Shown here piece by piece: positions 1 to 54,684 of a stretch of DNA of 54,684 nt. The notes under the pieces were generated by a model that saw only the letters and a program-made list of their open reading frames with translations, was not told where the DNA came from and did no database searches. Source of the DNA: a virus; the IMG/VR virus record IMGVR_UViG_3300031730_000005, positions 1 through 54,684 of that record; one strand, 5' to 3'. Both the position numbers and the translations under genes were made by a program. The number at the start of each line of letters is the position of its first letter. Position 1 is the first letter of the stretch.

Positions 1-5
1 GTAGG

Positions 6-302
6 TTATTCATTCTTTGTCTTTCCGAGCAGATCCAACTTGCTGAAAGCCAGTTCGATGAGAACGAACCAATGCTTTCCGGTTGCGCCAACTCCCGTCG
101 CGATCACCTCAAGCGGAAACATGGTCAATATCTTAAACAAATGAGGAGCGAGAAGGTTCGCCATCGTCATTCCGGTCACCAAATAGCGTATGGCGTACTT
201 GGCTGAGACCTTTTCCTCTGTGTTTGCAAGATGCAGAGCCGCGCCAACAAATCCGAATGCGATGCACGATAGGTAAATGTGCTCGAAAACTGCATCAAGC
301 AT
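6..302 (-). CDS. putative holin-like membrane protein, 98 aa
   Basis: Small hydrophobic protein with about three membrane segments: residues 8-26, 42-62 and 66-86, the last one weaker. The ATG start is chosen because GGAG lies five bases upstream; an in-frame TTG nine codons earlier lacks a ribosome binding site. Its start overlaps the end of the peptidase gene. It is the last gene before the window edge and lies in the lysis end of the late operon, so a holin or accessory lysis role is inferred from size, topology and position only. I do not recognise a named family. Confidence 0.6.
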   Translation of the reverse strand: MLDAVFEHIYLSCIAFGFVGAALHLANTEEKVSAKYAIRYLVTGMTMANLLAPHLFKILTMFPLEVIATGVGATGKHWFVLIELAFSKLDLLGKTKNE

Positions 303-789
303 CTTCTCCACCGATGGCCATAGATTCAATTGTACTGGTCAAATAATAGAGGTCGCGAGGCGTGAGTTTTCCCGACGGGACTTCCTTGTTCGGAGGTAGC
401 CACCTGCAAGATATTAGTCCTTCTGCAATAAATTGAGTGCATTCCCATGCGCCAGGTTCATGCCAATTGCGATCGGCAAATGGTCCCCAAAAGTATGTAA
501 CAGCGATGGGATCGTAGGGCTCGTGGAGATGGCTGCGGAGGAACGCGATAAATGCGTCTGCCTGCTCCTGGGTGGACTTCAGCCGGACAAACAGTTCACG
601 CCTGAAGCCGGCATCATAGCCGGGCTTAAGCTCTTGCACGCCGCCGAGGAGATGCGCACCGATATAGGTTCCGTCGTCGGTTTTCGCATCGACATGCGAA
701 AGCTCGGAACCGTATTGGGCAACGCCGATCAGATCTGTGAAGACGCCCTTTTTCTGCTCCACAAACCGAAGCGTGATGAACGTAGTCAA
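295..789 (-). CDS. NlpC/P60-type (permuted papain-fold) peptidase
   Basis: 164-residue protein with the pattern of phage cysteine peptidases of the permuted NlpC/P60 (YiiX/YaeF-like) type. An SHVD segment near residue 31 supplies a candidate catalytic His, and WECTQF near residue 115 a candidate catalytic Cys; DGTYIGAH is also typical. Such proteins cut peptide or amide bonds and occur in phage lysis or tail regions. The start is uncertain: the frame opens after a stop with only ATT and TTG available, and TTG with a weak upstream GAG is used here. It lies among membrane and lysis genes, so cell-wall processing is likely but unproven. Confidence 0.6.
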   Translation of the reverse strand: MTTFITLRFVEQKKGVFTDLIGVAQYGSELSHVDAKTDDGTYIGAHLLGGVQELKPGYDAGFRRELFVRLKSTQEQADAFIAFLRSHLHEPYDPIAVTYFWGPFADRNWHEPGAWECTQFIAEGLISCRWLPPNKEVPSGKLTPRDLYYLTSTIESMAIGGEDA

Positions 790-864
790 AATATTAACTC
801 AAACGAAAATAGAATGTGTTCAACCATCTGCGGAGCCCTCAGCTCTGTTGGTGGCCAGACCTGA

Positions 865-887
865 CCTAACCGTTTCGACCGGTTGGG
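865..887. other. inverted repeat in the 790-900 gap
   Basis: CCTAACCG and CGGTTGGG pair over eight positions (one G-T) around a 7-base loop, with a second overlapping pairing to GGTTGGGTC just after it. No T run follows on the minus strand, so a classical terminator for the late operon is not supported. Nothing else was seen in this 111-base gap. Confidence 0.3.
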
Positions 888-900
888 TTGGGTCGCCTTT

Positions 901-1161
901 TCAATGCTTTGTCAATTGAATTAGAAAAGTAGATGCTATAGCAGCTCCTACTAAGCCGGCGGCTGCGCCCCATGCGCCAGCTTGCACCTTCAGCATTGCG
1001 ATCTCAACCCGCATCTTTGCGATCGTCTCATCGCGAAGATTAGTGATGACCTCCATCTTGGCGTTCATCGCCACCATACCACGATCGATGCGCTCCAGTT
1101 CAGCAAGAATCAATCTGCGATATTCCGCCCACGAACGCTCGTCAGGTTCATCCTGTGGCAT
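901..1161 (-). CDS. coiled-coil protein with C-terminal membrane anchor
   Basis: 86 residues. Residues 8-60 are charged and heptad-like. Residues 62-83 form one hydrophobic segment (from WGAAAGLVGAAIAS), followed by a short basic tail. This layout (soluble helical N-terminus, single C-terminal anchor) matches XhlA/hemolysin-type phage accessory lysis proteins in general form, but no diagnostic motif is present. It starts inside the end of the PAS gene with a 14-base overlap and has GGAAGAG upstream. Role in lysis is inferred from position. Confidence 0.65.
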   Translation of the reverse strand: MPQDEPDERSWAEYRRLILAELERIDRGMVAMNAKMEVITNLRDETIAKMRVEIAMLKVQAGAWGAAAGLVGAAIASTFLIQLTKH

Positions 1162-1567
1162 TGGGGCGTCTCTTCCTTATCGTCGCCACCGTATACGCTC
1201 CTTGGGTCGCGATGATCGGGCTCAGACTTATTTCGACATCAAACTCCCGGCCGGTCTTATGGCGTCCTTGAAGGATCAGCCCGACGCCCATGTCGCGCCG
1301 TCTTGGGTCTTCCTCAAACGTCTCGCGATGCGCCTGATGTATCGGGCGGTTGCGATCAGGAACCAGCATTTCAACCTGCTGATCATATAGTTCCGCCCTT
1401 GGATAGCCGAACATCAGTTCCATATGCTTGTTCACGAGCTTGATCGAGCCCGTGCTGTCAACCACCATGACGGCATCGGGATAGCCTTCTTCGAACAAAC
1501 GGATGGCGAAATCTGGATCGATCAGAGATTCCCCTAGCTGACGAAGCTTTTCGATGTTTTCATTCAT
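1148..1567 (-). CDS. stand-alone PAS domain protein
   Basis: 139 residues, almost all of it one PAS fold (about 28-135). The N-terminal part gives DAVMVVDSTGSI and NKHMELMFGY, the usual PAS-core strand and helix, then a late RHKTGREFDVEISLSP strand pair and a final ATIRKRR strand. PAS domains sense ligands, redox state or light, or mediate protein contacts, usually fused to kinases or HTH domains; here there is no output domain. The start is placed at MNEN because the upstream reading frame is occupied by the preceding small gene. The neighbours are small membrane proteins and lysis genes, so a sensor or protein-contact role near lysis is possible but speculative. Confidence 0.75.
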   Translation of the reverse strand: MNENIEKLRQLGESLIDPDFAIRLFEEGYPDAVMVVDSTGSIKLVNKHMELMFGYPRAELYDQQVEMLVPDRNRPIHQAHRETFEEDPRRRDMGVGLILQGRHKTGREFDVEISLSPIIATQGAYTVATIRKRRPNATG

Positions 1568-1578
1568 ATATTGTGAGC

Positions 1579-1755
1579 TCACTTCACGACTCGCCAATGG
1601 ATGCCATACTTGATCGCACATGCCTTCGCTAACCAGACCTTCGAAACTGGCGTAGCTGCTACGATGGGACCGGGCACCTCATAGATGCGAGTTCGATCGA
1701 GGTTTGAAATGTCGATTCCTGGAAACAGCGTGGTGAGGAAGACCGCGCAACTCAT
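1579..1755 (-). CDS. small conserved-type protein, 58 aa, unknown
   Basis: I derived this short frame by translating the gap between the PAS gene and its upstream neighbour. It starts MSCAVFLTTL, has a hydrophobic N-terminus, and ends IHWRVVK. Its ATG immediately follows the upstream TAA (TAAATG), and it ends 12 bases before the PAS start, so it fills the gap with the same tight spacing as the other genes. No family is recognised. The fit of start, stop and spacing is the main evidence. Confidence 0.55.
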   Translation of the reverse strand: MSCAVFLTTLFPGIDISNLDRTRIYEVPGPIVAATPVSKVWLAKACAIKYGIHWRVVK

Positions 1756-1914
1756 TTAGAACTTCGCTCGTAACAAGTCGGCCTCAGCATGGAGTTTTGC
1801 GGAAAGAGCGTTGGCACCGATAACCGCCCTTTGGATGGCGCTCTTGCAAAACCACACAAAGGCACCTCCGGCTGCGAAGATGGCAATATCGCCTAGCAAA
1901 GTTAAAGTAGTCAT
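1756..1914 (-). CDS. small membrane protein, 52 aa
   Basis: Short frame reading MTTLTLLGDIAIF at its start, with one hydrophobic segment at about residues 4-23 and a charged helical tail ending LLRAKF. AGGAG lies six bases before the ATG, overlapping the end of the upstream membrane-protein gene. With the 84-aa and 161-aa membrane proteins it forms a run of membrane genes next to the endolysin, so a holin/antiholin or spanin-like accessory role is possible; no motif decides this. Confidence 0.6.
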   Translation of the reverse strand: MTTLTLLGDIAIFAAGGAFVWFCKSAIQRAVIGANALSAKLHAEADLLRAKF

Positions 1915-1916
1915 TT

Positions 1917-2402
1917 TCATCTCCTGAATGCCTTTGAAGCGATGACGAGTGCCGCACTCGGTGGTCCTACATAGAATAGAGCTTGCAGGATTGCATGCTC
2001 TGTTTCCTCGAATTTACCCGGCAAAACGGCTATTTTCCATGATCCAACTACGTGTTGCTGCCATTCCAGCCATGGAACAATGTACCATCTTAACGTTGGA
2101 ACTAGGTGCCAACTAGTGGAATCCATCACAATCATTAGAACGTGGAAAGCAAATGCCATTGAGATCAGGAATCCTGCAAGGCCGAATGGCCCCCATGTTC
2201 CTTGCGACTTCTGAACATCGGCCCGTATCTGCGCTGATCTAACAGAAGCATCTGCCGTAGTCGTGGAAAGTTGATTTCCAGCGTCATTCTCATTCTTGAA
2301 ACGGGTAGTGTTGTCGGCATGCAGATCAGTAATAGTTTTCCCGACGGTCCCAAGTATCAGGTTCAATCCACCGGTAAAAAGACTCAATATCCATTGTGGC
2401 AT
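1917..2402 (-). CDS. membrane protein of the lysis region, 161 aa
   Basis: The N-terminus (MPQWILSLFTGG) is amphipathic and is followed by a polar, helical segment (residues 25-70). A strong hydrophobic stretch follows at about 74-94 (FGLAGFLISMAFAFHV), and another at about 140-157. Its layout is reminiscent of phage and GTA three-segment holins, but I cannot assign it. The ATG follows the TAG of the upstream holin candidate by one base, with AAAGG nine bases before it. Confidence 0.6.
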   Translation of the reverse strand: MPQWILSLFTGGLNLILGTVGKTITDLHADNTTRFKNENDAGNQLSTTTADASVRSAQIRADVQKSQGTWGPFGLAGFLISMAFAFHVLMIVMDSTSWHLVPTLRWYIVPWLEWQQHVVGSWKIAVLPGKFEETEHAILQALFYVGPPSAALVIASKAFRR

Positions 2403-2403
2403 T

Positions 2404-2658
2404 CTAAACTGCCTTTCCTGTATTTCCGGCAGTGTTGCTCATTGTTTGAATCGTATCGTCTTTCTGCTTGCTGCTAGACGAAGATCCAATCCAGTACGCA
2501 ACCGCCGCCGCCGCCATCGATTGCCATGCGCCCAAAAGGTATAGCACCACGGATTCCTTGACGCCGGCCAGTTCCGGCTTCATCGCCAGGAATGAGATTC
2601 CGATAAACCCCCCGAGGACAATAACCGTAATGATAACCGGCCCTAATTCTTTGCTCAT
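2404..2658 (-). CDS. putative holin, two membrane segments
   Basis: 84 residues with two hydrophobic segments, about 7-26 (VIITVIVLGGFIGISFLA) and 36-57, and a polar, serine- and lysine-rich C-terminus. Two-segment, sub-100-residue proteins directly after an endolysin gene are the classic form of class II holins, which permeabilise the inner membrane to time lysis. It overlaps the endolysin stop by ATGA, implying translational coupling. Assignment rests on topology and neighbour. Confidence 0.65.
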   Translation of the reverse strand: MSKELGPVIITVIVLGGFIGISFLAMKPELAGVKESVVLYLLGAWQSMAAAAVAYWIGSSSSSKQKDDTIQTMSNTAGNTGKAV

Positions 2659-3581
2659 TTCGGCGTTCTCAGTCTAAACAGATCCATGACGCGACCCCAG
2701 AAGGTAGGAGCCAAATCAGTACGGGCCTTAGTACCCGGAGGAGGAAGGATTATTTCCGGTGGTACCGGCATCGTTGGAATGGTCTTTCCTGCCGCTAGGG
2801 CGGCGTCCAGTGCGGCAAACGTGGCGGGACCTACCAATCCATCTACGACAAGGTTTTGGATCAACTGGAAGGCCCGCACTGCGTTGCGCGTGGCTGATCC
2901 GACGATCCCATCCACCTCGAGCTGAGGACTGGCGCCGAGCTTATTGAGCGAGGTTTGCAGCCACATACCGTCCCGGACGGGCTGCTCAGGCTGAACCGTT
3001 GCATCGAATTTGATGGAAGGATCAAGTCCCATGATGGCAAGGATCAGTCCGGCGCAGCCTAACTGCTTGTCGACTTCCTCCGGATCAAAAACACCGTCGG
3101 CAACGTACTTGCCTTTTTCGTATTGATCGGTTCCAGACCAGATATAGGGTGACGTAAGACCACGGTTGAAATATCCAACTCCATTATACCTTTCAAGATT
3201 GGTTAGCATCCCGCCAATTGACCAATCCGTCAGCCGCGCTGCATAGGGCGAACATTTGACCAAGGCGTCAACTGCCGCATCCTCGAATGCGGTAGGCCCT
3301 AAGAATGGACCTCGACCAGCCGGAACATGAGTTGTGATTTCTCCAAGAGGATCACCTTGCCCCAAATTTTTCTCAAAATTCTGAGATGATTCCCGATAAT
3401 GAGAAACGGCGATAAATAGCCAGCCGATGTCAGGCATGTCTGAACGTTTGGCAATACTGAGATATCTAGTCTTGTTGAGGAACGCCTTTTGAGCCGGACC
3501 CGAGAAACCAAGTCTCGTTAGTTTAGCATTTCCCCACCGCCTGACGTTGGCGGCCTTCATTGCAGCAATATCGGCGGCCAT
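2655..3581 (-). CDS. endolysin: lysozyme-type domain plus peptidoglycan-binding domain
   Basis: 308 residues. The N-terminal ~190 residues match a phage lysozyme-family catalytic domain (WLFIAVSHYRES, ITTHVPAGRGPF, DWSIGGMLTNLERYNG, SPYIWSGTDQYEKG); cleavage of glycan strands is the expected activity. Residues about 205-265 form a PG_binding_1 domain, with the usual DGIVGSATRNAVRAFQ and DGLVGPATFAAL repeats. A proline-rich linker and short tail follow. No signal peptide is visible, so export would depend on the holin. AGGGAC precedes the ATG and the holin candidate follows with an ATGA overlap. Confidence 0.85.
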   Translation of the reverse strand: MAADIAAMKAANVRRWGNAKLTRLGFSGPAQKAFLNKTRYLSIAKRSDMPDIGWLFIAVSHYRESSQNFEKNLGQGDPLGEITTHVPAGRGPFLGPTAFEDAAVDALVKCSPYAARLTDWSIGGMLTNLERYNGVGYFNRGLTSPYIWSGTDQYEKGKYVADGVFDPEEVDKQLGCAGLILAIMGLDPSIKFDATVQPEQPVRDGMWLQTSLNKLGASPQLEVDGIVGSATRNAVRAFQLIQNLVVDGLVGPATFAALDAALAAGKTIPTMPVPPEIILPPPGTKARTDLAPTFWGRVMDLFRLRTPK

Positions 3582-3592
3582 TCTTTTAGTCC

Positions 3593-3799
3593 CTACGCAG
3601 AGGCCTGGGTCAGTGCCGCATTATCCGCCTCAACTCTCTGCGCTAGAGCATCCAATGCAGCCTGATCTCCTGACGCGGCAGCTAATTGGGTTTCCAGTTC
3701 GGCGATATGCGTGGCTTGAGCCGTGATTTTGGCCTGCAGTTCAGGAACCACTTTCTCCTGAGATTCAACGGCGGCCTGTAGTCTTGATAGATCAACCAT
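3593..3799 (-). CDS. small coiled-coil protein, 68 aa
   Basis: Almost entirely heptad-like helix rich in Ala, Gln and Leu (AAVESQEKVVPELQAKI, HIAELETQLAAASG). The start is set at MVDLSRL because GAGG lies six bases upstream; a longer frame from 3895 would run into the end of the ejection-protein gene and has no comparable binding site. Small coiled-coil proteins before the endolysin are common in phages of this layout, but their role is unknown. Confidence 0.6.
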   Translation of the reverse strand: MVDLSRLQAAVESQEKVVPELQAKITAQATHIAELETQLAAASGDQAALDALAQRVEADNAALTQASA

Positions 3800-3863
3800 G
3801 ATTTTCCTCACTTCTGTTAAAAGTTCCAATGTGTTCAGTTCCCCGATGAACTCAAGAAACCGA

Positions 3864-6554
3864 TTAAGCCTCATGACGTTGCTTTTTTTCCTCATAAGCT
3901 AGACGCAACGCAACCTTGATCGGCTTCGATGTGTTTCCACGCTCAAGCCAATCCCTGAACTCACTGATCGTCATACGCTTGACGTGTTTTACCCTGTCCT
4001 TGCCGTCGCTGAACCCGGCGCGATAGGTTTTCAAAGCTTCTTTTTCCGACGAGAATCCAAGCAAGGTTTTGTGTTCATCGAACTTTCCGGTTTCCGCGTC
4101 CTTCTGGTCGACCACAAAGACCTGATCTGATTTCTCATTGGGGCCGAGGTAGCAGTCGACGTGATCGCCATCTGCGCCCTCAGTTCGCTTGATGTACCCG
4201 TATGAGGCAGGCATGGTAACCGACCAGCGTTTGCCGTTCCTGCCGATGCCTGAGCGGGGATGCCCCTTCAGGTTCTCCAGCGTGATATCCAGCCCGTGAA
4301 AGAAGCGATGCGTCTTGCTGTAGTTTCCCGCCTTCTTTTGAGCTTCGCTCGGATTATGATTGTGGACCGCGCCGCCCCTTGCATAACCAGCGGTAGAATG
4401 AACTTGGCTAGGATCAGAGACATTTCCACCTCTTGCAAAGCCGGCGTTGGTCGGCGGCTTTCTTTGGTCGCTTTGGTCTGCCGAATGCATCAAAAGTTTC
4501 TGCGGCACGTAACTAGCGATAGCCGACGAAGCCGGACTTTGTGTGCCGAGCGCGGCCGTGTTGGCCGCGCGGCGCAGCCCGTCCATAATCGCCTTGTTCT
4601 TCATGGCCATATCCAGACCCTTGCGCATTTGCGTCAGGTCATTGGATGTCAGTAGGTCTGCAACATGGGAGGCCGTCTTGCTGTCGACTCGGCCCATGAT
4701 TTTGCGGGCACCCATCGCGGCGAGGTCTCCGGCGTATTTCTTTGCCGCGAAACTTCCTGCCAGCGATCCGCCAGCGACGTGCTTCCAGTCCCAGCCGCTT
4801 TCGTAGCCGCCAACCAGCCCGCCCGCCATGCCAGCCTCGATGAGCTGCTTTGCTGTGGTCGAATTGCCCATGGCGTTCTTGGCGCCCTGCATGACGGTTT
4901 CCAGCGCCATTCGGGCCTGCATCTTGTCAAGTCCGGATTGACCGAACACCGCCAACGCTCGCGCTCGCTCATTCGGAGAATTGAACATGGCCTTGGTAAT
5001 GTCGCGGGTATCGCTGATGTTCTTGATGACGCGATCAGCCCAATCGGAGGCATACCCCTCGCGGAACAATTCCTGCTCGTCTGGCTTCATTTGCCGCATT
5101 GCGGTAATAATCTGTTGCGGGTCTACCTTCTTGCCGGCAAGGGTGCGACCGGCCTCAAGAGCATTGCTCTCGTTGAAATACTGCGATGCAACGCCCCTCG
5201 CGCTGCCATAAGAAGGAACCGCTGTATCCAGTTCACCCCGAAGTGTCGATGCCAAGTTGCCAGCAACAGAAGACGTGTCGCCCTGCCGTCGTGCCACACT
5301 CGCCATGCTGTCGAGTTCGCGCTTCACGGCATCCCAGTATTGTAGGTTAGGATACTGAGGAACCCCTTTTGGGTTGGTTTTGGTAAACTTTATCATTCCG
5401 TTTTCGACGGTAACACCTGGATTGAAGGCGCCGTAGCCTTCTGAAACCGCCCGGTCCTTCCCGCTCGTTACCGCCCGTTTCATCGCGTCTTCAAACGTCG
5501 GGCTCCCCATCAACCGTTCGATAACGGGAGATACGATCTCCTTGTCACCCTCCTTGAACGCCTTGGCATAAGCCGGAACCCGGCCAGCGTCGTACTCCGC
5601 GACGATCTGGTCAGATGTCTTGTTGGCGTTGGCCCCACCCGCAACAAGATCTTTTACGTCTTTGGCGACGCGCTCGCTCTGTCCGAGGAACCGCTCGTTG
5701 AACGTGCTCTCGAGCTTGGCCCATGCATCCGGTGCCGTATTGCCAGCCGAGCGCAAAAGCGCCTGTGTGTTCCCTGCTCCGAGATCAGCCAGCGTCACCG
5801 GCTCGCCCGCTCGCTTGGCCGCAAGCCAGTCCTGCGCCGACATGCCCTTAGCGTCGCCGTTAGCAATGGCTTCCTGATCGTGCATGAGGGCAGCACCGAG
5901 ACGACGCGATGCCTCGGCTTCCGGGTCTTTCCAGCCGTTGAACGCGCCTATGGCCTTACCGACGATAGGACCAAGCACAGCACCGATCCCTTGAAGGATT
6001 CCGGCTCCAGCCCCGCCACCGACGCCGCCCGCGACAGCTCCGGTACCAGCCCCGATCACTCGTTCCGATGCATCCGTACCAGCCCCAGCCCCGGATAACG
6101 CGCCATATTCAGCGCCGACCTGCGCGCCCTTCAGCACTGGACGCAAAAGCGCCGGTGCCCGGGCCATTCCGGCCTCCGGCAAAACAGCCATTGAGGGAAT
6201 AGCGCCGGCTACCTCGCTAGCTCCATAGACGTAAGGATGCTGGGCCTTCGCCGTTTCATCGGCTGCGCGCTCCCTAGTTATCGCTTGGTCGTAGCGCTGC
6301 ACGGCCTCCGGGTCGCCAGTCCAGTATTTGTACGCCCCTTTGAGGCTAGTTACAGGGGTGCCAGGGTCGGTTGGGCCAGCGCCTCCGGCTTCGTCGATCG
6401 CGCGCAACTCGTCAGAAAAACCAAACGTTGCTCCCTGAAGAACTCCACGACCTGCAGCATTGAGTTTGCCAACATCAGGCGTGGTTTCTTTGGCCCAATC
6501 GGGGGCCCCAGATATCGCGCTATCATTTGCCCAGTCCGGCGCGTCGTCGGTCAC
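3864..6554 (-). CDS. large ejection-type virion protein with C-terminal phage pyrophosphatase-like domain
   Basis: 896 residues, GTG start overlapping the upstream stop as GTGA. The first ~130 residues are polar; a Gly/Ala-rich stretch at about 150-205 could be membrane-active. The middle is helical, like internal virion or DNA-ejection proteins of short-tailed phages. Two ARGGxV tags (GFARGGNV, GYARGGAV) lie at about 705-725. Residues about 745-875 match the InPase domain known from phage polyvalent proteins: FHGLDITLENLKG, GIGRNGKRWSV, ADGDHVDCYLGPNEKSDQVF, VDQKDAETGKFDEHK. That domain is related to inorganic pyrophosphatase by family; activity here is untested. Confidence 0.7.
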   Translation of the reverse strand: MTDDAPDWANDSAISGAPDWAKETTPDVGKLNAAGRGVLQGATFGFSDELRAIDEAGGAGPTDPGTPVTSLKGAYKYWTGDPEAVQRYDQAITRERAADETAKAQHPYVYGASEVAGAIPSMAVLPEAGMARAPALLRPVLKGAQVGAEYGALSGAGAGTDASERVIGAGTGAVAGGVGGGAGAGILQGIGAVLGPIVGKAIGAFNGWKDPEAEASRRLGAALMHDQEAIANGDAKGMSAQDWLAAKRAGEPVTLADLGAGNTQALLRSAGNTAPDAWAKLESTFNERFLGQSERVAKDVKDLVAGGANANKTSDQIVAEYDAGRVPAYAKAFKEGDKEIVSPVIERLMGSPTFEDAMKRAVTSGKDRAVSEGYGAFNPGVTVENGMIKFTKTNPKGVPQYPNLQYWDAVKRELDSMASVARRQGDTSSVAGNLASTLRGELDTAVPSYGSARGVASQYFNESNALEAGRTLAGKKVDPQQIITAMRQMKPDEQELFREGYASDWADRVIKNISDTRDITKAMFNSPNERARALAVFGQSGLDKMQARMALETVMQGAKNAMGNSTTAKQLIEAGMAGGLVGGYESGWDWKHVAGGSLAGSFAAKKYAGDLAAMGARKIMGRVDSKTASHVADLLTSNDLTQMRKGLDMAMKNKAIMDGLRRAANTAALGTQSPASSAIASYVPQKLLMHSADQSDQRKPPTNAGFARGGNVSDPSQVHSTAGYARGGAVHNHNPSEAQKKAGNYSKTHRFFHGLDITLENLKGHPRSGIGRNGKRWSVTMPASYGYIKRTEGADGDHVDCYLGPNEKSDQVFVVDQKDAETGKFDEHKTLLGFSSEKEALKTYRAGFSDGKDRVKHVKRMTISEFRDWLERGNTSKPIKVALRLAYEEKKQRHEA

Positions 6555-9500
6555 GGGGAAACTCCGAATCTGGCAATGAACTTGTCTTTCACCTCAGGAT
6601 GAGTGCGGGCATAGTCGATGTCCGCTGGTGATGGCTTTGGCTTTTCTCCTGTCGTGGCGGTTGGTGCCTTGCCATGGTTGATCGCACTCAGATAGTCGTA
6701 TTCAGTCGGCCCAACCATTTGCATGAACCGTTCATGCGGGAAGCCGACATTGCTGGCCTGCGCTTCCTTGGCGGGAAGTTGCCCAGCAAGGAACGTCTTT
6801 GCAACGTTGGCCGCACCAAGGATCTGGTCTGTATGCGCGCCCGGCCGGAAATGGAATTCCTGAGCCTCGCGCTCGCCACCCGTACCACCGCCAGCGACAC
6901 CGATAGCCTTGATGATTTCCGGTCCAGCTATGCTGGCTGCTTCTTCCAGATTAGTCGGCTCTGCCTTGCCCAGGAAAGTCGCAAACTTTGCTGCTGCCTG
7001 TCGAAGGATTGGCGCATTGACATTGCCCTTGGACGCATCCCATGCCTTGGCGTAATCTTCCAGCGCCCCAATGTGGCGGATTGCTGTACCGATAGCGACA
7101 GTCTGATCGCCCTGCTTGCTAAGTGGAAATTTGGCTGCATTTGTACCAAAGCGCTGCAAATCAGCCATCTGCGCCATATTCAGGCCCTTCGACGCAGCCA
7201 ATGTAACGCCGTAATTCTGCACAGCACGCTGGTAAATCATTTGAGCTCTGCCTACATCGCTTCTCGCGCTTACCGATGCTTTAGGCAGTTGACCCGTTGC
7301 CAGATAGAGTTCCGCATCCCTCTTAAGAAGCTCCGGAGAATGACCAGCAATAACCGCTGGTTCAGGCACAGTATCGCCCTTATTCACCTGAGGTGCATTG
7401 GCACGGTAGTCAAACTGCCCAGGATTTAGCGTAGTCGTTGCTGTCCCAGTTTGTTGGGCAGGAACTTCCTTAACTTCGCCACTGACCTTGTTATACATGC
7501 GATCAGGATTGATGCCGTCGCCGGGCAGCGGCGCCCAATTATCCTTTTGGGTAATATCGGCTTCCTTTTGTTTCATCTGGACCCAAGCAGGATTAACAAT
7601 CATCTTGCCGTCAGGGCCGCGAATCAGCGGTGACTTTGCCGCCTCTTCTTGCGCCGCAGCAGTCATTTGCTCGTATGGCAAATGCATGCGCTCCTGTTCC
7701 TGAGACAGCTTCATCTGCTCAAGATCGTGCTTTTGCTGCGCCTCTACCGACTTGGAATAGGCGCCGACGCCGGCCATCCCGGCTTCACCCAGCCCGCCAA
7801 GGAACGATCCCGGCCCGCCCCTGGTCGTCGCCATCATGGCAAGTCCGGCCTGCATCAGGCCCTGCCGTAGTTCGGGGGTCATCTTGATCCCGAGAGAATC
7901 GAGGATGCCGCCCGGCTTTTCCTGTTCGGTGGCTGTGAGGTTTTGCGGGGCGCCCACGCCGGCTTTCATACGGGGCGAGCCTGCATAGCTCAGCGCTTCC
8001 GTGCCGTCCTCAGCGCCTTCCGGAGGCGCGGCAGAGGCCGTCATGCGAGGCTTCGACGAAACCCCAGACGTGACTTCCGGAGGCAATGGCGCAACATCCG
8101 GAGCCGCCGCAAGTTGCGGAGGCGGTAATCCCGCATCAACGGCTGATTCGGTGATCTTCTTCCCGTTGTCTCGGTCAACCCGAGCCCGCCAATCGTTCAG
8201 ATCCTCTGGAGAGGAAAGCCGGAACGGCCCGCCGCCGTCGTCATATGTAGGACCAAGGGTATCAACGGCTGGCCTAGATGCCCCCACACCAGCCGACATA
8301 TTCGGATATGCTGCATCAAACCGGTCGTTGAAATCAGGCACGCCGCCATCGGCGAAACCGCCCGTGGCGTAGCGCTTGATCCGCCCACCGCGCCATGATC
8401 CATAATCGTCAGCCGTCAATCCCGGCAATAGATTTTCAGCCGTCCCCGGATCGGCATAGTCATTAACAGCATTCCAACCCTTCTGGGCCAGAGTTCCAAT
8501 GCCTTTCATCTGATCCTGTGACAGGCCGCTTTGTTTCGGAGCCTGCGGGGCGGAAGGCATGCTTGCGTGCACACTGACCGGGCTTGCTCGCGGGTCCATG
8601 ACAGGGACCCATGACGGGCCAATGCCGCCGTAGGGGCTGCCGCCAGAAGCAAAGCCTGCCCGTAGCATAACCTGTCCGCCGCGACGCTTGGTAGCTACTG
8701 GAGGCACAAACGTCTGATCTGGTCCCTCCGGTCCAACCCAAAATCCGGCTCGATCGCGCTGGTCTCCAGTGGCATACTGTGATTGATCACTAAAGGTGGG
8801 ATGGTTTGGTTTTTTGAACCTGTCTCCCATATGACCGTTTTCAGGATCGCGCTGCATATTTGCGAGATAAGCCCCGCGCAAATCGTAGTCTGCTCCGCTA
8901 TCATTGGCGGCATTCTGAGATTTCCAAGACTGAAATGCCCGTTCTTGATCTGGCGACAGCATCGTATTGAAATCGTCGTGAACGCCGCCGCCTTCCGCAA
9001 ATCTGGAAAATCCCGCGCGTTTCCCGGTAACCGCGCCGCCATCCTCTTTAGGAAATAGCGAAGCTCCTGCCAAACCAAGACCTAATGCTTGTGTCCACGG
9101 ATTCGGAGATGGCCCCTGCGTCGAGGCATTTCCCGTGGACGTGGATGTTCCACCCATCGAACCACCGACCCCGGTATCAATAGCGGCCAGCCATTGAGCC
9201 ACCTGGAACGGGTAACCCTGCTGCTGGTAGTAGTCTTGACGGGCTTGTGTGTCCTGCGCCTGCTGGGTCTGCTGCTCGAGCGTGCCGGCACCGACCTGGG
9301 CCTGTGCGCCCTGCATCGCCGCGCTCTGCGCCGATACGCCAGCCCTCATGGCCTGCTGTTGCTGATTTTCAGCCGTGTTAACGGCTTGCTGGTAGCCTTG
9401 GCTGCGCAGCCCAGCAATGACCGGGGCCTGAACACGGGCCTGCCCCTCGGCTGTCAGTGCCTGAGCCACGCCAACGCGATCACCGCCGAGCGCGCCTTGA

Positions 9501-9886
9501 GCCGCAGCATTGCCCGTAACCGTCGAGTTGGCGCGCTGGTTTTGAACGTCAAAATCAGCCTGCGTGGCGTGAATGACATCGTTGGTATAGGGGTCTTGAT
9601 ACCGCTGGATATCGGCTGCGCTGATCGGGTTTCCAGATGCATCAATCTGACCGATAAACTGTGAATTAGGCCCGGAAATCTGGTTAATGTTGCCAATGCC
9701 AGCTTGCTGCTGCTCATTGATCGGCGCGGTTTCCTCGCCTTGGAAACCCTGATAGGGAGTCGATGCCACGCCCGAGGCGCGGTTGAGCAGCGCTAGGTAC
9801 GCCTGCATGGCGTTCGAATCCGGTGCCGTCGTGCTGGTGCCGGATTGCGTGGTCTGCGTGGAATTGCTTCCTTTTCCGCTTCCGAT
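6551..9886 (-). CDS. giant virion/ejection-type protein, probable ATC start
   Basis: 1,111 residues if translation begins at the ATC at 9886; the first ATG in frame is at 9808 (1,085 residues). AGGAGG lies five bases before the ATC, which begins IGSGKGSNSTQTTQ, a typical leader for this kind of protein, and no ATG, GTG or TTG lies in frame between an upstream TAG and 9808. Residues up to ~230 are Gln/Ala-rich helix, the middle is Gly/Pro-rich with several tags such as FAEGGGV, KRRGGQV and YATGGFADGGV, and the last ~350 are helical. Adjacent to the InPase-containing protein, it is likely an internal/ejection protein of the tail. Confidence 0.7.
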   Translation of the reverse strand: MGSGKGSNSTQTTQSGTSTTAPDSNAMQAYLALLNRASGVASTPYQGFQGEETAPINEQQQAGIGNINQISGPNSQFIGQIDASGNPISAADIQRYQDPYTNDVIHATQADFDVQNQRANSTVTGNAAAQGALGGDRVGVAQALTAEGQARVQAPVIAGLRSQGYQQAVNTAENQQQQAMRAGVSAQSAAMQGAQAQVGAGTLEQQTQQAQDTQARQDYYQQQGYPFQVAQWLAAIDTGVGGSMGGTSTSTGNASTQGPSPNPWTQALGLGLAGASLFPKEDGGAVTGKRAGFSRFAEGGGVHDDFNTMLSPDQERAFQSWKSQNAANDSGADYDLRGAYLANMQRDPENGHMGDRFKKPNHPTFSDQSQYATGDQRDRAGFWVGPEGPDQTFVPPVATKRRGGQVMLRAGFASGGSPYGGIGPSWVPVMDPRASPVSVHASMPSAPQAPKQSGLSQDQMKGIGTLAQKGWNAVNDYADPGTAENLLPGLTADDYGSWRGGRIKRYATGGFADGGVPDFNDRFDAAYPNMSAGVGASRPAVDTLGPTYDDGGGPFRLSSPEDLNDWRARVDRDNGKKITESAVDAGLPPPQLAAAPDVAPLPPEVTSGVSSKPRMTASAAPPEGAEDGTEALSYAGSPRMKAGVGAPQNLTATEQEKPGGILDSLGIKMTPELRQGLMQAGLAMMATTRGGPGSFLGGLGEAGMAGVGAYSKSVEAQQKHDLEQMKLSQEQERMHLPYEQMTAAAQEEAAKSPLIRGPDGKMIVNPAWVQMKQKEADITQKDNWAPLPGDGINPDRMYNKVSGEVKEVPAQQTGTATTTLNPGQFDYRANAPQVNKGDTVPEPAVIAGHSPELLKRDAELYLATGQLPKASVSARSDVGRAQMIYQRAVQNYGVTLAASKGLNMAQMADLQRFGTNAAKFPLSKQGDQTVAIGTAIRHIGALEDYAKAWDASKGNVNAPILRQAAAKFATFLGKAEPTNLEEAASIAGPEIIKAIGVAGGGTGGEREAQEFHFRPGAHTDQILGAANVAKTFLAGQLPAKEAQASNVGFPHERFMQMVGPTEYDYLSAINHGKAPTATTGEKPKPSPADIDYARTHPEVKDKFIARFGVSP

Positions 9887-9887
9887 A

Positions 9888-10451
9888 TCAGCCTCCTACC
9901 GTCTTCAGGTGGCGAACGTCCTTGCCGCCGGCCTTGCCGCGTTTCGGAAATGGCTCGCGCCAGAAATCCTCGTTCGGCTCTTCGTTCTGCCATTTGCTGC
10001 CGTACACAAACCAAGCCCCGGCCGGGACGCCCAACTTGCGGCGGTACAGCCTGACCTTGCCTTGCATCCGGTAGTTGGTCAGCACGCCAATGGTGAGCGG
10101 AATCCCGATCTCTGTGGCGCACTCTTTCGCAAAGTCAATTAACTGCCATGCGTATTCTTGCGGACCGTTACGAACATCCGGCCGCACAAAGTTGAATAGT
10201 TCTTCAAGATGGTTCGACTTAGAATACCAAAAGTGACTTATCAGAAGAAAAATCATGGCCCTGATATCGCCAGGCTCACCGATAACTCCAAGAATCCCAC
10301 CCTGTCGGTTAAATGCTAGGCGGAACGTTTTTTTAGCCTCGCCTTCATCAAGAGGCATGATCCCGCCTTCAGCGTGCATCATCGTAAGTAACCGCATAAC
10401 CTCTTCTTCATCAGAAGATGTTGCAATTCTGATTTTTGCTTCTTGTATCAT
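9888..10451 (-). CDS. GNAT-family acetyltransferase-like protein
   Basis: 187 residues with GNAT layout: an N-terminal strand KIRIATSSDEEEV, helical segment, strand GILGVIGEP, a central AMIFLLISHFWYS strand, then VLTNYRMQGKVRLYRRKLG, which resembles the loop and helix that bind acetyl-CoA. GNAT enzymes transfer acetyl from acetyl-CoA to amines; substrate unknown. Similar proteins occur near tail and ejection genes in phages. Its TGA overlaps the leader of the 1,111-residue protein. Confidence 0.6.
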   Translation of the reverse strand: MIQEAKIRIATSSDEEEVMRLLTMMHAEGGIMPLDEGEAKKTFRLAFNRQGGILGVIGEPGDIRAMIFLLISHFWYSKSNHLEELFNFVRPDVRNGPQEYAWQLIDFAKECATEIGIPLTIGVLTNYRMQGKVRLYRRKLGVPAGAWFVYGSKWQNEEPNEDFWREPFPKRGKAGGKDVRHLKTVGG

Positions 10452-10466
10452 CTTTTCAAATACCTA

Positions 10467-10478
10467 CTTTTGCAAAAG
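10467..10478. promoter_or_regulatory. 12-bp perfect palindrome between divergent genes
   Basis: CTTTTGCAAAAG is self-complementary. It lies 16 bases before the GNAT gene ATG on the minus strand and 20 bases before the plus-strand endonuclease ATG, so it could be an operator serving either gene or part of an endonuclease target. No clear promoter boxes were found around it. Confidence 0.35.
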
Positions 10479-10498
10479 CAAACACCAGATGATTGGCC

Positions 10499-11059
10499 AT
10501 GATAGACCTTTCCATAGAGCAGATTCGAGAGCTTCTCGATTACAACCCGGAAACCGGGATTTTCATTTGGCGTCAGCGTGCAATCCGACCCGGCGCGCTT
10601 GCAAGGATTGATCGAAATTGGAATGCAAGATTTTCCGGCAAACAAGTGGCTGCAAACGTAGCAAGCCAGACCGGATATTCGGCGATGAGCATTTTTTGCA
10701 AACGATACAACGCTCATAGGATTGCTTGGGCTCATTTTTATGGATCTCATCCAGCCTTAGAAGTTGACCACATTAACGGCGATAAAATCGACAACCGTAT
10801 CTGCAATTTGCGTTTAGCAAGTCGCTCGCAGAACGCCATGAATTGCAAGCGCAAATCTAACAACACATCAGGATACAAGGGCGTTTCCTTTCATAAAGCC
10901 GCTCAGAAGTGGCATGCCCGCATATGCGTTGACTACAAAACTTTGAATCTTGGTCTTTTTGCTACAGTAGAAGAAGCCTACACAGAACGTCTCCGAGCAG
11001 AACAGAAACTACATGGAGAATTTTCCCTAATCTCTAGCGGGCGGGTCGAGCGCCGCTAA
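10499..11059 (+). CDS. HNH homing endonuclease with AP2-type DNA-binding domain
   Basis: 186 residues on the strand opposite to the late operon. The HNH core reads AHRIAWAHFYG, LEVDHINGDKIDNRICNLR and SRSQNAMN (residues about 75-120). An AP2-like domain follows (NTSGYKGVSFHKAAQKWHA, about 125-165), ending at LHGEF. ATG is preferred; a TTG two codons upstream also lacks a good binding site. The last eleven codons overlap the end of the convergent neighbour by 33 bases, and SSGRVERR extends past the usual end of such proteins, suggesting a join at the insertion point. It would cut a phage DNA site and copy itself by repair. Confidence 0.85.
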   Translation: MIDLSIEQIRELLDYNPETGIFIWRQRAIRPGALARIDRNWNARFSGKQVAANVASQTGYSAMSIFCKRYNAHRIAWAHFYGSHPALEVDHINGDKIDNRICNLRLASRSQNAMNCKRKSNNTSGYKGVSFHKAAQKWHARICVDYKTLNLGLFATVEEAYTERLRAEQKLHGEFSLISSGRVERR

Positions 11060-11626
11060 CGTTTTGATGTGGTCGGCCCTATTTTTTACTACCCAGTTGT
11101 CCAGCAAACGATGGCCTAAATTGATATCCCCAGATCCGATGATTTTGACCTCGTCCGGGGAAAGCACGTGCTCACCCCCTGCTGTTACCACAGGTACTGG
11201 ATGCCCGGTTCCGTCCTCCCCAGCCGCTCCCCCGAGCGCTCGTTTCATCCGATGCTTGCGGACGATGTCGTGAGCACCCTTGGCCGACATGACGAGCTTG
11301 CGGATGCCGTGCGGGCCGATCTGCCTGAGGTGCTTCATGCCGGCGATGGTGTTGTCCTCGCCCATGGACGCAACGTGAGAACTGGGCAGCACGTAGGAAC
11401 CCGCCGCTACATCCATCTCATGTCGGTCAGTCCGGCCGGGAACGTCGGAGATAATAGGACCTTCGAACACGCCGCCACCATCCGCGCGGCCACGGCGTTT
11501 TGTTTCAAACGCGATTGCCAAGGCCTGCTGACGTGATTGAACGTGAGGGCTTTTTCCAACGTCTCCCATCAGTGTCTCAACATTCTTTTTGAACGCAGGC
11601 TCAGATTTTGAATGAATCAGCGGCAT
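11027..11626 (-). CDS. virion-associated protein with GGxV tag, unknown function
   Basis: 199 residues. The N-terminus MPLIHSKSEPAFKKN and QSRQQALAIAF are typical of phage proteins linked to heads or ejection proteins. A RRGRADGGGVF tag at about 45-55 matches tags in several other proteins here. The C-terminal part includes GGEHVLSPDEV, seen in phage structural proteins, and LGHRLLDNWVVKNRAD. AAGG lies a few bases before the ATG. The role is not known; the tag and position argue for a virion component. Confidence 0.55.
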   Translation of the reverse strand: MPLIHSKSEPAFKKNVETLMGDVGKSPHVQSRQQALAIAFETKRRGRADGGGVFEGPIISDVPGRTDRHEMDVAAGSYVLPSSHVASMGEDNTIAGMKHLRQIGPHGIRKLVMSAKGAHDIVRKHRMKRALGGAAGEDGTGHPVPVVTAGGEHVLSPDEVKIIGSGDINLGHRLLDNWVVKNRADHIKTLAALDPPARD

Positions 11627-11638
11627 GACTTCCTTCTC

Positions 11639-12043
11639 TCAAAACCATTCTATCACGGTGAAGGGTTGCCCGGTTCCCGTCCCGGCAAATCCGGATAGAC
11701 CTGCATTGAAATTAGGGAACTGCGCGGAAGGCAACATCACGGTACTGCCGGGAGCGATGGCAAGTGAGCCTCCTAGCGTGGTGGTGGTTGGAGATGTGGC
11801 CATGCCGGTTTGGAAGACATAGCACGTCGCCGTTCCGCCAGGATTGTGCAGGATGATCCCATGCCGAACCGAACTGGTACTAATCACAACTGAGATCGCA
11901 GCAGTCCCCAGCGTGACGGCCGTGAACTTAGGCGATGTCGTCGTAGTAGCGGCCGGAGTCGCGTTCGACACAGCTTGATTCCACGCCGCGAGCTGCACCG
12001 CGATGTTGTTGAGTTGGCTGATTACCTCGTCTGCGCCAGCCAT
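11639..12043 (-). CDS. small virion protein of the tail region, 134 aa
   Basis: N-terminal helical segment (ADEVISQLNNIAVQLAAW), then beta-rich Thr/Ser/Gly-rich sequence (FTAVTLGTAAISVVI, RHGIILHNPGGTATCYVF, FTVIEWF). The C-terminal part looks like a small beta-sandwich or decoration domain. The ATG shares one base with the stop of the upstream nozzle gene (TGATG), so the two are likely translated together. Confidence 0.6.
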   Translation of the reverse strand: MAGADEVISQLNNIAVQLAAWNQAVSNATPAATTTTSPKFTAVTLGTAAISVVISTSSVRHGIILHNPGGTATCYVFQTGMATSPTTTTLGGSLAIAPGSTVMLPSAQFPNFNAGLSGFAGTGTGQPFTVIEWF

Positions 12044-14082
12044 CAGTTTCTCCCTGATGGGGCATAGCGATAGCGACATTTCCCCAGTCTATAAAAACTT
12101 CCCTGATCATTGGTGAGAACAGTAATCGACATCTGCCTACCTCTAAACCTAACAGAGATAAACTCGGTTGTAGCCGTGACTGTGTATGGGCCATAGCTTA
12201 CTGGCGTATCACCGGGATAGTTGATGACGTTAAACGTCATCTGGACTTGGGCCGAACCTGATGCGCCGTACAGCGCCCATTTGAAATCCGGTATGATAAC
12301 GTCGACAAAAGCAAAGTCCTCTCCCTCAGCAATTACAAAGTAGCCTGTCGTAAACGATGAAGTCATCGGCTGCCCGTCAGCGTCGTTCGTTGTCTCCTGA
12401 GAATAGATGATTCCGTTTGATGTGGCAGATATAGGCGGTCCGAGAATGGTCTGATCCATCCACGCGGACCTCGGTAGAGTTCCGTAGTCCCATGGCTTGG
12501 TTGGCTCAGTGACGTTCATCTTGACGTAGGAATCGTTTTCCCCACTCACTGAGGCAGAAGATGGAAACAGCCACCCAATCTCGTTGTATGGCGTATTAGG
12601 CATGGCGCGAACGTTTTGCAGAAACGATGTGTTGCTATTCTGGAATACGAAATCCCAGACCGTGCACGGCATGACACTCACACCGTTCGAATCGTAGGAA
12701 TAGAAGTTGCTCGCTCCCATCCAATAGACCGAGCCTCGAAACTGTTGCGCAGCATGAGACGATATGAGACCAGCGCCAGCCCCGATCTTATTAAACCCGA
12801 AGACCAGAGGGAAACCCTTGTAGGTCGCGGCCCATAGGTCGAGATCAGTCCAGAACAGGTTCTGGTTTGACACCGCCATGCCGCCACGAATGACCGATCC
12901 AATCGGAATCCTGAATTGTCCGGCTTGGTTCGTAGTCAAGGTTATGAACTGGGTATAATCACCTTGGTCCGACCATCTGACGAGCATCGGGTCTTGAGAC
13001 TGGCCAAGACTAGCGTTTGCCGTCGACCCCCACGCAAAAAGAATTTGCAACGAATTGGATATGAAAATCCCACCATTAAACGGAGGGGCTGTGACTATCA
13101 TGCTAGCGGTGGTGAAACCTCCGGTCGGATCGTATTGATAGATCGGCCCACCAGTAGGATTAGCTAGCGCTATTTCCCCCCAATTATCGCTCGTCCAATC
13201 TGTTGCGGTGATTGTAGTTCCTGTCTGGAATGCGCTTATAGCACCCGTTCCATACCCTCCAGCCCCATAGCCACCCGTGCCGTAACCACTTCCACTAGAT
13301 GAAGGTCCAAGGTTGATGAAGTATTGAAAGCTCGCGCTTCCGTTATTCATGAATACGGTAGCCGCAGCGGTAGCCAGCGTATTCGCATTGATGGAGAAAT
13401 TATTGGTGTCGATCCATACAGCCGGATAGACCCCGAAGATGGTTACTCCAGACAGCGAAGTAGTAGCCTGAAACGCTACATTGATGAAACCAGTGCTGGA
13501 TAGACCATGAGAGGTGAAAAGAACATTCACCAGATTTGATGTCGCCGTAGTCTGAAACAACGGCACAGAACCTGCACTAGTTACGGTTGTGAACGCCGCT
13601 GTTGCGACATTTATCTTGTAACCCGTCCCACCTAACGTAACGATCGTATATAGACCGGAAATAATCGCTGATCCAACGGTTACAGGAGTGTTTATCATAA
13701 CCGTATCGAACGAACTCAAACCGCTGATGTTTGGATCAGCTATCGTTACCGTGGTCGAGTTTCCGATCGTCGAAAAGTTGGGACCGGTATTGGAGATGAT
13801 TTGTTGTGGCGTGATCGCAACCAGAGACCCTGACGTGATCATGTTAAGGCTTCCGGTCGTCCCAGCCAGCAAATGCTCTGCACCGTTCAAATCCTGCCAC
13901 GCGTGCAAATCTCGCGGTATGCCAGATATGTTGAAGGCATAGAACTTAGACCATCCACCATATTTCTGGACGAGATTGTCCCTGAACCTGATCAATTGGC
14001 TCTGCGAAATGCCAGCCTGATTCAACGTCGGCGTTCTTTCCGTGGTTACTCCTGGAATTAACGTGACAGACCCATATGGCAT
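12043..14082 (-). CDS. tail nozzle / DNA stabilisation-type protein
   Basis: 679 residues, beginning MPYGSVTLIPGV and PTLNQAGISQSQLIRFRDNLV, a pattern typical of P22 gp10 or T7 gp12-type tail proteins that form the nozzle or seal packaged DNA. The middle is beta-rich with a Gly-Tyr repeat (YGTGGYGAGGYGTG, about 265-280); the C-terminal half includes QFRGSVYWMGASNFYSY, a beta-propeller-like strand, and ends in a beta domain. The start has AGGGG eight bases upstream, but that leader belongs to the inserted endonuclease segment; an older copy of the first six codons lies at 14631-14648. Confidence 0.75.
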   Translation of the reverse strand: MPYGSVTLIPGVTTERTPTLNQAGISQSQLIRFRDNLVQKYGGWSKFYAFNISGIPRDLHAWQDLNGAEHLLAGTTGSLNMITSGSLVAITPQQIISNTGPNFSTIGNSTTVTIADPNISGLSSFDTVMINTPVTVGSAIISGLYTIVTLGGTGYKINVATAAFTTVTSAGSVPLFQTTATSNLVNVLFTSHGLSSTGFINVAFQATTSLSGVTIFGVYPAVWIDTNNFSINANTLATAAATVFMNNGSASFQYFINLGPSSSGSGYGTGGYGAGGYGTGAISAFQTGTTITATDWTSDNWGEIALANPTGGPIYQYDPTGGFTTASMIVTAPPFNGGIFISNSLQILFAWGSTANASLGQSQDPMLVRWSDQGDYTQFITLTTNQAGQFRIPIGSVIRGGMAVSNQNLFWTDLDLWAATYKGFPLVFGFNKIGAGAGLISSHAAQQFRGSVYWMGASNFYSYDSNGVSVMPCTVWDFVFQNSNTSFLQNVRAMPNTPYNEIGWLFPSSASVSGENDSYVKMNVTEPTKPWDYGTLPRSAWMDQTILGPPISATSNGIIYSQETTNDADGQPMTSSFTTGYFVIAEGEDFAFVDVIIPDFKWALYGASGSAQVQMTFNVINYPGDTPVSYGPYTVTATTEFISVRFRGRQMSITVLTNDQGSFYRLGKCRYRYAPSGRN

Positions 14083-14086
14083 AGTT
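14065..14086. repeat. direct repeat, copy 1, flanking endonuclease
   Basis: Matches 14631-14652 at 19 of 22 bases. On the minus strand it contains ATG plus five codons (MPYGSV), the functional start of the nozzle gene. The three differences are two silent third-codon changes and one base before the ATG. Confidence 0.75.
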
Positions 14087-14125
14087 TATACCCCTAAACT
14101 TAAACGAAATGAAGGTGGTATAAAC

Positions 14126-14617
14126 ATGGAAGAAATATGGAAACCTGTTCCCATAAAATGGCTGTCACGGACATTCGAAATTAGCAATCTTGGCAATGTG
14201 AGACATGCTCCTTTGCCAGTCTCAACTAGAAATGTGTTCGGATATCGACAAGCAACATTCAAGTATCGCGGTAGAGAACTTACCGTAAGAGTGCATCGGC
14301 TAGTAGCTGGAGCATTCATTGGTGATCCATCCAAAGGACAGGTCGTAAACCATAAAAATAGCGATAGAGCGGATAATAGAGTCGAAAACCTAGAATGGGT
14401 AACCACTCGAGAGAACGCAGACCATGCAAGTAAATCAGGTTATCTATTACGAGGGTTAGACCATCATAGGGGTAAAATATACCCTCCCATCGCGTTCGAA
14501 ATGCATCGTTGTGGTCATTCATACCGAGAGATTGGAGATAGATTCGGAGCAACCGTTCAAGCTGCATTCCAAATGATAAAACGCGCCAAAAAATCCGGCC
14601 ACTACGACCGAACATAA
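14126..14617 (+). CDS. NUMOD4/HNH homing endonuclease
   Basis: 163 residues on the plus strand. It begins MEEIWKPVPI, a NUMOD4 motif, followed by FEISNLGNVRH, then the HNH core VHRLVAGAFIG, VVNHKNSDRADNRVENLEWV and TTRENADHA (about 60-105). The C-terminus HSYREIGDRFGATVQAAFQMIKR is a helix-turn-helix for site binding. GGTGG lies seven bases before the ATG. It lies between the tail collar and nozzle genes, antisense to both, and is bounded by the direct repeat that restores the nozzle start. Confidence 0.85.
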   Translation: MEEIWKPVPIKWLSRTFEISNLGNVRHAPLPVSTRNVFGYRQATFKYRGRELTVRVHRLVAGAFIGDPSKGQVVNHKNSDRADNRVENLEWVTTRENADHASKSGYLLRGLDHHRGKIYPPIAFEMHRCGHSYREIGDRFGATVQAAFQMIKRAKKSGHYDRT

Positions 14618-14630
14618 TCTTAATAAATTG

Positions 14631-14652
14631 GACAGAACCATAAGGCATTGTT
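14631..14652. repeat. direct repeat, copy 2, flanking endonuclease
   Basis: On the minus strand this is the likely ancestral start of the nozzle gene: ATG with MPYGSV codons directly after the stop of the collar gene. Reading on leads into antisense endonuclease sequence and stops after 110 codons, so it is no longer a useful start. Confidence 0.7.
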
Positions 14653-15676
14653 ACGTCTTGATCAGCGGAAGGATAGACACGATAGCTGGTGGTACGTTGA
14701 CCATGGATTGACTGGTGCCGCCTTGAGCGTTTCCTGTAATTGCCAGGGTAGGACTGCTACCCCACGCACCAGTACCGGTAGGCACTAGAAAACCTACACC
14801 TGATGCGACTTGAACAAAATTAACAGCAGCAGGATTCTCAGGGATAAAAAATGCGTTGGGAGATTGGCCGAGTATGACGCTTCCTGACGGCGTATATGGA
14901 GGCAGGTTCGCGAGCGCCAAAACGGTAGCTGATGTGCCGCCAGAAGCTCCGAGCAAAGATCCCGTAAAACCCGCTTGAGCAAACGTGAGCCGCGCTGATG
15001 TGGCCCCAGATGCCGCTTGAACAGTGTCTGCGCCAAGCCTCAATCTCGATCGTTCGTCAGGAACGCCAAACGTCGTGACGCCATTTCCTCCATAGGTCGA
15101 GCCTAGTAACTGAGACAAGGCCGGATAGACAGATGATGTGTAAACAGAACCGTCCTTAACCAGATAAGGAGAGACCGTGCATGCTGTCATCCACGGCGGG
15201 AGCGTCGTCGTGTTGGTGTGAAGATCAAGCGCCGCTCCAGGCGTTGACATATCGACATAGTCCATATCTGTTCCATCGTAGAAGATATGGATTTTTTGGC
15301 CAGGAGGAGCGCCTATCTTGTTACCAACACCAGCAGACGGCGCAAGCTGCACGGAAGTCGTACCAGTGCACTGGTTATTGACGATGTAAAATCCCGGCAG
15401 CGTGAACTGGATCACGGCGCTACCAGTCTGAGCGCCGGTGAACTTGATAAGTGAGTTCATCGATTGCGACGGATTACCTCCGGGCCAAACTCCAGTCGTC
15501 GCAGGCACGCTCAAAAGAATCGTTGTCGTACTTGACAGCGAGATCGTCGTGACACCGCCGAAGAGAGTATCAATCGATTGAAAATTTGGATTGAGCGCGG
15601 AGGTGCCCCAGGCGCCAGAAAGGTCGCCGGTATTTGGGACTATGAGTGACCGGTTCGTTGTGATCGGTTCTGTCAT
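14651..15676 (-). CDS. tail collar-domain fibre protein
   Basis: 341 residues. Starts MTEPITTNRSLIVPNTGDL, a phage fibre-type leader, followed by a beta region with GQKIHIFYDGTDMDYVD. The C-terminal half carries a tail-collar (microcystin-dependent-like) domain: PPWMTACTVSPYLVKDG, YPALSQLLGSTYGGNGVTTF, VPDERSRLRLGAD (about 175-235). Such domains connect tail fibres or act as receptor contacts. Position within the tail cluster agrees. Confidence 0.75.
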   Translation of the reverse strand: MTEPITTNRSLIVPNTGDLSGAWGTSALNPNFQSIDTLFGGVTTISLSSTTTILLSVPATTGVWPGGNPSQSMNSLIKFTGAQTGSAVIQFTLPGFYIVNNQCTGTTSVQLAPSAGVGNKIGAPPGQKIHIFYDGTDMDYVDMSTPGAALDLHTNTTTLPPWMTACTVSPYLVKDGSVYTSSVYPALSQLLGSTYGGNGVTTFGVPDERSRLRLGADTVQAASGATSARLTFAQAGFTGSLLGASGGTSATVLALANLPPYTPSGSVILGQSPNAFFIPENPAAVNFVQVASGVGFLVPTGTGAWGSSPTLAITGNAQGGTSQSMVNVPPAIVSILPLIKT

Positions 15677-15689
15677 TTATCATGCTCTC

Positions 15690-16814
15690 TCATTGACATA
15701 ATCCAGACTTATAACCAGTAGGTACTGGATACGAGAATGCCGATGCGCCGAAGTTGAATGTAATAGTTCCAGCACCTGACCCCCATAGCGAGACCGCAGG
15801 GTATAGCGTCGGAATCGTGCTGCTCACTGTTCTAGTAATGCTCGTGAACATGTTCGGTCCGGTGATCGTGAGTTGTCCTAGAGCACTGTCATAGTCTGCT
15901 GCATAGGTGCCGTTAGCCATCACCGAACCAGAGGCACCTATTGGCGTAAATCCGTCTGCATAGGTCCAGCCGTTGCCAGAATTATAGCCAATACCTGCGC
16001 CAGTGCCGGCATTTCCTACCGCGTTGCTCACCGCGACCGCACCGTCCTGAATCCCGACGATGTTGATTGGTGGGCCGTTAGCTGTGTTGCCCTGATTGGC
16101 GAACGTCCATTCCCAATGATACTGTCCGGTGTTTGGAACTATTCCAGCGACAGCTCTAACCATCGAATGTGTAGCCACTCCATTATTGGATACGGACAAA
16201 TTACCGCCTGATAGGGTCAGGTTAGCGCTCTTGTCCGAGGGGTTCATCGTGGTACATACTGGCACTCCAGATGAAGAAGGTTGAGGCGCATAGTAAACCG
16301 TCAGCGCATATTGCAATGTGCCTCCACCAGTAGCAACCGAATGGAGATCGAGATAGCAGCCTGGAGCAGTAGGATCGGTGCTAGACGGCAGCGGAAATCC
16401 GAATCCAGCCGCCCAACCAGATGGCGAGTATTGTGCCCCCGTCGCGCCAGGCAGCAACCAGCCAATCACGTCGGGATTGCAGTTGCTTCCGACATAGGTG
16501 TTCGTATGCGGGCCTCCTTGTGTCTTGATCAGACTGAAGCCAACGACCGTCACCGGGAACGGCTCCCACGGCGTCAAGCTCCAGATGAACCCTGTGCGCC
16601 ATACCGCCGAGACAGACCATTTCTGCACCTGATCAGTGCCGTCCGCCGCTCCTGTCAGCGTCCACGTCGCCGAGCAGATCGGGCGATCGGTGCCCGGCAT
16701 CGTAAACGTGTGATTGGCGCACGACCATGTCGTCTGCGCTGAAACCGGTAGCGCGCTAAGGATCGAAAAAATTAATCCAACAATAAAACTTATGATTAAG
16801 TGAAAATATCTCAT
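15690..16814 (-). CDS. signal-peptide protein with SPRY-like domain
   Basis: 374 residues. Residues 1-26 form a Sec signal peptide (MRYFHLIISFIVGLIFSIL, cleavage after ALPVSA). The mature part starts with beta sequence and several Cys. From about residue 200 the pattern fits a phage SPRY/B30.2-like domain: YHWEWTFANQG, GIGYNSGNGWTYADG, YAADYDSALGQLTI, FGASAFSYPVPTGY. SPRY domains bind proteins or ligands. An exported protein between tail genes is unusual; it may be displayed at the host surface or use the leader for periplasmic folding. AAGG lies seven bases before the ATG. Confidence 0.65.
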   Translation of the reverse strand: MRYFHLIISFIVGLIFSILSALPVSAQTTWSCANHTFTMPGTDRPICSATWTLTGAADGTDQVQKWSVSAVWRTGFIWSLTPWEPFPVTVVGFSLIKTQGGPHTNTYVGSNCNPDVIGWLLPGATGAQYSPSGWAAGFGFPLPSSTDPTAPGCYLDLHSVATGGGTLQYALTVYYAPQPSSSGVPVCTTMNPSDKSANLTLSGGNLSVSNNGVATHSMVRAVAGIVPNTGQYHWEWTFANQGNTANGPPINIVGIQDGAVAVSNAVGNAGTGAGIGYNSGNGWTYADGFTPIGASGSVMANGTYAADYDSALGQLTITGPNMFTSITRTVSSTIPTLYPAVSLWGSGAGTITFNFGASAFSYPVPTGYKSGLCQ

Positions 16815-16825
16815 ATCTAAACCTT

Positions 16826-17524
16826 CTATCCAGCCTTTGGCTGAGGAGTTACATTGTGGCCGATGAGGAATTTCTTGCGCGCTTCCTCAGTTTGCGCGTC
16901 GTTCAGCAAATCATCAAGATGCTGTTTCCAACTCATAGCTGTTTTAGGATCGTCGGCCATTGAGCCAAAGTTGCGTTGATAGCCAGATGCGAACACCAGA
17001 GATGCCGCAAGCAATAGATCCGGAAAGAATACCGAAAGAGGTGACGTAGTCTGACTAACATATAGTGGAGTGAATCTCTGTGTCCCTACCACCTCCACCG
17101 TATAAGTGGCATCAGGCCATGGCCCTACGATGGCTGTGTCCTGATCCATCATTGAGAAATAAACGGGACGAGTTGAACCGCTCGAACTCGGCCACAGGAA
17201 ATCCAACGTATCGATCGATGCGGGGATCAGCGGGTTTCTCGTACCACTCTCAGGATTGGTTGTTCCTGCTGGCGTTATGACGTTCAATTGCTCCGCAACA
17301 ATATATGTCCCAAGAGATGACGGAAGATTGAAATTCCTCGTACTCAGCGTAAAGGTCGCGCTGGAATCCCTGACCGTCGAATCGACAAGATCAAGCTTGC
17401 GCTGCAGGAACAGCTCTGCATCATCAAGACAATTCGGAATCATGGCTTGAAAACCAGGGTCCGTGCTCGGAACCACCATCATATTGGCGAGAGACGAAAC
17501 GTATGTGGCGTAGGTTAACGGCAT
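16826..17524 (-). CDS. tail/head adaptor-type protein (P22 gp4 / T7 gp11-like)
   Basis: 232 residues with the helix-rich start and beta centre typical of short-tail adaptors: DDAELFLQRKLDL near 30-45, FNLPSSLGTYIVAEQLN near 65-80, PVYFSMMDQDTAIVGPWPDATYTVEV near 120-145, and a helical C-terminus (MSWKQHLDDLLNDAQTEE). These proteins join the portal to the tail nozzle. A second protein of similar layout occurs at 20862-21554. Its start follows the TAG of the Gly-rich protein without a gap. Confidence 0.65.
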   Translation of the reverse strand: MPLTYATYVSSLANMMVVPSTDPGFQAMIPNCLDDAELFLQRKLDLVDSTVRDSSATFTLSTRNFNLPSSLGTYIVAEQLNVITPAGTTNPESGTRNPLIPASIDTLDFLWPSSSGSTRPVYFSMMDQDTAIVGPWPDATYTVEVVGTQRFTPLYVSQTTSPLSVFFPDLLLAASLVFASGYQRNFGSMADDPKTAMSWKQHLDDLLNDAQTEEARKKFLIGHNVTPQPKAG

Positions 17525-18760
17525 CTACATCCCCAGCATTGGCATGTTAAAGGCGCTAATTTTCGGCACATAAATTAGAGCAAGGATTCCCTGTGCTCCA
17601 GCACTTCCGGATTGTCCAGTAGTCAGCCCAGCATTGGCACCGGCTCCGCCAGATCCACCACCGCCATAAAGACCACCGGTCCCGGATGTGTTGGTTGTCC
17701 ACGAACCTGCCCCGGCACCGCCACCAGCCCCATGCGTAGCATCAAATTCTGTTCCAGCTAAGCCAGCTTGTCCGCCAGCTTGAAAACCGCCAGCACCGCC
17801 TGTACCGCCGCCATTGGCTCCAGCTCCACCAGTGCCTCCAACTCCAGACCCACCAGCACCGCCATTAGACCCGCCATCAGCGCCGCCGCCGCCGCCGCCA
17901 GATGAATTTGCTTGCGTCAGACCATTGTCAGCACCGCCATTTGCGCCATTTGCGCCTGCGTTCGCAACTCCAGGGCCACCAGCCGCGCCGCCTCCACCGG
18001 TAGCCCAAGCTCCGACAGTAGCTAGACCGTTGCCGCCAGCCGCTGTATGTGTGCCGATCGCACCAGTTGTAGATGCCCCAGTCCCTGTGCCTCCAGTCGA
18101 TAGACCAGCGCCTCCACCGTTAGCCAGAGCACCAGTGGAAGCTGCCACGGGCGCCGTATTTGTCGCCGTGTTAAACCAACTCTGCCCACCAGCAACGCCG
18201 TTCGATCCTGATGCGCCAGTGACACCACCCAAACCAGGGTTGAACCAAGCTGTTGTGCCAGGGTTGGCAGCAACATTGGAACTTCCAGACCACCCTCCAC
18301 CACCAGCAGAGCCACCGCAATTTGACCCACTTTTGAAAGTTGCTCCGCCTCCACCAGCTCCGATTGAATGAACCGTGTTGCTGATGTTATTCCAGTCACC
18401 CGGAATCGTGGTGGTTTGGACATTACCGGGACTAGAAGTTAGAAAAATGATGGATGTAAATTCGTAGCTAAGATCTTCTCCGATTCCAGGCCACCAAGGC
18501 GCCGGCAATCTCCAAAGTTCTCGTTCGGACTGCAATGAACCGGTAGCTAACGCCCACAAAAACGCGTCTGCATCATCCCTGTCGTCGAACCACCCGCGCC
18601 AGTAGATAGCCCCATCATTCAGATACGCAGTCAATCGCCATCGTTGCTGGTTTTCTCTTCCGAATATTTCTTTCCTTTGCGACGGCTGGCGCCATTCATG
18701 CCTTGTCGCCGCCATGAGCACTTTGGTGTGAGGTATGTTTTTATCAGGCAAGATAATCAT
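17525..18760 (-). CDS. glycine-rich fibre-tip/adhesin-like protein
   Basis: 411 residues. The first ~110 residues form an ordinary domain (RHEWRQPSQRKEIF, GWFDDRDDADAFLWALATG). From about 130 to 395 the sequence is a Gly-rich array with Ala, Asn, Ser and short GGGG(G) runs (SSGGGGGGADGG, GGTGGAGANGGG), ending in a hydrophobic LALIYVPKISAF. Polyglycine-helix sandwiches of this look are known from T-even gp38 adhesins and other phage fibre tips, where loops between the glycine helices bind receptors. Function by analogy. It overlaps the upstream fibre gene by ATGA. Confidence 0.65.
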   Translation of the reverse strand: MIILPDKNIPHTKVLMAATRHEWRQPSQRKEIFGRENQQRWRLTAYLNDGAIYWRGWFDDRDDADAFLWALATGSLQSERELWRLPAPWWPGIGEDLSYEFTSIIFLTSSPGNVQTTTIPGDWNNISNTVHSIGAGGGGATFKSGSNCGGSAGGGGWSGSSNVAANPGTTAWFNPGLGGVTGASGSNGVAGGQSWFNTATNTAPVAASTGALANGGGAGLSTGGTGTGASTTGAIGTHTAAGGNGLATVGAWATGGGGAAGGPGVANAGANGANGGADNGLTQANSSGGGGGGADGGSNGGAGGSGVGGTGGAGANGGGTGGAGGFQAGGQAGLAGTEFDATHGAGGGAGAGSWTTNTSGTGGLYGGGGSGGAGANAGLTTGQSGSAGAQGILALIYVPKISAFNMPMLGM

Positions 18761-20469
18761 TGCAGCGCCGTAACACCCACAGTTGGAGCAAAATGCATCG
18801 ATCTCAAGGAGGCAAGATACTGACTTGGGAACGTTGCGGTATGAGTTCCTGCCTGAGTTCCGCTAAGATTAATCGATACTGTAGTTCCCGGCGTGGTCGC
18901 GATCTGAAGAGTGTTAGCTGTTGCAGTCGAGATATAGTAAATCAAACCAGAGGACATTCCGGTCGGCAGAGCACTGGACGTGCTGAACCATACGGGGTCA
19001 CCGACATTCGAGAGATGGGCCGTCACCGTGACAATTCCTGGGCTGCCAGTTGCTATCACCGCACTTTGAATTGCCCTTGCAGTAGTAGTAAAAGCACTTG
19101 TCGCAACTGATGCCGCGCGCCATCCTGAAAAAGTTATCGCTCCTGGTGCAGTTCCATTCTGGATAAGAATATCAAGTGCAAAATCAAATGTCGTATAAGC
19201 AGCAAGAGTGAATGCACCATTATTGGTCAGATACTGATAATTCCCATTCAACGGGGACGGTGTAATCGTTCCTGTGGTAGCATTTCCTGCGTTGAACACC
19301 GTGACGACAAGACCAGTCGCAATGTTGGTCGTTGCGGAAATGACACCGGTCGCGCTCGACCACATGATTCCTGTCGTGGCATTGCCAAGAACCAAGGCAC
19401 CTGTCAAAAGAGACGTACCAACAATCCCTAACGTTCCCGTAACAAGAGTGGTTCCCTGAACCGCAAGAACAGTATTTCCAGTAATTCCAGCAGTGCCAAT
19501 TGCTACACCACCACCATTCGGATTTAGAGCAATAGCTTCATTGGTGGCTAGATTTGATATTAATCTAGCTTGTTTCCAAATAGTACCTCCAGCATACACC
19601 CCAAAATCATACACAACGCTTTGAACGTTGAATCTGACCGCAACATTGGCATCAACCGTTCCTGATGATGCTGGAGCGCCAGCATTAGGCCATGAGACTG
19701 ATAGGTTTCCTCCAGTAGTATTGGTACCGAACGATAGTGCTAAAGAACTACCTGTTGCCGTACCTATAGACGAAGTTCCAATTATATTTAGTGTTCCTGT
19801 GAACGTTGATGTTCCAACAACTCCAAGAGTGCCAGTTATAAGCGTCGTACCAACTACATTGAACGCGCCGGTAAACTGAGAAGTTCCGACAACACCAAAC
19901 AATCCGGTTAAGAGAGACGTTCCTACAACGTTAAAAGCGCCAGTGAACTGCGAGGTGCCTACGACTCCGGTAACACCAGTCAGAAGCGTGGTCCCGGTGA
20001 CTTGGAGGCCACCATTTAGGATCGTAGTGCCCGTGACAGTAGCCGTGCCGCCGACTGTTAGAAGGGTGCCAATGCTCAGTGAGCTGGCAATCCCAAGGCT
20101 GCTAGCTACCTGATTAGTGCCAACGGCATTATTGGCGATCTGTGTTGAGGTAATTCCCTGATTGGCCACGAACGCCACGATCGAGGTGGCGCTACCCGTC
20201 GTGGAAAGAGACGTGCCAATAGCAACAAACTGAGTGATATTGCTCCACTGTGTGGAATAGTTTGCACCGCTAGACTTGTTCAGAATCGTGCCGGTAGCCC
20301 CACCGGTTGGAATATTGACCAGAGCATTCAACTGATTCAACGAGAGTTGAACGGACTGGCCAACTCCAGCAGAGGTTTGCACGACCTCGAACAATTCCGC
20401 TCCCGTCACTGTCGTTCCGACAGGAAGGTCAACTACTCTGACAACCGCTGGAAGCGTCGTTCCTACCAT
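18757..20469 (-). CDS. tail fibre protein with 12-residue repeats
   Basis: 570 residues, beta-rich and low in charge. The N-terminus (PAVVRVVDLPVGTTVTG) is a common phage fibre start. Residues about 138-236 hold a run of 12-residue repeats of form xxVVGTSxxTGx, which suggests a beta-solenoid shaft. The C-terminal half has a more complex beta region, with DPVWFSTSSALPTG and GLIYYISTATANT reminiscent of trimeric fibre elements. It is the largest fibre candidate and likely mediates host contact. Confidence 0.65.
   Translation of the reverse strand: MVGTTLPAVVRVVDLPVGTTVTGAELFEVVQTSAGVGQSVQLSLNQLNALVNIPTGGATGTILNKSSGANYSTQWSNITQFVAIGTSLSTTGSATSIVAFVANQGITSTQIANNAVGTNQVASSLGIASSLSIGTLLTVGGTATVTGTTILNGGLQVTGTTLLTGVTGVVGTSQFTGAFNVVGTSLLTGLFGVVGTSQFTGAFNVVGTTLITGTLGVVGTSTFTGTLNIIGTSSIGTATGSSLALSFGTNTTGGNLSVSWPNAGAPASSGTVDANVAVRFNVQSVVYDFGVYAGGTIWKQARLISNLATNEAIALNPNGGGVAIGTAGITGNTVLAVQGTTLVTGTLGIVGTSLLTGALVLGNATTGIMWSSATGVISATTNIATGLVVTVFNAGNATTGTITPSPLNGNYQYLTNNGAFTLAAYTTFDFALDILIQNGTAPGAITFSGWRAASVATSAFTTTARAIQSAVIATGSPGIVTVTAHLSNVGDPVWFSTSSALPTGMSSGLIYYISTATANTLQIATTPGTTVSINLSGTQAGTHTATFPSQYLASLRSMHFAPTVGVTALQ
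19762..20058 (-). repeat. 12-residue coding repeats in the fibre gene
   Basis: About eight imperfect 36-base units. Amino-acid pattern: V-V-G-T-[ST]-x-x-T-G-x-[FL]. Adjacent DNA copies share much sequence (compare 19850-19900 with 19918-19965), so copy number could vary by slippage or recombination. Confidence 0.6.
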
Positions 20470-20865
20470 TTATAGGCTCCGGACAGTGCCATCGAGAATT
20501 CCGCCTTGCATGGTCGTAATCAAGTTGATGTTGTACCCGTTCGGGTTCTGCATGATGACACGAATACGTCCATCCATCGTATAGCGCGTTGATACGGGAT
20601 ACTCATCAATCGCATATTGTTCCGGACGCGCATTTATCAGTGGTAGAGGATCTGGACCAAGCAGCGCGGGAGCGCCAAGTTGGCGTTGCGGTTCGTCGAG
20701 TTCATCTTCATGTACCAGGACACGAGTGTTCTGGAGCTTCGGCCCCCTCCACTCATATTGAAAGCGCATGTTGGCGAGGTTGCCAACTGCTCCGTTACGA
20801 TCGGACGTCGCCCAGCCTTGGGGATGAAACGGATCAACGGCGGCCCTGCGCGGATGGCGCCTCAT
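20470..20865 (-). CDS. small virion-associated protein, 131 aa
   Basis: Begins MRRHPRRAAVDPFHPQGWA, then NLANMRFQYEWRGPKL and ends in NPNGYNINLITTMQGG. The start is set so that its ATG overlaps the adaptor stop as ATGA; a longer upstream frame would run through the adaptor gene. Proteins of this form are found next to phage head-tail joining genes, but the role is unknown. It sits between an adaptor-type protein and the fibre. Confidence 0.6.
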   Translation of the reverse strand: MRRHPRRAAVDPFHPQGWATSDRNGAVGNLANMRFQYEWRGPKLQNTRVLVHEDELDEPQRQLGAPALLGPDPLPLINARPEQYAIDEYPVSTRYTMDGRIRVIMQNPNGYNINLITTMQGGILDGTVRSL

Positions 20866-21554
20866 GACCAGTATCCTCCCATTTTTGGAATGATCCGGAT
20901 CGGAACATTCTCGATGTCCTGAGTGGCGGCAGCCGTCCAAGCCTCCTGGTAGTCGGACTTTAGCATCGCCATCTTGTCCAGCGCATAGACACGCGCCAGA
21001 CGGTAGGCCAATCCAGCACACATAGCGTCAAACCAACGATTAGGTACGTCAGGAGTCTCACCCCCAGCGAGGTTGGCGTCCTGAACGTTAACGCAGGCAT
21101 AGTAATTGACGGTATATGGACCGCCAGCATCAGCCACTGGATAGGTCGTAAAGGTCGGAGTTATCAGCCGATCGAACCAATATTGAGTTGGTGGTGCCTG
21201 TGTCGCCTTGGACGGATATGCCGCATAGTCGTCACGGCTGATTGGCGTCATAAATATGTCTGTCTGCACGCCAGCCGTGGTCGTTGAGCGGTAAGCGTCC
21301 AGTACCATGACAACCCGCGCCGGCAGTGTATAAGCCGCCGTTCCTTGGGTCAGAAGTTGAGAATTAAGCTCAACTTTCCACAAATTTACCTGCTTGTTGC
21401 TCCATTCAGAACTGAGCATCAGGTTCAATTGACGACGCGCCGTATAGAAATGCTTTTGCTCTAATTGGGCAATGCCAATTCCACAGCGCTCGAAAGCGTC
21501 CAAGACGCCTTCGCCGTTCGTGATTTGGAATGAGTAGGTGCCGCTTGATGTCAT
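20862..21554 (-). CDS. tail/head adaptor-type protein (T7 gp11 / P22 gp4-like)
   Basis: 230 residues. N-terminal helices (GVLDAFERCGIGIAQLEQKH, YTARRQLNLMLSSEW) are followed by the beta hallmark YTLPARVVMVLDAYRST, then PISRDDYAAYPSKATQAPPTQYWFDRLITP and a C-terminal helix RWFDAMCAGLAYRLARVYALDK. This is the typical order in tubular/adaptor proteins of short-tailed phages. A second adaptor-type protein occurs at 16826-17524; one may act as the adaptor ring and the other as a gatekeeper. Confidence 0.7.
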   Translation of the reverse strand: MTSSGTYSFQITNGEGVLDAFERCGIGIAQLEQKHFYTARRQLNLMLSSEWSNKQVNLWKVELNSQLLTQGTAAYTLPARVVMVLDAYRSTTTAGVQTDIFMTPISRDDYAAYPSKATQAPPTQYWFDRLITPTFTTYPVADAGGPYTVNYYACVNVQDANLAGGETPDVPNRWFDAMCAGLAYRLARVYALDKMAMLKSDYQEAWTAAATQDIENVPIRIIPKMGGYWS

Positions 21555-21575
21555 GTGAGTCTAGCGGCTCCATTC

Positions 21576-22883
21576 CTAGCTCGGAAGCACAACCATTTCC
21601 ATGCTGAAATCACTCGTGGAAGCCATCGCAGCAGTCGTTCCCAACGATGTCACTACCGCGTACAGATTCGAAGTAGCAGCGGCCACAGCTTTGTTAATAT
21701 TATCAATGTTATACACCGTCATTGTACCCAAGTCACCAAGACCCGTTCCAGTTCTGTAAGTTCCTAAAAGATTTGCAATGTCTGCTGTGTTGCTAGCAGA
21801 TGCGATATGATCCGTGTAGGTACCAACAGACGGGTTAGCTTTGAATAGCGAGATGCTTAGCGCAGTCGTGCTCGCTTCAGCTCTAAACTTTGCCGTAATA
21901 CTTTGCACAATTCCGGCGTTATATGCCCCCAATACTCCAGTAAACGTCAAAATTCCACCGATAACCTGCGTAGCAGTATAAGCAGTAGTGGTGGCTAGAG
22001 TTGGGGTAACAGTTGTCGCATTCGGCATCACCGAAACGGCAACGCTATTCGGAGAAAGTGCGACAACAAGAGGTGAATCAGACGCTAATGGCTGTGTTGT
22101 TCCTAGTTTAACAGTCGCTCCGATTTGAGGATGAACCTTATCGGAAAGCCAATTACCAGCCTTTGATGTGTCGCCGATATAATGCGCGGCTCCCTGAAGT
22201 GAAGTAGTTGATGCCGCACCAGTGCCATCCGTACCAACCAGCATCATCAATGGTAGAAGATTGCTGTCTGGTCCTTGAGCTCCAGTCGTAAGGGTCGCAA
22301 CCGTAATGTTGTCAACCAGCCAATACATCGTGTCGCCACGAAAGAATATCTGATAGCGATGGACTCTCGTATCAGCGAGAGCCGTCAGATTGCTAATAAC
22401 CGTTCTGTTTCCTGACGCAAATGTAACAGCGTTGAAAGTTCCAGTGTTCGTTACCTCAAATGCGATTGAATTAGTGAGGGGGCTAGCAAAAGTTGGGGAC
22501 CCCGGAACTGTACCTGCACCCCAATAGGCATATTGGTGCGAGATGACTGTCGTCCCAATCTGAATTTGATGGTCAAACTCAAGAAAGCCTGGAGAAACAG
22601 GCTGAAAATTCTGTTTACTGGTAATGTAGGCAAATCCGCCAGCAGTTGTTCCGCTGAACAATGATAGCGTGCCTGTCGCAAGGGTCGAAGTACCAGTATT
22701 GCCGACTGTAACAGAGTTCCAATTAATTGCATCCAGAACCGAAGAATCCCAAGCCTCATAAAATACTTGAGATCCATCCTGTTGAATGCGAAGACGCTTC
22801 GTTGCGGTAACTTCGGCTGCTACATCTGTTCCGGTGTTACCTGCAGCAATTGAACCGTCAACTGCAACCGATAAATTACTCAT
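21576..22883 (-). CDS. virion surface/decoration-type protein with lectin-like half
   Basis: 435 residues, rich in Thr, Ser and Gly. Residues about 40-230 look like a concanavalin/LamG-like beta sandwich (FYEAWDSSVLDAINWN, FLEFDHQIQIG, HRYQIFFRGDTMYWLVDN). The C-terminal part (TFTGVLGAYNAGIVQSITAKF, ALSISLFKANPS, TMTVYNIDNIN, FSMEMVVLP) resembles a common C-terminal domain of phage head-decoration or fibre proteins. Likely exposed on the virion; ligand unknown. Confidence 0.55.
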   Translation of the reverse strand: MSNLSVAVDGSIAAGNTGTDVAAEVTATKRLRIQQDGSQVFYEAWDSSVLDAINWNSVTVGNTGTSTLATGTLSLFSGTTAGGFAYITSKQNFQPVSPGFLEFDHQIQIGTTVISHQYAYWGAGTVPGSPTFASPLTNSIAFEVTNTGTFNAVTFASGNRTVISNLTALADTRVHRYQIFFRGDTMYWLVDNITVATLTTGAQGPDSNLLPLMMLVGTDGTGAASTTSLQGAAHYIGDTSKAGNWLSDKVHPQIGATVKLGTTQPLASDSPLVVALSPNSVAVSVMPNATTVTPTLATTTAYTATQVIGGILTFTGVLGAYNAGIVQSITAKFRAEASTTALSISLFKANPSVGTYTDHIASASNTADIANLLGTYRTGTGLGDLGTMTVYNIDNINKAVAAATSNLYAVVTSLGTTAAMASTSDFSMEMVVLPS

Positions 22884-22887
22884 TTGC

Positions 22888-23259
22888 TCACCGCCCGAAT
22901 GTTGCCTGCATGAAGTTCACTGTGACAAAAGCGGTAGCTGAACTCGTAACAACATTCACCCTGAGGGCGCGAACCGGAGAGCCAATGTTTCCGGCTGCAT
23001 TAGTCGTAGTTCCGGAGACGGAAGACTGAAACCATGTAGCGTTGGCTGCCGTCGTCGCATTCGGAGTCGGACTGACAGAGCCCTGACCAGAGCCACCAGT
23101 TGTGACATCGATGTTATCTAGCGTAAATTCAATATTGTAGGTTGGGGTACCAGTCGCGATTGCTCCAAATGAAATACTGAACGGTGTCTGCATCCAATCC
23201 GCAAACCAAATTGAACTGGTCCCAGTCTGGTTTTGCTGGATTAAGACGGGCATTCCCAT
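22888..23259 (-). CDS. small beta-rich virion protein, 123 aa
   Basis: Begins MGMPVLIQQNQTGTSSIWFADWMQ and holds a beta-rich, Thr/Ala-rich body (YNIEFTLDNIDVTTG, ALRVNVVTSSATAFVTVNFMQATFG). The latter ending, describing variation in x, y of a measured-type beta strand, is common in small phage decoration proteins. AGGA precedes the ATG by about nine bases. Function unresolved. Confidence 0.55.
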   Translation of the reverse strand: MGMPVLIQQNQTGTSSIWFADWMQTPFSISFGAIATGTPTYNIEFTLDNIDVTTGGSGQGSVSPTPNATTAANATWFQSSVSGTTTNAAGNIGSPVRALRVNVVTSSATAFVTVNFMQATFGR

Positions 23260-23270
23260 AGCGCGCTATC

Positions 23271-23516
23271 CTATTTCCTGCGCGGCTTGTCTGCCCTCTG
23301 GCTCACAGAACCGCCTTCCATCTTGAATTTCATGCCAGGAAATTTCTTCTTGGCCTTTTTCTTAACGTTTGCCGCGATACCGGGATGATGAAACTCTGAT
23401 GCTCTAGCAAGCGCTGACTTGACGTGACCTTCATCAGGAATTGGGTAGCTCCGGTCAGGCCCGGCAAAATCCTTTCCATGAATCTTATCGCGAGCCTTGG
23501 CCGTCAGTTTTCCCAT
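23271..23516 (-). CDS. small basic protein with KLTAKARDKI motif (DUF6582-like)
   Basis: 81 residues. The N-terminus KLTAKARDKIHGKDFAGPDR and SYPIPDEGHVKSALARASE matches a small domain found in many phage and bacterial proteins (DUF6582 type), often fused to prohead-protease or head proteins. The C-terminus is very basic and ends with MEGGSVSQRADKPRRK, a GGxV tag shared with other proteins here. Function unknown; virion association is likely. Confidence 0.6.
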   Translation of the reverse strand: MGKLTAKARDKIHGKDFAGPDRSYPIPDEGHVKSALARASEFHHPGIAANVKKKAKKKFPGMKFKMEGGSVSQRADKPRRK

Positions 23517-23517
23517 C

Positions 23518-23862
23518 TTACTTGGGTGTCCCACCATAAGTGTCCGTGGGAGACGATGAGCCAGTGCCACCACTTCCGGCACTATGCGCGGTCGAGAGCG
23601 GAGAACGGTTCGCACCAACCCCACCGCCTAACTTGCGTCCCGGCCTATCCAGCCGAGCCTTCACGCCGCCGCCCGTCATCAGGCCGAGCACCTTGCCGCC
23701 CGTGGCGCGTTTGTCCTTCTTCTTGACGCGTCCACCCTTCTTGTGGGCATCTTCATCTCCGGTCTTGTCTTCCTCGGCCTCTTCCAAGACGTTCTTGTTT
23801 CCGGACACGACCTGAGCACGTCCACCATGGGCCTTGCACGACTTCATCTTCATTTTGGACAT
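23518..23862 (-). CDS. basic/acidic low-complexity protein with three GGxV tags
   Basis: 114 residues. It starts MSKMKMKSCKAHGGRAQV, has an acidic stretch (LEEAEEDKTGDEDA), then basic tags KKGGRVKKKDKRATGGKV and LMTGGGVKARL, and ends in a Gly/Ser/Thr-rich tail. No fold is evident. The repeated tag links it to at least five other structural-type proteins in this genome. GGAGAG precedes the ATG. Confidence 0.55.
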   Translation of the reverse strand: MSKMKMKSCKAHGGRAQVVSGNKNVLEEAEEDKTGDEDAHKKGGRVKKKDKRATGGKVLGLMTGGGVKARLDRPGRKLGGGVGANRSPLSTAHSAGSGGTGSSSPTDTYGGTPK

Positions 23863-23875
23863 AAAGTCTCTCCTG

Positions 23876-25168
23876 TTAGGTCGTAGCGGTTGACTGGGCA
23901 ACACCGAACATCGGCGTCAGATTGGTCGGGGTGCCTAGGACAATCGGGGTGGCCGGGCCACTCCAGGTAACGTATACGCGGCCAGTACCATTTGATGCAA
24001 CGATCGACATTGCCGTCGCCACGCCGCCCGTAATGATGGAGGTCGAGAGCTGCAGTGTTCCTCTGACATCGCCGGTCGTGCTGGTGGCCGAGGCAGTAAC
24101 AGCCGCGACAAACCCAGAGAAGTTGGCCATCGCGACACCGTTCCACGTCGCGTACAACTCTTCCCAATAGTCGGCCCTGATCGGCAAGCCCACAACGTCG
24201 CCAATACCGTAAGCAACCGTCTGGTTACTGCCTAGCGTCGTGCCGCAGGTAATAGAACTGATATACTTGAACGCTTTCTTGCCCATGAAGGTGGTGACCG
24301 TGGCAGCCGCGCTAATGACCTCAGTCATTGGCGCTCCCCAGATATCCCACCCTGAGACTACACAGCTATAGGCCGTATTTAGGGCCGTAACGCCCTGCAG
24401 AGAGATGGTGCGAGTCAGCATCTCTCGGGGATTGTAGACGCGGGCAAATCCAGCCTCCATGGCACCGCCAAAAGCATGTCCCGTAGCTGTCGGAGCAGTA
24501 GGACCAAACTGCGTCGCAGGCGGTAAAAGCGCACTACCCCACAGATTGGCCTGTCCGATATTTGTATGCGAGATGCCAGTAGCCGCAGCAGGGCTGATCT
24601 GAATGGCCGTCGAGGACGTTGCGGTCATCACCTGGGCAATCAGGCTGCGAGATCCAGCCGTATTAGCCGCGCCGCCGACCACGATCCACTGACCCTGACG
24701 GAAGATGGTGCTGTCCACCACCGCAACAGTCGAACTGTTCGCCGTAGTCGTTCCCGTGGCAAAGCCGAAATCAAGCGCAATGTTGGCGAAGGTCGCAACC
24801 GTGGTCCCAAGCGGGATAATCGGCACACCGATCGTAATGGCCGCCACACTCGCGTTACCCGCGATCATCGCAGTCACCAGCGCAACAGTGCTCCCAAGCG
24901 CCGTACCCTGCTGAGCCGCAGCAATCAACGTCGAGCCACGAGCCTGCGGGATGTTGTCCAGAAGGACAAAATCCGATCCAGTCAGGAACGCTGGCTGCCG
25001 TCCCGGAGCCGTCCCGTCCTTCGAAAAGGAACCAGAGCGAATGTCAGGATAGCCCGTTGCCTGATAGAACAGGCTGGGTCCGTCAAGAGGCTCAACGCTG
25101 GCCGTAGCCGCGTTGGCCTCCATTGCGCCCATCGAGTTGACCGGGCCTCGGAAGTTAGAATCAGCCAT
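23876..25168 (-). CDS. virion structural protein, 430 aa
   Basis: Ala/Thr/Gly-rich beta protein. Starts MADSNFRGPVNSMGAM; GDVVGLPIRADYWEELYATWN and GWDIWGAPMTEVI are conserved-looking segments, the latter kind being seen in phage head proteins near the capsid gene. The start overlaps the end of the HNH gene by 8 bases and has GAGG six bases upstream. Probably a head decoration or minor capsid protein; not assigned further. Confidence 0.6.
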   Translation of the reverse strand: MADSNFRGPVNSMGAMEANAATASVEPLDGPSLFYQATGYPDIRSGSFSKDGTAPGRQPAFLTGSDFVLLDNIPQARGSTLIAAAQQGTALGSTVALVTAMIAGNASVAAITIGVPIIPLGTTVATFANIALDFGFATGTTTANSSTVAVVDSTIFRQGQWIVVGGAANTAGSRSLIAQVMTATSSTAIQISPAAATGISHTNIGQANLWGSALLPPATQFGPTAPTATGHAFGGAMEAGFARVYNPREMLTRTISLQGVTALNTAYSCVVSGWDIWGAPMTEVISAAATVTTFMGKKAFKYISSITCGTTLGSNQTVAYGIGDVVGLPIRADYWEELYATWNGVAMANFSGFVAAVTASATSTTGDVRGTLQLSTSIITGGVATAMSIVASNGTGRVYVTWSGPATPIVLGTPTNLTPMFGVAQSTATT

Positions 25169-25766
25169 ATGAGCCCTCAAAGTTTGGCGTGGCTACCAAT
25201 AGCCAGTCGCGATGTGGACTCCGTGCGACCGCTTCCGCCGTGGCGCGATCCCAATCGGAAACTAGTTCGACATGTGCGAACTCGCCGTGAATTTCCTTGG
25301 CCTTGGCGGCATACGCAGCCTTGGCATCCTCAAGTTTGGCGAAGTAGCCGAGATAATGGCGAACGCCGCCGTGATGGATGCGCGCAACGAATCCGGCACC
25401 GTGCGGGAAGATGCCGCGCGACGGGGCAATTTTGGCAAACACCTTGCGACGCGCCGAATTCTGAGAGGCCGTGCAGTCGCGTAGGTTGGAGATCGCGTTA
25501 TTGCACTTGTTGCTGTCGATATGGTCAAGCTGCCCAGCCGGCCATTCCCCATGGACGTAGAACCAGATCAACCTATGGACAAAGTAGACGACGTTATCGA
25601 CTTTCACCCGAACGTAACCAAGAGCGTCAACCGTCCCCAATGGTTTCCCTACGGTTTTTCCGGGGCCTCTCACCTTCCACATCAACGTTCCGGTCTCTGG
25701 AACACAAGCCATATGCTCGCGGAGCCATTCGACGGTCAAAGTGGATGCTTTCTCTTTCGGCGTCAT
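25161..25766 (-). CDS. HNH homing endonuclease with AP2-like domain
   Basis: 201 residues on the late strand. HNH core: VHRLIWFYVHGEWP, GQLDHIDSNKCNNAISNLRD and SQNSARR (about 68-110); an AP2-like DNA-binding part follows (GAGFVARIHHGGVRHYLG, EIHGEF). The last ~35 residues exceed the usual family end. The ATG at 25766 is preferred over that at 25772 because AGGAG then lies seven bases upstream. The gene is separated from the capsid gene by a 121-base region holding a promoter-like site and a hairpin touching the ribosome binding site, which suggests controlled expression. It lies between capsid and minor virion genes. Confidence 0.85.
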   Translation of the reverse strand: MTPKEKASTLTVEWLREHMACVPETGTLMWKVRGPGKTVGKPLGTVDALGYVRVKVDNVVYFVHRLIWFYVHGEWPAGQLDHIDSNKCNNAISNLRDCTASQNSARRKVFAKIAPSRGIFPHGAGFVARIHHGGVRHYLGYFAKLEDAKAAYAAKAKEIHGEFAHVELVSDWDRATAEAVARSPHRDWLLVATPNFEGSYG

Positions 25767-25776
25767 GTCCATTCTC

Positions 25777-25817
25777 CTGATCTGGTGTTGTCGTTCTTGT
25801 AACTGTAACCAGATCAG
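25777..25817 (-). promoter_or_regulatory. 10-bp perfect hairpin touching the HNH ribosome binding site
   Basis: Arms ACCAGATCAG (25808-25817, as read on plus) and CTGATCTGGT (25777-25786) are fully complementary with a 21-base loop. In minus-strand RNA the 3' arm ends inside AGGAG (25774-25778), the ribosome binding site of the HNH gene, so the folded read-through RNA should hinder initiation. Confidence 0.7.
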
Positions 25818-25829
25818 TTAAGTTGTCAA
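25802..25829 (-). promoter_or_regulatory. putative sigma70-type promoter inside the HNH leader
   Basis: TTGACA (25829-25824) and TACAGT (25807-25802, four of six consensus bases) are spaced by 16 bases. A transcript would start near 25795, within the hairpin loop, and so lack the upstream hairpin arm while keeping the ribosome binding site. Confidence 0.5.
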
Positions 25830-25832
25830 CTT
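25820..25832. promoter_or_regulatory. operator-like palindrome over the -35 box
   Basis: AAGTTG-T-CAACTT is a perfect 6+1+6 inverted repeat covering the TTGACA box of the candidate promoter, which is where a repressor would act. No regulator can be assigned from sequence. Confidence 0.45.
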
Positions 25833-25877
25833 GCTGACAAATACTTTTTGCTATGAATTGACAACAAAGCAAAAAGT
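25822..25877. repeat. interleaved inverted repeats after the capsid gene
   Basis: GTTGTCAA (25822-25829) pairs with TTGACAAC (25858-25865); ACTTTTTGCT (25843-25852) pairs with AGCAAAAAGT (25868-25877). The order A-B-A'-B' would give a pseudoknot in RNA. A shorter alternative, TTGTCA with TGACAA (25835-25840), competes with the first pair. Confidence 0.55.
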
Positions 25878-25887
25878 CCAATGATTT

Positions 25888-26802
25888 CTACGCCGTCGGA
25901 AACTCCCCCCATGCAGCTCGGGGATCATTTATACCGAAAGAGTATCTTTCGTAAGCTTTAACAAGTAAGTTGTCGGTAATATTATCAACCCACATGTCCG
26001 ACTCATACGGAATGCGCAACATATGAATGAGGCCCTCGATGTTCGTGGTGAGGAACCACGCGAAGTTCGAGGTGAGGAAGTCGAGCACGATGAAGCCTTC
26101 CGGGAGGCCGCCGGAGAGCGACAGGATGGCGTTGACGTCGTTGTCGGCGGTGCCGGGGCGCAGCTCGGTCTTGGTAAGGCGGATTGCGATAGCTTCAAGA
26201 TTGGGCGGCACGACAAGCTTGCGGGCCCGTGCCAGGATGCGCATGCCGCGCTCGTTGACGAACTGGGCGCGGACGTTGGTCATGTTCGCGAGCAGCGTCG
26301 ACTCGTTCAGCGACTTCGGCGTGCTGGACGTGTTAGCCCATGTGCCGCCGTCGTAGGGATGCGCGGTCGAGAAGAACGCGACGCCGTCGCCGACCTGACT
26401 GGCATTGTAGGTCGTGCCGAGGTTGAAGATGTTCGCAGCCTGAATTTCCTTGAACTGGGCGAACGCTTCCTGGAGCTTCAGGTTGGTGGGGTTGAACTGT
26501 GCTTTGTACAGATTGTCATCGATGGCCTTGCGTGTGATCGCGTATCCCAGCGCCACCTCGATATGGATGAACGCCCATGTAAAGCGCTCACCGGCGTTGT
26601 TGTCGAACTGGGTTGCCGCGCCCTCGTCCTTGAGGTACGGCAGCGCCACGAACGCCATCTGGGTGGAGCGCTCCACCGCCATCGATGATTTGTGGGTTTT
26701 GAAAACTTTGTCCCATTGCCTGGGTATCATGTCATAGCTGCCACGCACGTCAAACAGGCCGGGCAGCAGTTCAGAGCGAACGTTAGCTAATGAAATAGGC
26801 AC
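25888..26802 (-). CDS. major capsid protein
   Basis: 304 residues, the length and pattern of HK97-fold major capsid proteins of this phage type (gpT-like): RSELLPGLFDVRGSYDMIPR at the N-terminus, then QFDNNAGERFTWAFIHIEVA, ITRKAIDDNLY, FKEIQAANIFNLGTTYNASQ and FFSTAHPYDGG, ending YERYSFGINDPRAAWGEF. The start is GTG, placed by an excellent AAGGAGG six bases upstream. It lies between a small virion protein gene and a minor virion gene, both now separated from it by endonuclease insertions. Confidence 0.8.
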   Translation of the reverse strand: MPISLANVRSELLPGLFDVRGSYDMIPRQWDKVFKTHKSSMAVERSTQMAFVALPYLKDEGAATQFDNNAGERFTWAFIHIEVALGYAITRKAIDDNLYKAQFNPTNLKLQEAFAQFKEIQAANIFNLGTTYNASQVGDGVAFFSTAHPYDGGTWANTSSTPKSLNESTLLANMTNVRAQFVNERGMRILARARKLVVPPNLEAIAIRLTKTELRPGTADNDVNAILSLSGGLPEGFIVLDFLTSNFAWFLTTNIEGLIHMLRIPYESDMWVDNITDNLLVKAYERYSFGINDPRAAWGEFPTA

Positions 26803-26808
26803 GCCGGG

Positions 26809-26815
26809 CCTCCTT
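26809..26815 (-). promoter_or_regulatory. strong ribosome binding site for the capsid gene
   Basis: AAGGAGG followed by six bases and a GTG. It decides the start of the capsid gene and fits high expression. Confidence 0.7.
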
Positions 26816-26820
26816 GAGTG

Positions 26821-26834
26821 GTGCTAGAAAGCAC
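26821..26834. promoter_or_regulatory. small hairpin upstream of the capsid ribosome binding site
   Basis: GTGCT-AGAA-AGCAC is a 5-bp stem with a 4-base loop. In capsid mRNA it would sit just 5' of the ribosome binding site, where it could act as a stabilising element or boundary; it may also affect the divergent endonuclease. Confidence 0.4.
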
Positions 26835-26839
26835 GATAG

Positions 26840-26868
26840 AATGGGCACTTCTTGCACAAGGACCCATT
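26840..26868 (+). promoter_or_regulatory. imperfect hairpin enclosing the endonuclease ribosome binding site
   Basis: AATGGG (26840-26845) pairs with CCCATT (26863-26868), and CTT with AAG inside it, with a 2x2 internal loop. The AAGGA ribosome binding site (26858-26862) lies in the 3' side, so folding could limit translation. Confidence 0.4.
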
Positions 26869-26875
26869 AGATGAT
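26864..26875. repeat. direct repeat, copy 1, flanking endonuclease
   Basis: CCATTAGATGAT matches 27404-27415 at 11 of 12 bases. On the minus strand both copies read Ile-Ile-stop, the last codons of the upstream virion gene; the one difference is silent (ATC/ATT). The plus-strand ATG of the endonuclease lies inside this copy. Confidence 0.6.
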
Positions 26876-27401
26876 GATTGATGAAGAATGGCGGGGGGTC
26901 GCTAACTTCGAAGGATTTTATGAAGTCAGCAATCTCGGAAGAGTGCGAAGTGTCGATCGTGTTTGCGTCGACAGCCATGCGCTGTGCGGCGTGCGCCGAC
27001 GCCTTGGTCACATGATCAGGGGACGCGTCAACAAAGTGGGATACCCGCAAGTCGTTCTGTACCGAGACGGAAAAGGAAAGACGATAAACGTCCATCGCCT
27101 TGTTGCGTTCGCCTTCGTTCCCAACCCGAAGAACCTTCCGTTCGTCAACCATATCGATGGCGTCAAAACGAACTTCGTTGCGACCAACCTCGAGTGGGTG
27201 GATGATCGGATAAACAAACAACACGCCATCAATATTGGGCGTATCACTCGCTTCAAGAAACTCCTGACCTCGGAGGAGGCTGCCGAGATCAGAGTGTTGG
27301 GCGGGACGATGACCCAAACCGAAATAGCCAAGCGATTCGGCTGCACACAGACCAACGTTTCGTTGATCCTGCTTGGCCGCATTCACGCTGGTATCGGCTG
27401 A
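26871..27401 (+). CDS. NUMOD4/HNH homing endonuclease
   Basis: 176 residues on the plus strand, antisense to the late operon. NUMOD4 start: EEWRGVANFEGFYEVSNLGRVRS. HNH core: VNVHRLVAFAFVP, VNHIDGVKTNFVATNLEWV, KQHAIN (about 75-118; the first residue group begins INVHRLV). A C-terminal helix-turn-helix, MTQTEIAKRFGCTQTNVSLI, should bind the target. Two ATG codons are adjacent; AAGGA lies nine bases before the first. It separates the small virion gene from the capsid gene and is bounded by a 12-bp direct repeat. Confidence 0.85.
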   Translation: MMIDEEWRGVANFEGFYEVSNLGRVRSVDRVCVDSHALCGVRRRLGHMIRGRVNKVGYPQVVLYRDGKGKTINVHRLVAFAFVPNPKNLPFVNHIDGVKTNFVATNLEWVDDRINKQHAINIGRITRFKKLLTSEEAAEIRVLGGTMTQTEIAKRFGCTQTNVSLILLGRIHAGIG

Positions 27402-27403
27402 GA

Positions 27404-27415
27404 CCATTAAATGAT
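27404..27415. repeat. direct repeat, copy 2, flanking endonuclease
   Basis: CCATTAAATGAT covers the last codons and stop of the small virion gene (Ile-Ile-stop on the minus strand). See the matching copy at 26864. Confidence 0.6.
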
Positions 27416-28006
27416 ACCCGTGTTGCCTTGCCGATAGACCATGTTGTTGAACCCGACGATTACCCAATTGTAATTGGTCGTGGGGTCAGACCCGTTGCCA
27501 ATTCCGGGATACATCGAGACGACCTTGAACGGGGTAGTGGGGGTCGACGCTAGGGATGCTTGGTCAACCGTATAAGTCGAGAAACCACCGCCAATTGTGG
27601 TGCCGCCAGCGCCAGTCGAGAAGCCGATATTTTGGCCTACTGAAGTGGCAGGGACGGCCGTCAGAAGCGCCGCGACCTTGAACAAGGCGTTCGGAGCATC
27701 GATCACATAAGCCGTGGAATCGGCACCGGCAGCAACTCCGGGATACCAAGGAAGCCATCCGGGGACGCTTCCCCTCGGTGTATAGGTACAGCCTTGGAAA
27801 ATTCCGACGATTCCTGTGCCTGCTGACGAAGAGGTGCACGGCTGGATATATGGGCCAAGGTTGGCCGACTTCTGAACCACGTCGCCGAAGAAGATCGCCG
27901 TCGCATAGGACGATTGGATCGCGTATTTCGAAAGCTGGTAGTCCGGCGCACCGCCCGGCTGATAGCCGAAGTGGGCGAAGCCGAATTGCGCTTGGGTGTT
28001 AGCCAT
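27407..28006 (-). CDS. small virion protein before the capsid gene (decoration candidate)
   Basis: 199 residues: FGFAHFGYQPGGAPDYQLSK at the N-terminus, ATAIFFGDVVQKSANLGPYI and VVSMYPGIGNGSDPTTN nearer the end. Proteins of this length and style are commonly found just before a phage capsid gene, and cement/decoration is their usual suggested role. AAAGG precedes the ATG by seven bases. Assignment is by position and composition. Confidence 0.6.
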   Translation of the reverse strand: MANTQAQFGFAHFGYQPGGAPDYQLSKYAIQSSYATAIFFGDVVQKSANLGPYIQPCTSSSAGTGIVGIFQGCTYTPRGSVPGWLPWYPGVAAGADSTAYVIDAPNALFKVAALLTAVPATSVGQNIGFSTGAGGTTIGGGFSTYTVDQASLASTPTTPFKVVSMYPGIGNGSDPTTNYNWVIVGFNNMVYRQGNTGII

Positions 28007-28096
28007 AACAAAGCCTTTGACTTTTAAGGCCTCGTCCAGCGCTTGCCGGGGGATTGCCTGAAAGTCACAACGGCTTGTTGCGACAGGGTGCCGAGG

Positions 28097-28110
28097 GACG
28101 ATCTATCGTC
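28097..28110. promoter_or_regulatory. 14-bp near-palindrome upstream of the capsid block
   Basis: GACGAT-CT-ATCGTC, a perfect 6+2+6 inverted repeat, lies in the 223-base gap between the accessory enzyme block and the capsid block. Its place between operons suggests an operator or a small RNA hairpin. Confidence 0.35.
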
Positions 28111-28163
28111 TACCTCTGGCCGCTCAACCTCCTGCCACATGCGGGAGGGAACTGAATATGGTC

Positions 28164-28192
28164 AAAATGCAAGAGTATTTTGGGAATGTCAA
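28164..28192 (-). promoter_or_regulatory. weak promoter candidate for the capsid block
   Basis: A perfect TTGACA (28192-28187) is followed after 17 bases by CATTTT (28169-28164), which matches the -10 consensus at only three positions. The 28007-28229 gap otherwise holds the palindrome at 28097, a GGGGG/CCCCC pairing near its upstream end, and no convincing gene (a 38-codon frame from about 28143 lacks a ribosome binding site). Confidence 0.3.
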
Positions 28193-28229
28193 GCGGGGGA
28201 CCTCTTTATCCCGATCAACTAGCCCCCTC

Positions 28230-28997
28230 TTACGCCGCCGGCAGCATTTCAATCTGCGCTTCGCTCATCGGCTGGATGGCCTCCATTTGCGGCTGGGCAG
28301 CCTGAGCCTCGATCACGTCCAAGTATCGGCCGGAATAGTCGAACGGACCTACATGGCTCATTCTGCGGCCAATATTAGCCCATACCGACCCGCCGCACTG
28401 GCCCCAACGAATGCAGAACGAAAGGTCTTCAGAGACCAAGCCACGATCCGGAATGTCCAGCTTCTCAAACAGCCTCAGCAGTCGGTTTGTCCCTGCATTT
28501 CGCAGCGTCTCCCCGGCGGGGTGAAGATGCAGCCGCGTGTCGATCAATTCCGGGAACTTCTCAACCATCTGCGCAATGGCATCCCGCCGAATCAGCGTGC
28601 AGCCAAAGCCAACCCCCTCGCATTTCATGAAATCACCGCGGCGCTCGGCCTGTGGTGTTCCGTTGCCTGAACCGGCCCATGACAGCGGCATCTTGCGCTG
28701 AGGATAGATCGTTCCGACCACCGGCTCGTTGAAAATGAGCATGTCCGTCACGAGATCCGGCTCAAAGCCCATGTCTGCATCTATGAACAGGATGTGGCTG
28801 CTGTTCGGCATCGTGTCGTACCAGATCGTGACGAACATCGATCGCAGCTCGGCAATGTCTGGGAAAGACAGCGTCGTGATGCCGCCTCCGATACCCTTGT
28901 TCATCAAGTGCTGACGTAACGAATGGGTGGTCAGGAACGTGGTTGCGGTAATCATCTGGCCGAAGGCCGGAACTGCGATCAGAATATCGGTAGCCAT
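28230..28997 (-). CDS. glycosyltransferase-like protein, GT-A fold
   Basis: 255 residues. The N-terminus DILIAVPAFGQM is a Rossmann-like first strand; SHILFIDADMGFEPD (about 67-82) has the metal-binding DxD of GT-A enzymes; VGTIYPQRK, KCEGVGFGCTLIRRDA and LVSEDLSFCIRWGQCGG supply typical acceptor-side segments. Such enzymes transfer a sugar from a nucleotide-sugar. It is the last gene of the accessory enzyme block, next to the methyltransferase, and the acceptor is unknown. Confidence 0.65.
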   Translation of the reverse strand: MATDILIAVPAFGQMITATTFLTTHSLRQHLMNKGIGGGITTLSFPDIAELRSMFVTIWYDTMPNSSHILFIDADMGFEPDLVTDMLIFNEPVVGTIYPQRKMPLSWAGSGNGTPQAERRGDFMKCEGVGFGCTLIRRDAIAQMVEKFPELIDTRLHLHPAGETLRNAGTNRLLRLFEKLDIPDRGLVSEDLSFCIRWGQCGGSVWANIGRRMSHVGPFDYSGRYLDVIEAQAAQPQMEAIQPMSEAQIEMLPAA

Positions 28998-29009
28998 TAA
29001 CGAAGCCCT

Positions 29010-29687
29010 CTATTTGATGTTAGAGAAGAAAATATCAGTATTTTCGCAGCTTCTTTCCATGGCCTCGGTAAGTAGCTGGGCGTAGTTGGTCGGAATAACG
29101 AAGTCTAGCGGTGCCTGTCGGTGGACGGCAGTAATCTTGTCGGTCCATAGGTAATAACTATTCCAATATCTCGGACCTTGACGCAAGCGCTTGTCGATCT
29201 GATCTTCGTCAAACCTCAGATATTCCACGAACGGATACTTGGATACGAACCGAGCCTCTTCGCCGAACACCCACATGATGAAGCGATGATGGTGATAGCC
29301 ACGGAACGGAGGGGACCCACCGTCCACACCACGGCCCAGCTCGGCGATCGGAGATGGCGTCTCGACATATCCAGCCTTAGCAACCCTGCTCATCTCAGAG
29401 CAGAGCGGGAAAGGGTTGAACATATCTTCTAAAACGTGACGAGCGATCACGTAATCGAATTCTTTGTCCTTGAACGGCAGAGGTTCGTTTGCCGTGTCGC
29501 ACTTGATAAGGTTCTTGACGCCAGGAACGTCGACGAAGTCAACCGACACGTCCGCACGCGCAAACGGGCAATGCCCCGGACCTATCTCCAGCACCCTTGC
29601 ATCTTTTGGGATTACGACGTTGGTCAGATAATCATAGACTTCTTTAACCGGAGGCCAGTGCTTTTGATCGTTCTGCGTAAGCGCCAT
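29010..29687 (-). CDS. SAM-dependent methyltransferase
   Basis: 225 residues, class I fold. Motif I VLEIGPGHCPF is at 32-42, a post-I segment VDFVDVPGVKN follows, and ANEPLPFKDKEFDYVIARHVLEDMFNP carries the Methyltransf_11 hallmark. It should transfer a methyl group from S-adenosyl methionine; the substrate could be a sugar made by its neighbours. It lies between the thiamine-dependent enzyme and a glycosyltransferase with 11-12 base gaps, indicating one operon. Confidence 0.75.
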   Translation of the reverse strand: MALTQNDQKHWPPVKEVYDYLTNVVIPKDARVLEIGPGHCPFARADVSVDFVDVPGVKNLIKCDTANEPLPFKDKEFDYVIARHVLEDMFNPFPLCSEMSRVAKAGYVETPSPIAELGRGVDGGSPPFRGYHHHRFIMWVFGEEARFVSKYPFVEYLRFDEDQIDKRLRQGPRYWNSYYLWTDKITAVHRQAPLDFVIPTNYAQLLTEAMERSCENTDIFFSNIK

Positions 29688-29698
29688 TGAATATCCTG

Positions 29699-31447
29699 TC
29701 AGTCACTTTTTTCTAAATACGGCCACATGTCGTCAAGCTGTACCGGGAGAAACTTGCCATTCTCAACCCTCGTCTTGACTAAAGGCATGATGGTCTGGCT
29801 TTTCGATAGCTTCAACTCAAGTAAAAACGGCTGATTTGTCCCCACCACATTTTCAACTGCTTCGGCCATCTTATCATTTTTTGAGCATGAAATAGTGGGG
29901 ATTCCGAATGCCCTAGCCACTCTGACGAAGTCAGGCCAACTGACATCCGATTCCGGACTTGAGACAGCTTCCCGCCCGAAATGATTGCCCTGCGTAACCT
30001 GCATCGTTTTGTAGCCATTGTTCTCATACAAAACGATGATGATGGGCAAGTTGTGATGCTTGATCGTCTGCAACTCCTGAAGATTGAACATCGTGCCGCC
30101 GTCGCCCGTAAGGCAGATCACCTGCCGTCCAGGAGCCGCAAAGCACGCACCGATCGCCGCCGGCAAGCCGTATCCCATCGGGGCAATGCCGGGCGAATGA
30201 AACATCCTCTGATGTCCCGACATGGGAAGCGCCTGCATCGTAGCCACGAATGACGTGCCGACATCGGTAACTACGATAGCGTCGTCGTCCAGATTCTTCG
30301 CAAGCTCCTGCAAGAAAAAATACGAATGAACCCCGTCCTTAACCTCAGCATATGCAGGGTCGATAACTGGATACTCATCGCGCCAACTACGGCACTTCGT
30401 CAGCCAATCGTTCCATCCAACAAATAGAGTCATACTGCGATATTGAAGCATGAACTCTTCAAGAAAATCCCCAACGTCAGCAACAATCGGAAGATCCACC
30501 TTCAACGTGATCTTCTCGGTTTCCGCCTTGTCAATGTCGACCATGACAAGCTTGGCGTTGCGAGCGAAGTCCTTCCAGTTATGGCCTACCTGCGGAATGG
30601 AGAGCCTCGTACCGAGCGCAATCACCAAATCCGCATCCTGGATGGCAAAGTTTCCGGCTCGATCTCCGATCAGACCAGGCCTCCCCACATATAGTTGATG
30701 CTCGCTCGAAATCAGATCGGCGCCGTTCCACGAACATAGAATGGGAATCCTCGGCCCCATCGATATAAACTCTCTGAACTTGTCTTCCGCCCCAGAAAGA
30801 TGAACACCATTTCCTACCAGAATGACCGGTCGTTTAGCGTCATGTAGCAGAGACATTACCCCAACTACATCTTCGCTAAGTCCAGACGGCTTATGGCTCT
30901 TCTTTGGGGTGTACTGGACGCACTTCTCCGGATCGATCTCGGCCCCCTGTACGTTCAGCGGAATCTCAAGATAGACCGGGCCACGCCTGCCACCCATCGC
31001 ATAGGAATAAGCCATTTGCAGATGGAAGACGATCGATTCTGGATTTGTCACGCAAACCGCGTACTTCGTAATCGAGCGCATCAGCGCCACGCCGTTGACC
31101 TCGCTTATGCCTAGCATCCGCAGATCGGAAGTCTTCAGCGTAGAACTATCAACCTGTCCGGCAATCACCATCATCGGCAGTGAGTCGGCCCAAGCACATG
31201 CAACGCCAGTGATAGCGTTGGTAACGCCAGGGCCAGCCGTGACATGCACAACGCCGATCTTGTTGGACACCCTCGCATAGCTCTCGGCCGCAAACGCCGC
31301 AGCCTGCTCGTGATGCGTCGCAACCCACTTGATGCCGGGATGATGGGCAATTGAGTCGTTCAAATGCATCGCACCGCCGCCGCAGACGCCAAAGACATGC
31401 GGAGAGATGCCAGCAAGAAACTGGGCGACGAAGTCGGATACCTTCAT
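29699..31447 (-). CDS. thiamine-diphosphate enzyme, acetolactate synthase-like
   Basis: 582 residues with the full three-domain layout of IlvB-type enzymes. The PYR domain carries the catalytic Glu at 47 (ATHHEQAAAFAAESYARV) and TAGPGVTNAITG; the central domain has VILVGNGVHLSG and ALGTRLSIPQVG; the PP domain has the cofactor motif GDG at 448 with NN at 476-477. These enzymes join or split 2-keto acids or activated aldehydes. Related proteins in polysaccharide loci add two-carbon units to sugars (YerE type), so a sugar role is possible; a branched amino-acid role is less likely without the small subunit. The start is set by an ATGA overlap with the upstream HNH gene. Confidence 0.85.
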   Translation of the reverse strand: MKVSDFVAQFLAGISPHVFGVCGGGAMHLNDSIAHHPGIKWVATHHEQAAAFAAESYARVSNKIGVVHVTAGPGVTNAITGVACAWADSLPMMVIAGQVDSSTLKTSDLRMLGISEVNGVALMRSITKYAVCVTNPESIVFHLQMAYSYAMGGRRGPVYLEIPLNVQGAEIDPEKCVQYTPKKSHKPSGLSEDVVGVMSLLHDAKRPVILVGNGVHLSGAEDKFREFISMGPRIPILCSWNGADLISSEHQLYVGRPGLIGDRAGNFAIQDADLVIALGTRLSIPQVGHNWKDFARNAKLVMVDIDKAETEKITLKVDLPIVADVGDFLEEFMLQYRSMTLFVGWNDWLTKCRSWRDEYPVIDPAYAEVKDGVHSYFFLQELAKNLDDDAIVVTDVGTSFVATMQALPMSGHQRMFHSPGIAPMGYGLPAAIGACFAAPGRQVICLTGDGGTMFNLQELQTIKHHNLPIIIVLYENNGYKTMQVTQGNHFGREAVSSPESDVSWPDFVRVARAFGIPTISCSKNDKMAEAVENVVGTNQPFLLELKLSKSQTIMPLVKTRVENGKFLPVQLDDMWPYLEKSD

Positions 31448-32199
31448 GCTGCCTCTGAAGAAACGAGGTGAGGATGCCATGCAGGCTCAGTGGATTTGGT
31501 TTCCATGTTGGAAACTATCGCCTTGGCCATGACGAGCATCTCGGAGTCTGTCCAGCGACCCTTGAATATATTTACCATGCAGCACACCAAACGAATATTG
31601 GCATTGGTATAACCCAGTTTACTATCAATACGATCTATTGAAATAGAAGTAGGAGTAGTAACCCCACCTTTCCATGTCATTCTCAAGCCAGACACCGCGC
31701 AAAGTCCTCCTTGATCTTCCCATTTACCCATGAGTTCATCAAGCGTGATTGGACCTTTAGTTGGTCTTCTACGCAACGCGGCGCATAGACGCGTATTTAT
31801 CGAATGACGAGGAGACGCTATCTGCCGTTTATGCTCGCGCTCAATGACATGAGGTTGATTATAGTATTCCTTTGTTTTTGCCTTGACATCCGGTCGTTCA
31901 AATCTTGCCTTGCTTTTAGAGCTAATACACGAGATGCAATACGCGCTATATCCATAGCGAATATTCTTAATCTGATAAAAACGATCCAGCGTAAGAACAT
32001 CTTTACAACTTGAGCATTTCTTAAATCCAGATTCCGTTAACGCGGTGCTTCGTTCTTTCCTATTAGGCCACGTTCTACCGTTCTTACAGTACGAAAGACG
32101 GCATTCTCTGCAATAAACATCACGACCTGTAAGTTGAGATCGATTACGATGGAATTTGTCTTCGTCCTTTACTGCTTGGCATGCAGCGCATTTCAACAT
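31444..32199 (-). CDS. zinc-finger HNH endonuclease
   Basis: 251 residues on the late strand. The N-terminus has two Cys-pair zinc knuckles (LKCAACQAVKDEDKF with RECRLSYC; KKCSSCKDVLTLDRFY with CISC). The C-terminal part LCAVSGLRMTWKGG, SISIDRIDSKLGYTNANIRLVC and FKGRW is an HNH-type nuclease of the kind seen in free-standing phage homing genes. It starts within the radical SAM stop (TGATG) and ends in the thiamine-enzyme start (ATGA), so it has been slotted exactly between two enzyme genes. ATG is preferred over a GTG one codon earlier. Confidence 0.75.
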   Translation of the reverse strand: MLKCAACQAVKDEDKFHRNRSQLTGRDVYCRECRLSYCKNGRTWPNRKERSTALTESGFKKCSSCKDVLTLDRFYQIKNIRYGYSAYCISCISSKSKARFERPDVKAKTKEYYNQPHVIEREHKRQIASPRHSINTRLCAALRRRPTKGPITLDELMGKWEDQGGLCAVSGLRMTWKGGVTTPTSISIDRIDSKLGYTNANIRLVCCMVNIFKGRWTDSEMLVMAKAIVSNMETKSTEPAWHPHLVSSEAA

Positions 32200-33356
32200 C
32201 ACAGAAACTCCGGATGGACTGGCATCGGTCCATCATTAAACGATACTTCGCCGTGCTTGAATTTCCAAAGCCAATCCGCCGTTAAATGTTGCACGCAGTT
32301 CGGCCCGCATTGTTTGCTAGGGTCAAACTCTTCGGCTAAATATTTCATAACGTCCCAATATCTGTCACTTGACCAGATATCTCGGAAACGTTTCTCCGTG
32401 ATATTTCCGATGTGAACGCGCTTATAGTGCTCAGCAAACATTTGTCCGCATGGCGCGATGAGTCCTGATCCTGACATTTGGAGAAGGAACGGTGTCGCGT
32501 AGCACCTATGGTACTTGCGTTTCCCTTCGTCTTGAAGGCGCGACCACTTCACCACTACGCGGTGCTCAGGATCGCTCAATGCTTCTGCTTCCTGAAGAAG
32601 TGGGAATAGTGGATCATACTTTTTGTAATCAACTCCGATTGTACCAAGTCTGTCATCTGCACAATGCTTGATAATACTGTAATCTACGCGAAGTTCTTTC
32701 CCCAGCTTTGCAAAAGGCATAATCTGATCAGCCATTTCAGGCATGAGGACGATTTGGAAATTTATATTGACCGAAAGTCCATTCTTTCGCTTGATGTCAA
32801 CGGCATCTTTAATGTTCTGTATTACTTGATCGTAATCACGATCTTTAAGACCCATGATTTGCTTATAGCGATTGCGTTCGCCAGCAGAGAAGTTGAATCT
32901 CAAATAGCTTACGTTAGGCAAGATTCTCTCAAGAACCTTGCGCTTTAGTCGCACTCCGTTTGATCCAATACCTATTTTGATGCCGAGTTTTGCAGCGTGC
33001 TCAATAGACTCTTCGTACCATGGGACGACAGTTGATTCACCATCGCTAATCAGCGAAATGCCCCGTACCCCTATCTCTGCGGCATCATCAAGATAGTCTA
33101 AAGCATTTTGCTTCGTGATACGTGCACCACTTTCATTTGCCTGCGTTTGGGCTGCGCAAAAAACGCAGGCTGCGTTGCACTGCCTAGTCCACGCGACATC
33201 CATCGTCACAGGTGCTATTCGCTCGCCGCGATCCCATGCTTCTACGCGATCGCGGTACCAACTGATCTTTGTATGATCAAGCAATAGATCGTAAGCCGAA
33301 CCACTAGGTTTTGCCCCAGCGACGTAATCGAAAAATTCCGGCATTTGACTTGTCAT
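32199..33356 (-). CDS. radical SAM enzyme with C-terminal Cys-rich extension
   Basis: 385 residues. The cluster motif CNAACVFC (Cys 60, 64, 67) binds the 4Fe-4S and SAM; ISLISDGEST carries the usual GGE-type segment as DGE; FNFSAGERN and NINFQIVLM fit later strands. A C-terminal SPASM-like part has RCYATPFLLQMSGSGLIAPCG, the IGNITE-type helix (RVHIGNITEKRFRDIW) and QCGPNC. Such enzymes make carbon radicals on peptides, sugars or cofactors. No peptide precursor is evident nearby. AAAGGGG lies before the ATG; it is coupled to the 81-residue gene by ATGA. Confidence 0.8.
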   Translation of the reverse strand: MTSQMPEFFDYVAGAKPSGSAYDLLLDHTKISWYRDRVEAWDRGERIAPVTMDVAWTRQCNAACVFCAAQTQANESGARITKQNALDYLDDAAEIGVRGISLISDGESTVVPWYEESIEHAAKLGIKIGIGSNGVRLKRKVLERILPNVSYLRFNFSAGERNRYKQIMGLKDRDYDQVIQNIKDAVDIKRKNGLSVNINFQIVLMPEMADQIMPFAKLGKELRVDYSIIKHCADDRLGTIGVDYKKYDPLFPLLQEAEALSDPEHRVVVKWSRLQDEGKRKYHRCYATPFLLQMSGSGLIAPCGQMFAEHYKRVHIGNITEKRFRDIWSSDRYWDVMKYLAEEFDPSKQCGPNCVQHLTADWLWKFKHGEVSFNDGPMPVHPEFL

Positions 33357-33598
33357 GTCGGCCCCTTTGGCTGCTGAACGAATGTCACTGAATTAACCTC
33401 TCCGTCAGCCTTTTTCCACATCACTAGTATAGTTCCGTCGCGTTCAAGATCGAGCCAGAATGCGTCGCCATTGGGCGATCTAAAATCCAACCCGAGAGAC
33501 GAGTAATCTTCACAAAATGCCCATTCTCCGCCCGGATCAGTTTCCGTTTTTTCGAAATAATCCATTGCTTCGTTGAGAACTTTGACTGCTTCTGTCAC
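33353..33598 (-). CDS. small acidic protein of the accessory block, 81 aa
   Basis: Starts MTEAVKVLNEAMDYFEKTE and ends in a beta region (FWLDLERDGTILVMWKKAD). No family is recognised. It is coupled at both ends: ATGA with the DUF1330 gene upstream and ATGA with the radical SAM gene downstream, so it is expressed with the accessory enzymes; it could be a carrier, chaperone or partner for the radical SAM enzyme. Confidence 0.55.
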   Translation of the reverse strand: MTEAVKVLNEAMDYFEKTETDPGGEWAFCEDYSSLGLDFRSPNGDAFWLDLERDGTILVMWKKADGEVNSVTFVQQPKGPT

Positions 33599-33936
33599 GA
33601 TTTCCTAACTGAGGCCAATTCCCCCGGCTGATCCGGAGGCTGCGGGCCGTCGTATCCCTCTTGGATATATATATCAGATTCTGCAATTCCCCACCGGATT
33701 GCCAACGCTTCCTGATATTCTGGCGAGTTATAGCACGCCAATGCTTGATCAACGCTTTCGAATTCGAGAATGACGTTGCGGGATCTGTTCTTGCCCTCGA
33801 GCGTGATGAACGGCCCGCCACGGGTCAAAAACTTTGCCCCGTACTTGGCGAATGCCACCGCATTCGCTTTCACGTATTCCTTATATTTATCGGCGTCCTG
33901 AACGTCCAAGCGCGCGACCCAGTATCCCTTAGGCAT
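33595..33936 (-). CDS. DUF1330-like (ferredoxin-fold) protein
   Basis: 113 residues. KGYWVARLDVQDADKYKEYVKAN, FLTRGGPFITLEGKNRSRN and VILEFESVDQALACYNSPEYQEA are the standard DUF1330 segments, a small dimeric alpha-beta barrel fold seen in bacteria. Activity of this family is not established. The C-terminal IYIQEGYDGPQPPDQ is an extension. It overlaps the cupin end and the 81-residue gene, both within the accessory block. Confidence 0.75.
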   Translation of the reverse strand: MPKGYWVARLDVQDADKYKEYVKANAVAFAKYGAKFLTRGGPFITLEGKNRSRNVILEFESVDQALACYNSPEYQEALAIRWGIAESDIYIQEGYDGPQPPDQPGELASVRKS

Positions 33937-34513
33937 CTACCGGCTTCCTTATGCTTATGCCGCTATGATTGATCGAGATGTCATGGCCGAACCTATGAAT
34001 AGTCTCGTCCTCTCCGACACGTCCGTAGCCGTACTGCTCCAGGTTCTCCCTGACGATGTAGTTCTCGCCCTCGTAACCGATGTTAGCGCGGCCATAGGCG
34101 TCATTCGCACGGATCAGATCCAGCTTGCATGACGGGGTCTCGATCTCGATCACCTTCACGTCGGACGTTCCGTTGTTCCACAGACTATGAAACGTCTTGG
34201 GTAATAGGGTTACGGATTCCGAAGGCCTGATCAGGATATGACCACCCAACGTGATCAATGTGATTTCTCCAGTAAGAGGGAGCAGACATGCCGACTTATG
34301 CTGGTGACAGTGCAGAGACGTTGCTTTGTTCGGCGTTAGGTTCAGCATCCATACCGCATGCTTCTTGTCGTCGAATAGTTCGTATTCCCATCCCCAAGGC
34401 TTGAGAACGATACAATCGCGGTAGTCTTTGGGATGGATGCACGTATCGGCGCTAAGCTCTTTCAGCCTATCGTGAAGCAGCAATTCGTCGGCGCTGGATG
34501 GCTCAATGATCAT
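33929..34513 (-). CDS. cupin-domain protein, sugar-pathway type
   Basis: 194 residues. The cupin core is LKPWGWEYELFDDKKHAVWM, NKATSLHCHQHKSACLLPLTG (metal-type HxH and E region) and LLPKTFHSLWNNG (His), at about 40-130; this combination recalls phosphomannose-isomerase and sugar-isomerase cupins. The C-terminal part has IRANDAYGRANIGYEGENY, seen in cupins of polysaccharide loci. The start shares bases with the HNH stop (ATGA); an ATG three codons upstream is possible. A role on a nucleotide-sugar or sugar phosphate is inferred from neighbours. Confidence 0.7.
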   Translation of the reverse strand: MIIEPSSADELLLHDRLKELSADTCIHPKDYRDCIVLKPWGWEYELFDDKKHAVWMLNLTPNKATSLHCHQHKSACLLPLTGEITLITLGGHILIRPSESVTLLPKTFHSLWNNGTSDVKVIEIETPSCKLDLIRANDAYGRANIGYEGENYIVRENLEQYGYGRVGEDETIHRFGHDISINHSGISIRKPVDA

Positions 34514-35124
34514 TGATTCCATGCCCTGCCGGTTATGATATGAGAAACACGCGATTGAGAAATTCCATACCGGGAAGCTATATCGCGTTGCGTATGGCCT
34601 ATTCTTGATAATTCTTTTACTTCTAAAACATTTTCAGCAGATAATTTTGCATGATGGCTCGCTTCGCCACGAGGCTGAGAAATCCGCTTAGGTATTTTCC
34701 TCGTTCTTTCTTTCCATTCTTGGTTATTGATCCGATTGCATTCCTTGCACCGTCTACCGCTCGGATTGCTGGGAGTTGAAAAAGTGTTTTCTGGCGTAAA
34801 TTCATGCCCACGAACGCAATGTGTCTTCGCTAAATTTTGCGCCGCAACTCCAACCCCGCAGAGCACATTTTCTCTGATGGTGACGCAACGCAGATGGTCA
34901 GGATTTACGCAACACCTCACACGACAGATATGATCTATCTGAAGACCATGAGGTATTGGCCCCTTTGCGACTTCATAGGAGATGCGATGAGCCAACAGGG
35001 TTTTACCTTGATAACGAAAGCAGCCATACCCAGCAGGCATTAGACCAGTAAGCCAGAGCCAACATCCTGTGTTCGGCTCCGGTATAGATCTGCTAAGAAT
35101 GATGTCCTCCAATGGACCTTTCAT
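34510..35124 (-). CDS. HNH endonuclease with helix-turn-helix tail
   Basis: 204 residues. HNH segment: GCWLWLTGLMPAGYGCFRY, LLAHRISYEVAKGPIPHG, LQIDHICRVRCCVNPDHLR (about 20-82), with a Cys-rich knuckle after it (CVRGHEFTPEN, RCKECN). The C-terminus RIGHTQRDIASRYGISQSRV is a helix-turn-helix for DNA contact. It overlaps both neighbours by four bases (ATGA), so its insertion between the 68-residue gene and the cupin did not disturb coupling. Likely a free-standing homing gene. Confidence 0.85.
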   Translation of the reverse strand: MKGPLEDIILSRSIPEPNTGCWLWLTGLMPAGYGCFRYQGKTLLAHRISYEVAKGPIPHGLQIDHICRVRCCVNPDHLRCVTIRENVLCGVGVAAQNLAKTHCVRGHEFTPENTFSTPSNPSGRRCKECNRINNQEWKERTRKIPKRISQPRGEASHHAKLSAENVLEVKELSRIGHTQRDIASRYGISQSRVSHIITGRAWNQ

Positions 35125-35327
35125 AGGCGATTCCGCTGCTCTGGGGTCATTAGGTTCCGTAATTTACTGTCGTCACCCATGATCTCCTTGAACACTTCAA
35201 TATGCAATGTACCACCGCTGTTAGCGCGCAACACCCTCTCGAACTCCAGCAGCGAGCGAGCCTGAACATCTCCGGAAATTCCAGATCCGAAACGAACGAC
35301 AACATGCAACGGCGCTAGTTCTTTCAT
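35121..35327 (-). CDS. small conserved-type protein, 68 aa
   Basis: Pattern PLHVVVRFGSGISGDVQARS, LLEFERVLR, HIEVFKEIMGDDSKLRNLMT; it looks like a compact alpha-beta protein of a conserved kind, but the function is unknown. It is coupled by ATGA to the 73-residue gene upstream and to the HNH gene downstream. Confidence 0.6.
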   Translation of the reverse strand: MKELAPLHVVVRFGSGISGDVQARSLLEFERVLRANSGGTLHIEVFKEIMGDDSKLRNLMTPEQRNRL

Positions 35328-35545
35328 AGTAGTTCCTGGCTGAATGGCTCTTCTTTTTGAAAGAACCCAAGATTCCTGGCATACCTGAATTCACTAGGAT
35401 GAAACACCATCATGGCATTGACTTCAGGAATCTTTAGAAGCTCCTCTATGAGAGCGTTTGTAATAAAATAGTAATTGTTTTCCGCAGCGTAGGATCTAGC
35501 AACATCTTTTGCAGAAACTTCCATTGTTAAGTTTCCAAGTCTCAT
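35324..35545 (-). CDS. small protein of the accessory block, 73 aa
   Basis: Starts MRLGNLTMEVSAKDVARSY and contains NNYYFITNALIEELLKIPEV and YARNLGFFQKEEPFS. No family is recognised. It lies five bases after the isomerase-like gene and is coupled to the 68-residue gene. Confidence 0.55.
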   Translation of the reverse strand: MRLGNLTMEVSAKDVARSYAAENNYYFITNALIEELLKIPEVNAMMVFHPSEFRYARNLGFFQKEEPFSQELL

Positions 35546-35550
35546 AAGAA

Positions 35551-36159
35551 TTATCTCCTCTGCTTCTCAATCACTTCGTCCAGTATCGAATGCAGAATCG
35601 CAAGATGCGCGATCTCAACGGAACCATACTGGTTTGAGGGAACATAGAAATTCACTTGGCCTTTTGTCCTCAGGAAATTGCCGACGCCAAATCCGGACAG
35701 CGTAATGACGTTCATCATCTTGGCCTTGGCCGCGTCGACCGCTCGCAAAATGTCATCGCTCATGCCGGAGCTGGAGATAGCGAACAGCACATCGCCTAGC
35801 TGACCATGGCGCTCGATAACCTCTGAATAGATATGGTCAAATCCGTAGTCGTTTCCGTAGCAGCTCATGAGCGCGGAATCAGGTGGGCCGAAGGTGGTAA
35901 AGCCGCCGTTTTTCTGCCAGTCACAGGCCATATGAGAAGCGATAGCCGCCGATCCACCGTTCCCTATGAAGAACAGCCGCGCTTTCTGTAGACCATACTG
36001 CGTCACGAGGTCGTATGCCGCTTGGTAGCCGTTATCTTCCACCTGGATATTATCCAGTGCGGAGACAAGATCTACAAATCGTGGGGAGTGGCTCTCTAGA
36101 TATGGGAGAGGGGCATAACTACTCACAAGTCCGTAGCCGTATCGCTTTCCTCCGATCAT
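35551..36159 (-). CDS. SIS-domain phosphoheptose isomerase-like protein (GmhA-type)
   Basis: 202 residues. The phosphosugar-binding loop FFIGNGGSAAIASHMACDW (about 63-81), then CYGNDYGFDHIYSEVI and VLFAISSSGMSDDILRAV form a SIS fold of GmhA/DiaA type. GmhA converts sedoheptulose 7-phosphate to a heptose phosphate, the first step of ADP/GDP-heptose synthesis. The next gene upstream is an HldE-like fusion, the next enzymes of that pathway, which supports the assignment. ATGA overlap sets the start. Confidence 0.7.
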   Translation of the reverse strand: MIGGKRYGYGLVSSYAPLPYLESHSPRFVDLVSALDNIQVEDNGYQAAYDLVTQYGLQKARLFFIGNGGSAAIASHMACDWQKNGGFTTFGPPDSALMSCYGNDYGFDHIYSEVIERHGQLGDVLFAISSSGMSDDILRAVDAAKAKMMNVITLSGFGVGNFLRTKGQVNFYVPSNQYGSVEIAHLAILHSILDEVIEKQRR

Positions 36160-37553
36160 GCCAGCAACGCCTCCAACGTCTGCAAAATCTCGTCTCGCCC
36201 GACATGGCGCTTGTGACCTAGAATCGAAACCTTGATCGCGCCGACGATGTTTCCCACCAGCGCTGCGCATGCCATGTCCAGACCAGCGGCGACCAAGGGT
36301 GCGGTTACGGCCATCACTGCGTCTCCTGCGCCCATGGTGTCGATACCGCCTTGGGCGAGCGCTGGTGAATGCTCTTGCTGCACTCCTAATTTTGGTGAAC
36401 CTTGATAGTGGTATGACCCAAAACGTCCATGCGTAATTAAAAACTTCTCACACTCTATTTTTGTACTCAGCAAGGCTGCGATATGAGGAATACCTGATCT
36501 CTGCATCCCAGCCGCAAGCCTTGCCTCTGGATCGTCAATGCAGACGTAATCGGCTCTCGGATACTTCGTCACGAGATTGAACCCGTAATTTCCTGCGTTG
36601 GTCTGGCAATTGACCGCAAGGAACTTCGAATCCTTCAACAGATAGCGCTCTATGGTGCCAAGCAAGCCATGACCGAAGTCGTTGACGACAACGACATCAG
36701 CCGTCGCAACCGCATCTTGCAGTTTATCGCGGAATATGGCGCGGCTGTCCTCGGTCATTTCGATCTCACGCGCCGAGTAGACATCGAATAGCTTGCGGTT
36801 AAAGTCGGAGTCGACATACCGGGTCTTGGAAATTCCCGTGCTCCGGGGATGGCTCAGATAGTCTACGTTCTTCCATTCACCATGCTTCATCGCAGCCAGG
36901 ATACCGCCCTCAAAGGCATCCGCTCCGGTCTCAACCGTAGCCAGCATCATCTCCTTTGATGCCTTCCCAAGCCCTTGCACGTAGCGGTATACGTCGAGAA
37001 TGATCTCACCGACGAACAGGACTTTCTTCTTGTCAGCCGATTCGAACGCCTCAAGGATTTTATCCCGAGCGCCAAGGTTCTTCATGAAGTCCAGGTATTC
37101 GCAGACCTCGGCCGGGAACGTCTCGTTTTTCAGAAGCCGGGAAGAGGACCACTTGCGGCTACCCGTGATCTTCATCTGTCCGCCCACCTCCGCAATGGCC
37201 TCCCGTTCCTTGGCAAAGTCTGCATTGGTCGAGGCGACATAATCCACGCCCTTGACGTAGAACGCAGGCCTGAGCCTCCGAATGAGATCCCAGGCACCTT
37301 CCTCATCGTTGATGATCACCTCGTCGACGCATCCCAGCGAACAAATGGCCTCGGCGCGCTGCTCGGCGCTGAAATGAGGGCGGCCAATGCCCTTCTTGAC
37401 GTGGCGATCGGAGGACACCGACACGATCAGGTAGTCGCCGAACTTGGCCGCCTCCTGCAAATGGCGGATGTGGCCGAGGTGCAGCAGGTCAAAAACGCCG
37501 TGACATAGCACAACGGTTCGATCTCCGGATATCGCTACCGCCGTGCTTTCCAT
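36156..37553 (-). CDS. nucleotidyltransferase-sugar kinase fusion (HldE-like, domains reversed)
   Basis: 465 residues. N-terminal cytidylyltransferase-like domain: CHGVFDLLHLGHIRHLQEA with the HxGH at 25-28, GIGRPHFSAEQRAEAI, and PAFYVKGVDY near 97-105. From about 176 a PfkB-type kinase: VLFVGEIILDVYRYV and the catalytic GIDTMGAGD at 403-411. E. coli HldE has kinase first and transferase last; here the order is reversed. The expected activities are phosphorylation of a heptose phosphate and transfer of a nucleotide to it. Start: ATG with AGG seven bases upstream, sharing bases with the previous stop (TGATG). Confidence 0.75.
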   Translation of the reverse strand: MESTAVAISGDRTVVLCHGVFDLLHLGHIRHLQEAAKFGDYLIVSVSSDRHVKKGIGRPHFSAEQRAEAICSLGCVDEVIINDEEGAWDLIRRLRPAFYVKGVDYVASTNADFAKEREAIAEVGGQMKITGSRKWSSSRLLKNETFPAEVCEYLDFMKNLGARDKILEAFESADKKKVLFVGEIILDVYRYVQGLGKASKEMMLATVETGADAFEGGILAAMKHGEWKNVDYLSHPRSTGISKTRYVDSDFNRKLFDVYSAREIEMTEDSRAIFRDKLQDAVATADVVVVNDFGHGLLGTIERYLLKDSKFLAVNCQTNAGNYGFNLVTKYPRADYVCIDDPEARLAAGMQRSGIPHIAALLSTKIECEKFLITHGRFGSYHYQGSPKLGVQQEHSPALAQGGIDTMGAGDAVMAVTAPLVAAGLDMACAALVGNIVGAIKVSILGHKRHVGRDEILQTLEALLA

Positions 37554-38467
37554 CACGCCACCTTTGACTGATCAGGCAGCAGGAACCGTCGAAACATCTG
37601 TTGCTCGCTTTCCGGCATGCCGTAGTCCTCGAGCAAGCGCGGGATCATCGCAATGGCCCGCTGCTTCACCCGGTTATAGCGCTCGTCCGGCTTAAGGTTG
37701 CCGGCCCATTGAGACAATTGGGCGTTCTGCTGGCGAACATTATGGTTGATCATTCGCGATCTCGAATCGATCATCGGAAACCCGGCAATCAGCAAATCCT
37801 TTTGCCAAGCCGGACACTCAAACTCAGGATCATTAAGGATGCTCAAAGCCTGCTGCCGGCGCATCAAATAGGCCGCGTCAAACCATGTAGCCCACCAGCC
37901 AGGTTCGCGCATTTCCATCGTAACGCCGGGCCTGGATTGATCCGTTCTGATGTTGGCGAACGAAATGCGTCCAATCATCTTGGCAAGATCGTCCGTCCAA
38001 TGATCGCAGAACCAATACGGGAAATATGCCGGGAGAAGGAAGTCAAGCTTCTGTACGTATTTGGCTGTCGCCGCATAGGTGCACGAAAAGCTCATGTTGG
38101 CCAGATGGCCAAACACAGCGCCTATCCCATCGGGGAAACGTGCCGCGGCATCCAGAATCTTCTGGTCATACCCCGGAGTGGTGTAAGGATCATCATCCGC
38201 ATGATAGGCGTAGACATCGGCTGTAACTGCTGCGATGCGATTCCACTTGGCAGCTACAGTATCCTCTCGCGGCGCAATATTGACAATAATATTGCCTAAC
38301 GACGCGAGGCTATGACCCGTAATAACATCGATGGTCGGTAGATCGTCATCGTCAACCTGAACGTAGAGAACCGTGTCCCTGTTCGTCCAGTTCGACGAGG
38401 AAATTTTCAGGGCCTCAATAAGGCGATCTGGCCTGCCACGAGTAGCTAGGGATATTGCGAGTTTCAA
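37553..38467 (-). CDS. glycosyltransferase-like protein, GT-A fold
   Basis: 304 residues, TTG start (AAGAG just upstream). KLAISLATRGRPDRLIEAL followed by LYVQVDDDDLPTID (DDD at about 39-42) and YAYHADDDPYTTPGYDQ are typical of GT-A enzymes that bind nucleotide-sugars through Mg2+. GAVFGHLANMSFSC and WFDAAYLMRRQQAL lie in the acceptor half. It opens the accessory block and is coupled to the HldE-like gene, so its donor may be the sugar made there. Confidence 0.65.
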   Translation of the reverse strand: MKLAISLATRGRPDRLIEALKISSSNWTNRDTVLYVQVDDDDLPTIDVITGHSLASLGNIIVNIAPREDTVAAKWNRIAAVTADVYAYHADDDPYTTPGYDQKILDAAARFPDGIGAVFGHLANMSFSCTYAATAKYVQKLDFLLPAYFPYWFCDHWTDDLAKMIGRISFANIRTDQSRPGVTMEMREPGWWATWFDAAYLMRRQQALSILNDPEFECPAWQKDLLIAGFPMIDSRSRMINHNVRQQNAQLSQWAGNLKPDERYNRVKQRAIAMIPRLLEDYGMPESEQQMFRRFLLPDQSKVA

Positions 38468-38509
38468 GCGCGTGCTCTTTCTTTGGCGCGGCGTGCGGCC
38501 AATGTTCTA

Positions 38510-39235
38510 TTATTCGCCGTCCGTCTGGTAGCTGCCTGCTTGATGATTGATGTTCAGAACATCCAAGCTCTTGTCGATCTGCATTCGTATGCCGCCGCCA
38601 GTGCCCCTATACTTGCCTTCCATCTCGAAGCCTTCGCCGAGCCCCTTCTTGACGCCGGACAGCTTCAGGCTCTCATTACGGTCAGATATGAGCTGGCGCG
38701 CGTTTCGGATATCTTCCTGCTGCGCCTCTTTAGTAAGTTCCTCCGGCCGCTCCATCAGGAGCTGCTGTCCTCTGACGATGTTGCCCTTGCTACCCTTCGG
38801 AACCAGCGTTCCCGCGTAGCGCTCGGCTGGGACGGGTCTCCAGCCGTTCTGATGCATCATGTGGTTTTGGTCGAGGATGATGTCAGAGTTTCCAGCGATG
38901 CTCACAGCGTTCCATTGATACGTCCAGCCATTCGGAATCATGTTCTTAGGGATATCAAAGATATCGCCAACATGCGTTCGGGTACGCGACAGCACCTCAC
39001 CATCGCGTCCCGTGACCTCAATGCGCCCGTTCGATCGGGTGCGGATTTCACCATGCGGCGTTGCGGTGCGCGCCGCGGCAACCGGCGCATCGTCCTCATA
39101 AATCGGAGCCTTCTTGACCTTGCGTGTGATGGGATCGGGAAACTTGGCTGCGCGAGCGGCGCGGGCTTCCTTGCTGCGGCCGTCAACCTTGGTTTCGGAA
39201 GACTTGACGATCTCAAGTTCGGTTTCATCGTTCAT
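38510..39235 (-). CDS. conserved phage protein of the portal-scaffold block, 241 aa
   Basis: Charged, basic N-terminus (SKEARAARAAKFPDP), then a conserved-looking core: HVGDIFDIPKNMIPNGWTYQ, LDQNHMMHQNGWRPVPAERY and LVPKGSKGNIVRGQQLLMER. I do not recognise a named family. It follows the small scaffold-linked gene by an ATGA overlap and precedes the accessory block by 42 bases. A head-morphogenesis role is inferred from position. Confidence 0.6.
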   Translation of the reverse strand: MNDETELEIVKSSETKVDGRSKEARAARAAKFPDPITRKVKKAPIYEDDAPVAAARTATPHGEIRTRSNGRIEVTGRDGEVLSRTRTHVGDIFDIPKNMIPNGWTYQWNAVSIAGNSDIILDQNHMMHQNGWRPVPAERYAGTLVPKGSKGNIVRGQQLLMERPEELTKEAQQEDIRNARQLISDRNESLKLSGVKKGLGEGFEMEGKYRGTGGGIRMQIDKSLDVLNINHQAGSYQTDGE

Positions 39236-39597
39236 GTATTTTCTCCGAAAATTCTGTCAATGAGGCGATTGAACCAAGAACGATGAGGACGACCCTCTAT
39301 TGGAATATCGCAGGTTCGCACAATGTCACGCCAGTTATCTCCGATTGGAGGGTTCACGATTGGCGGAAGAACTGGTGCAGCTTCAAATACAGGCAGAGGC
39401 CGACTGACGATCTTCTGCGCTATCTCACGGTCGCCGATCGGGACCATGTATTTCTTGCCAGAGCCCATCTGCATGCTCACGTCGCCAGAGAACTCGGCGC
39501 CGTATTTCTTGCCCCAGTTCTCGACGTTCTCATAAGCCTTGCGCACGCGCTCGGCTTCTTCGTCCGGATCGGATGGATTGCCTCGACGATCATTCAT
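39232..39597 (-). CDS. small protein of the scaffold block, 121 aa
   Basis: Acidic helical N-terminus (DEEAERVRKAYENVENWG), a KYMVPIGDREIAQ segment, a proline-rich middle and a basic tail (HRSWFNRLIDRIFGEN). GAGG lies nine bases before the ATG; an ATG five codons upstream overlaps the scaffold gene end. Function unknown; likely head-related by position. Confidence 0.55.
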   Translation of the reverse strand: MNDRRGNPSDPDEEAERVRKAYENVENWGKKYGAEFSGDVSMQMGSGKKYMVPIGDREIAQKIVSRPLPVFEAAPVLPPIVNPPIGDNWRDIVRTCDIPIEGRPHRSWFNRLIDRIFGENT

Positions 39598-39608
39598 AGA
39601 AGCATTCC

Positions 39609-40574
39609 TCATTCGGTAAGGCTTTTGTCGTATTGTCCTGAACGCTGCAAAGAGAGTTTTCGTCTTGCGAACTCGGCCAATCCGACTGGATCGCCTTTCT
39701 TGAACTTCCCGTTTGGATCTGTGTGATTCCAGACGATGGTTCCATCTTGGGCCGCCGCTGCTTCGCGCTGGGTTAGTAAAACCGTAGTCCCCCCGCTGCT
39801 GCCGTTGCTCGAAACCGCAGCACCAGGCGCCACCGGAGGGGCCGCAGCGCGCTTTGGCGCGATCTGTGCGGCTTCGGTTGGATCGGGCACCTTCTTGCCT
39901 ATACCCAAATACTCCTCGACCCGCGCGAAATATTCCGGCGTGTCTGGGATCAGGTCTTCGGCCTGCGCGACCGCATCGGCAGCCGTGAGCTTCTTCAGCC
40001 CCTTTTCGCTGCGGACGTATTCGGGATGCGCCCTCACCCATGCGGCCGTGGGCGGGGTTCGGTTGGCTGCGAAGATTTCGACCGGGTCGGTTGAGGTGGG
40101 CTCTTCCCGTTTGGGGGGGACTTTGGCTCGCGCCTCCATGTCGGACTTGGCTTCGTCGAGCCGCATTTCCGTGGCACGCGCTTTACTAAGGCGGTCTTGC
40201 GCTTCGATTTCCGCGTCAATGTCACCCGCTGATTTGGCCGTCCTGATGTCCTGCTTGGCGCGCTCAGCATCTTCCTGGGCCGAGCTGAGCGCCGTCGTGA
40301 TCGTGTCGAGACGACTGGAGGAGACGCGCTTGTTCGCCGCGTCCGCTTCCTTTCGGTGCCGATCAGCATCCTGCTCAGCCTTGATTCGGCGCTGCTCCTG
40401 ATCGGCCGCGCGGGTCTCGAGCTCCTTGTATTGCGCCATCAGATCCTGAACGGCGGGATCTGGCTTAACCTCGATCTTTGGTTCCGTCTTCGGCTCAGTC
40501 TTGACGACAGTCGCGCCCTCGACGTTGGCGACCTCGTCCGGGATGATGTTGATTGCAATTTCGTCGTCAGACAT
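39609..40574 (-). CDS. scaffolding-protein candidate
   Basis: 321 residues. Acidic start (MSDDEIAINIIPDEVANVEG), a long charged coiled coil from about 45 to 160 (LMAQYKELETRAADQEQRRI), a Pro/Ala-rich linker, and a basic, more ordered C-terminus (IVWNHTDPNGKFKKGDPVGL). This acidic-coil-basic order is typical of phage scaffolding proteins, whose C-terminus binds the capsid. Unusually, about 13 kb (the accessory block) separates it from the capsid gene. Confidence 0.6.
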   Translation of the reverse strand: MSDDEIAINIIPDEVANVEGATVVKTEPKTEPKIEVKPDPAVQDLMAQYKELETRAADQEQRRIKAEQDADRHRKEADAANKRVSSSRLDTITTALSSAQEDAERAKQDIRTAKSAGDIDAEIEAQDRLSKARATEMRLDEAKSDMEARAKVPPKREEPTSTDPVEIFAANRTPPTAAWVRAHPEYVRSEKGLKKLTAADAVAQAEDLIPDTPEYFARVEEYLGIGKKVPDPTEAAQIAPKRAAAPPVAPGAAVSSNGSSGGTTVLLTQREAAAAQDGTIVWNHTDPNGKFKKGDPVGLAEFARRKLSLQRSGQYDKSLTE

Positions 40575-40842
40575 GGGAGGCCTCTGCCTGAGTGATTGGC
40601 GCGGTCTGGGCCGCCGCGCGCATCTTCAGTATCCGGGTGCGAGCTCGGTTGATCCGGCTCTTGATGGTGCCCATCTTGGCGCCGGTGATGTCGGCGATGG
40701 CGCCATAGTTCAGGCCGTCGTTGGTGGCCAGCTCGAGTATTTCGCGCGCATTCTCCGACAGTTTGCGCAAGTGCTTCTCATCGGAGGGATAGAGTTCAAA
40801 ATCCTTGGCCGGGTGATTCTTCGGATGATTGATGACGCTCAT
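40567..40842 (-). CDS. sigma-70 region 4-like helix-turn-helix protein
   Basis: 91 residues. The core ENAREILELATNDGLNYGAI followed by ADITGAKMGTIKSRINRAR and TRILKM is a sigma region 4 / ECF-type HTH that binds -35 DNA. Region 2 is absent, so it cannot act as a full sigma factor; it may modulate host polymerase or bind DNA alone. GAGG lies eight bases before the ATG. It lies between the GroES-like and scaffold genes. Confidence 0.65.
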   Translation of the reverse strand: MSVINHPKNHPAKDFELYPSDEKHLRKLSENAREILELATNDGLNYGAIADITGAKMGTIKSRINRARTRILKMRAAAQTAPITQAEASHV

Positions 40843-40850
40843 GACTGGCC

Positions 40851-41297
40851 TCAATAGATCAGCGACGGGTCGCTCACCCGGCCGCGAACGAACGTGTCCT
40901 CGATCAGCCGGCAGGACAGACCTTCATTCACCTTGCTGCGGTCGCGAATGAAAAGCTCATGGCCATCGCTAGGGCGATAGATTACCCAATCGCCAACCGC
41001 GATGGTGACGCCTCCGAACTTGGCCACGCTGTCATCCAGAAACGCGACAGGTCCGGTTTTCAAAACCAGTCCGATTTTTCCCTGAAACCGATCCTCGGCC
41101 ATGGAGTTGTCAGTCTGATGGAATGCGATGTCTTCGCCGTTCGGGCCCTTGAAGACCTTCGGCGGCGGTATGTACGTGGCGACCAGAACCAAATTGTGGA
41201 AAACTTCGTAGTCGCTCAAATCTCCCGCCGCGTCCCACAGGGGTTTGGCCGGATCGTGCACGGCCGCCTCAGCGAGCCGTCTCAGATCAACTTTCAT
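40851..41297 (-). CDS. GroES-like co-chaperonin-type protein
   Basis: 148 residues. The pattern HNLVLVATYIPPPKVFKGPN, EDRFQGKIGLVLKTGP and VTIAVGDWVIYRPSDGHEL, ending RLIEDTFVRGRVSDPS, corresponds to phage members of the chaperonin-10 fold, where VGDWV matches the family's VGDRVLF-like segment. Such proteins could replace host GroES in folding the capsid protein, as T4 gp31 does. The mobile loop here is short and rich in Pro/Lys, so chaperonin binding is uncertain. Confidence 0.55.
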   Translation of the reverse strand: MKVDLRRLAEAAVHDPAKPLWDAAGDLSDYEVFHNLVLVATYIPPPKVFKGPNGEDIAFHQTDNSMAEDRFQGKIGLVLKTGPVAFLDDSVAKFGGVTIAVGDWVIYRPSDGHELFIRDRSKVNEGLSCRLIEDTFVRGRVSDPSLIY

Positions 41298-41308
41298 TAT
41301 ATCGTCTC

Positions 41309-41527
41309 TCAGGCCCGCTCGGCCTTTTCGATATCGTCGCAATCTTGCAACGCTTCATCGAGTCCTTTCAGAATCCCAACTCGCTCTTTGAAGTCTGGCC
41401 AGTCTTGCGATACGATTAGTTCGCTCAGACGGTCAGCCCTTCTTCGCTCAAGTTTCATCCTCAATGTGCGAACTGCCTGCGGGTGATCAAGCGCAAAAAC
41501 GCTAAAACCACGAGTATCTGCACTCAT
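41309..41527 (-). CDS. small helical protein, 72 aa
   Basis: Starts MSADTRGFSVFALDHPQAVR and is mainly charged helix (LRMKLERRRADRLSELI, DEALQDCDDIEKAERA). It overlaps the upstream 61-residue gene by ATGA. No family recognised. Confidence 0.5.
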   Translation of the reverse strand: MSADTRGFSVFALDHPQAVRTLRMKLERRRADRLSELIVSQDWPDFKERVGILKGLDEALQDCDDIEKAERA

Positions 41528-41709
41528 GCGAGATTGTCCGGCTTTGTCTCGCATGGAGCAGTGTCTTCGATCGCCTCAGTCTCGGTGAAGTCGTCCGGGA
41601 AGATCGCCTGATAGCGGGCTCGTGCCACGCGAATCATCTCTTGGCGAAGACGTTCGGACGGCAGGAGATTGCGGGGACGCGGGACGAACTGAACGATTTC
41701 CGCGCTCAT
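41524..41709 (-). CDS. small protein, 61 aa
   Basis: MSAEIVQFVPRPRNLLPSER and a helical RLRQEMIRVARARYQAIF segment, then an acidic tail. The start is set at the ATG one base after the stop of the glycine/proline-rich gene; a longer frame is antisense-like through that gene. Function unknown. Confidence 0.5.
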   Translation of the reverse strand: MSAEIVQFVPRPRNLLPSERLRQEMIRVARARYQAIFPDDFTETEAIEDTAPCETKPDNLA

Positions 41710-41710
41710 T

Positions 41711-42484
41711 TCACCTCTCCACTCCGGGCTCCCACGGCTCATGTCCGGCCTTGTTCTGCATGTGCGCCTTGGCCTTGCGTGCCTTGCCGCCGCCGCTGCC
41801 TGCGGGAAGCTTCGGGGCCATCTGCTTGCCCTTCGCACCATCGGAATAGATCGGCCCTCCCGCAGCTCGCGTGATGACAGGGCCACGGCCGATGTTCTGC
41901 GTGTCGCTCTTGTTGCCGGAATGCTGGATCGGGGTTCGATCTCCGATTCCGGTAACGCCTTTCTTGTCGGCCAGAGATTTCTTTCCGACCGCGCCGCCGT
42001 CCTTGTAGGCACGGCCACCATCAGACCGAGGTGGCATGCCCGGAGGTCCGCCCGGAGGCCCACCGAGGCCAGCCATGGGAGGAGGAGCGCCAGGAGGCGG
42101 CATCATGGGAGGCTTGGGCGGCATCATTGGAGGTGCAGCGCCGGCACCCGGAGGCGGACCACCAACGCCGGCCATCGGCGGATGTTGTCCGCCAGGCGCA
42201 ACGATCACATTGACGCTGGTCTTGCCGCTGCTCTTGTGCTTGACGTGGCCGCCGCGAGCGCGCCTGACCGCCTTGTCGCCTCGAGACTTAGCGCTCTTGC
42301 CTTCATGCTTGAGCGCACTGCCCTTGACCTCTTTCTTGATCAGGGCGCGATCCTCGGCCTCGTCGGAGTGAACAGAGCCGCCCTTGGCGTAGTGCTTCGG
42401 CGATTCATGCTTGCCGGCAATGTGCATTACCCGATCGCGCTCGACCTTGTGTCCGCGATGTTCGTTGCCAATCGGATGACCCAT
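41711..42484 (-). CDS. Gly/Pro-rich basic protein with repeated GGxV tags
   Basis: 257 residues. The N-terminal half is basic (HRGHKVERDRVMHIAGKHE) with tags HYAKGGSV and ARGGHV; residues about 95-150 are a Pro/Gly/Met-rich low-complexity stretch; then RAYKDGGAV and RAAGGPIYSDG tags and a basic tail. No enzyme motif is present. The shared tags tie it to the head and ejection proteins downstream; a packaged or capsid-bound protein is plausible. Confidence 0.5.
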   Translation of the reverse strand: MGHPIGNEHRGHKVERDRVMHIAGKHESPKHYAKGGSVHSDEAEDRALIKKEVKGSALKHEGKSAKSRGDKAVRRARGGHVKHKSSGKTSVNVIVAPGGQHPPMAGVGGPPPGAGAAPPMMPPKPPMMPPPGAPPPMAGLGGPPGGPPGMPPRSDGGRAYKDGGAVGKKSLADKKGVTGIGDRTPIQHSGNKSDTQNIGRGPVITRAAGGPIYSDGAKGKQMAPKLPAGSGGGKARKAKAHMQNKAGHEPWEPGVER

Positions 42485-42485
42485 A

Positions 42486-42662
42486 TCACTTTTCCTTTTC
42501 TACGTCGTAAGCGGCATCCTCAAGTACCTTGCGATCGGTAGCGCCGTAGTTCCGAACTGTGTCTGTCACGTCTGCATCGATTGCCTTCTCGATGAATGGC
42601 TGAAGGCCTCTAAGCCATGACGGGTCGTTCTTGTGACGCAACGCTTTGTGGTCATAGGCCAT
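42486..42662 (-). CDS. small protein, 58 aa
   Basis: MAYDHKALRHKNDPSWLRGL, then PFIEKAIDADVTDTVRNYGA. Its start overlaps the end of the 70-residue gene. Only spacing and strand agreement support it; no family recognised. Confidence 0.5.
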   Translation of the reverse strand: MAYDHKALRHKNDPSWLRGLQPFIEKAIDADVTDTVRNYGATDRKVLEDAAYDVEKEK

Positions 42663-42864
42663 GCTTGATCTCCTGTTTGATCTCGCGAAAGGAAGGGCCC
42701 GGAGTCTGAGCCATTCGCAAACGTTTAATTTCTTCAGCTGCATCAAAAAACAGTTTCCTCAGCGGGACATCCCAACTGATCTTTTCCTCTGAAAGCCACT
42801 CAGGCATTTCCGCCCCTTGTGGCAACGCGGCCATCCGTTCAAGCTTTTCAAGAACATCCATCAT
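42652..42864 (-). CDS. small protein after the portal, 70 aa
   Basis: Charged helical protein (VLEKLERMAALPQGAEMPEW, KLFFDAAEEIKRLRMAQ). It is coupled to the portal stop by ATGA. Unknown function. Confidence 0.55.
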   Translation of the reverse strand: MMDVLEKLERMAALPQGAEMPEWLSEEKISWDVPLRKLFFDAAEEIKRLRMAQTPGPSFREIKQEIKHGL

Positions 42865-45164
42865 TTCTTCGCCTTAGCCGCCGGCTGCGGCGGATTCAAC
42901 GCCTGATGTGTTTGTAACGCAGATTGGTCGGCTTGACTCTTCGCATCCAAGATATGCCCAGCTACGTCAAGTTCGTGTCCGCGCTGATCCTGCATCGCGC
43001 CGAGTCCTGCCTTGGCCACTTCAAGCGCATGGCCTTTGTGGTCCATGGTTTCCTGATGGTCTTGGGTGCGGTTATCGAGGTGGGTCTTCGCCGCCAGCGT
43101 GGCCTGATCACGCATCTCGCCGGCCTGCACCTTGGCAGTATCAGCCTGATGTATGATGACTTCCTTCGTAGTATCAAGTTCATGCATTTTTGTTTCAGCG
43201 TTTAGCTCAGCCATCTTCTGCTGCGCGTCGGTCTGGGTCTCAGCGGCCTTCTGCTGCACCTTCATCCGGTTTGTGCCGGCGTCCATCAGCTTGGCTTGGC
43301 CTACAGGATCGGGAGCGGCGGTCTGCGGCGGGGCGTCCTGCACCAAACCTGTCGGGTCTTCCCGCATCGCTGCGAGTATCCTCAGCAAGGCTTCCTTCGC
43401 ACTAAGCAATGGCTTGAAGTCGGGTATCTGCAGGAGCTGCACCAGCCCCAGCGCCTTCGCCACGCGATGGATGTGGCTCGGCACGTTCGGATCAGAGACC
43501 GGAACAAGCTTGACGTTCTGCAATGCTGCCAGCAGACGTTGCGCATCCCAGCCCGGCAATTCGTCGCCAGCCGCAGTCAGCAGGTCCTCGGGATGGCGGC
43601 GGAACAGATCCACCAGCATGCCGATTTCTTCGCTCTGGGCGGTATGCATGCCCTTGTGAGCTGCGGCCATGACCTTGGTGGCCTGCTCGATCTGGGCCAG
43701 CATGGTGCCGACAGGGACGTTCGCAATGCCCTCAGCGGCGGGGATCTCGGCACCCTGCCCAAGCGCCTTCGACTGTTCGGTGATCTTGTCGATCAGGCCG
43801 AGCAAGCCAGGCGTCACGTCGCGATAAGGGTTGGGCATAATGATCTGGCTGATCGGAAGGTTGCCAGTCTCGACAGGTTTCCACTCGCCCGGGCCCACCT
43901 GAAAGTCTGTGTTGATCTGCCGGCCGGCGAGCTTGGCAATCATGCCGCCGGGGAAGTTGGCGAACATGCCGGCGTCCAATGCCTCGCGCCACGCCGCCGT
44001 CATCGCGGCCGAGGCGTTGCCCAGCAGGTTGAGCATGCCGGTTCCGTAGAAGCCGGGGCCGGGAATGTATGGATACCGCACATACATCCGCTGCCGGTTG
44101 CAGTGCTCGTCGCCCTCGTCCCAGTCGCGTCGGATCGACAGGATTTCCTCATTGTCCTTGTCGATCGTGACGAGATAGGGAAGCGGGATGCCTGCGCCCT
44201 TAAATTCGGAACTAGCCGGAATGAAATCGTCCAGATCGATTTCGCACTGGCTTTCCCAGATCGTATACGGCTTGTCCTCGGGACGATCGGGGGTTGAATT
44301 TGTTCCTTGAATTCCCGCGATCTTGTTGTCGATCGCGTCGGGTGAGGGATTGGGAGGCGGTGCGGATGTCTTGCGATAGGCGCCCAACATCACCATGCGC
44401 TTGAACACGGAAGGACGCATTTCGATCTGATGGGTGATTCGCCCGCATGAGCGCAGATCGGTCGAAGTGTCCGAGACGATCAGGTCCTTGCCGTCGACCT
44501 TCTCTGAAACCGGACGGCGCCGCATCGGGCAGCGATAGACCTTCTTGAAGCCGCTCCCCCTGAAATATACTCCCCACAACAGCATGTGGCTGGTTTCAGG
44601 GTAGTATTCGACGGCCTTCTCAGTGAGGTAGCGATTGACGGCGCGCTCCAGCCTGTCCCCGTCGTCGTCCTCCTGATTCGTCTCGCGGCCGTCCGACTTG
44701 ACCTTGACCGGGCCCGAGGCCGGCAACAGTTCCGCCTCGGCATTGGCCCAGCCCTTGAGGCATGCCTCGAGCAGCAGCGGGTTGCGGACCTTGGACATCA
44801 CCGGCCCCTCGCCGGTCGAACTGACGTCGGAGCCGGGGCTCTCGATCTTCAGCCCGAGGATGTCCATCCCTCTGGCGCCGTTCTGTAGCCAGCCTTGGCG
44901 GGAGGTGTCGTCGGCCTTGATGCCGTCAATCAGGTCGTTCTGAATGACGGAAAGCTTGATGCCGTCGATCTTATCAACGAGGTTGGCAAACCATTTGTCT
45001 TCTTTGGTGTCCGGCCTGTGAGCGTCCAAATGGACGATGACCCCACCATCCGGTTTTTGTTCCGTGATAGCCCCAGTGTCGGGGTCGACGTGAATCGTCT
45101 GGCTATCGCCATCGTCCACAACAACGTGCAATGCGCCGTCCTGCCCTGCCACGAGCCAATCCAT
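42861..45164 (-). CDS. portal protein
   Basis: 767 residues, the length of P22-type portals with a C-terminal barrel. Conserved-looking segments include TSRQGWLQNGARGMDILGLK, LERAVNRYLTEKAVEYYPET, LLWGVYFRGSGFKKVYRCPM, RMYVRYPYIPGPGFYGTGML and AMTAAWREALDAGMFANFPG, with a helical C-terminal part rich in Gln, Ala and His (about 640-750). The portal forms the dodecameric DNA channel and docks terminase. AAGG directly abuts the ATG, an unusually tight site; a GTG four codons later is an alternative. A perfect ACCGG-GCG-CCGGT inverted repeat lies 17 bases upstream. Confidence 0.8.
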   Translation of the reverse strand: MDWLVAGQDGALHVVVDDGDSQTIHVDPDTGAITEQKPDGGVIVHLDAHRPDTKEDKWFANLVDKIDGIKLSVIQNDLIDGIKADDTSRQGWLQNGARGMDILGLKIESPGSDVSSTGEGPVMSKVRNPLLLEACLKGWANAEAELLPASGPVKVKSDGRETNQEDDDGDRLERAVNRYLTEKAVEYYPETSHMLLWGVYFRGSGFKKVYRCPMRRRPVSEKVDGKDLIVSDTSTDLRSCGRITHQIEMRPSVFKRMVMLGAYRKTSAPPPNPSPDAIDNKIAGIQGTNSTPDRPEDKPYTIWESQCEIDLDDFIPASSEFKGAGIPLPYLVTIDKDNEEILSIRRDWDEGDEHCNRQRMYVRYPYIPGPGFYGTGMLNLLGNASAAMTAAWREALDAGMFANFPGGMIAKLAGRQINTDFQVGPGEWKPVETGNLPISQIIMPNPYRDVTPGLLGLIDKITEQSKALGQGAEIPAAEGIANVPVGTMLAQIEQATKVMAAAHKGMHTAQSEEIGMLVDLFRRHPEDLLTAAGDELPGWDAQRLLAALQNVKLVPVSDPNVPSHIHRVAKALGLVQLLQIPDFKPLLSAKEALLRILAAMREDPTGLVQDAPPQTAAPDPVGQAKLMDAGTNRMKVQQKAAETQTDAQQKMAELNAETKMHELDTTKEVIIHQADTAKVQAGEMRDQATLAAKTHLDNRTQDHQETMDHKGHALEVAKAGLGAMQDQRGHELDVAGHILDAKSQADQSALQTHQALNPPQPAAKAKK

Positions 45165-45180
45165 CCTTGATCAGGTTTGA

Positions 45181-45193
45181 ACCGGGCGCCGGT
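45181..45193. promoter_or_regulatory. perfect inverted repeat in the portal leader
   Basis: ACCGG-GCG-CCGGT, a five-pair GC-rich stem with a 3-base loop, 17 bases before the portal ATG. Could be a small leader hairpin or operator; no T run follows, so a terminator is unlikely. Confidence 0.35.
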
Positions 45194-45230
45194 CAATATC
45201 AGCCGCAGCAGGCAGGCTAGGTCTTATATA

Positions 45231-45416
45231 CTATGGGTTCTTCAAAACCCAAACGTCGCACAATGGGTTACGCTCGTATATCGCAGGGTCAAGTTCCCTA
45301 CCACCACCATTGAGTACATCTTCTAGCGTGATGATGGTTTTGCGGCCAGGGTTGTTTGGGTCGAACCGCTTGTAGACTGGAACGTTTCGGATGGGTTCAG
45401 CGTCGCGGGCGATCAT
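45231..45416 (-). CDS. small protein before the portal, 61 aa
   Basis: MIARDAEPIRNVPVYKRFDP, IITLEDVLNGGGRELDP and a C-terminal CDVWVLKNP. Tight spacing and strand are the only support. No family recognised. Confidence 0.5.
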   Translation of the reverse strand: MIARDAEPIRNVPVYKRFDPNNPGRKTIITLEDVLNGGGRELDPAIYERNPLCDVWVLKNP

Positions 45417-45462
45417 GCTTCATCTCGAAATGGGGTCGGGCCTGCGCGTAAGCCAAGATCAC

Positions 45463-45714
45463 TCAGGGCTCAATCTCTCCGGGGAGGACGGTAGAGACTG
45501 CAACGGGAGCGCAGGCCCGAATTGAATCTATGCGCCGCGACAGACTTGCACCGCAAGCGGGCCGCGAGTTATCCCCTACTTGCTGTGCAGCAGCCTCTGC
45601 TACGCCGCGCAGACTTTCGATCTCAGAAATTGCACGGTCAATCAATTCACAATCGCCCCAATGGTCGCCACCAGCACGATAGCCATCGGAGGCTTTCTTA
45701 AGATCGTCGCTCAT
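45463..45714 (-). CDS. small protein, 83 aa
   Basis: Charged N-terminus MSDDLKKASDGYRAGGDHWG then CELIDRAISEIESLRGVAEA. No family recognised; lies among the small genes between terminase and portal. Confidence 0.5.
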   Translation of the reverse strand: MSDDLKKASDGYRAGGDHWGDCELIDRAISEIESLRGVAEAAAQQVGDNSRPACGASLSRRIDSIRACAPVAVSTVLPGEIEP

Positions 45715-45744
45715 TTTTTTTCCTTCGACTTCGCCGGCTCTGGC

Positions 45745-45972
45745 TCACTTCGGCGCCCCCAGCCTTCGCAACCGGTCGATATGCCGGATGATCGCGTCCC
45801 CGGACATCGGTGCCCCGTGCCCGCTCATGCCGAAAAACTCATCAGCCCCGATCATGTGAGACCGCGAGTTAGGTCCCCAGACCAGTCTTACCTCAACGTA
45901 GTCAGGGAACTTGGTGTCAGGCTCAAGGCTTGGAGCTCGGTCTAGGTCGCCTTGGTGGGTGGGACGGGGCAT
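45745..45972 (-). CDS. small protein, 75 aa
   Basis: MPRPTHQGDLDRAPSLEPDT, then YVEVRLVWGPNSRSHMIGAD and a helical IIRHIDRLRRLG end. The beta-turn-beta centre suggests a compact fold; function unknown. Confidence 0.5.
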   Translation of the reverse strand: MPRPTHQGDLDRAPSLEPDTKFPDYVEVRLVWGPNSRSHMIGADEFFGMSGHGAPMSGDAIIRHIDRLRRLGAPK

Positions 45973-46002
45973 GATGTTCTCAGTTTGTGATGAAAAGGAA
46001 AA

Positions 46003-46254
46003 CTAGAGCCGCAGCGACTTAATGATCATGTCCAGATTGTTGTTCAACAGGCAGAGCAACTGCCCCAGCTTCGGGGAGACATGGTTGGCGACCTCTACCG
46101 TAAGGTCTTCGCCAAAATGCTTTGCCGTGTACCTGACATGGTTGAAGTGGTCGGTCCCGTCAGGGTAATTGTGAAGCTCCTTTTCAACGCGCCAGTTTTC
46201 AGAGTTGAGAGAGCGCAACTCTTCGAGGCGATTCGCCAGTTCCAGCTTGTCCAT
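46003..46254 (-). CDS. small protein, 83 aa
   Basis: Helical N-terminus (DKLELANRLEELRSLNSENW) and a hydrophobic helix near the end (GQLLCLLNNNLDMIIKSL). ATG is used, with AAGGG seven bases upstream, rather than a GTG one codon earlier. Unknown. Confidence 0.5.
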   Translation of the reverse strand: MDKLELANRLEELRSLNSENWRVEKELHNYPDGTDHFNHVRYTAKHFGEDLTVEVANHVSPKLGQLLCLLNNNLDMIIKSLRL

Positions 46255-46281
46255 CACGTTTCCCTTTTCTGCTGAGCACCA

Positions 46282-46569
46282 TCAATTCATCGGCTTCAGC
46301 AACGACGATCGCCGCGAAGCCCGCTCAGATGTGCCAGAGGTCACCGCAGCATGGATCTTGTACTTCAGATCGTCGCAGGCAAGGTTGAGGTCCGCAGCCT
46401 GGCGACCAGACATGACCGAGGCAAAGCCGTCCTTCATGCAGACGACAATGCCGATGGTGCTGAAATTGCCCTCAAGCGCCTGGGCCAGGGTCTCCTTCAG
46501 CAGGTCGACGATTGCGATCTGGTCTTCGTTCAGTGCGGGCTTGCCGCCGATGATGCGTGGTCCGGTCAT
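46282..46569 (-). CDS. small protein, 95 aa
   Basis: Helical start EDQIAIVDLLKETLAQALEG, then a strand pair TIGIVVCMKDGFASVMSG and AADLNLACDDLKYKIHAAV. It is coupled to the upstream 78-residue gene by ATGA. No family recognised. Confidence 0.5.
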   Translation of the reverse strand: MTGPRIIGGKPALNEDQIAIVDLLKETLAQALEGNFSTIGIVVCMKDGFASVMSGRQAADLNLACDDLKYKIHAAVTSGTSERASRRSSLLKPMN

Positions 46570-46802
46570 GCTATTTCCTTGCCTCCAGCAAAATGTGTCA
46601 CGTCAGAGGGAACCGCTATGTCATCTCCACTCGTTAATTCCATGGCTGCGGCTTGAATGGCTATCATAGCGCACCGACGTACGGCCTTACCGCTCAAAAC
46701 TGGTAATCGAATAGCATGACCGTCCATCGTCTTGGCCGTCTTCATGGCATCAAGAATTGCGGTCTCAACGAGGTTTATTTCACTTCTCTCAATCTTGAAC
46801 AT
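46566..46802 (-). CDS. small protein, 78 aa
   Basis: MFKIERSEINLVETAILDAM, then KAVRRCAMIAIQAAAMELTS. It is coupled to its downstream neighbour (ATGA) and starts directly after the stop of the 73-residue gene. Function unknown. Confidence 0.5.
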   Translation of the reverse strand: MFKIERSEINLVETAILDAMKTAKTMDGHAIRLPVLSGKAVRRCAMIAIQAAAMELTSGDDIAVPSDVTHFAGGKEIA

Positions 46803-47024
46803 TTATGTCTCATCCATCGGTAGCGGCTCGTTGATTGAAACAGATGCAGGCATCAGCGGGCCGTCAATGGATACCGCGCGGGCTACGGAACTGAGTTGGG
46901 AGATCTGGGAGCGGAGCATTTCAATCTCGCGGCTCCCAAGTTCAAGCAAATTTGCGGTCAGAGGTTCTGTCTTTTCGATCACTCTCCACCTCTGTCTCAT
47001 GAGATCAACAATATCCTCCTTCAT
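46803..47024 (-). CDS. small helical protein after terminase, 73 aa
   Basis: MKEDIVDLMRQRWRVIEKTE, LGSREIEMLRSQISQLSSVA: heptad-like helix. ATGA overlap with the terminase stop. Unknown. Confidence 0.5.
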   Translation of the reverse strand: MKEDIVDLMRQRWRVIEKTEPLTANLLELGSREIEMLRSQISQLSSVARAVSIDGPLMPASVSINEPLPMDET

Positions 47025-48715
47025 GAGAAATACTCCTGTGCCACCGAGCCGCGCCGCATCTTCGCCAATTCCTTGATCTGGTCCTCGATCTCCATCGCCT
47101 TGGCTTCGTCGTCCGTGTTGGCGAGGCCGCTGGCGCGAAGGTGCTTGATCGCCTGTGTAGCGGAGTCGGTCAGGTCGCGGTACTTGTGCTTCGGAAACGA
47201 TTCCATCTCGTCAATCACCATATCGGCCCAGTCCCGTGCCGGCGCATAAACAAGTAGTTGTGAGAATGTCGGCTGCGCCGCATAGGCCCGAGCTTCCTTG
47301 CTTCCCGCAACCTGACAGAGCTGCACCGAGAAATCCAGACGGCCATAGCGGTTCGACAACTCTTGTGCCGCGCTTATTCCATTAGCCTTGGCCTCGATCA
47401 AAAGCCGGTCGACCTTGAATCGTTCACAGGTATATTTCACCCACTCCATCAGGCCCCACTTGGCCTGCGTGCGCTGCACCCAATGCTGGAGGCTCTCGCC
47501 GGGTGATCTATCCATGCGAGGCCCGGAAAATTGTAGGTGCTTGCGCCAGGCGTGCACCAGCATGATCCGGTTCTCGCCTTCCTTGCTGAACACGCCCCAG
47601 ATCGTCAGCGCGCTCGGATCGTTGCGCTCCTGCTCAGTGAAGGCCGAATCGAGCGAGGCCACCAGATAGTCAAACACCGGAAAGCGACCGTCTGAGCTTT
47701 CCCAGAGCTGCCACCATTCGCGCCTGAAGATGCCGCCGCCACGCGGCGAGGGGCTCTGGCCGTACTGCCCTGCGACCGCATACGGCCCGATGTCAGTCTG
47801 GATCTTCTCCCAAACGGCTTCGGAGAAGCGTTCTGGCCATGCCAAAATGCCATCCAAATCGTCGATGTTATCAGATTCGTCATAGCGAGGATCGTACCAG
47901 CCAATAGATGTGCTCCTCGGATATCCCGGATCTGGATCGTCAGATCCCTGCACTTGGCGCGATGTATCGTACTCCATCGGGATCATCAGGTGCTCATAGG
48001 CCATGCCGGCCTCGAGGATGACGCCCGACACGTCGTCGCCGTGCAATCGCTGCATGATCACGATAATGACGTCCGTTTCCATGTCGTTCAGACGGTTGGA
48101 CATCGACTCCCGGAACCATCGGATGGTCTCGCCGCGCACAATCTCCGATTCAGCCTCCTTGACGTTATGGGGATCATCAAGAATGACACGATTGCCGCGC
48201 TCGCCAGTACCGACGCCTCCGACCGATGAAGCCAGCTTCCAGCCCGTGGCCTGATTGGACACCATCTTGGCGCCCAGCATGACGAGCTGGACCTTCTGGC
48301 TATAGAGCTCTTGGTACTCGGGACATGAGACCAGCGAGCCGAAGCGGCGATTGTCGCGCTCGGTCAGGCTGGAGGAATACGAGAACGTCACGTAGCGGAG
48401 GTGCGACCCGATCGTGGCCCATTCCCATGCTGGCCAAAATACGTCGACCAACAACGATTTCATGAAGCCGGGCGGCACATTGATCAACAGCCGCGTAATC
48501 TCGCCCCGCGACACCGCCTCGAGGTGCAGGCAGATCGCATGCAGCGGCCAGCCATCGACGAATACGGTCTGAGGCTCCAGCACATGCCAGAAGTGCTTGA
48601 CGAAGCGGAGCAGCCCGCCAGGAGCCGCAAAGCTATTGCGCAACAGCCGGCGCTGAGCCTCCTTCTGGAGGCTTTCCAAGCGGCGGCGGGTGTCTGCGTC
48701 TAGCTTGAAGGTCAT
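47021..48715 (-). CDS. terL: terminase large subunit
   Basis: 564 residues. ATPase: INVPPGFMKSLLVDVFW (Walker A-like with PPGFMKS at 81-87), then GNRVILDDPHNV (Walker B, 175-184) and a coupling segment VIIVIMQRLHGDDV (216-229). Nuclease: DYLVASLDSAF (acidic Asp near 356), DRLLIEAKANG and a later acidic helix. It cuts and translocates DNA into the prohead via the portal. The PPGFMKS variant of the Walker A loop occurs in related terminases. Small subunit is encoded about 900 bases upstream, split by small genes. Confidence 0.9.
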   Translation of the reverse strand: MTFKLDADTRRRLESLQKEAQRRLLRNSFAAPGGLLRFVKHFWHVLEPQTVFVDGWPLHAICLHLEAVSRGEITRLLINVPPGFMKSLLVDVFWPAWEWATIGSHLRYVTFSYSSSLTERDNRRFGSLVSCPEYQELYSQKVQLVMLGAKMVSNQATGWKLASSVGGVGTGERGNRVILDDPHNVKEAESEIVRGETIRWFRESMSNRLNDMETDVIIVIMQRLHGDDVSGVILEAGMAYEHLMIPMEYDTSRQVQGSDDPDPGYPRSTSIGWYDPRYDESDNIDDLDGILAWPERFSEAVWEKIQTDIGPYAVAGQYGQSPSPRGGGIFRREWWQLWESSDGRFPVFDYLVASLDSAFTEQERNDPSALTIWGVFSKEGENRIMLVHAWRKHLQFSGPRMDRSPGESLQHWVQRTQAKWGLMEWVKYTCERFKVDRLLIEAKANGISAAQELSNRYGRLDFSVQLCQVAGSKEARAYAAQPTFSQLLVYAPARDWADMVIDEMESFPKHKYRDLTDSATQAIKHLRASGLANTDDEAKAMEIEDQIKELAKMRRGSVAQEYFS

Positions 48716-48954
48716 TCGATGCGGGTTCGCCTATATCGAATTGGTCCGATCGACCAATGCGTAGTATGGCCGGGGTCGATAGTGGCTGGCATTGAGAGCA
48801 ATTCGATGATTTGAAGGTTGGCCCAATTGATGAGGTCAAAATGGGTAGATGCCGGCGGCGTGAATGGCAGGGCTTTGACAGTCCCCCTCTTCGGCTTGTC
48901 GTCCCCAAGCATGCGCGATCGGATGTCCGCATAGTCGTATGCGATAGCGGTCAT
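48712..48954 (-). CDS. small protein before terminase, 80 aa
   Basis: MTAIAYDYADIRSRMLGDDK, then FDLINWANLQIIELLSMPAT, ending HWSIGPIRYRRTRIE. GGAG lies eight bases before the ATG. Its upstream region contains a degraded copy of the 3' end of the 101-residue gene. Unknown. Confidence 0.5.
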   Translation of the reverse strand: MTAIAYDYADIRSRMLGDDKPKRGTVKALPFTPPASTHFDLINWANLQIIELLSMPATIDPGHTTHWSIGPIRYRRTRIE

Positions 48955-48993
48955 TTGGCTTGCTCCTTCTTCCTGCGCGCCTCTTCTTGACGG

Positions 48994-49033
48994 CGGTACC
49001 AAATCACACTTGCGCAGCAACATGCTTCCCAAG
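48994..49033. repeat. imperfect direct repeat, copy 1
   Basis: GCTTCCCAAG and CGGTACCAA separated by exactly 21 bases, matching 49268-49307. On the minus strand a frame through this copy, different from that of the 80-residue gene ending here, reads WEA-7 residues-WYRR and stops at 48951, as in the intact 101-residue protein. Confidence 0.6.
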
Positions 49034-49246
49034 TTCCGTTGCCCGCCAGTAGTGGCCGTCAAACGTTACCAAGCCATTCCGCTTGCAGCGTTGACGAGCG
49101 CGGTTCTCGTCCTGAGATGTCTGTGGACCAAGATCATACGGACTGGCGACCCAATCCCACTGTCGCATCAAGCGCATAAAATTATGGTCGCCTTCGCTAA
49201 GCCTGGAAGCGACCGCCGCTGCCTTGGCTCTCATAAGTCCGCTCAT
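49004..49246 (-). CDS. small protein of the terminase region, 80 aa
   Basis: MSGLMRAKAAAVASRLSEGD, FMRLMRQWDWVASPYDLGPQ, then a winged-like RQRCKRNGLVTFDGHYWRA. Basic and possibly DNA-binding, but no named family. It lies between the two copies of a degraded repeat, as though inserted at the end of the 101-residue gene. Confidence 0.5.
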   Translation of the reverse strand: MSGLMRAKAAAVASRLSEGDHNFMRLMRQWDWVASPYDLGPQTSQDENRARQRCKRNGLVTFDGHYWRATELGKHVAAQV

Positions 49247-49548
49247 TTTGGCTTCCCTTTCTTCCGCCGGTACCAAGTCGCCTTCGACATGCCCTCAGCT
49301 TCCCAAGGCTTGGTTTTCGACAGGGTCTTGTGAGCGTCCTTGGCCAAAGGACGTCCACGCTTAATAGTTGCGGCTGGTGCCAATATGCGGCTAGTCACCG
49401 CGATTGGGATTGGTGGCCACATCGTTACGCCTTCAGGCAAAGGTTCCCGTCCGCGCGCGGCGTCCTCAAATGGGTTGGACTTGCGATTAGCTCGTGCGAG
49501 CCTCAACGCCGCGACCTGATCCGCCTTCGATGGTGGTTTCTCTGCCAT
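49243..49548 (-). CDS. small basic protein, 101 aa, possible DNA-binding
   Basis: Rich in Arg, Lys and Pro. The end TLSKTKPWEAEGMSKATWYR then RKKGKPK resembles the HTH-like tails common in rhizobial phage small proteins. ATGA-type overlap with the 80-residue gene. Unknown role next to the terminase small subunit. Confidence 0.5.
   Translation of the reverse strand: MAEKPPSKADQVAALRLARANRKSNPFEDAARGREPLPEGVTMWPPIPIAVTSRILAPAATIKRGRPLAKDAHKTLSKTKPWEAEGMSKATWYRRKKGKPK
49268..49307. repeat. imperfect direct repeat, copy 2
   Basis: Intact copy within the end of the 101-residue gene; see 48994-49033. Confidence 0.6.
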
Positions 49549-49586
49549 TGCGACAATATGAGACGTTTCGAGACCAATTGATACAA

Positions 49587-50177
49587 TTATTCCGACTTGT
49601 CCTCACTTTGATCCGTCAGCAATAACTGCGCCGTCTTCGCCAGTTCCGTCACCAGTTCAGCATCGCTCAACTTGTCGAACTCCCCGGCCCGCCCGATCTC
49701 ATGCCGGTGCACGTCGCGCCAGACGTCCTTTCGGCGGTTCTTCAGCCAGAAGATGCAGGCCACTGTGTCGGGAGGGACATGCTTGCGCACCTTGGCCCGC
49801 ACGATCTCGCCCTGAAATTGGAAAACCTCTTCAGCTTCAAAGGTATATCCGATAGCTCGGTGATATAGGCTGCGCTCAACACGCTCGTCCGCCACATCCT
49901 TGGCGTTTTTTACGGCTCCCAAAAATTCAGGGTATTCGGCCTTCCAATTGAGCAGTGTTTGAATTGAAATCTCGAGAAAATCAGCTAGTTCCCGATCAGT
50001 TTGCCCTGATGCACAGAAGCGCTTGGCAAGCTCCACGTACTCGGGACGATACATGGATGGTCTGCCAACAGGCTCTGGCCCTGATGTTCCTTCTTCGCCA
50101 ATATCTACGACCTTTCCCTCAGCGCGGTCTGCAGCGCGCTTGATGGATGCCTTGGATGGCTTGCGAGGCTTTTTCAC
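49587..50177 (-). CDS. terS: terminase small subunit
   Basis: 196 residues. Basic N-terminus, then GRPSMYRPEYVELAKRFCAS, TDRELADFLEISIQTLLNWK (helix-turn-helix, about 60-80) and YPEFLGAVKNAKDVADERVE, the standard small-terminase pattern, followed by ALYHRAIGYTFEAEEV-type sequence (here SLYHRAIGYTFEAEEV) and FWLKNRRKDVWRD. It recognises the packaging site and feeds DNA to the large subunit. Confidence 0.85.
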   Translation of the reverse strand: MKKPRKPSKASIKRAADRAEGKVVDIGEEGTSGPEPVGRPSMYRPEYVELAKRFCASGQTDRELADFLEISIQTLLNWKAEYPEFLGAVKNAKDVADERVERSLYHRAIGYTFEAEEVFQFQGEIVRAKVRKHVPPDTVACIFWLKNRRKDVWRDVHRHEIGRAGEFDKLSDAELVTELAKTAQLLLTDQSEDKSE

Positions 50178-50198
50178 AAATCTTTCCGCTGTTAATCC

Positions 50199-50411
50199 TC
50201 ACAAATACCTTGGCAATCCGGCCCCACCACAGAAGCCGGTGGGGGTTCCGTCGTGGTCCTGGTGGGACCAGCGCCAGAACATGCAACCAGAAGCGATGCA
50301 CCGACCGAAATCAGTATTTCCGTCTGTGTCAGGATAGGCCTTTGCGCCATCCTGGTAAGGACACCACTTCATCTTCGCATCCGCCTCGGTCAGCATATCA
50401 CGAACAGTCAT
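50199..50411 (-). CDS. small Cys-rich protein, 70 aa
   Basis: MTVRDMLTEADAKMKWCPYQ, then FGRCIASGCMFWRWSHQD and GFCGGAGLPRYL: four Cys spaced as in a small zinc knuckle. Proteins of this form are found next to terminase genes in phages of alphaproteobacteria; function unknown. Confidence 0.6.
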   Translation of the reverse strand: MTVRDMLTEADAKMKWCPYQDGAKAYPDTDGNTDFGRCIASGCMFWRWSHQDHDGTPTGFCGGAGLPRYL

Positions 50412-50436
50412 TGCCGGTTCCTTTCCCGTTGTGTTT

Positions 50437-51048
50437 TCAGATGTTTTGCGGGACTATGTAGCGCGCATTGTGCTTGTCCCTGATATGGACTTTCAGGTGA
50501 TCAACTATGCTCTTCAGATCAGCATCAATAGTCAGAAGTCGCTCAATCTTACGGACGCCGTGCAGAACCGTGGTATGATCGCGGTAGCCGAATTGTCGGC
50601 CTAGAGCGGGGAATGAAAAGCCAGTCATTTCCTTCGTCAGGTACATCGCCACTTGCCGGGCTCTGACGACCGACGCCAACCGGCGGTCGCTCAAGATATC
50701 GTTCGGCGTGAGTTCATATTCATAAGCAACAGCGGCAATGATTTCCCTCACGGTGACCGGCGGAATTGGCTTGATCTCGGCAACGATACAAAACCACGGT
50801 TCCTTATTTGGAATCTCTATTTTCTTCTGGCGTTCGACCCATTCCGAGTAATCAGGCTTCGATACTTCTTCGATGGAATGAACTGCGGTACGGGCCAATG
50901 CAGACGGACATGAGATGCCAGGATCTGGTTTGGCCTGAGCTGCAATCTTTGCATGAAACGCTCTATGACGCTCTGCGATAACGGTTTGAAACGGCGTCAT
51001 CGGCGCGCTGCGATCCTCATCATGGTCTAGATATGCCGTATCGCTCAT
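50437..51048 (-). CDS. DnaA domain IV-like protein, copy 1
   Basis: 203 residues. The C-terminal part (about 105-190) matches DnaA domain IV: RARQVAMYLTKEMTGFSF and the signature GYRDHTTVLHGVRKIERL (154-171), the helix-turn-helix that reads DnaA boxes. Domains I-III, including the AAA+ ATPase, are absent. The N-terminal half carries AFHAKIAAQAKPDPGISCPS and PWFCIVAEI, shared with the second copy at 53365. It could titrate or mask DnaA boxes in host or phage origin. It follows the LuxR-type gene by ATGA. Confidence 0.8.
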   Translation of the reverse strand: MSDTAYLDHDEDRSAPMTPFQTVIAERHRAFHAKIAAQAKPDPGISCPSALARTAVHSIEEVSKPDYSEWVERQKKIEIPNKEPWFCIVAEIKPIPPVTVREIIAAVAYEYELTPNDILSDRRLASVVRARQVAMYLTKEMTGFSFPALGRQFGYRDHTTVLHGVRKIERLLTIDADLKSIVDHLKVHIRDKHNARYIVPQNI

Positions 51049-51248
51049 ATCTGAGTTCCCAGCATCAAGCGGGTAAGTTCAACAGCATTCCTCACATGGG
51101 CCTTGCGGAAAATCTGCGACCTGTGAGTCTCTACAGTCCGATGGCTGATCCCGGCCGACTCGGCTATTTCCTTGTTGCTAAGACCATGAGAAATCATATC
51201 TGCAACTTCGGTTTCCCGTGGCGTGAAGTGAAATTCATAGGCTGTCAT
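51045..51248 (-). CDS. LuxR-type helix-turn-helix regulator, 67 aa
   Basis: Nearly all of it is one HTH domain: FTPRETEVADMISHGLSNKE, IAESAGISHRTVETHRSQIF, RNAVELTRLM. Typical LuxR/FixJ-type DNA-binding domains; receiver and sensor parts are missing. ATG is preferred over a TTG one codon earlier, with AGGGGG seven bases upstream. Likely a phage regulator of early genes or host promoters. Confidence 0.8.
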   Translation of the reverse strand: MTAYEFHFTPRETEVADMISHGLSNKEIAESAGISHRTVETHRSQIFRKAHVRNAVELTRLMLGTQI

Positions 51249-51273
51249 CAATTCCCCCTTTTGTCGTGCGCGG

Positions 51274-51483
51274 TCATTGCGAAGCCCCTGTTTTCCGTTG
51301 AAAATATTCTTTCAGCCAAGACCGAGAAGCCTCAAGCCGAGCCTGCACATCGTGCCGTTGCGATGGCGGCCGCAGGCCAGAGACGGCGATTCCCTCCACG
51401 CTCTGTTTAGCAGCCAACCGATTGATCTCGTTTGCTTCTGGGGTGATTTCCTTCACCGATCCGTCCGATGGATCTCTGATCAT
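51274..51483 (-). CDS. small protein, 69 aa
   Basis: MIRDPSDGSVKEITPEANEI, then RLAAKQSVEGIAVSGLRPPS and ARLEASRSWLKEYFQRK. It overlaps the end of the replication-like gene by ATGA. No family recognised. Confidence 0.5.
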   Translation of the reverse strand: MIRDPSDGSVKEITPEANEINRLAAKQSVEGIAVSGLRPPSQRHDVQARLEASRSWLKEYFQRKTGASQ

Positions 51484-52268
51484 TGCCGTATCTCCGCACT
51501 TATTTTTTCGATGAGATCGCGAGGGCAGCGGCAAGCCGGCGATTCAGGATCCGGGCCGGCCTGGTGCGACCAGTAACCGGTTTTCGTCCATGTGCGCACA
51601 ATAGGCTCCCAGTCGAACGGAGCCTGTTCATCGAAGCTCGAGACAGCGCTTTCGATGAAATCTTCTGAATTCAACCAGCTCGAGGGCATCGGGATGAATT
51701 CTGTCCCGACTTTCGATCGGAGGGTTTCACCAAGGCGCACGGCCGCAGCGATGATCATCTTCGGATCCACGCCGGTCTTCACCAGCGAGTTGAATTTCCG
51801 TTCTGCGGCTTTCCAGCCGTAGTTGCCGCTTCGTCTAGGAAATACCTTCTTGAGATTTTCAAAATCCTCACTCGCCCGAGCCTGCGGCTTCGCAGGCGAC
51901 GGAATGTCTTCTTTCCTCTTCTCTTCCTGAGCTTGTCTCTCTTCTCTAGACAAGCACTTTGCTAGCGACTTGCTAGCATTATGCTCTTCCACTTGATCTA
52001 GAACGATAAAACCGCGCTCTAACAAGAGATCGAGATCAACCGCATCAGTGGCATTGATGCGCCCCGATATCCACTTCGAATCATACGGAATTTTGTTGTC
52101 GGAGCGGGATGCTAGCAACCAGATAGCAATAAGGTGCATCTTGCTAGCGTCCGGCAAGCCACCAAATTCATAATCCTCGAGCAATCCATTGTAGAGTTTA
52201 ATCCACGGTGGAGCTCTATCCTTGTAGTGCTGGAACTTCGCAAAGTTTTTGACGCTAAATGTTTTCAT
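51480..52268 (-). CDS. replication protein-like (replisome organiser type)
   Basis: 262 residues. N-terminal part KTFSVKNFAKFQHYKDRAPP, IKLYNGLLEDYEFGGLPDAS and HLIAIWLLASRSDNKIP is a winged-helix type seen in phage replication proteins; a charged linker follows; the C-terminal part FENLKKVFPRRSGNYGWKAA and FIPMPSSWLNSEDF matches the C-terminal domain of phage O/DnaT-like proteins. Such proteins recruit helicase to the origin. Start at MKTFSV, set by the ATGA overlap with the GIY-YIG gene. Confidence 0.65.
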   Translation of the reverse strand: MKTFSVKNFAKFQHYKDRAPPWIKLYNGLLEDYEFGGLPDASKMHLIAIWLLASRSDNKIPYDSKWISGRINATDAVDLDLLLERGFIVLDQVEEHNASKSLAKCLSREERQAQEEKRKEDIPSPAKPQARASEDFENLKKVFPRRSGNYGWKAAERKFNSLVKTGVDPKMIIAAAVRLGETLRSKVGTEFIPMPSSWLNSEDFIESAVSSFDEQAPFDWEPIVRTWTKTGYWSHQAGPDPESPACRCPRDLIEKISAEIRQ

Positions 52269-52639
52269 TCCCGCACGCGTTCTTGGATTAGTTCCATCAT
52301 TGATGGTCGCCGTTCGCAAAACTGCTCGAGTTCGGCTTCGACGGTAGCCACAGATTCAGACATCCACTCTCCACGAAGGATTGAGCCGGAGAACCTGAAA
52401 TGGATTGCACCCTCGATCCACCGGCAGTCTGCTCGAGTGCCGCAGTAGATCGCCCGCAGGAATAAAGCGCGCGGGTTCCCACATTGGAGAATCGAAAGCC
52501 GGCGGATTGGATGTTCGGCTATGCCGACCTTAACAGGGCCTGGATGCTGCTCCTCAATGACATAGAGAGAGCAGCCCTTGTCCCAGATATCCTTGTTCCT
52601 ACCCCACTCAGTCGGGTTCATGCGACGCAGGGTTGCCAT
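52265..52639 (-). CDS. GIY-YIG/MUG113-type nuclease-like protein
   Basis: 124 residues. CSLYVIEEQHPGPVKVGIAE, HPIRRLSILQCGNPRALFLR and WIEGAIHFRFSGSILRGEWM fit the MUG113/T5orf172 family of the GIY-YIG superfamily. DNA cleavage is likely but the active-site Tyr/Arg arrangement is only partly seen. It may act in DNA processing or mobility. TGATG overlap with the GapR-like gene. Confidence 0.7.
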   Translation of the reverse strand: MATLRRMNPTEWGRNKDIWDKGCSLYVIEEQHPGPVKVGIAEHPIRRLSILQCGNPRALFLRAIYCGTRADCRWIEGAIHFRFSGSILRGEWMSESVATVEAELEQFCERRPSMMELIQERVRE

Positions 52640-52908
52640 CACTCGATTCCCAGCACACCGCGGTAAATGTCGATTGCAGCCTCACGGGACGCCCGCTTCG
52701 CTTGGTCCTCACGGCGGCCCCTGACGATCGCTCTCAGGGCTGGAACGTCATAACCATTGCCGGATGCTTCCTTGTAGATGTCAGCCCGGTCGGACTGAAG
52801 TTCCTTAATCTCGCCCTCGAGGTTTTCGATCCGCTCAATGATCGAGCGAAGCTGATCCTTTGAGAAGCTATTGTCGCCAGCGGCTGGAGCCGTTTGAAGT
52901 TCGCTCAT
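52639..52908 (-). CDS. GapR/DUF2312-like nucleoid-associated protein
   Basis: 89 residues. DNSFSKDQLRSIIERIENLE, KELQSDRADIYKEASGNGYD and VPALRAIVRGRREDQAKR are the DUF2312/GapR core. GapR, nearly confined to Alphaproteobacteria, binds AT-rich, overtwisted DNA and supports replication and topoisomerases. A phage copy may protect or reshape phage DNA or alter the host nucleoid. GAGG lies six bases before the ATG. Confidence 0.85.
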   Translation of the reverse strand: MSELQTAPAAGDNSFSKDQLRSIIERIENLEGEIKELQSDRADIYKEASGNGYDVPALRAIVRGRREDQAKRASREAAIDIYRGVLGIE

Positions 52909-53086
52909 GAGATTCCTCGTTCTGTGAATATTCACGCAAGGCAACTGAAGTGCCATCGATCAGGATATTGCTGAGGTGCGCCTTTGATATTTCGAAGCGC
53001 TGGACAGGCCCGTCCCCAACCTGGATGTTGAGGACGAAGACGCCCGGAGCCGGCGTGGTAAAATAGGCGAGTTTGGCTTTGCTCAT
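52868..53086 (-). CDS. small protein, 72 aa
   Basis: MSKAKLAYFTTPAPGVFVLN, QVGDGPVQRFEISKAHLSNI, LREYSQNEESHERT: a small beta domain with a polar tail. It overlaps the end of the 72-residue signal-type gene and the start of the GapR-like gene. Unknown. Confidence 0.55.
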   Translation of the reverse strand: MSKAKLAYFTTPAPGVFVLNIQVGDGPVQRFEISKAHLSNILIDGTSVALREYSQNEESHERTSNGSSRWRQ

Positions 53087-53301
53087 GCCCGCCCCTTCGC
53101 CTGATATCCGAGCACGCATTTGTAGCCACTGATCGAATAGCGATCAGAGCGATAAATCGGATGCTCTGACTTCCATTTTGCAAGCGCGGCCTGTCCGTTC
53201 GAGCACTGCATCATATTGAGGCCTTCGGTCAGGTTAGAATCCGTAACAAAAACCTCTTCACACGCACCGGCGAGACACATGATTGCGATGATGGTAATCA
53301 A
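53083..53301 (-). CDS. small exported-type protein, 72 aa
   Basis: TTG start with AGGAG six bases upstream. A hydrophobic start (ITIIAIMCLAGACEEVFV) suggests a signal peptide or lipoprotein leader, though the region before the Cys lacks a canonical lipobox. The rest (NMMQCSNGQAALAKWKSEHP, YSISGYKCVLGYQ) has two further Cys that could form a disulphide in the periplasm. Function unknown. Confidence 0.55.
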   Translation of the reverse strand: MITIIAIMCLAGACEEVFVTDSNLTEGLNMMQCSNGQAALAKWKSEHPIYRSDRYSISGYKCVLGYQAKGRA

Positions 53302-53480
53302 GCCGATCTCCTGTTTTCCTTGCGGATCTGCGCCGTCATTTCGTATTTCAGCGCCGCTTCTAGCTCAGCTCGGCGAATGGAGCGCCGCGGCGCCATGGCT
53401 GTGAGCGACTGGAGAAACGCGATCCTGTGCGGTCTTGGAAGGCGCCGGATTTTGCGCAGCGTTGTGAAGATGTCGCTCAT
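53298..53480 (-). CDS. small basic helical protein, 60 aa
   Basis: MSDIFTTLRKIRRLPRPHRI, AFLQSLTAMAPRRSIRRAEL, KYEMTAQIRKENRR: Arg-rich helices, possibly DNA-binding. GGAG lies about eight bases before the ATG. It overlaps the end of the second DnaA-like gene by 116 bases in another frame. Both frames are plausible because the DnaA domain is complete before the overlap. Confidence 0.5.
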   Translation of the reverse strand: MSDIFTTLRKIRRLPRPHRIAFLQSLTAMAPRRSIRRAELEAALKYEMTAQIRKENRRSA

Positions 53481-54006
53481 TATGCCGCTCCGTGATCAGT
53501 GTCTTGAGTGCTTCGATGCGAGCACAAAGCACCGCGTCCTCGGTGCATAAGCGACGGATCTTGCGCACGCCGTGCATGATAGTGGTGTGGTCGCGGCCGA
53601 ATTTCCGGCCGATCATAGGGAGGGTTGCGGTTGTCATTTCGTCGGCGAGGTACATTGCGACTTGGCGCGGCCGGACGATGACGGCTTGATGTCGATGGCT
53701 CAGCATGTACTTGAGCTGGATATTGTAATCCTTTGCTACCGCTCGCTGAATTTCAGGAATTGATATGCCGGTGTCGCCGATCTCTTCGATGATGTGAAAC
53801 CATGGTTCCTTCGGAGGAGGCAGCGGGATTTCGTTCTGGCGCTCGACCCAAGCCGTGATGTCAGGTTCAATCAGCGTAATCAGAGGAATCTTTGCCGAAA
53901 CCGATGGACATGAAATGCCTGTATCCGGCTTTGCCTGGCGCGCGATCTTGGCTTTGAAAGCCTTGTGCTTCTCCATGCATTCGATCTGCGTTGGTGTGAG
54001 TTCCAT
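53365..54006 (-). CDS. DnaA domain IV-like protein, copy 2
   Basis: 213 residues. The C-terminal HTH (about 85-165) includes VRPRQVAMYLADEMTTATLP and the signature GRDHTTIMHGVRKIRRL (137-153) of DnaA domain IV; no AAA+ domain. The N-terminal motifs AFKAKIARQAKPDTGISCPS and PWFHIIEEI match copy 1 at 50437-51048. GGGAG lies five bases before the ATG; a TTG nine codons earlier is less likely. The last ~45 residues overlap the 60-residue gene. Confidence 0.8.
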   Translation of the reverse strand: MELTPTQIECMEKHKAFKAKIARQAKPDTGISCPSVSAKIPLITLIEPDITAWVERQNEIPLPPPKEPWFHIIEEIGDTGISIPEIQRAVAKDYNIQLKYMLSHRHQAVIVRPRQVAMYLADEMTTATLPMIGRKFGRDHTTIMHGVRKIRRLCTEDAVLCARIEALKTLITERHNERHLHNAAQNPAPSKTAQDRVSPVAHSHGAAALHSPS

Positions 54007-54033
54007 GTTTTCTCCCGTTGATGAAACGTTCAA

Positions 54034-54187
54034 GTCTTTGGCGAACTCGACGTGCCAGTCACCATTTCCACAAAGCCTTGATCAACCTCATTCAATTGCC
54101 CCCGCAGAGCCGCCAGCTTTCGCATGCTATTGTTCAACGCGGTTGCACAAATCGCGGTAGGTTGCAGCCGCGCGGCTTATCAGGCGA
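54034..54187. other. short gap with only a weak small frame
   Basis: 154 bases between the first gene and the DnaA-like gene. A minus-strand frame of about 31-35 codons (MRKLAALRGQLNEVDQGFVE) ends inside it, but has no ribosome binding site. No promoter boxes are convincing. Confidence 0.3.
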
Positions 54188-54613
54188 CTAGAAGACAGAC
54201 GCTACAGACGGAGCGAAGAACAATGCATAGACCACGGCGCCCAAGAAGAAGGGCAGCGCTGCGAGGCCGATAGCAAAGAAGGAAAATGCCGTCGTTGTGA
54301 GGTTTCTCAGCGACTGGTCGAGAAAGAGCGCGTGGGATGCCGACCTTGAACGAGTACGATGCCTTGCGAAAAACGATGCCGAGCTCGCAGGCCGACTTTC
54401 TGAGAGCAACCGTCCCCCACGCTGGACGACTGAAAGGATCTCAGCATCGTTAACTGAAATAGGGCCGGCGCCGCCCACCGGGGCTTGATCAGGCGACGCC
54501 GGACGCGCGTTAGTCTTGAGGATGTTACGCGCGTTCTGTGCGCAGGCCGGGCCGGGTCCGCGCATGTAATAATTTTCAGGATGATAGGAGGTGATTCCGA
54601 AATGGCGAGACAT
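54188..54613 (-). CDS. first gene: protein with C-terminal membrane anchor, 141 aa
   Basis: MSRHFGITSYHPENYYMRGP, a polar Pro/Ser/Arg-rich middle, and a hydrophobic C-terminal segment (AFSFFAIGLAALPFFLGAVV, about 113-135). No family recognised. AGGGG lies seven bases before the ATG inside a perfect hairpin. Being first in the transcription order and membrane-bound, it could act early on the host envelope (for example exclusion), but this is speculative. Confidence 0.55.
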   Translation of the reverse strand: MSRHFGITSYHPENYYMRGPGPACAQNARNILKTNARPASPDQAPVGGAGPISVNDAEILSVVQRGGRLLSESRPASSASFFARHRTRSRSASHALFLDQSLRNLTTTAFSFFAIGLAALPFFLGAVVYALFFAPSVASVF

Positions 54614-54630
54614 GCGAAAGCCCCTTTCGC
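54614..54630 (-). promoter_or_regulatory. hairpin containing the ribosome binding site of the first gene
   Basis: GCGAAAG-CCC-CTTTCGC on the plus strand: a perfect 7-bp stem with a 3-base loop. In minus-strand RNA the GGG of the binding site forms the loop and stem base, and the stem ends directly at the ATG, so translation may depend on opening it. Confidence 0.55.
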
Positions 54631-54684
54631 TTATGGTTGTGAAAAATTGTCTTGCAACTCGCTGCAATCGATTCCAATGTCGTC

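Follow-up and report, generated by a model that had tools for sequence, protein, structure and literature searches.

Why does a phage carry some ten kilobases of sugar and small-molecule enzyme genes inside its head operon? The window, i.e. the whole stretch of 54,684 nucleotides analysed here (IMG/VR record IMGVR_UViG_3300031730_000005), comes from an uncultured, short-tailed phage. The block lies at 28230-38467 on the minus strand, with portal, GroES-like and scaffold genes on one side and p27407/MCP on the other. All of the genes named in an earlier sequence-only reading were confirmed, as were their strand and their position between the scaffold and capsid genes; overlooked in that reading were two HNH endonuclease-like genes and s68, the block also holding small ORFs of 73, 68 and 81 aa. 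The 4-base overlaps it described are found at most gene junctions, but others have gaps or longer overlaps (e.g. 12 bases at MT/GT2 and 223 bases at GT2/p27407). The best start of the GmhA-like gene was corrected from 36270 to 36159, giving ATGA-type coupling with the fusion gene. The genes are as follows:

37553..38467, minus strand: GT1, GT-A-like glycosyltransferase (PHROG 14945, E=4e-8; conserved DDD at residues 91-93)
36156..37556, minus strand: HldE-like nucleotidyltransferase-PfkB fusion (Pfam PF01467, PF00294; HldE NCBIfam below cut-off)
35551..36159, minus strand: GmhA-like SIS sugar-phosphate isomerase (PF13580; TIGR00441 below cut-off; alignment A3)
35324..35545, minus strand: 73-aa protein, no Pfam match
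35121..35327, minus strand: s68, 68-aa small protein (conserved DDSKLRxxMTxEQRxKL tail)
34510..35124, minus strand: HNH endonuclease, probable homing insertion (PF13392)
33929..34522, minus strand: cupin, mannose-6-phosphate isomerase C-terminal type (PF01050, E=2e-8)
33595..33936, minus strand: DUF1330 protein (PF07045, E=3e-33; 67-72% in L091/L093)
33353..33598, minus strand: 81-aa protein, no family match
32199..33356, minus strand: radical SAM/SPASM enzyme (PF04055, PF13186)
31444..32202, minus strand: HNH-type endonuclease-like protein, flanked by the radical SAM and ThDP genes (weak Pfam matches only)
29699..31480, minus strand: ThDP enzyme, acetolactate-synthase-like (8rph, E=2.6e-119; HHE and GDG-X-N motifs)
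29010..29687, minus strand: SAM-dependent class I methyltransferase (PF08241, E=5e-6)
28230..28997, minus strand: GT2, GT-A fold glycosyltransferase (AlphaFold pLDDT 87.7; invariant DxD at 73-75, ED at 190-191)

Scans for promoters and terminators revealed no excess over chance. Relatives of the HNH-type protein at 31444..32202 adjoin the radical SAM genes of contigs L102, L118 and L185.

A search of phage genomes for the same gene set was positive: set, order and place (p38510 to p27407/MCP) were shared by at least 25 uncultured phage contigs, some of which are near-duplicates, so that the counts overstate independence. The motifs of the block enzymes are intact. Since the set, order and location recur in these contigs, with synonymous changes well in excess of non-synonymous ones (dN far below dS), the arrangement is more than a product of chance. 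Radical SAM proteins of the phage blocks form one clade (SH-aLRT 100), and the middle module, from s68 to the ThDP gene, has been swapped between phages. The cultured relatives HTVC023P, CRP-901 and Alcaligenes phage QDWS535 have an empty site devoid of block genes, with 53 bases separating the flanking genes in HTVC023P; the main text of the paper on HTVC023P-type pelagiphages makes no mention of heptose or radical SAM genes. The host is suspected to be alphaproteobacterial, on the basis of binning and relatives only. Neither a near-identity DNA search against phages nor a search of viral contigs using the ThDP protein as the lone query gave a match; alignment queries of the radical SAM, fusion and SIS proteins did recover viral contigs. 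A tblastn search of the phage collection with the ThDP protein returned mostly acetolactate-synthase-like matches. Many of them came from records that were short or looked bacterial, and the results were left unused. The same core was also found in bacterial loci resembling those for surface glycans, in Azospirillum, Nisaea, Elusimicrobia, Pelagibacter, Omnitrophota and others.

What kind of sugar chemistry might the block encode? The ThDP protein is of the three-domain decarboxylase type, with strong matches to PF02776, PF00205 and PF02775, and keeps the catalytic Glu and the GDG-X24-27-N motif. Its best match in the PDB was JanthE (8rph, 402.6 bits), followed by 5ahk (289) and AHAS I (254), and judged by these match scores the enzyme is nearer to the YerE-like group than to acetolactate synthases. 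JanthE is a YerE-like ketone carboligase that couples 2-oxoacids to ketones (PMC12188165). In other loci the slot is filled by a pair resembling pyruvate dehydrogenase E1. Viral loci comprised 12 with an acetolactate-synthase-like ThDP gene, 28 with an E1-alpha/beta pair and one with E1-alpha only, whilst in bacterial loci the acetolactate-synthase-like type was found in 4 and E1-type genes in 46; no locus of either origin contained both. Moreover, the ThDP type has switched at least four times on the lineage tree. Named makers of branched sugars include both YerE-like enzymes and two-subunit enzymes of the alpha-keto-acid-dehydrogenase type (PMC12247030, PMC4753412). The suggestion that the sugar is branched is therefore supported, by the relationship to JanthE and YerE and by exchange for the E1-type pair.

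No dehydratase or SDR that would form a keto-sugar turned up among the block genes, which leaves the radical SAM step or the host to supply the ketone. This absence counts against reading the block as a branched-sugar cassette.

The radical SAM/SPASM protein contains CxxxCxxC at position 60 and auxiliary cysteines at 285, 303, 350 and 354, and its relatives in the PDB are PqqE, BtrN and DesII. The small protein s68 belongs to the conserved set and is homologous to the C-terminal domain of a bacterial protein whose gene lies immediately upstream of that for the radical SAM enzyme; it is probably the partner of the radical SAM enzyme. Its AlphaFold model is a beta-alpha-beta arrangement (pLDDT 87). 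A fold search with s68 gave no significant match, leaving its assignment as 4-oxalocrotonate tautomerase-like unsupported. Methylation of the sugar is plausible, as a SAM methyltransferase is encoded, although the sugar as its target is putative.

Neither GT1 nor GT2 had a significant match in Pfam or in profile searches against the PDB. GT1 matches PHROG 14945, as do 17 of 20 lineage members, and its DDD is conserved in the lineage. Foldseek matches of the GT2 model were to STIV A197, COLGALT1, LH3 and the PBCV-1 capsid glycosyltransferase, at modest TM-scores of 0.33-0.50; the modelled fold thus appears to resemble glycosyltransferases that act on proteins, including that of the PBCV-1 capsid. 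No GtrA (PF04138, 0/13 records) or WecA-type gene was found in 13 records. Given these absences and the site in the head operon, the virion is favoured over the host surface as acceptor, the position of the genes alone being no proof.

We consider it slightly better than an even bet (a probability of about 0.55) that this head-operon cassette serves to make a higher sugar, NDP-activated, C-branched and perhaps methylated, and to attach it to a virion protein. The gene set, its conservation, the intact motifs, the exchange of ThDP types and the modular swapping can be read directly from the DNA, and from these we infer substrates, step order and acceptor. Together, the GmhA-like protein and the fusion enzyme would yield an NDP-activated sugar, possibly a heptose or another higher sugar, which the radical SAM/SPASM enzyme, with s68 as its partner, would oxidise or otherwise prepare. 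At a keto position, the ThDP enzyme would then join on a short unit derived from pyruvate or some other 2-oxoacid, so that the sugar becomes C-branched and carries a tertiary alcohol. Final modifications may fall to the methyltransferase and the cupin, and GT1 and GT2 would transfer the sugar, most likely onto a virion protein.

Alternatively, the cassette could alter the LPS or capsule of the host late in infection, so that hidden receptors keep released phages or competitors off infected cells or debris. The bacterial relatives sit among glycosyltransferase and surface-polysaccharide-like genes, YerE-like enzymes work in LPS synthesis (PMC12247030), and the GmhA/heptose-kinase/GT sets of cyanophage SynMITS9220M01 and of Cr30 lie outside head operons. 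However, the lack of a lipid-carrier gene of the GtrA or WecA type in the 13 records and the adjacency of the block to the capsid gene throughout the lineage make this explanation unlikely, if a serious one.

A simpler pathway was also considered, in which GmhA- and HldE-type enzymes make an ordinary nucleotide-heptose, the product named by the sequence-only reading, and the ThDP and radical SAM enzymes serve unrelated metabolism. Both domain types are clear. The fusion has an N-terminal nucleotidyltransferase (HxGH, SSSR) and a C-terminal PfkB kinase (GAGD), which is the reverse of E. coli HldE, where the kinase comes first and the nucleotidyltransferase second. However, its scores against the HldE NCBIfam equivalogs (117, 104.4 and 67.2 bits) are far below the respective cut-offs (521, 181.5 and 345), as is that of the GmhA-like protein against TIGR00441 (86.7 bits; cut-off 209.45). 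Throughout the lineage, about 26 aa are missing from the lid of the kinase domain, a deletion that may signify altered or lost kinase activity. The catalytic pair of E. coli GmhA is Glu65/His180; alignment A3 shows that the His is kept, whilst the Glu is replaced by Asp (Asp80) in the window protein and also by Asp in four relatives. GmhB (TIGR01656), which the host could supply, had no match over the cut-off in 16 records. With sub-cut-off scores, no GmhB and a gap in the kinase lid, nucleotide-heptose is not established as the product on these comparisons. Moreover, in many phyla the same set is found linked with genes for ThDP and radical SAM enzymes, and we regard the plain heptose pathway as improbable. 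What does stand is the broader proposal of a pathway in which a modified sugar is made, activated and transferred.

Attachment of the sugar to phage DNA bases is less probable again. Phage glycosyltransferases can act on DNA (work cited in PMC12619734), but no gene of the thymidylate-synthase/dCMP-hydroxymethylase family was found (PF00303, 0/13 records) and GT2 looks like protein or sugar glycosyltransferases; a search for TET/JBP (PF12851) gave no match, its control being equally silent. Lastly, an accidental collection of host genes that do not act together, which the variable middle genes and HNH insertions might suggest, can practically be set aside: order kept in at least 25 contigs, purifying selection, intact motifs and matching bacterial sets are the opposite of the random assembly with broken active sites that would speak against a shared pathway.

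If the preferred reading, a branched sugar made for the virion, is true, these phages build an elaborate sugar themselves and set it on the particle, with implications for adsorption and for the diversification of phage surfaces. More tentatively, it is possible that in this podophage lineage the capsid is covered with a C-branched, methylated sugar, which phage enzymes produce by radical SAM oxidation and ThDP carboligation, and that the glycan is changed by swapping the s68-to-ThDP module, much as in O-antigen type switching. Two unrelated ThDP types alternating in one slot provide a natural test of whether both do the same step. The widespread and seemingly uncharacterised bacterial set (fusion, SIS, radical SAM, s68 domain) would likewise be assigned to branched-sugar synthesis, with the radical SAM enzyme suggested to replace the usual dehydratase route to the keto-sugar.

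The sequence-only reading could name no obvious described counterpart; counterparts do exist: many uncultured relatives share the block, bacterial loci share its core and other phages have partial sets. YerE, ErwE and JanthE, together with the alpha-keto-acid-dehydrogenase-type enzymes of kibdelomycin, avilamycin and paulomycin, form two classes that match the two alternating ThDP types of the phages. Yersiniose-type pathways begin with a CDP-keto-deoxysugar, whereas the phage block includes a radical SAM enzyme but no dehydratase that we could find. Azospirillum oryzae plasmid NZ_CP054615 and similar loci share the fusion (39-41%), SIS, radical SAM (53%) and ThDP enzymes. In bacterial loci, however, the E1-type pair is commoner than the acetolactate-synthase-like type, the s68-like domain often lies directly upstream of the radical SAM gene and is fused to a larger protein, whereas phage s68 stands alone, and the annotated locus adds an SDR, an aminotransferase and other genes. 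Podophage MW202801 (Manatee Spring) encodes a radical SAM protein, glycosyltransferases, a methyltransferase, PhyH and NodB between its MCP and stabilisation protein, and Caulobacter phage Cr30 and Synechococcus phage SynMITS9220M01 carry GmhA, heptose-kinase-like and glycosyltransferase genes; in the stretches read, all three lack the full set and no ThDP enzyme was found. Branched-sugar chemistry is known in bacteria; for phages, no report of it came to light. Freeman et al. (2023, cited in PMC12619734) reportedly described the glycosylation of mycobacteriophage virions, with glycans on capsid and tail-tube proteins. There the glycans are on virion proteins, whereas here a whole sugar-synthesis set stands beside the capsid gene.

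PHROG matches across the 54,684-base virus record mark it as a tailed phage, and the virion gene set listed here fits a podophage.

47021-48715, terminase (PHROG match)
42861-45164, portal (PHROG match)
25888-26802, major capsid protein, MCP (PHROG match)
12043-14082, stabilisation-type virion protein (PHROG match)
6551-9808, ejection-type protein (PHROG match)

All of the genes named in the sequence-only reading are present in the minus-strand block at 28230-38467, which additionally holds a pair of HNH endonuclease-like genes as well as three small ORFs. The functional readings given here derive from sequence and predicted structure. The radical SAM protein has CxxxCxxC and four further SPASM cysteines, the thiamine-diphosphate (ThDP) protein its catalytic Glu and GDG-X-N, and the HldE-like fusion both the nucleotidyltransferase HxGH and the PfkB GAGD. 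SIS motifs are present in the GmhA-like isomerase (SIS), motif I in the methyltransferase and DxD in both GT-A-like glycosyltransferases (GT1 and GT2). In most comparisons with estimable dS, dN is far below dS, although many dS values are saturated. Outside the block, an HNH endonuclease lies near the capsid gene (25161-25772, minus strand, PHROG 99), and a plus-strand ORF between MCP and the flanking gene p27407 (26871-27401) has, from a reading of its sequence only, an HNH/homing-endonuclease look; the two may aid exchange in the capsid-gene region. Elsewhere in the record, minus-strand genes at 50437-51048 and 53365-54033 each encode a protein with a DnaA C-terminal helix-turn-helix domain (PF08299, E ~1e-24), and a further minus-strand gene at 1148-1621 encodes a 157-aa PAS-domain protein (PF13426).

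IMG/VR was scanned with radical SAM, fusion and SIS protein alignments, and the fetched loci were then searched with the window genes by tblastn. At least 25 IMG/VR contigs, from a set that includes near-duplicates, share the order portal-scaffold-p38510-GT1-fusion-SIS-s68-radical SAM-methyltransferase-GT2-p27407-MCP (p38510 and p27407 flank the block; s68 is a 68-aa protein), shorter contigs showing part of it. One contig assigned to a Rhizobiales genome bin (L011) also carries the cassette. In cultured relatives the neighbouring genes are present without the block; HTVC023P, for instance, has the end of its p38510-like gene at 25134 and the start of its p27407-like gene at 25188, with no block between. 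CRP-901, HTVC027P and Alcaligenes phage QDWS535 also lack it, as does the uncultured MW202675. The 35 lineage members in a tree of 124 radical SAM proteins form one clade (SH-aLRT 100) separate from bacteria, which suggests a single acquisition followed by diversification within phages.

The window portal, scaffold, GT1, fusion, SIS, methyltransferase, GT2, p27407 and MCP are closer to one group of contigs (L117/L095/L099), whereas s68, DUF1330, radical SAM and ThDP are closer to another (L091/L093). Recombination has probably exchanged the middle module, as happens in surface-glycan loci. Three contigs (L147, L149, L150) carry a nucleotidyltransferase domain away from the head-operon site, either following p16826 or immediately ahead of the gene for the stabilisation protein, adjoined in two of the three by a GmhA-like gene. 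In one relative (L123:18811-20115) a gene between GT2 and p27407 encodes a TROVE/Ro60-like protein that contains a vWA domain. MCP identity is 87-99% across the lineage, that of the portal mostly 45-81%. MCP looks to be under unusually strong purifying selection, since its DNA does differ at synonymous sites (dS ~0.8-1.1, dN 0.03-0.07).

Nucleotide-heptose as the product of the block is not established. Scores for the fusion and SIS proteins fall far short of the HldE and GmhA cut-offs. In SIS, Asp stands at the position of the GmhA catalytic Glu in the window protein and in its four aligned relatives. A kinase-lid deletion relative to bacterial homologues is common to all aligned lineage fusion proteins and is therefore not a recent break, and no GmhB match exceeded the cut-off in 16 records (TIGR01656). 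The gene set is therefore not assigned, from its sequences, to the ADP-heptose pathway; a heptose is a possible precursor.

The ThDP protein best matches JanthE (8rph; 402.6 bits, E 2.6e-119), and acetolactate synthases score clearly lower. JanthE belongs to the YerE-like enzymes and joins 2-oxoacids to ketones, yielding tertiary alcohols (PMC12188165). Other lineage members have instead two genes before s68, one E1_dh (c16; PF00676), whose nearest relative, weakly, is pyruvate dehydrogenase E1 alpha, and one Transket_pyr (c7; PF02779, below Pfam's cut-off). Of the viral loci that carry the radical SAM gene, the window itself (L001) included, 12 have the one-gene enzyme, 28 the pair, 1 E1-alpha alone, 5 neither and 0 both; the corresponding bacterial loci number 4 with one gene, 46 wholly or partly E1-type, 30 with neither and 0 with both. 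At least four switches of type are needed on the lineage tree. According to published work, YerE-like enzymes make the C-branched sugars of LPS, and two-subunit alpha-keto-acid-dehydrogenase-type enzymes make those of antibiotics, both classes using pyruvate or other 2-oxoacids (PMC12247030; PMC4753412). The best evidence that the sugar would be branched is that one slot alternates between these two ThDP types. In a 735 kb huge phage (L004, LR756501) a related radical SAM gene is flanked on both sides by E1-type ThDP genes.

GT2 is predicted as GT-A with good confidence (pLDDT 87.7); in Foldseek, STIV A197, collagen galactosyltransferase and LH3 rank highest and the PBCV-1 capsid glycosyltransferase comes lower, at modest TM-scores. 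Searches of 13 records turned up no GtrA, WecA-type or thymidylate-synthase-family gene, and the block adjoins the capsid gene, which favours a virion protein as the putative acceptor.

The s68 model has a beta-alpha-beta arrangement, the protein's C-terminal tail is conserved, and a fold search returned no significant match. In bacterial loci the gene directly upstream of radical SAM often encodes a protein whose C-terminal domain is homologous to s68, several of these matches being weak; s68 is thus most likely a radical SAM partner. An Azospirillum oryzae plasmid shares the fusion (39%), SIS and radical SAM (53%) genes with the block, and groups them within ~10 kb with an E1-type ThDP pair and aminotransferases. 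The same core occurs in genome loci of several bacterial phyla.
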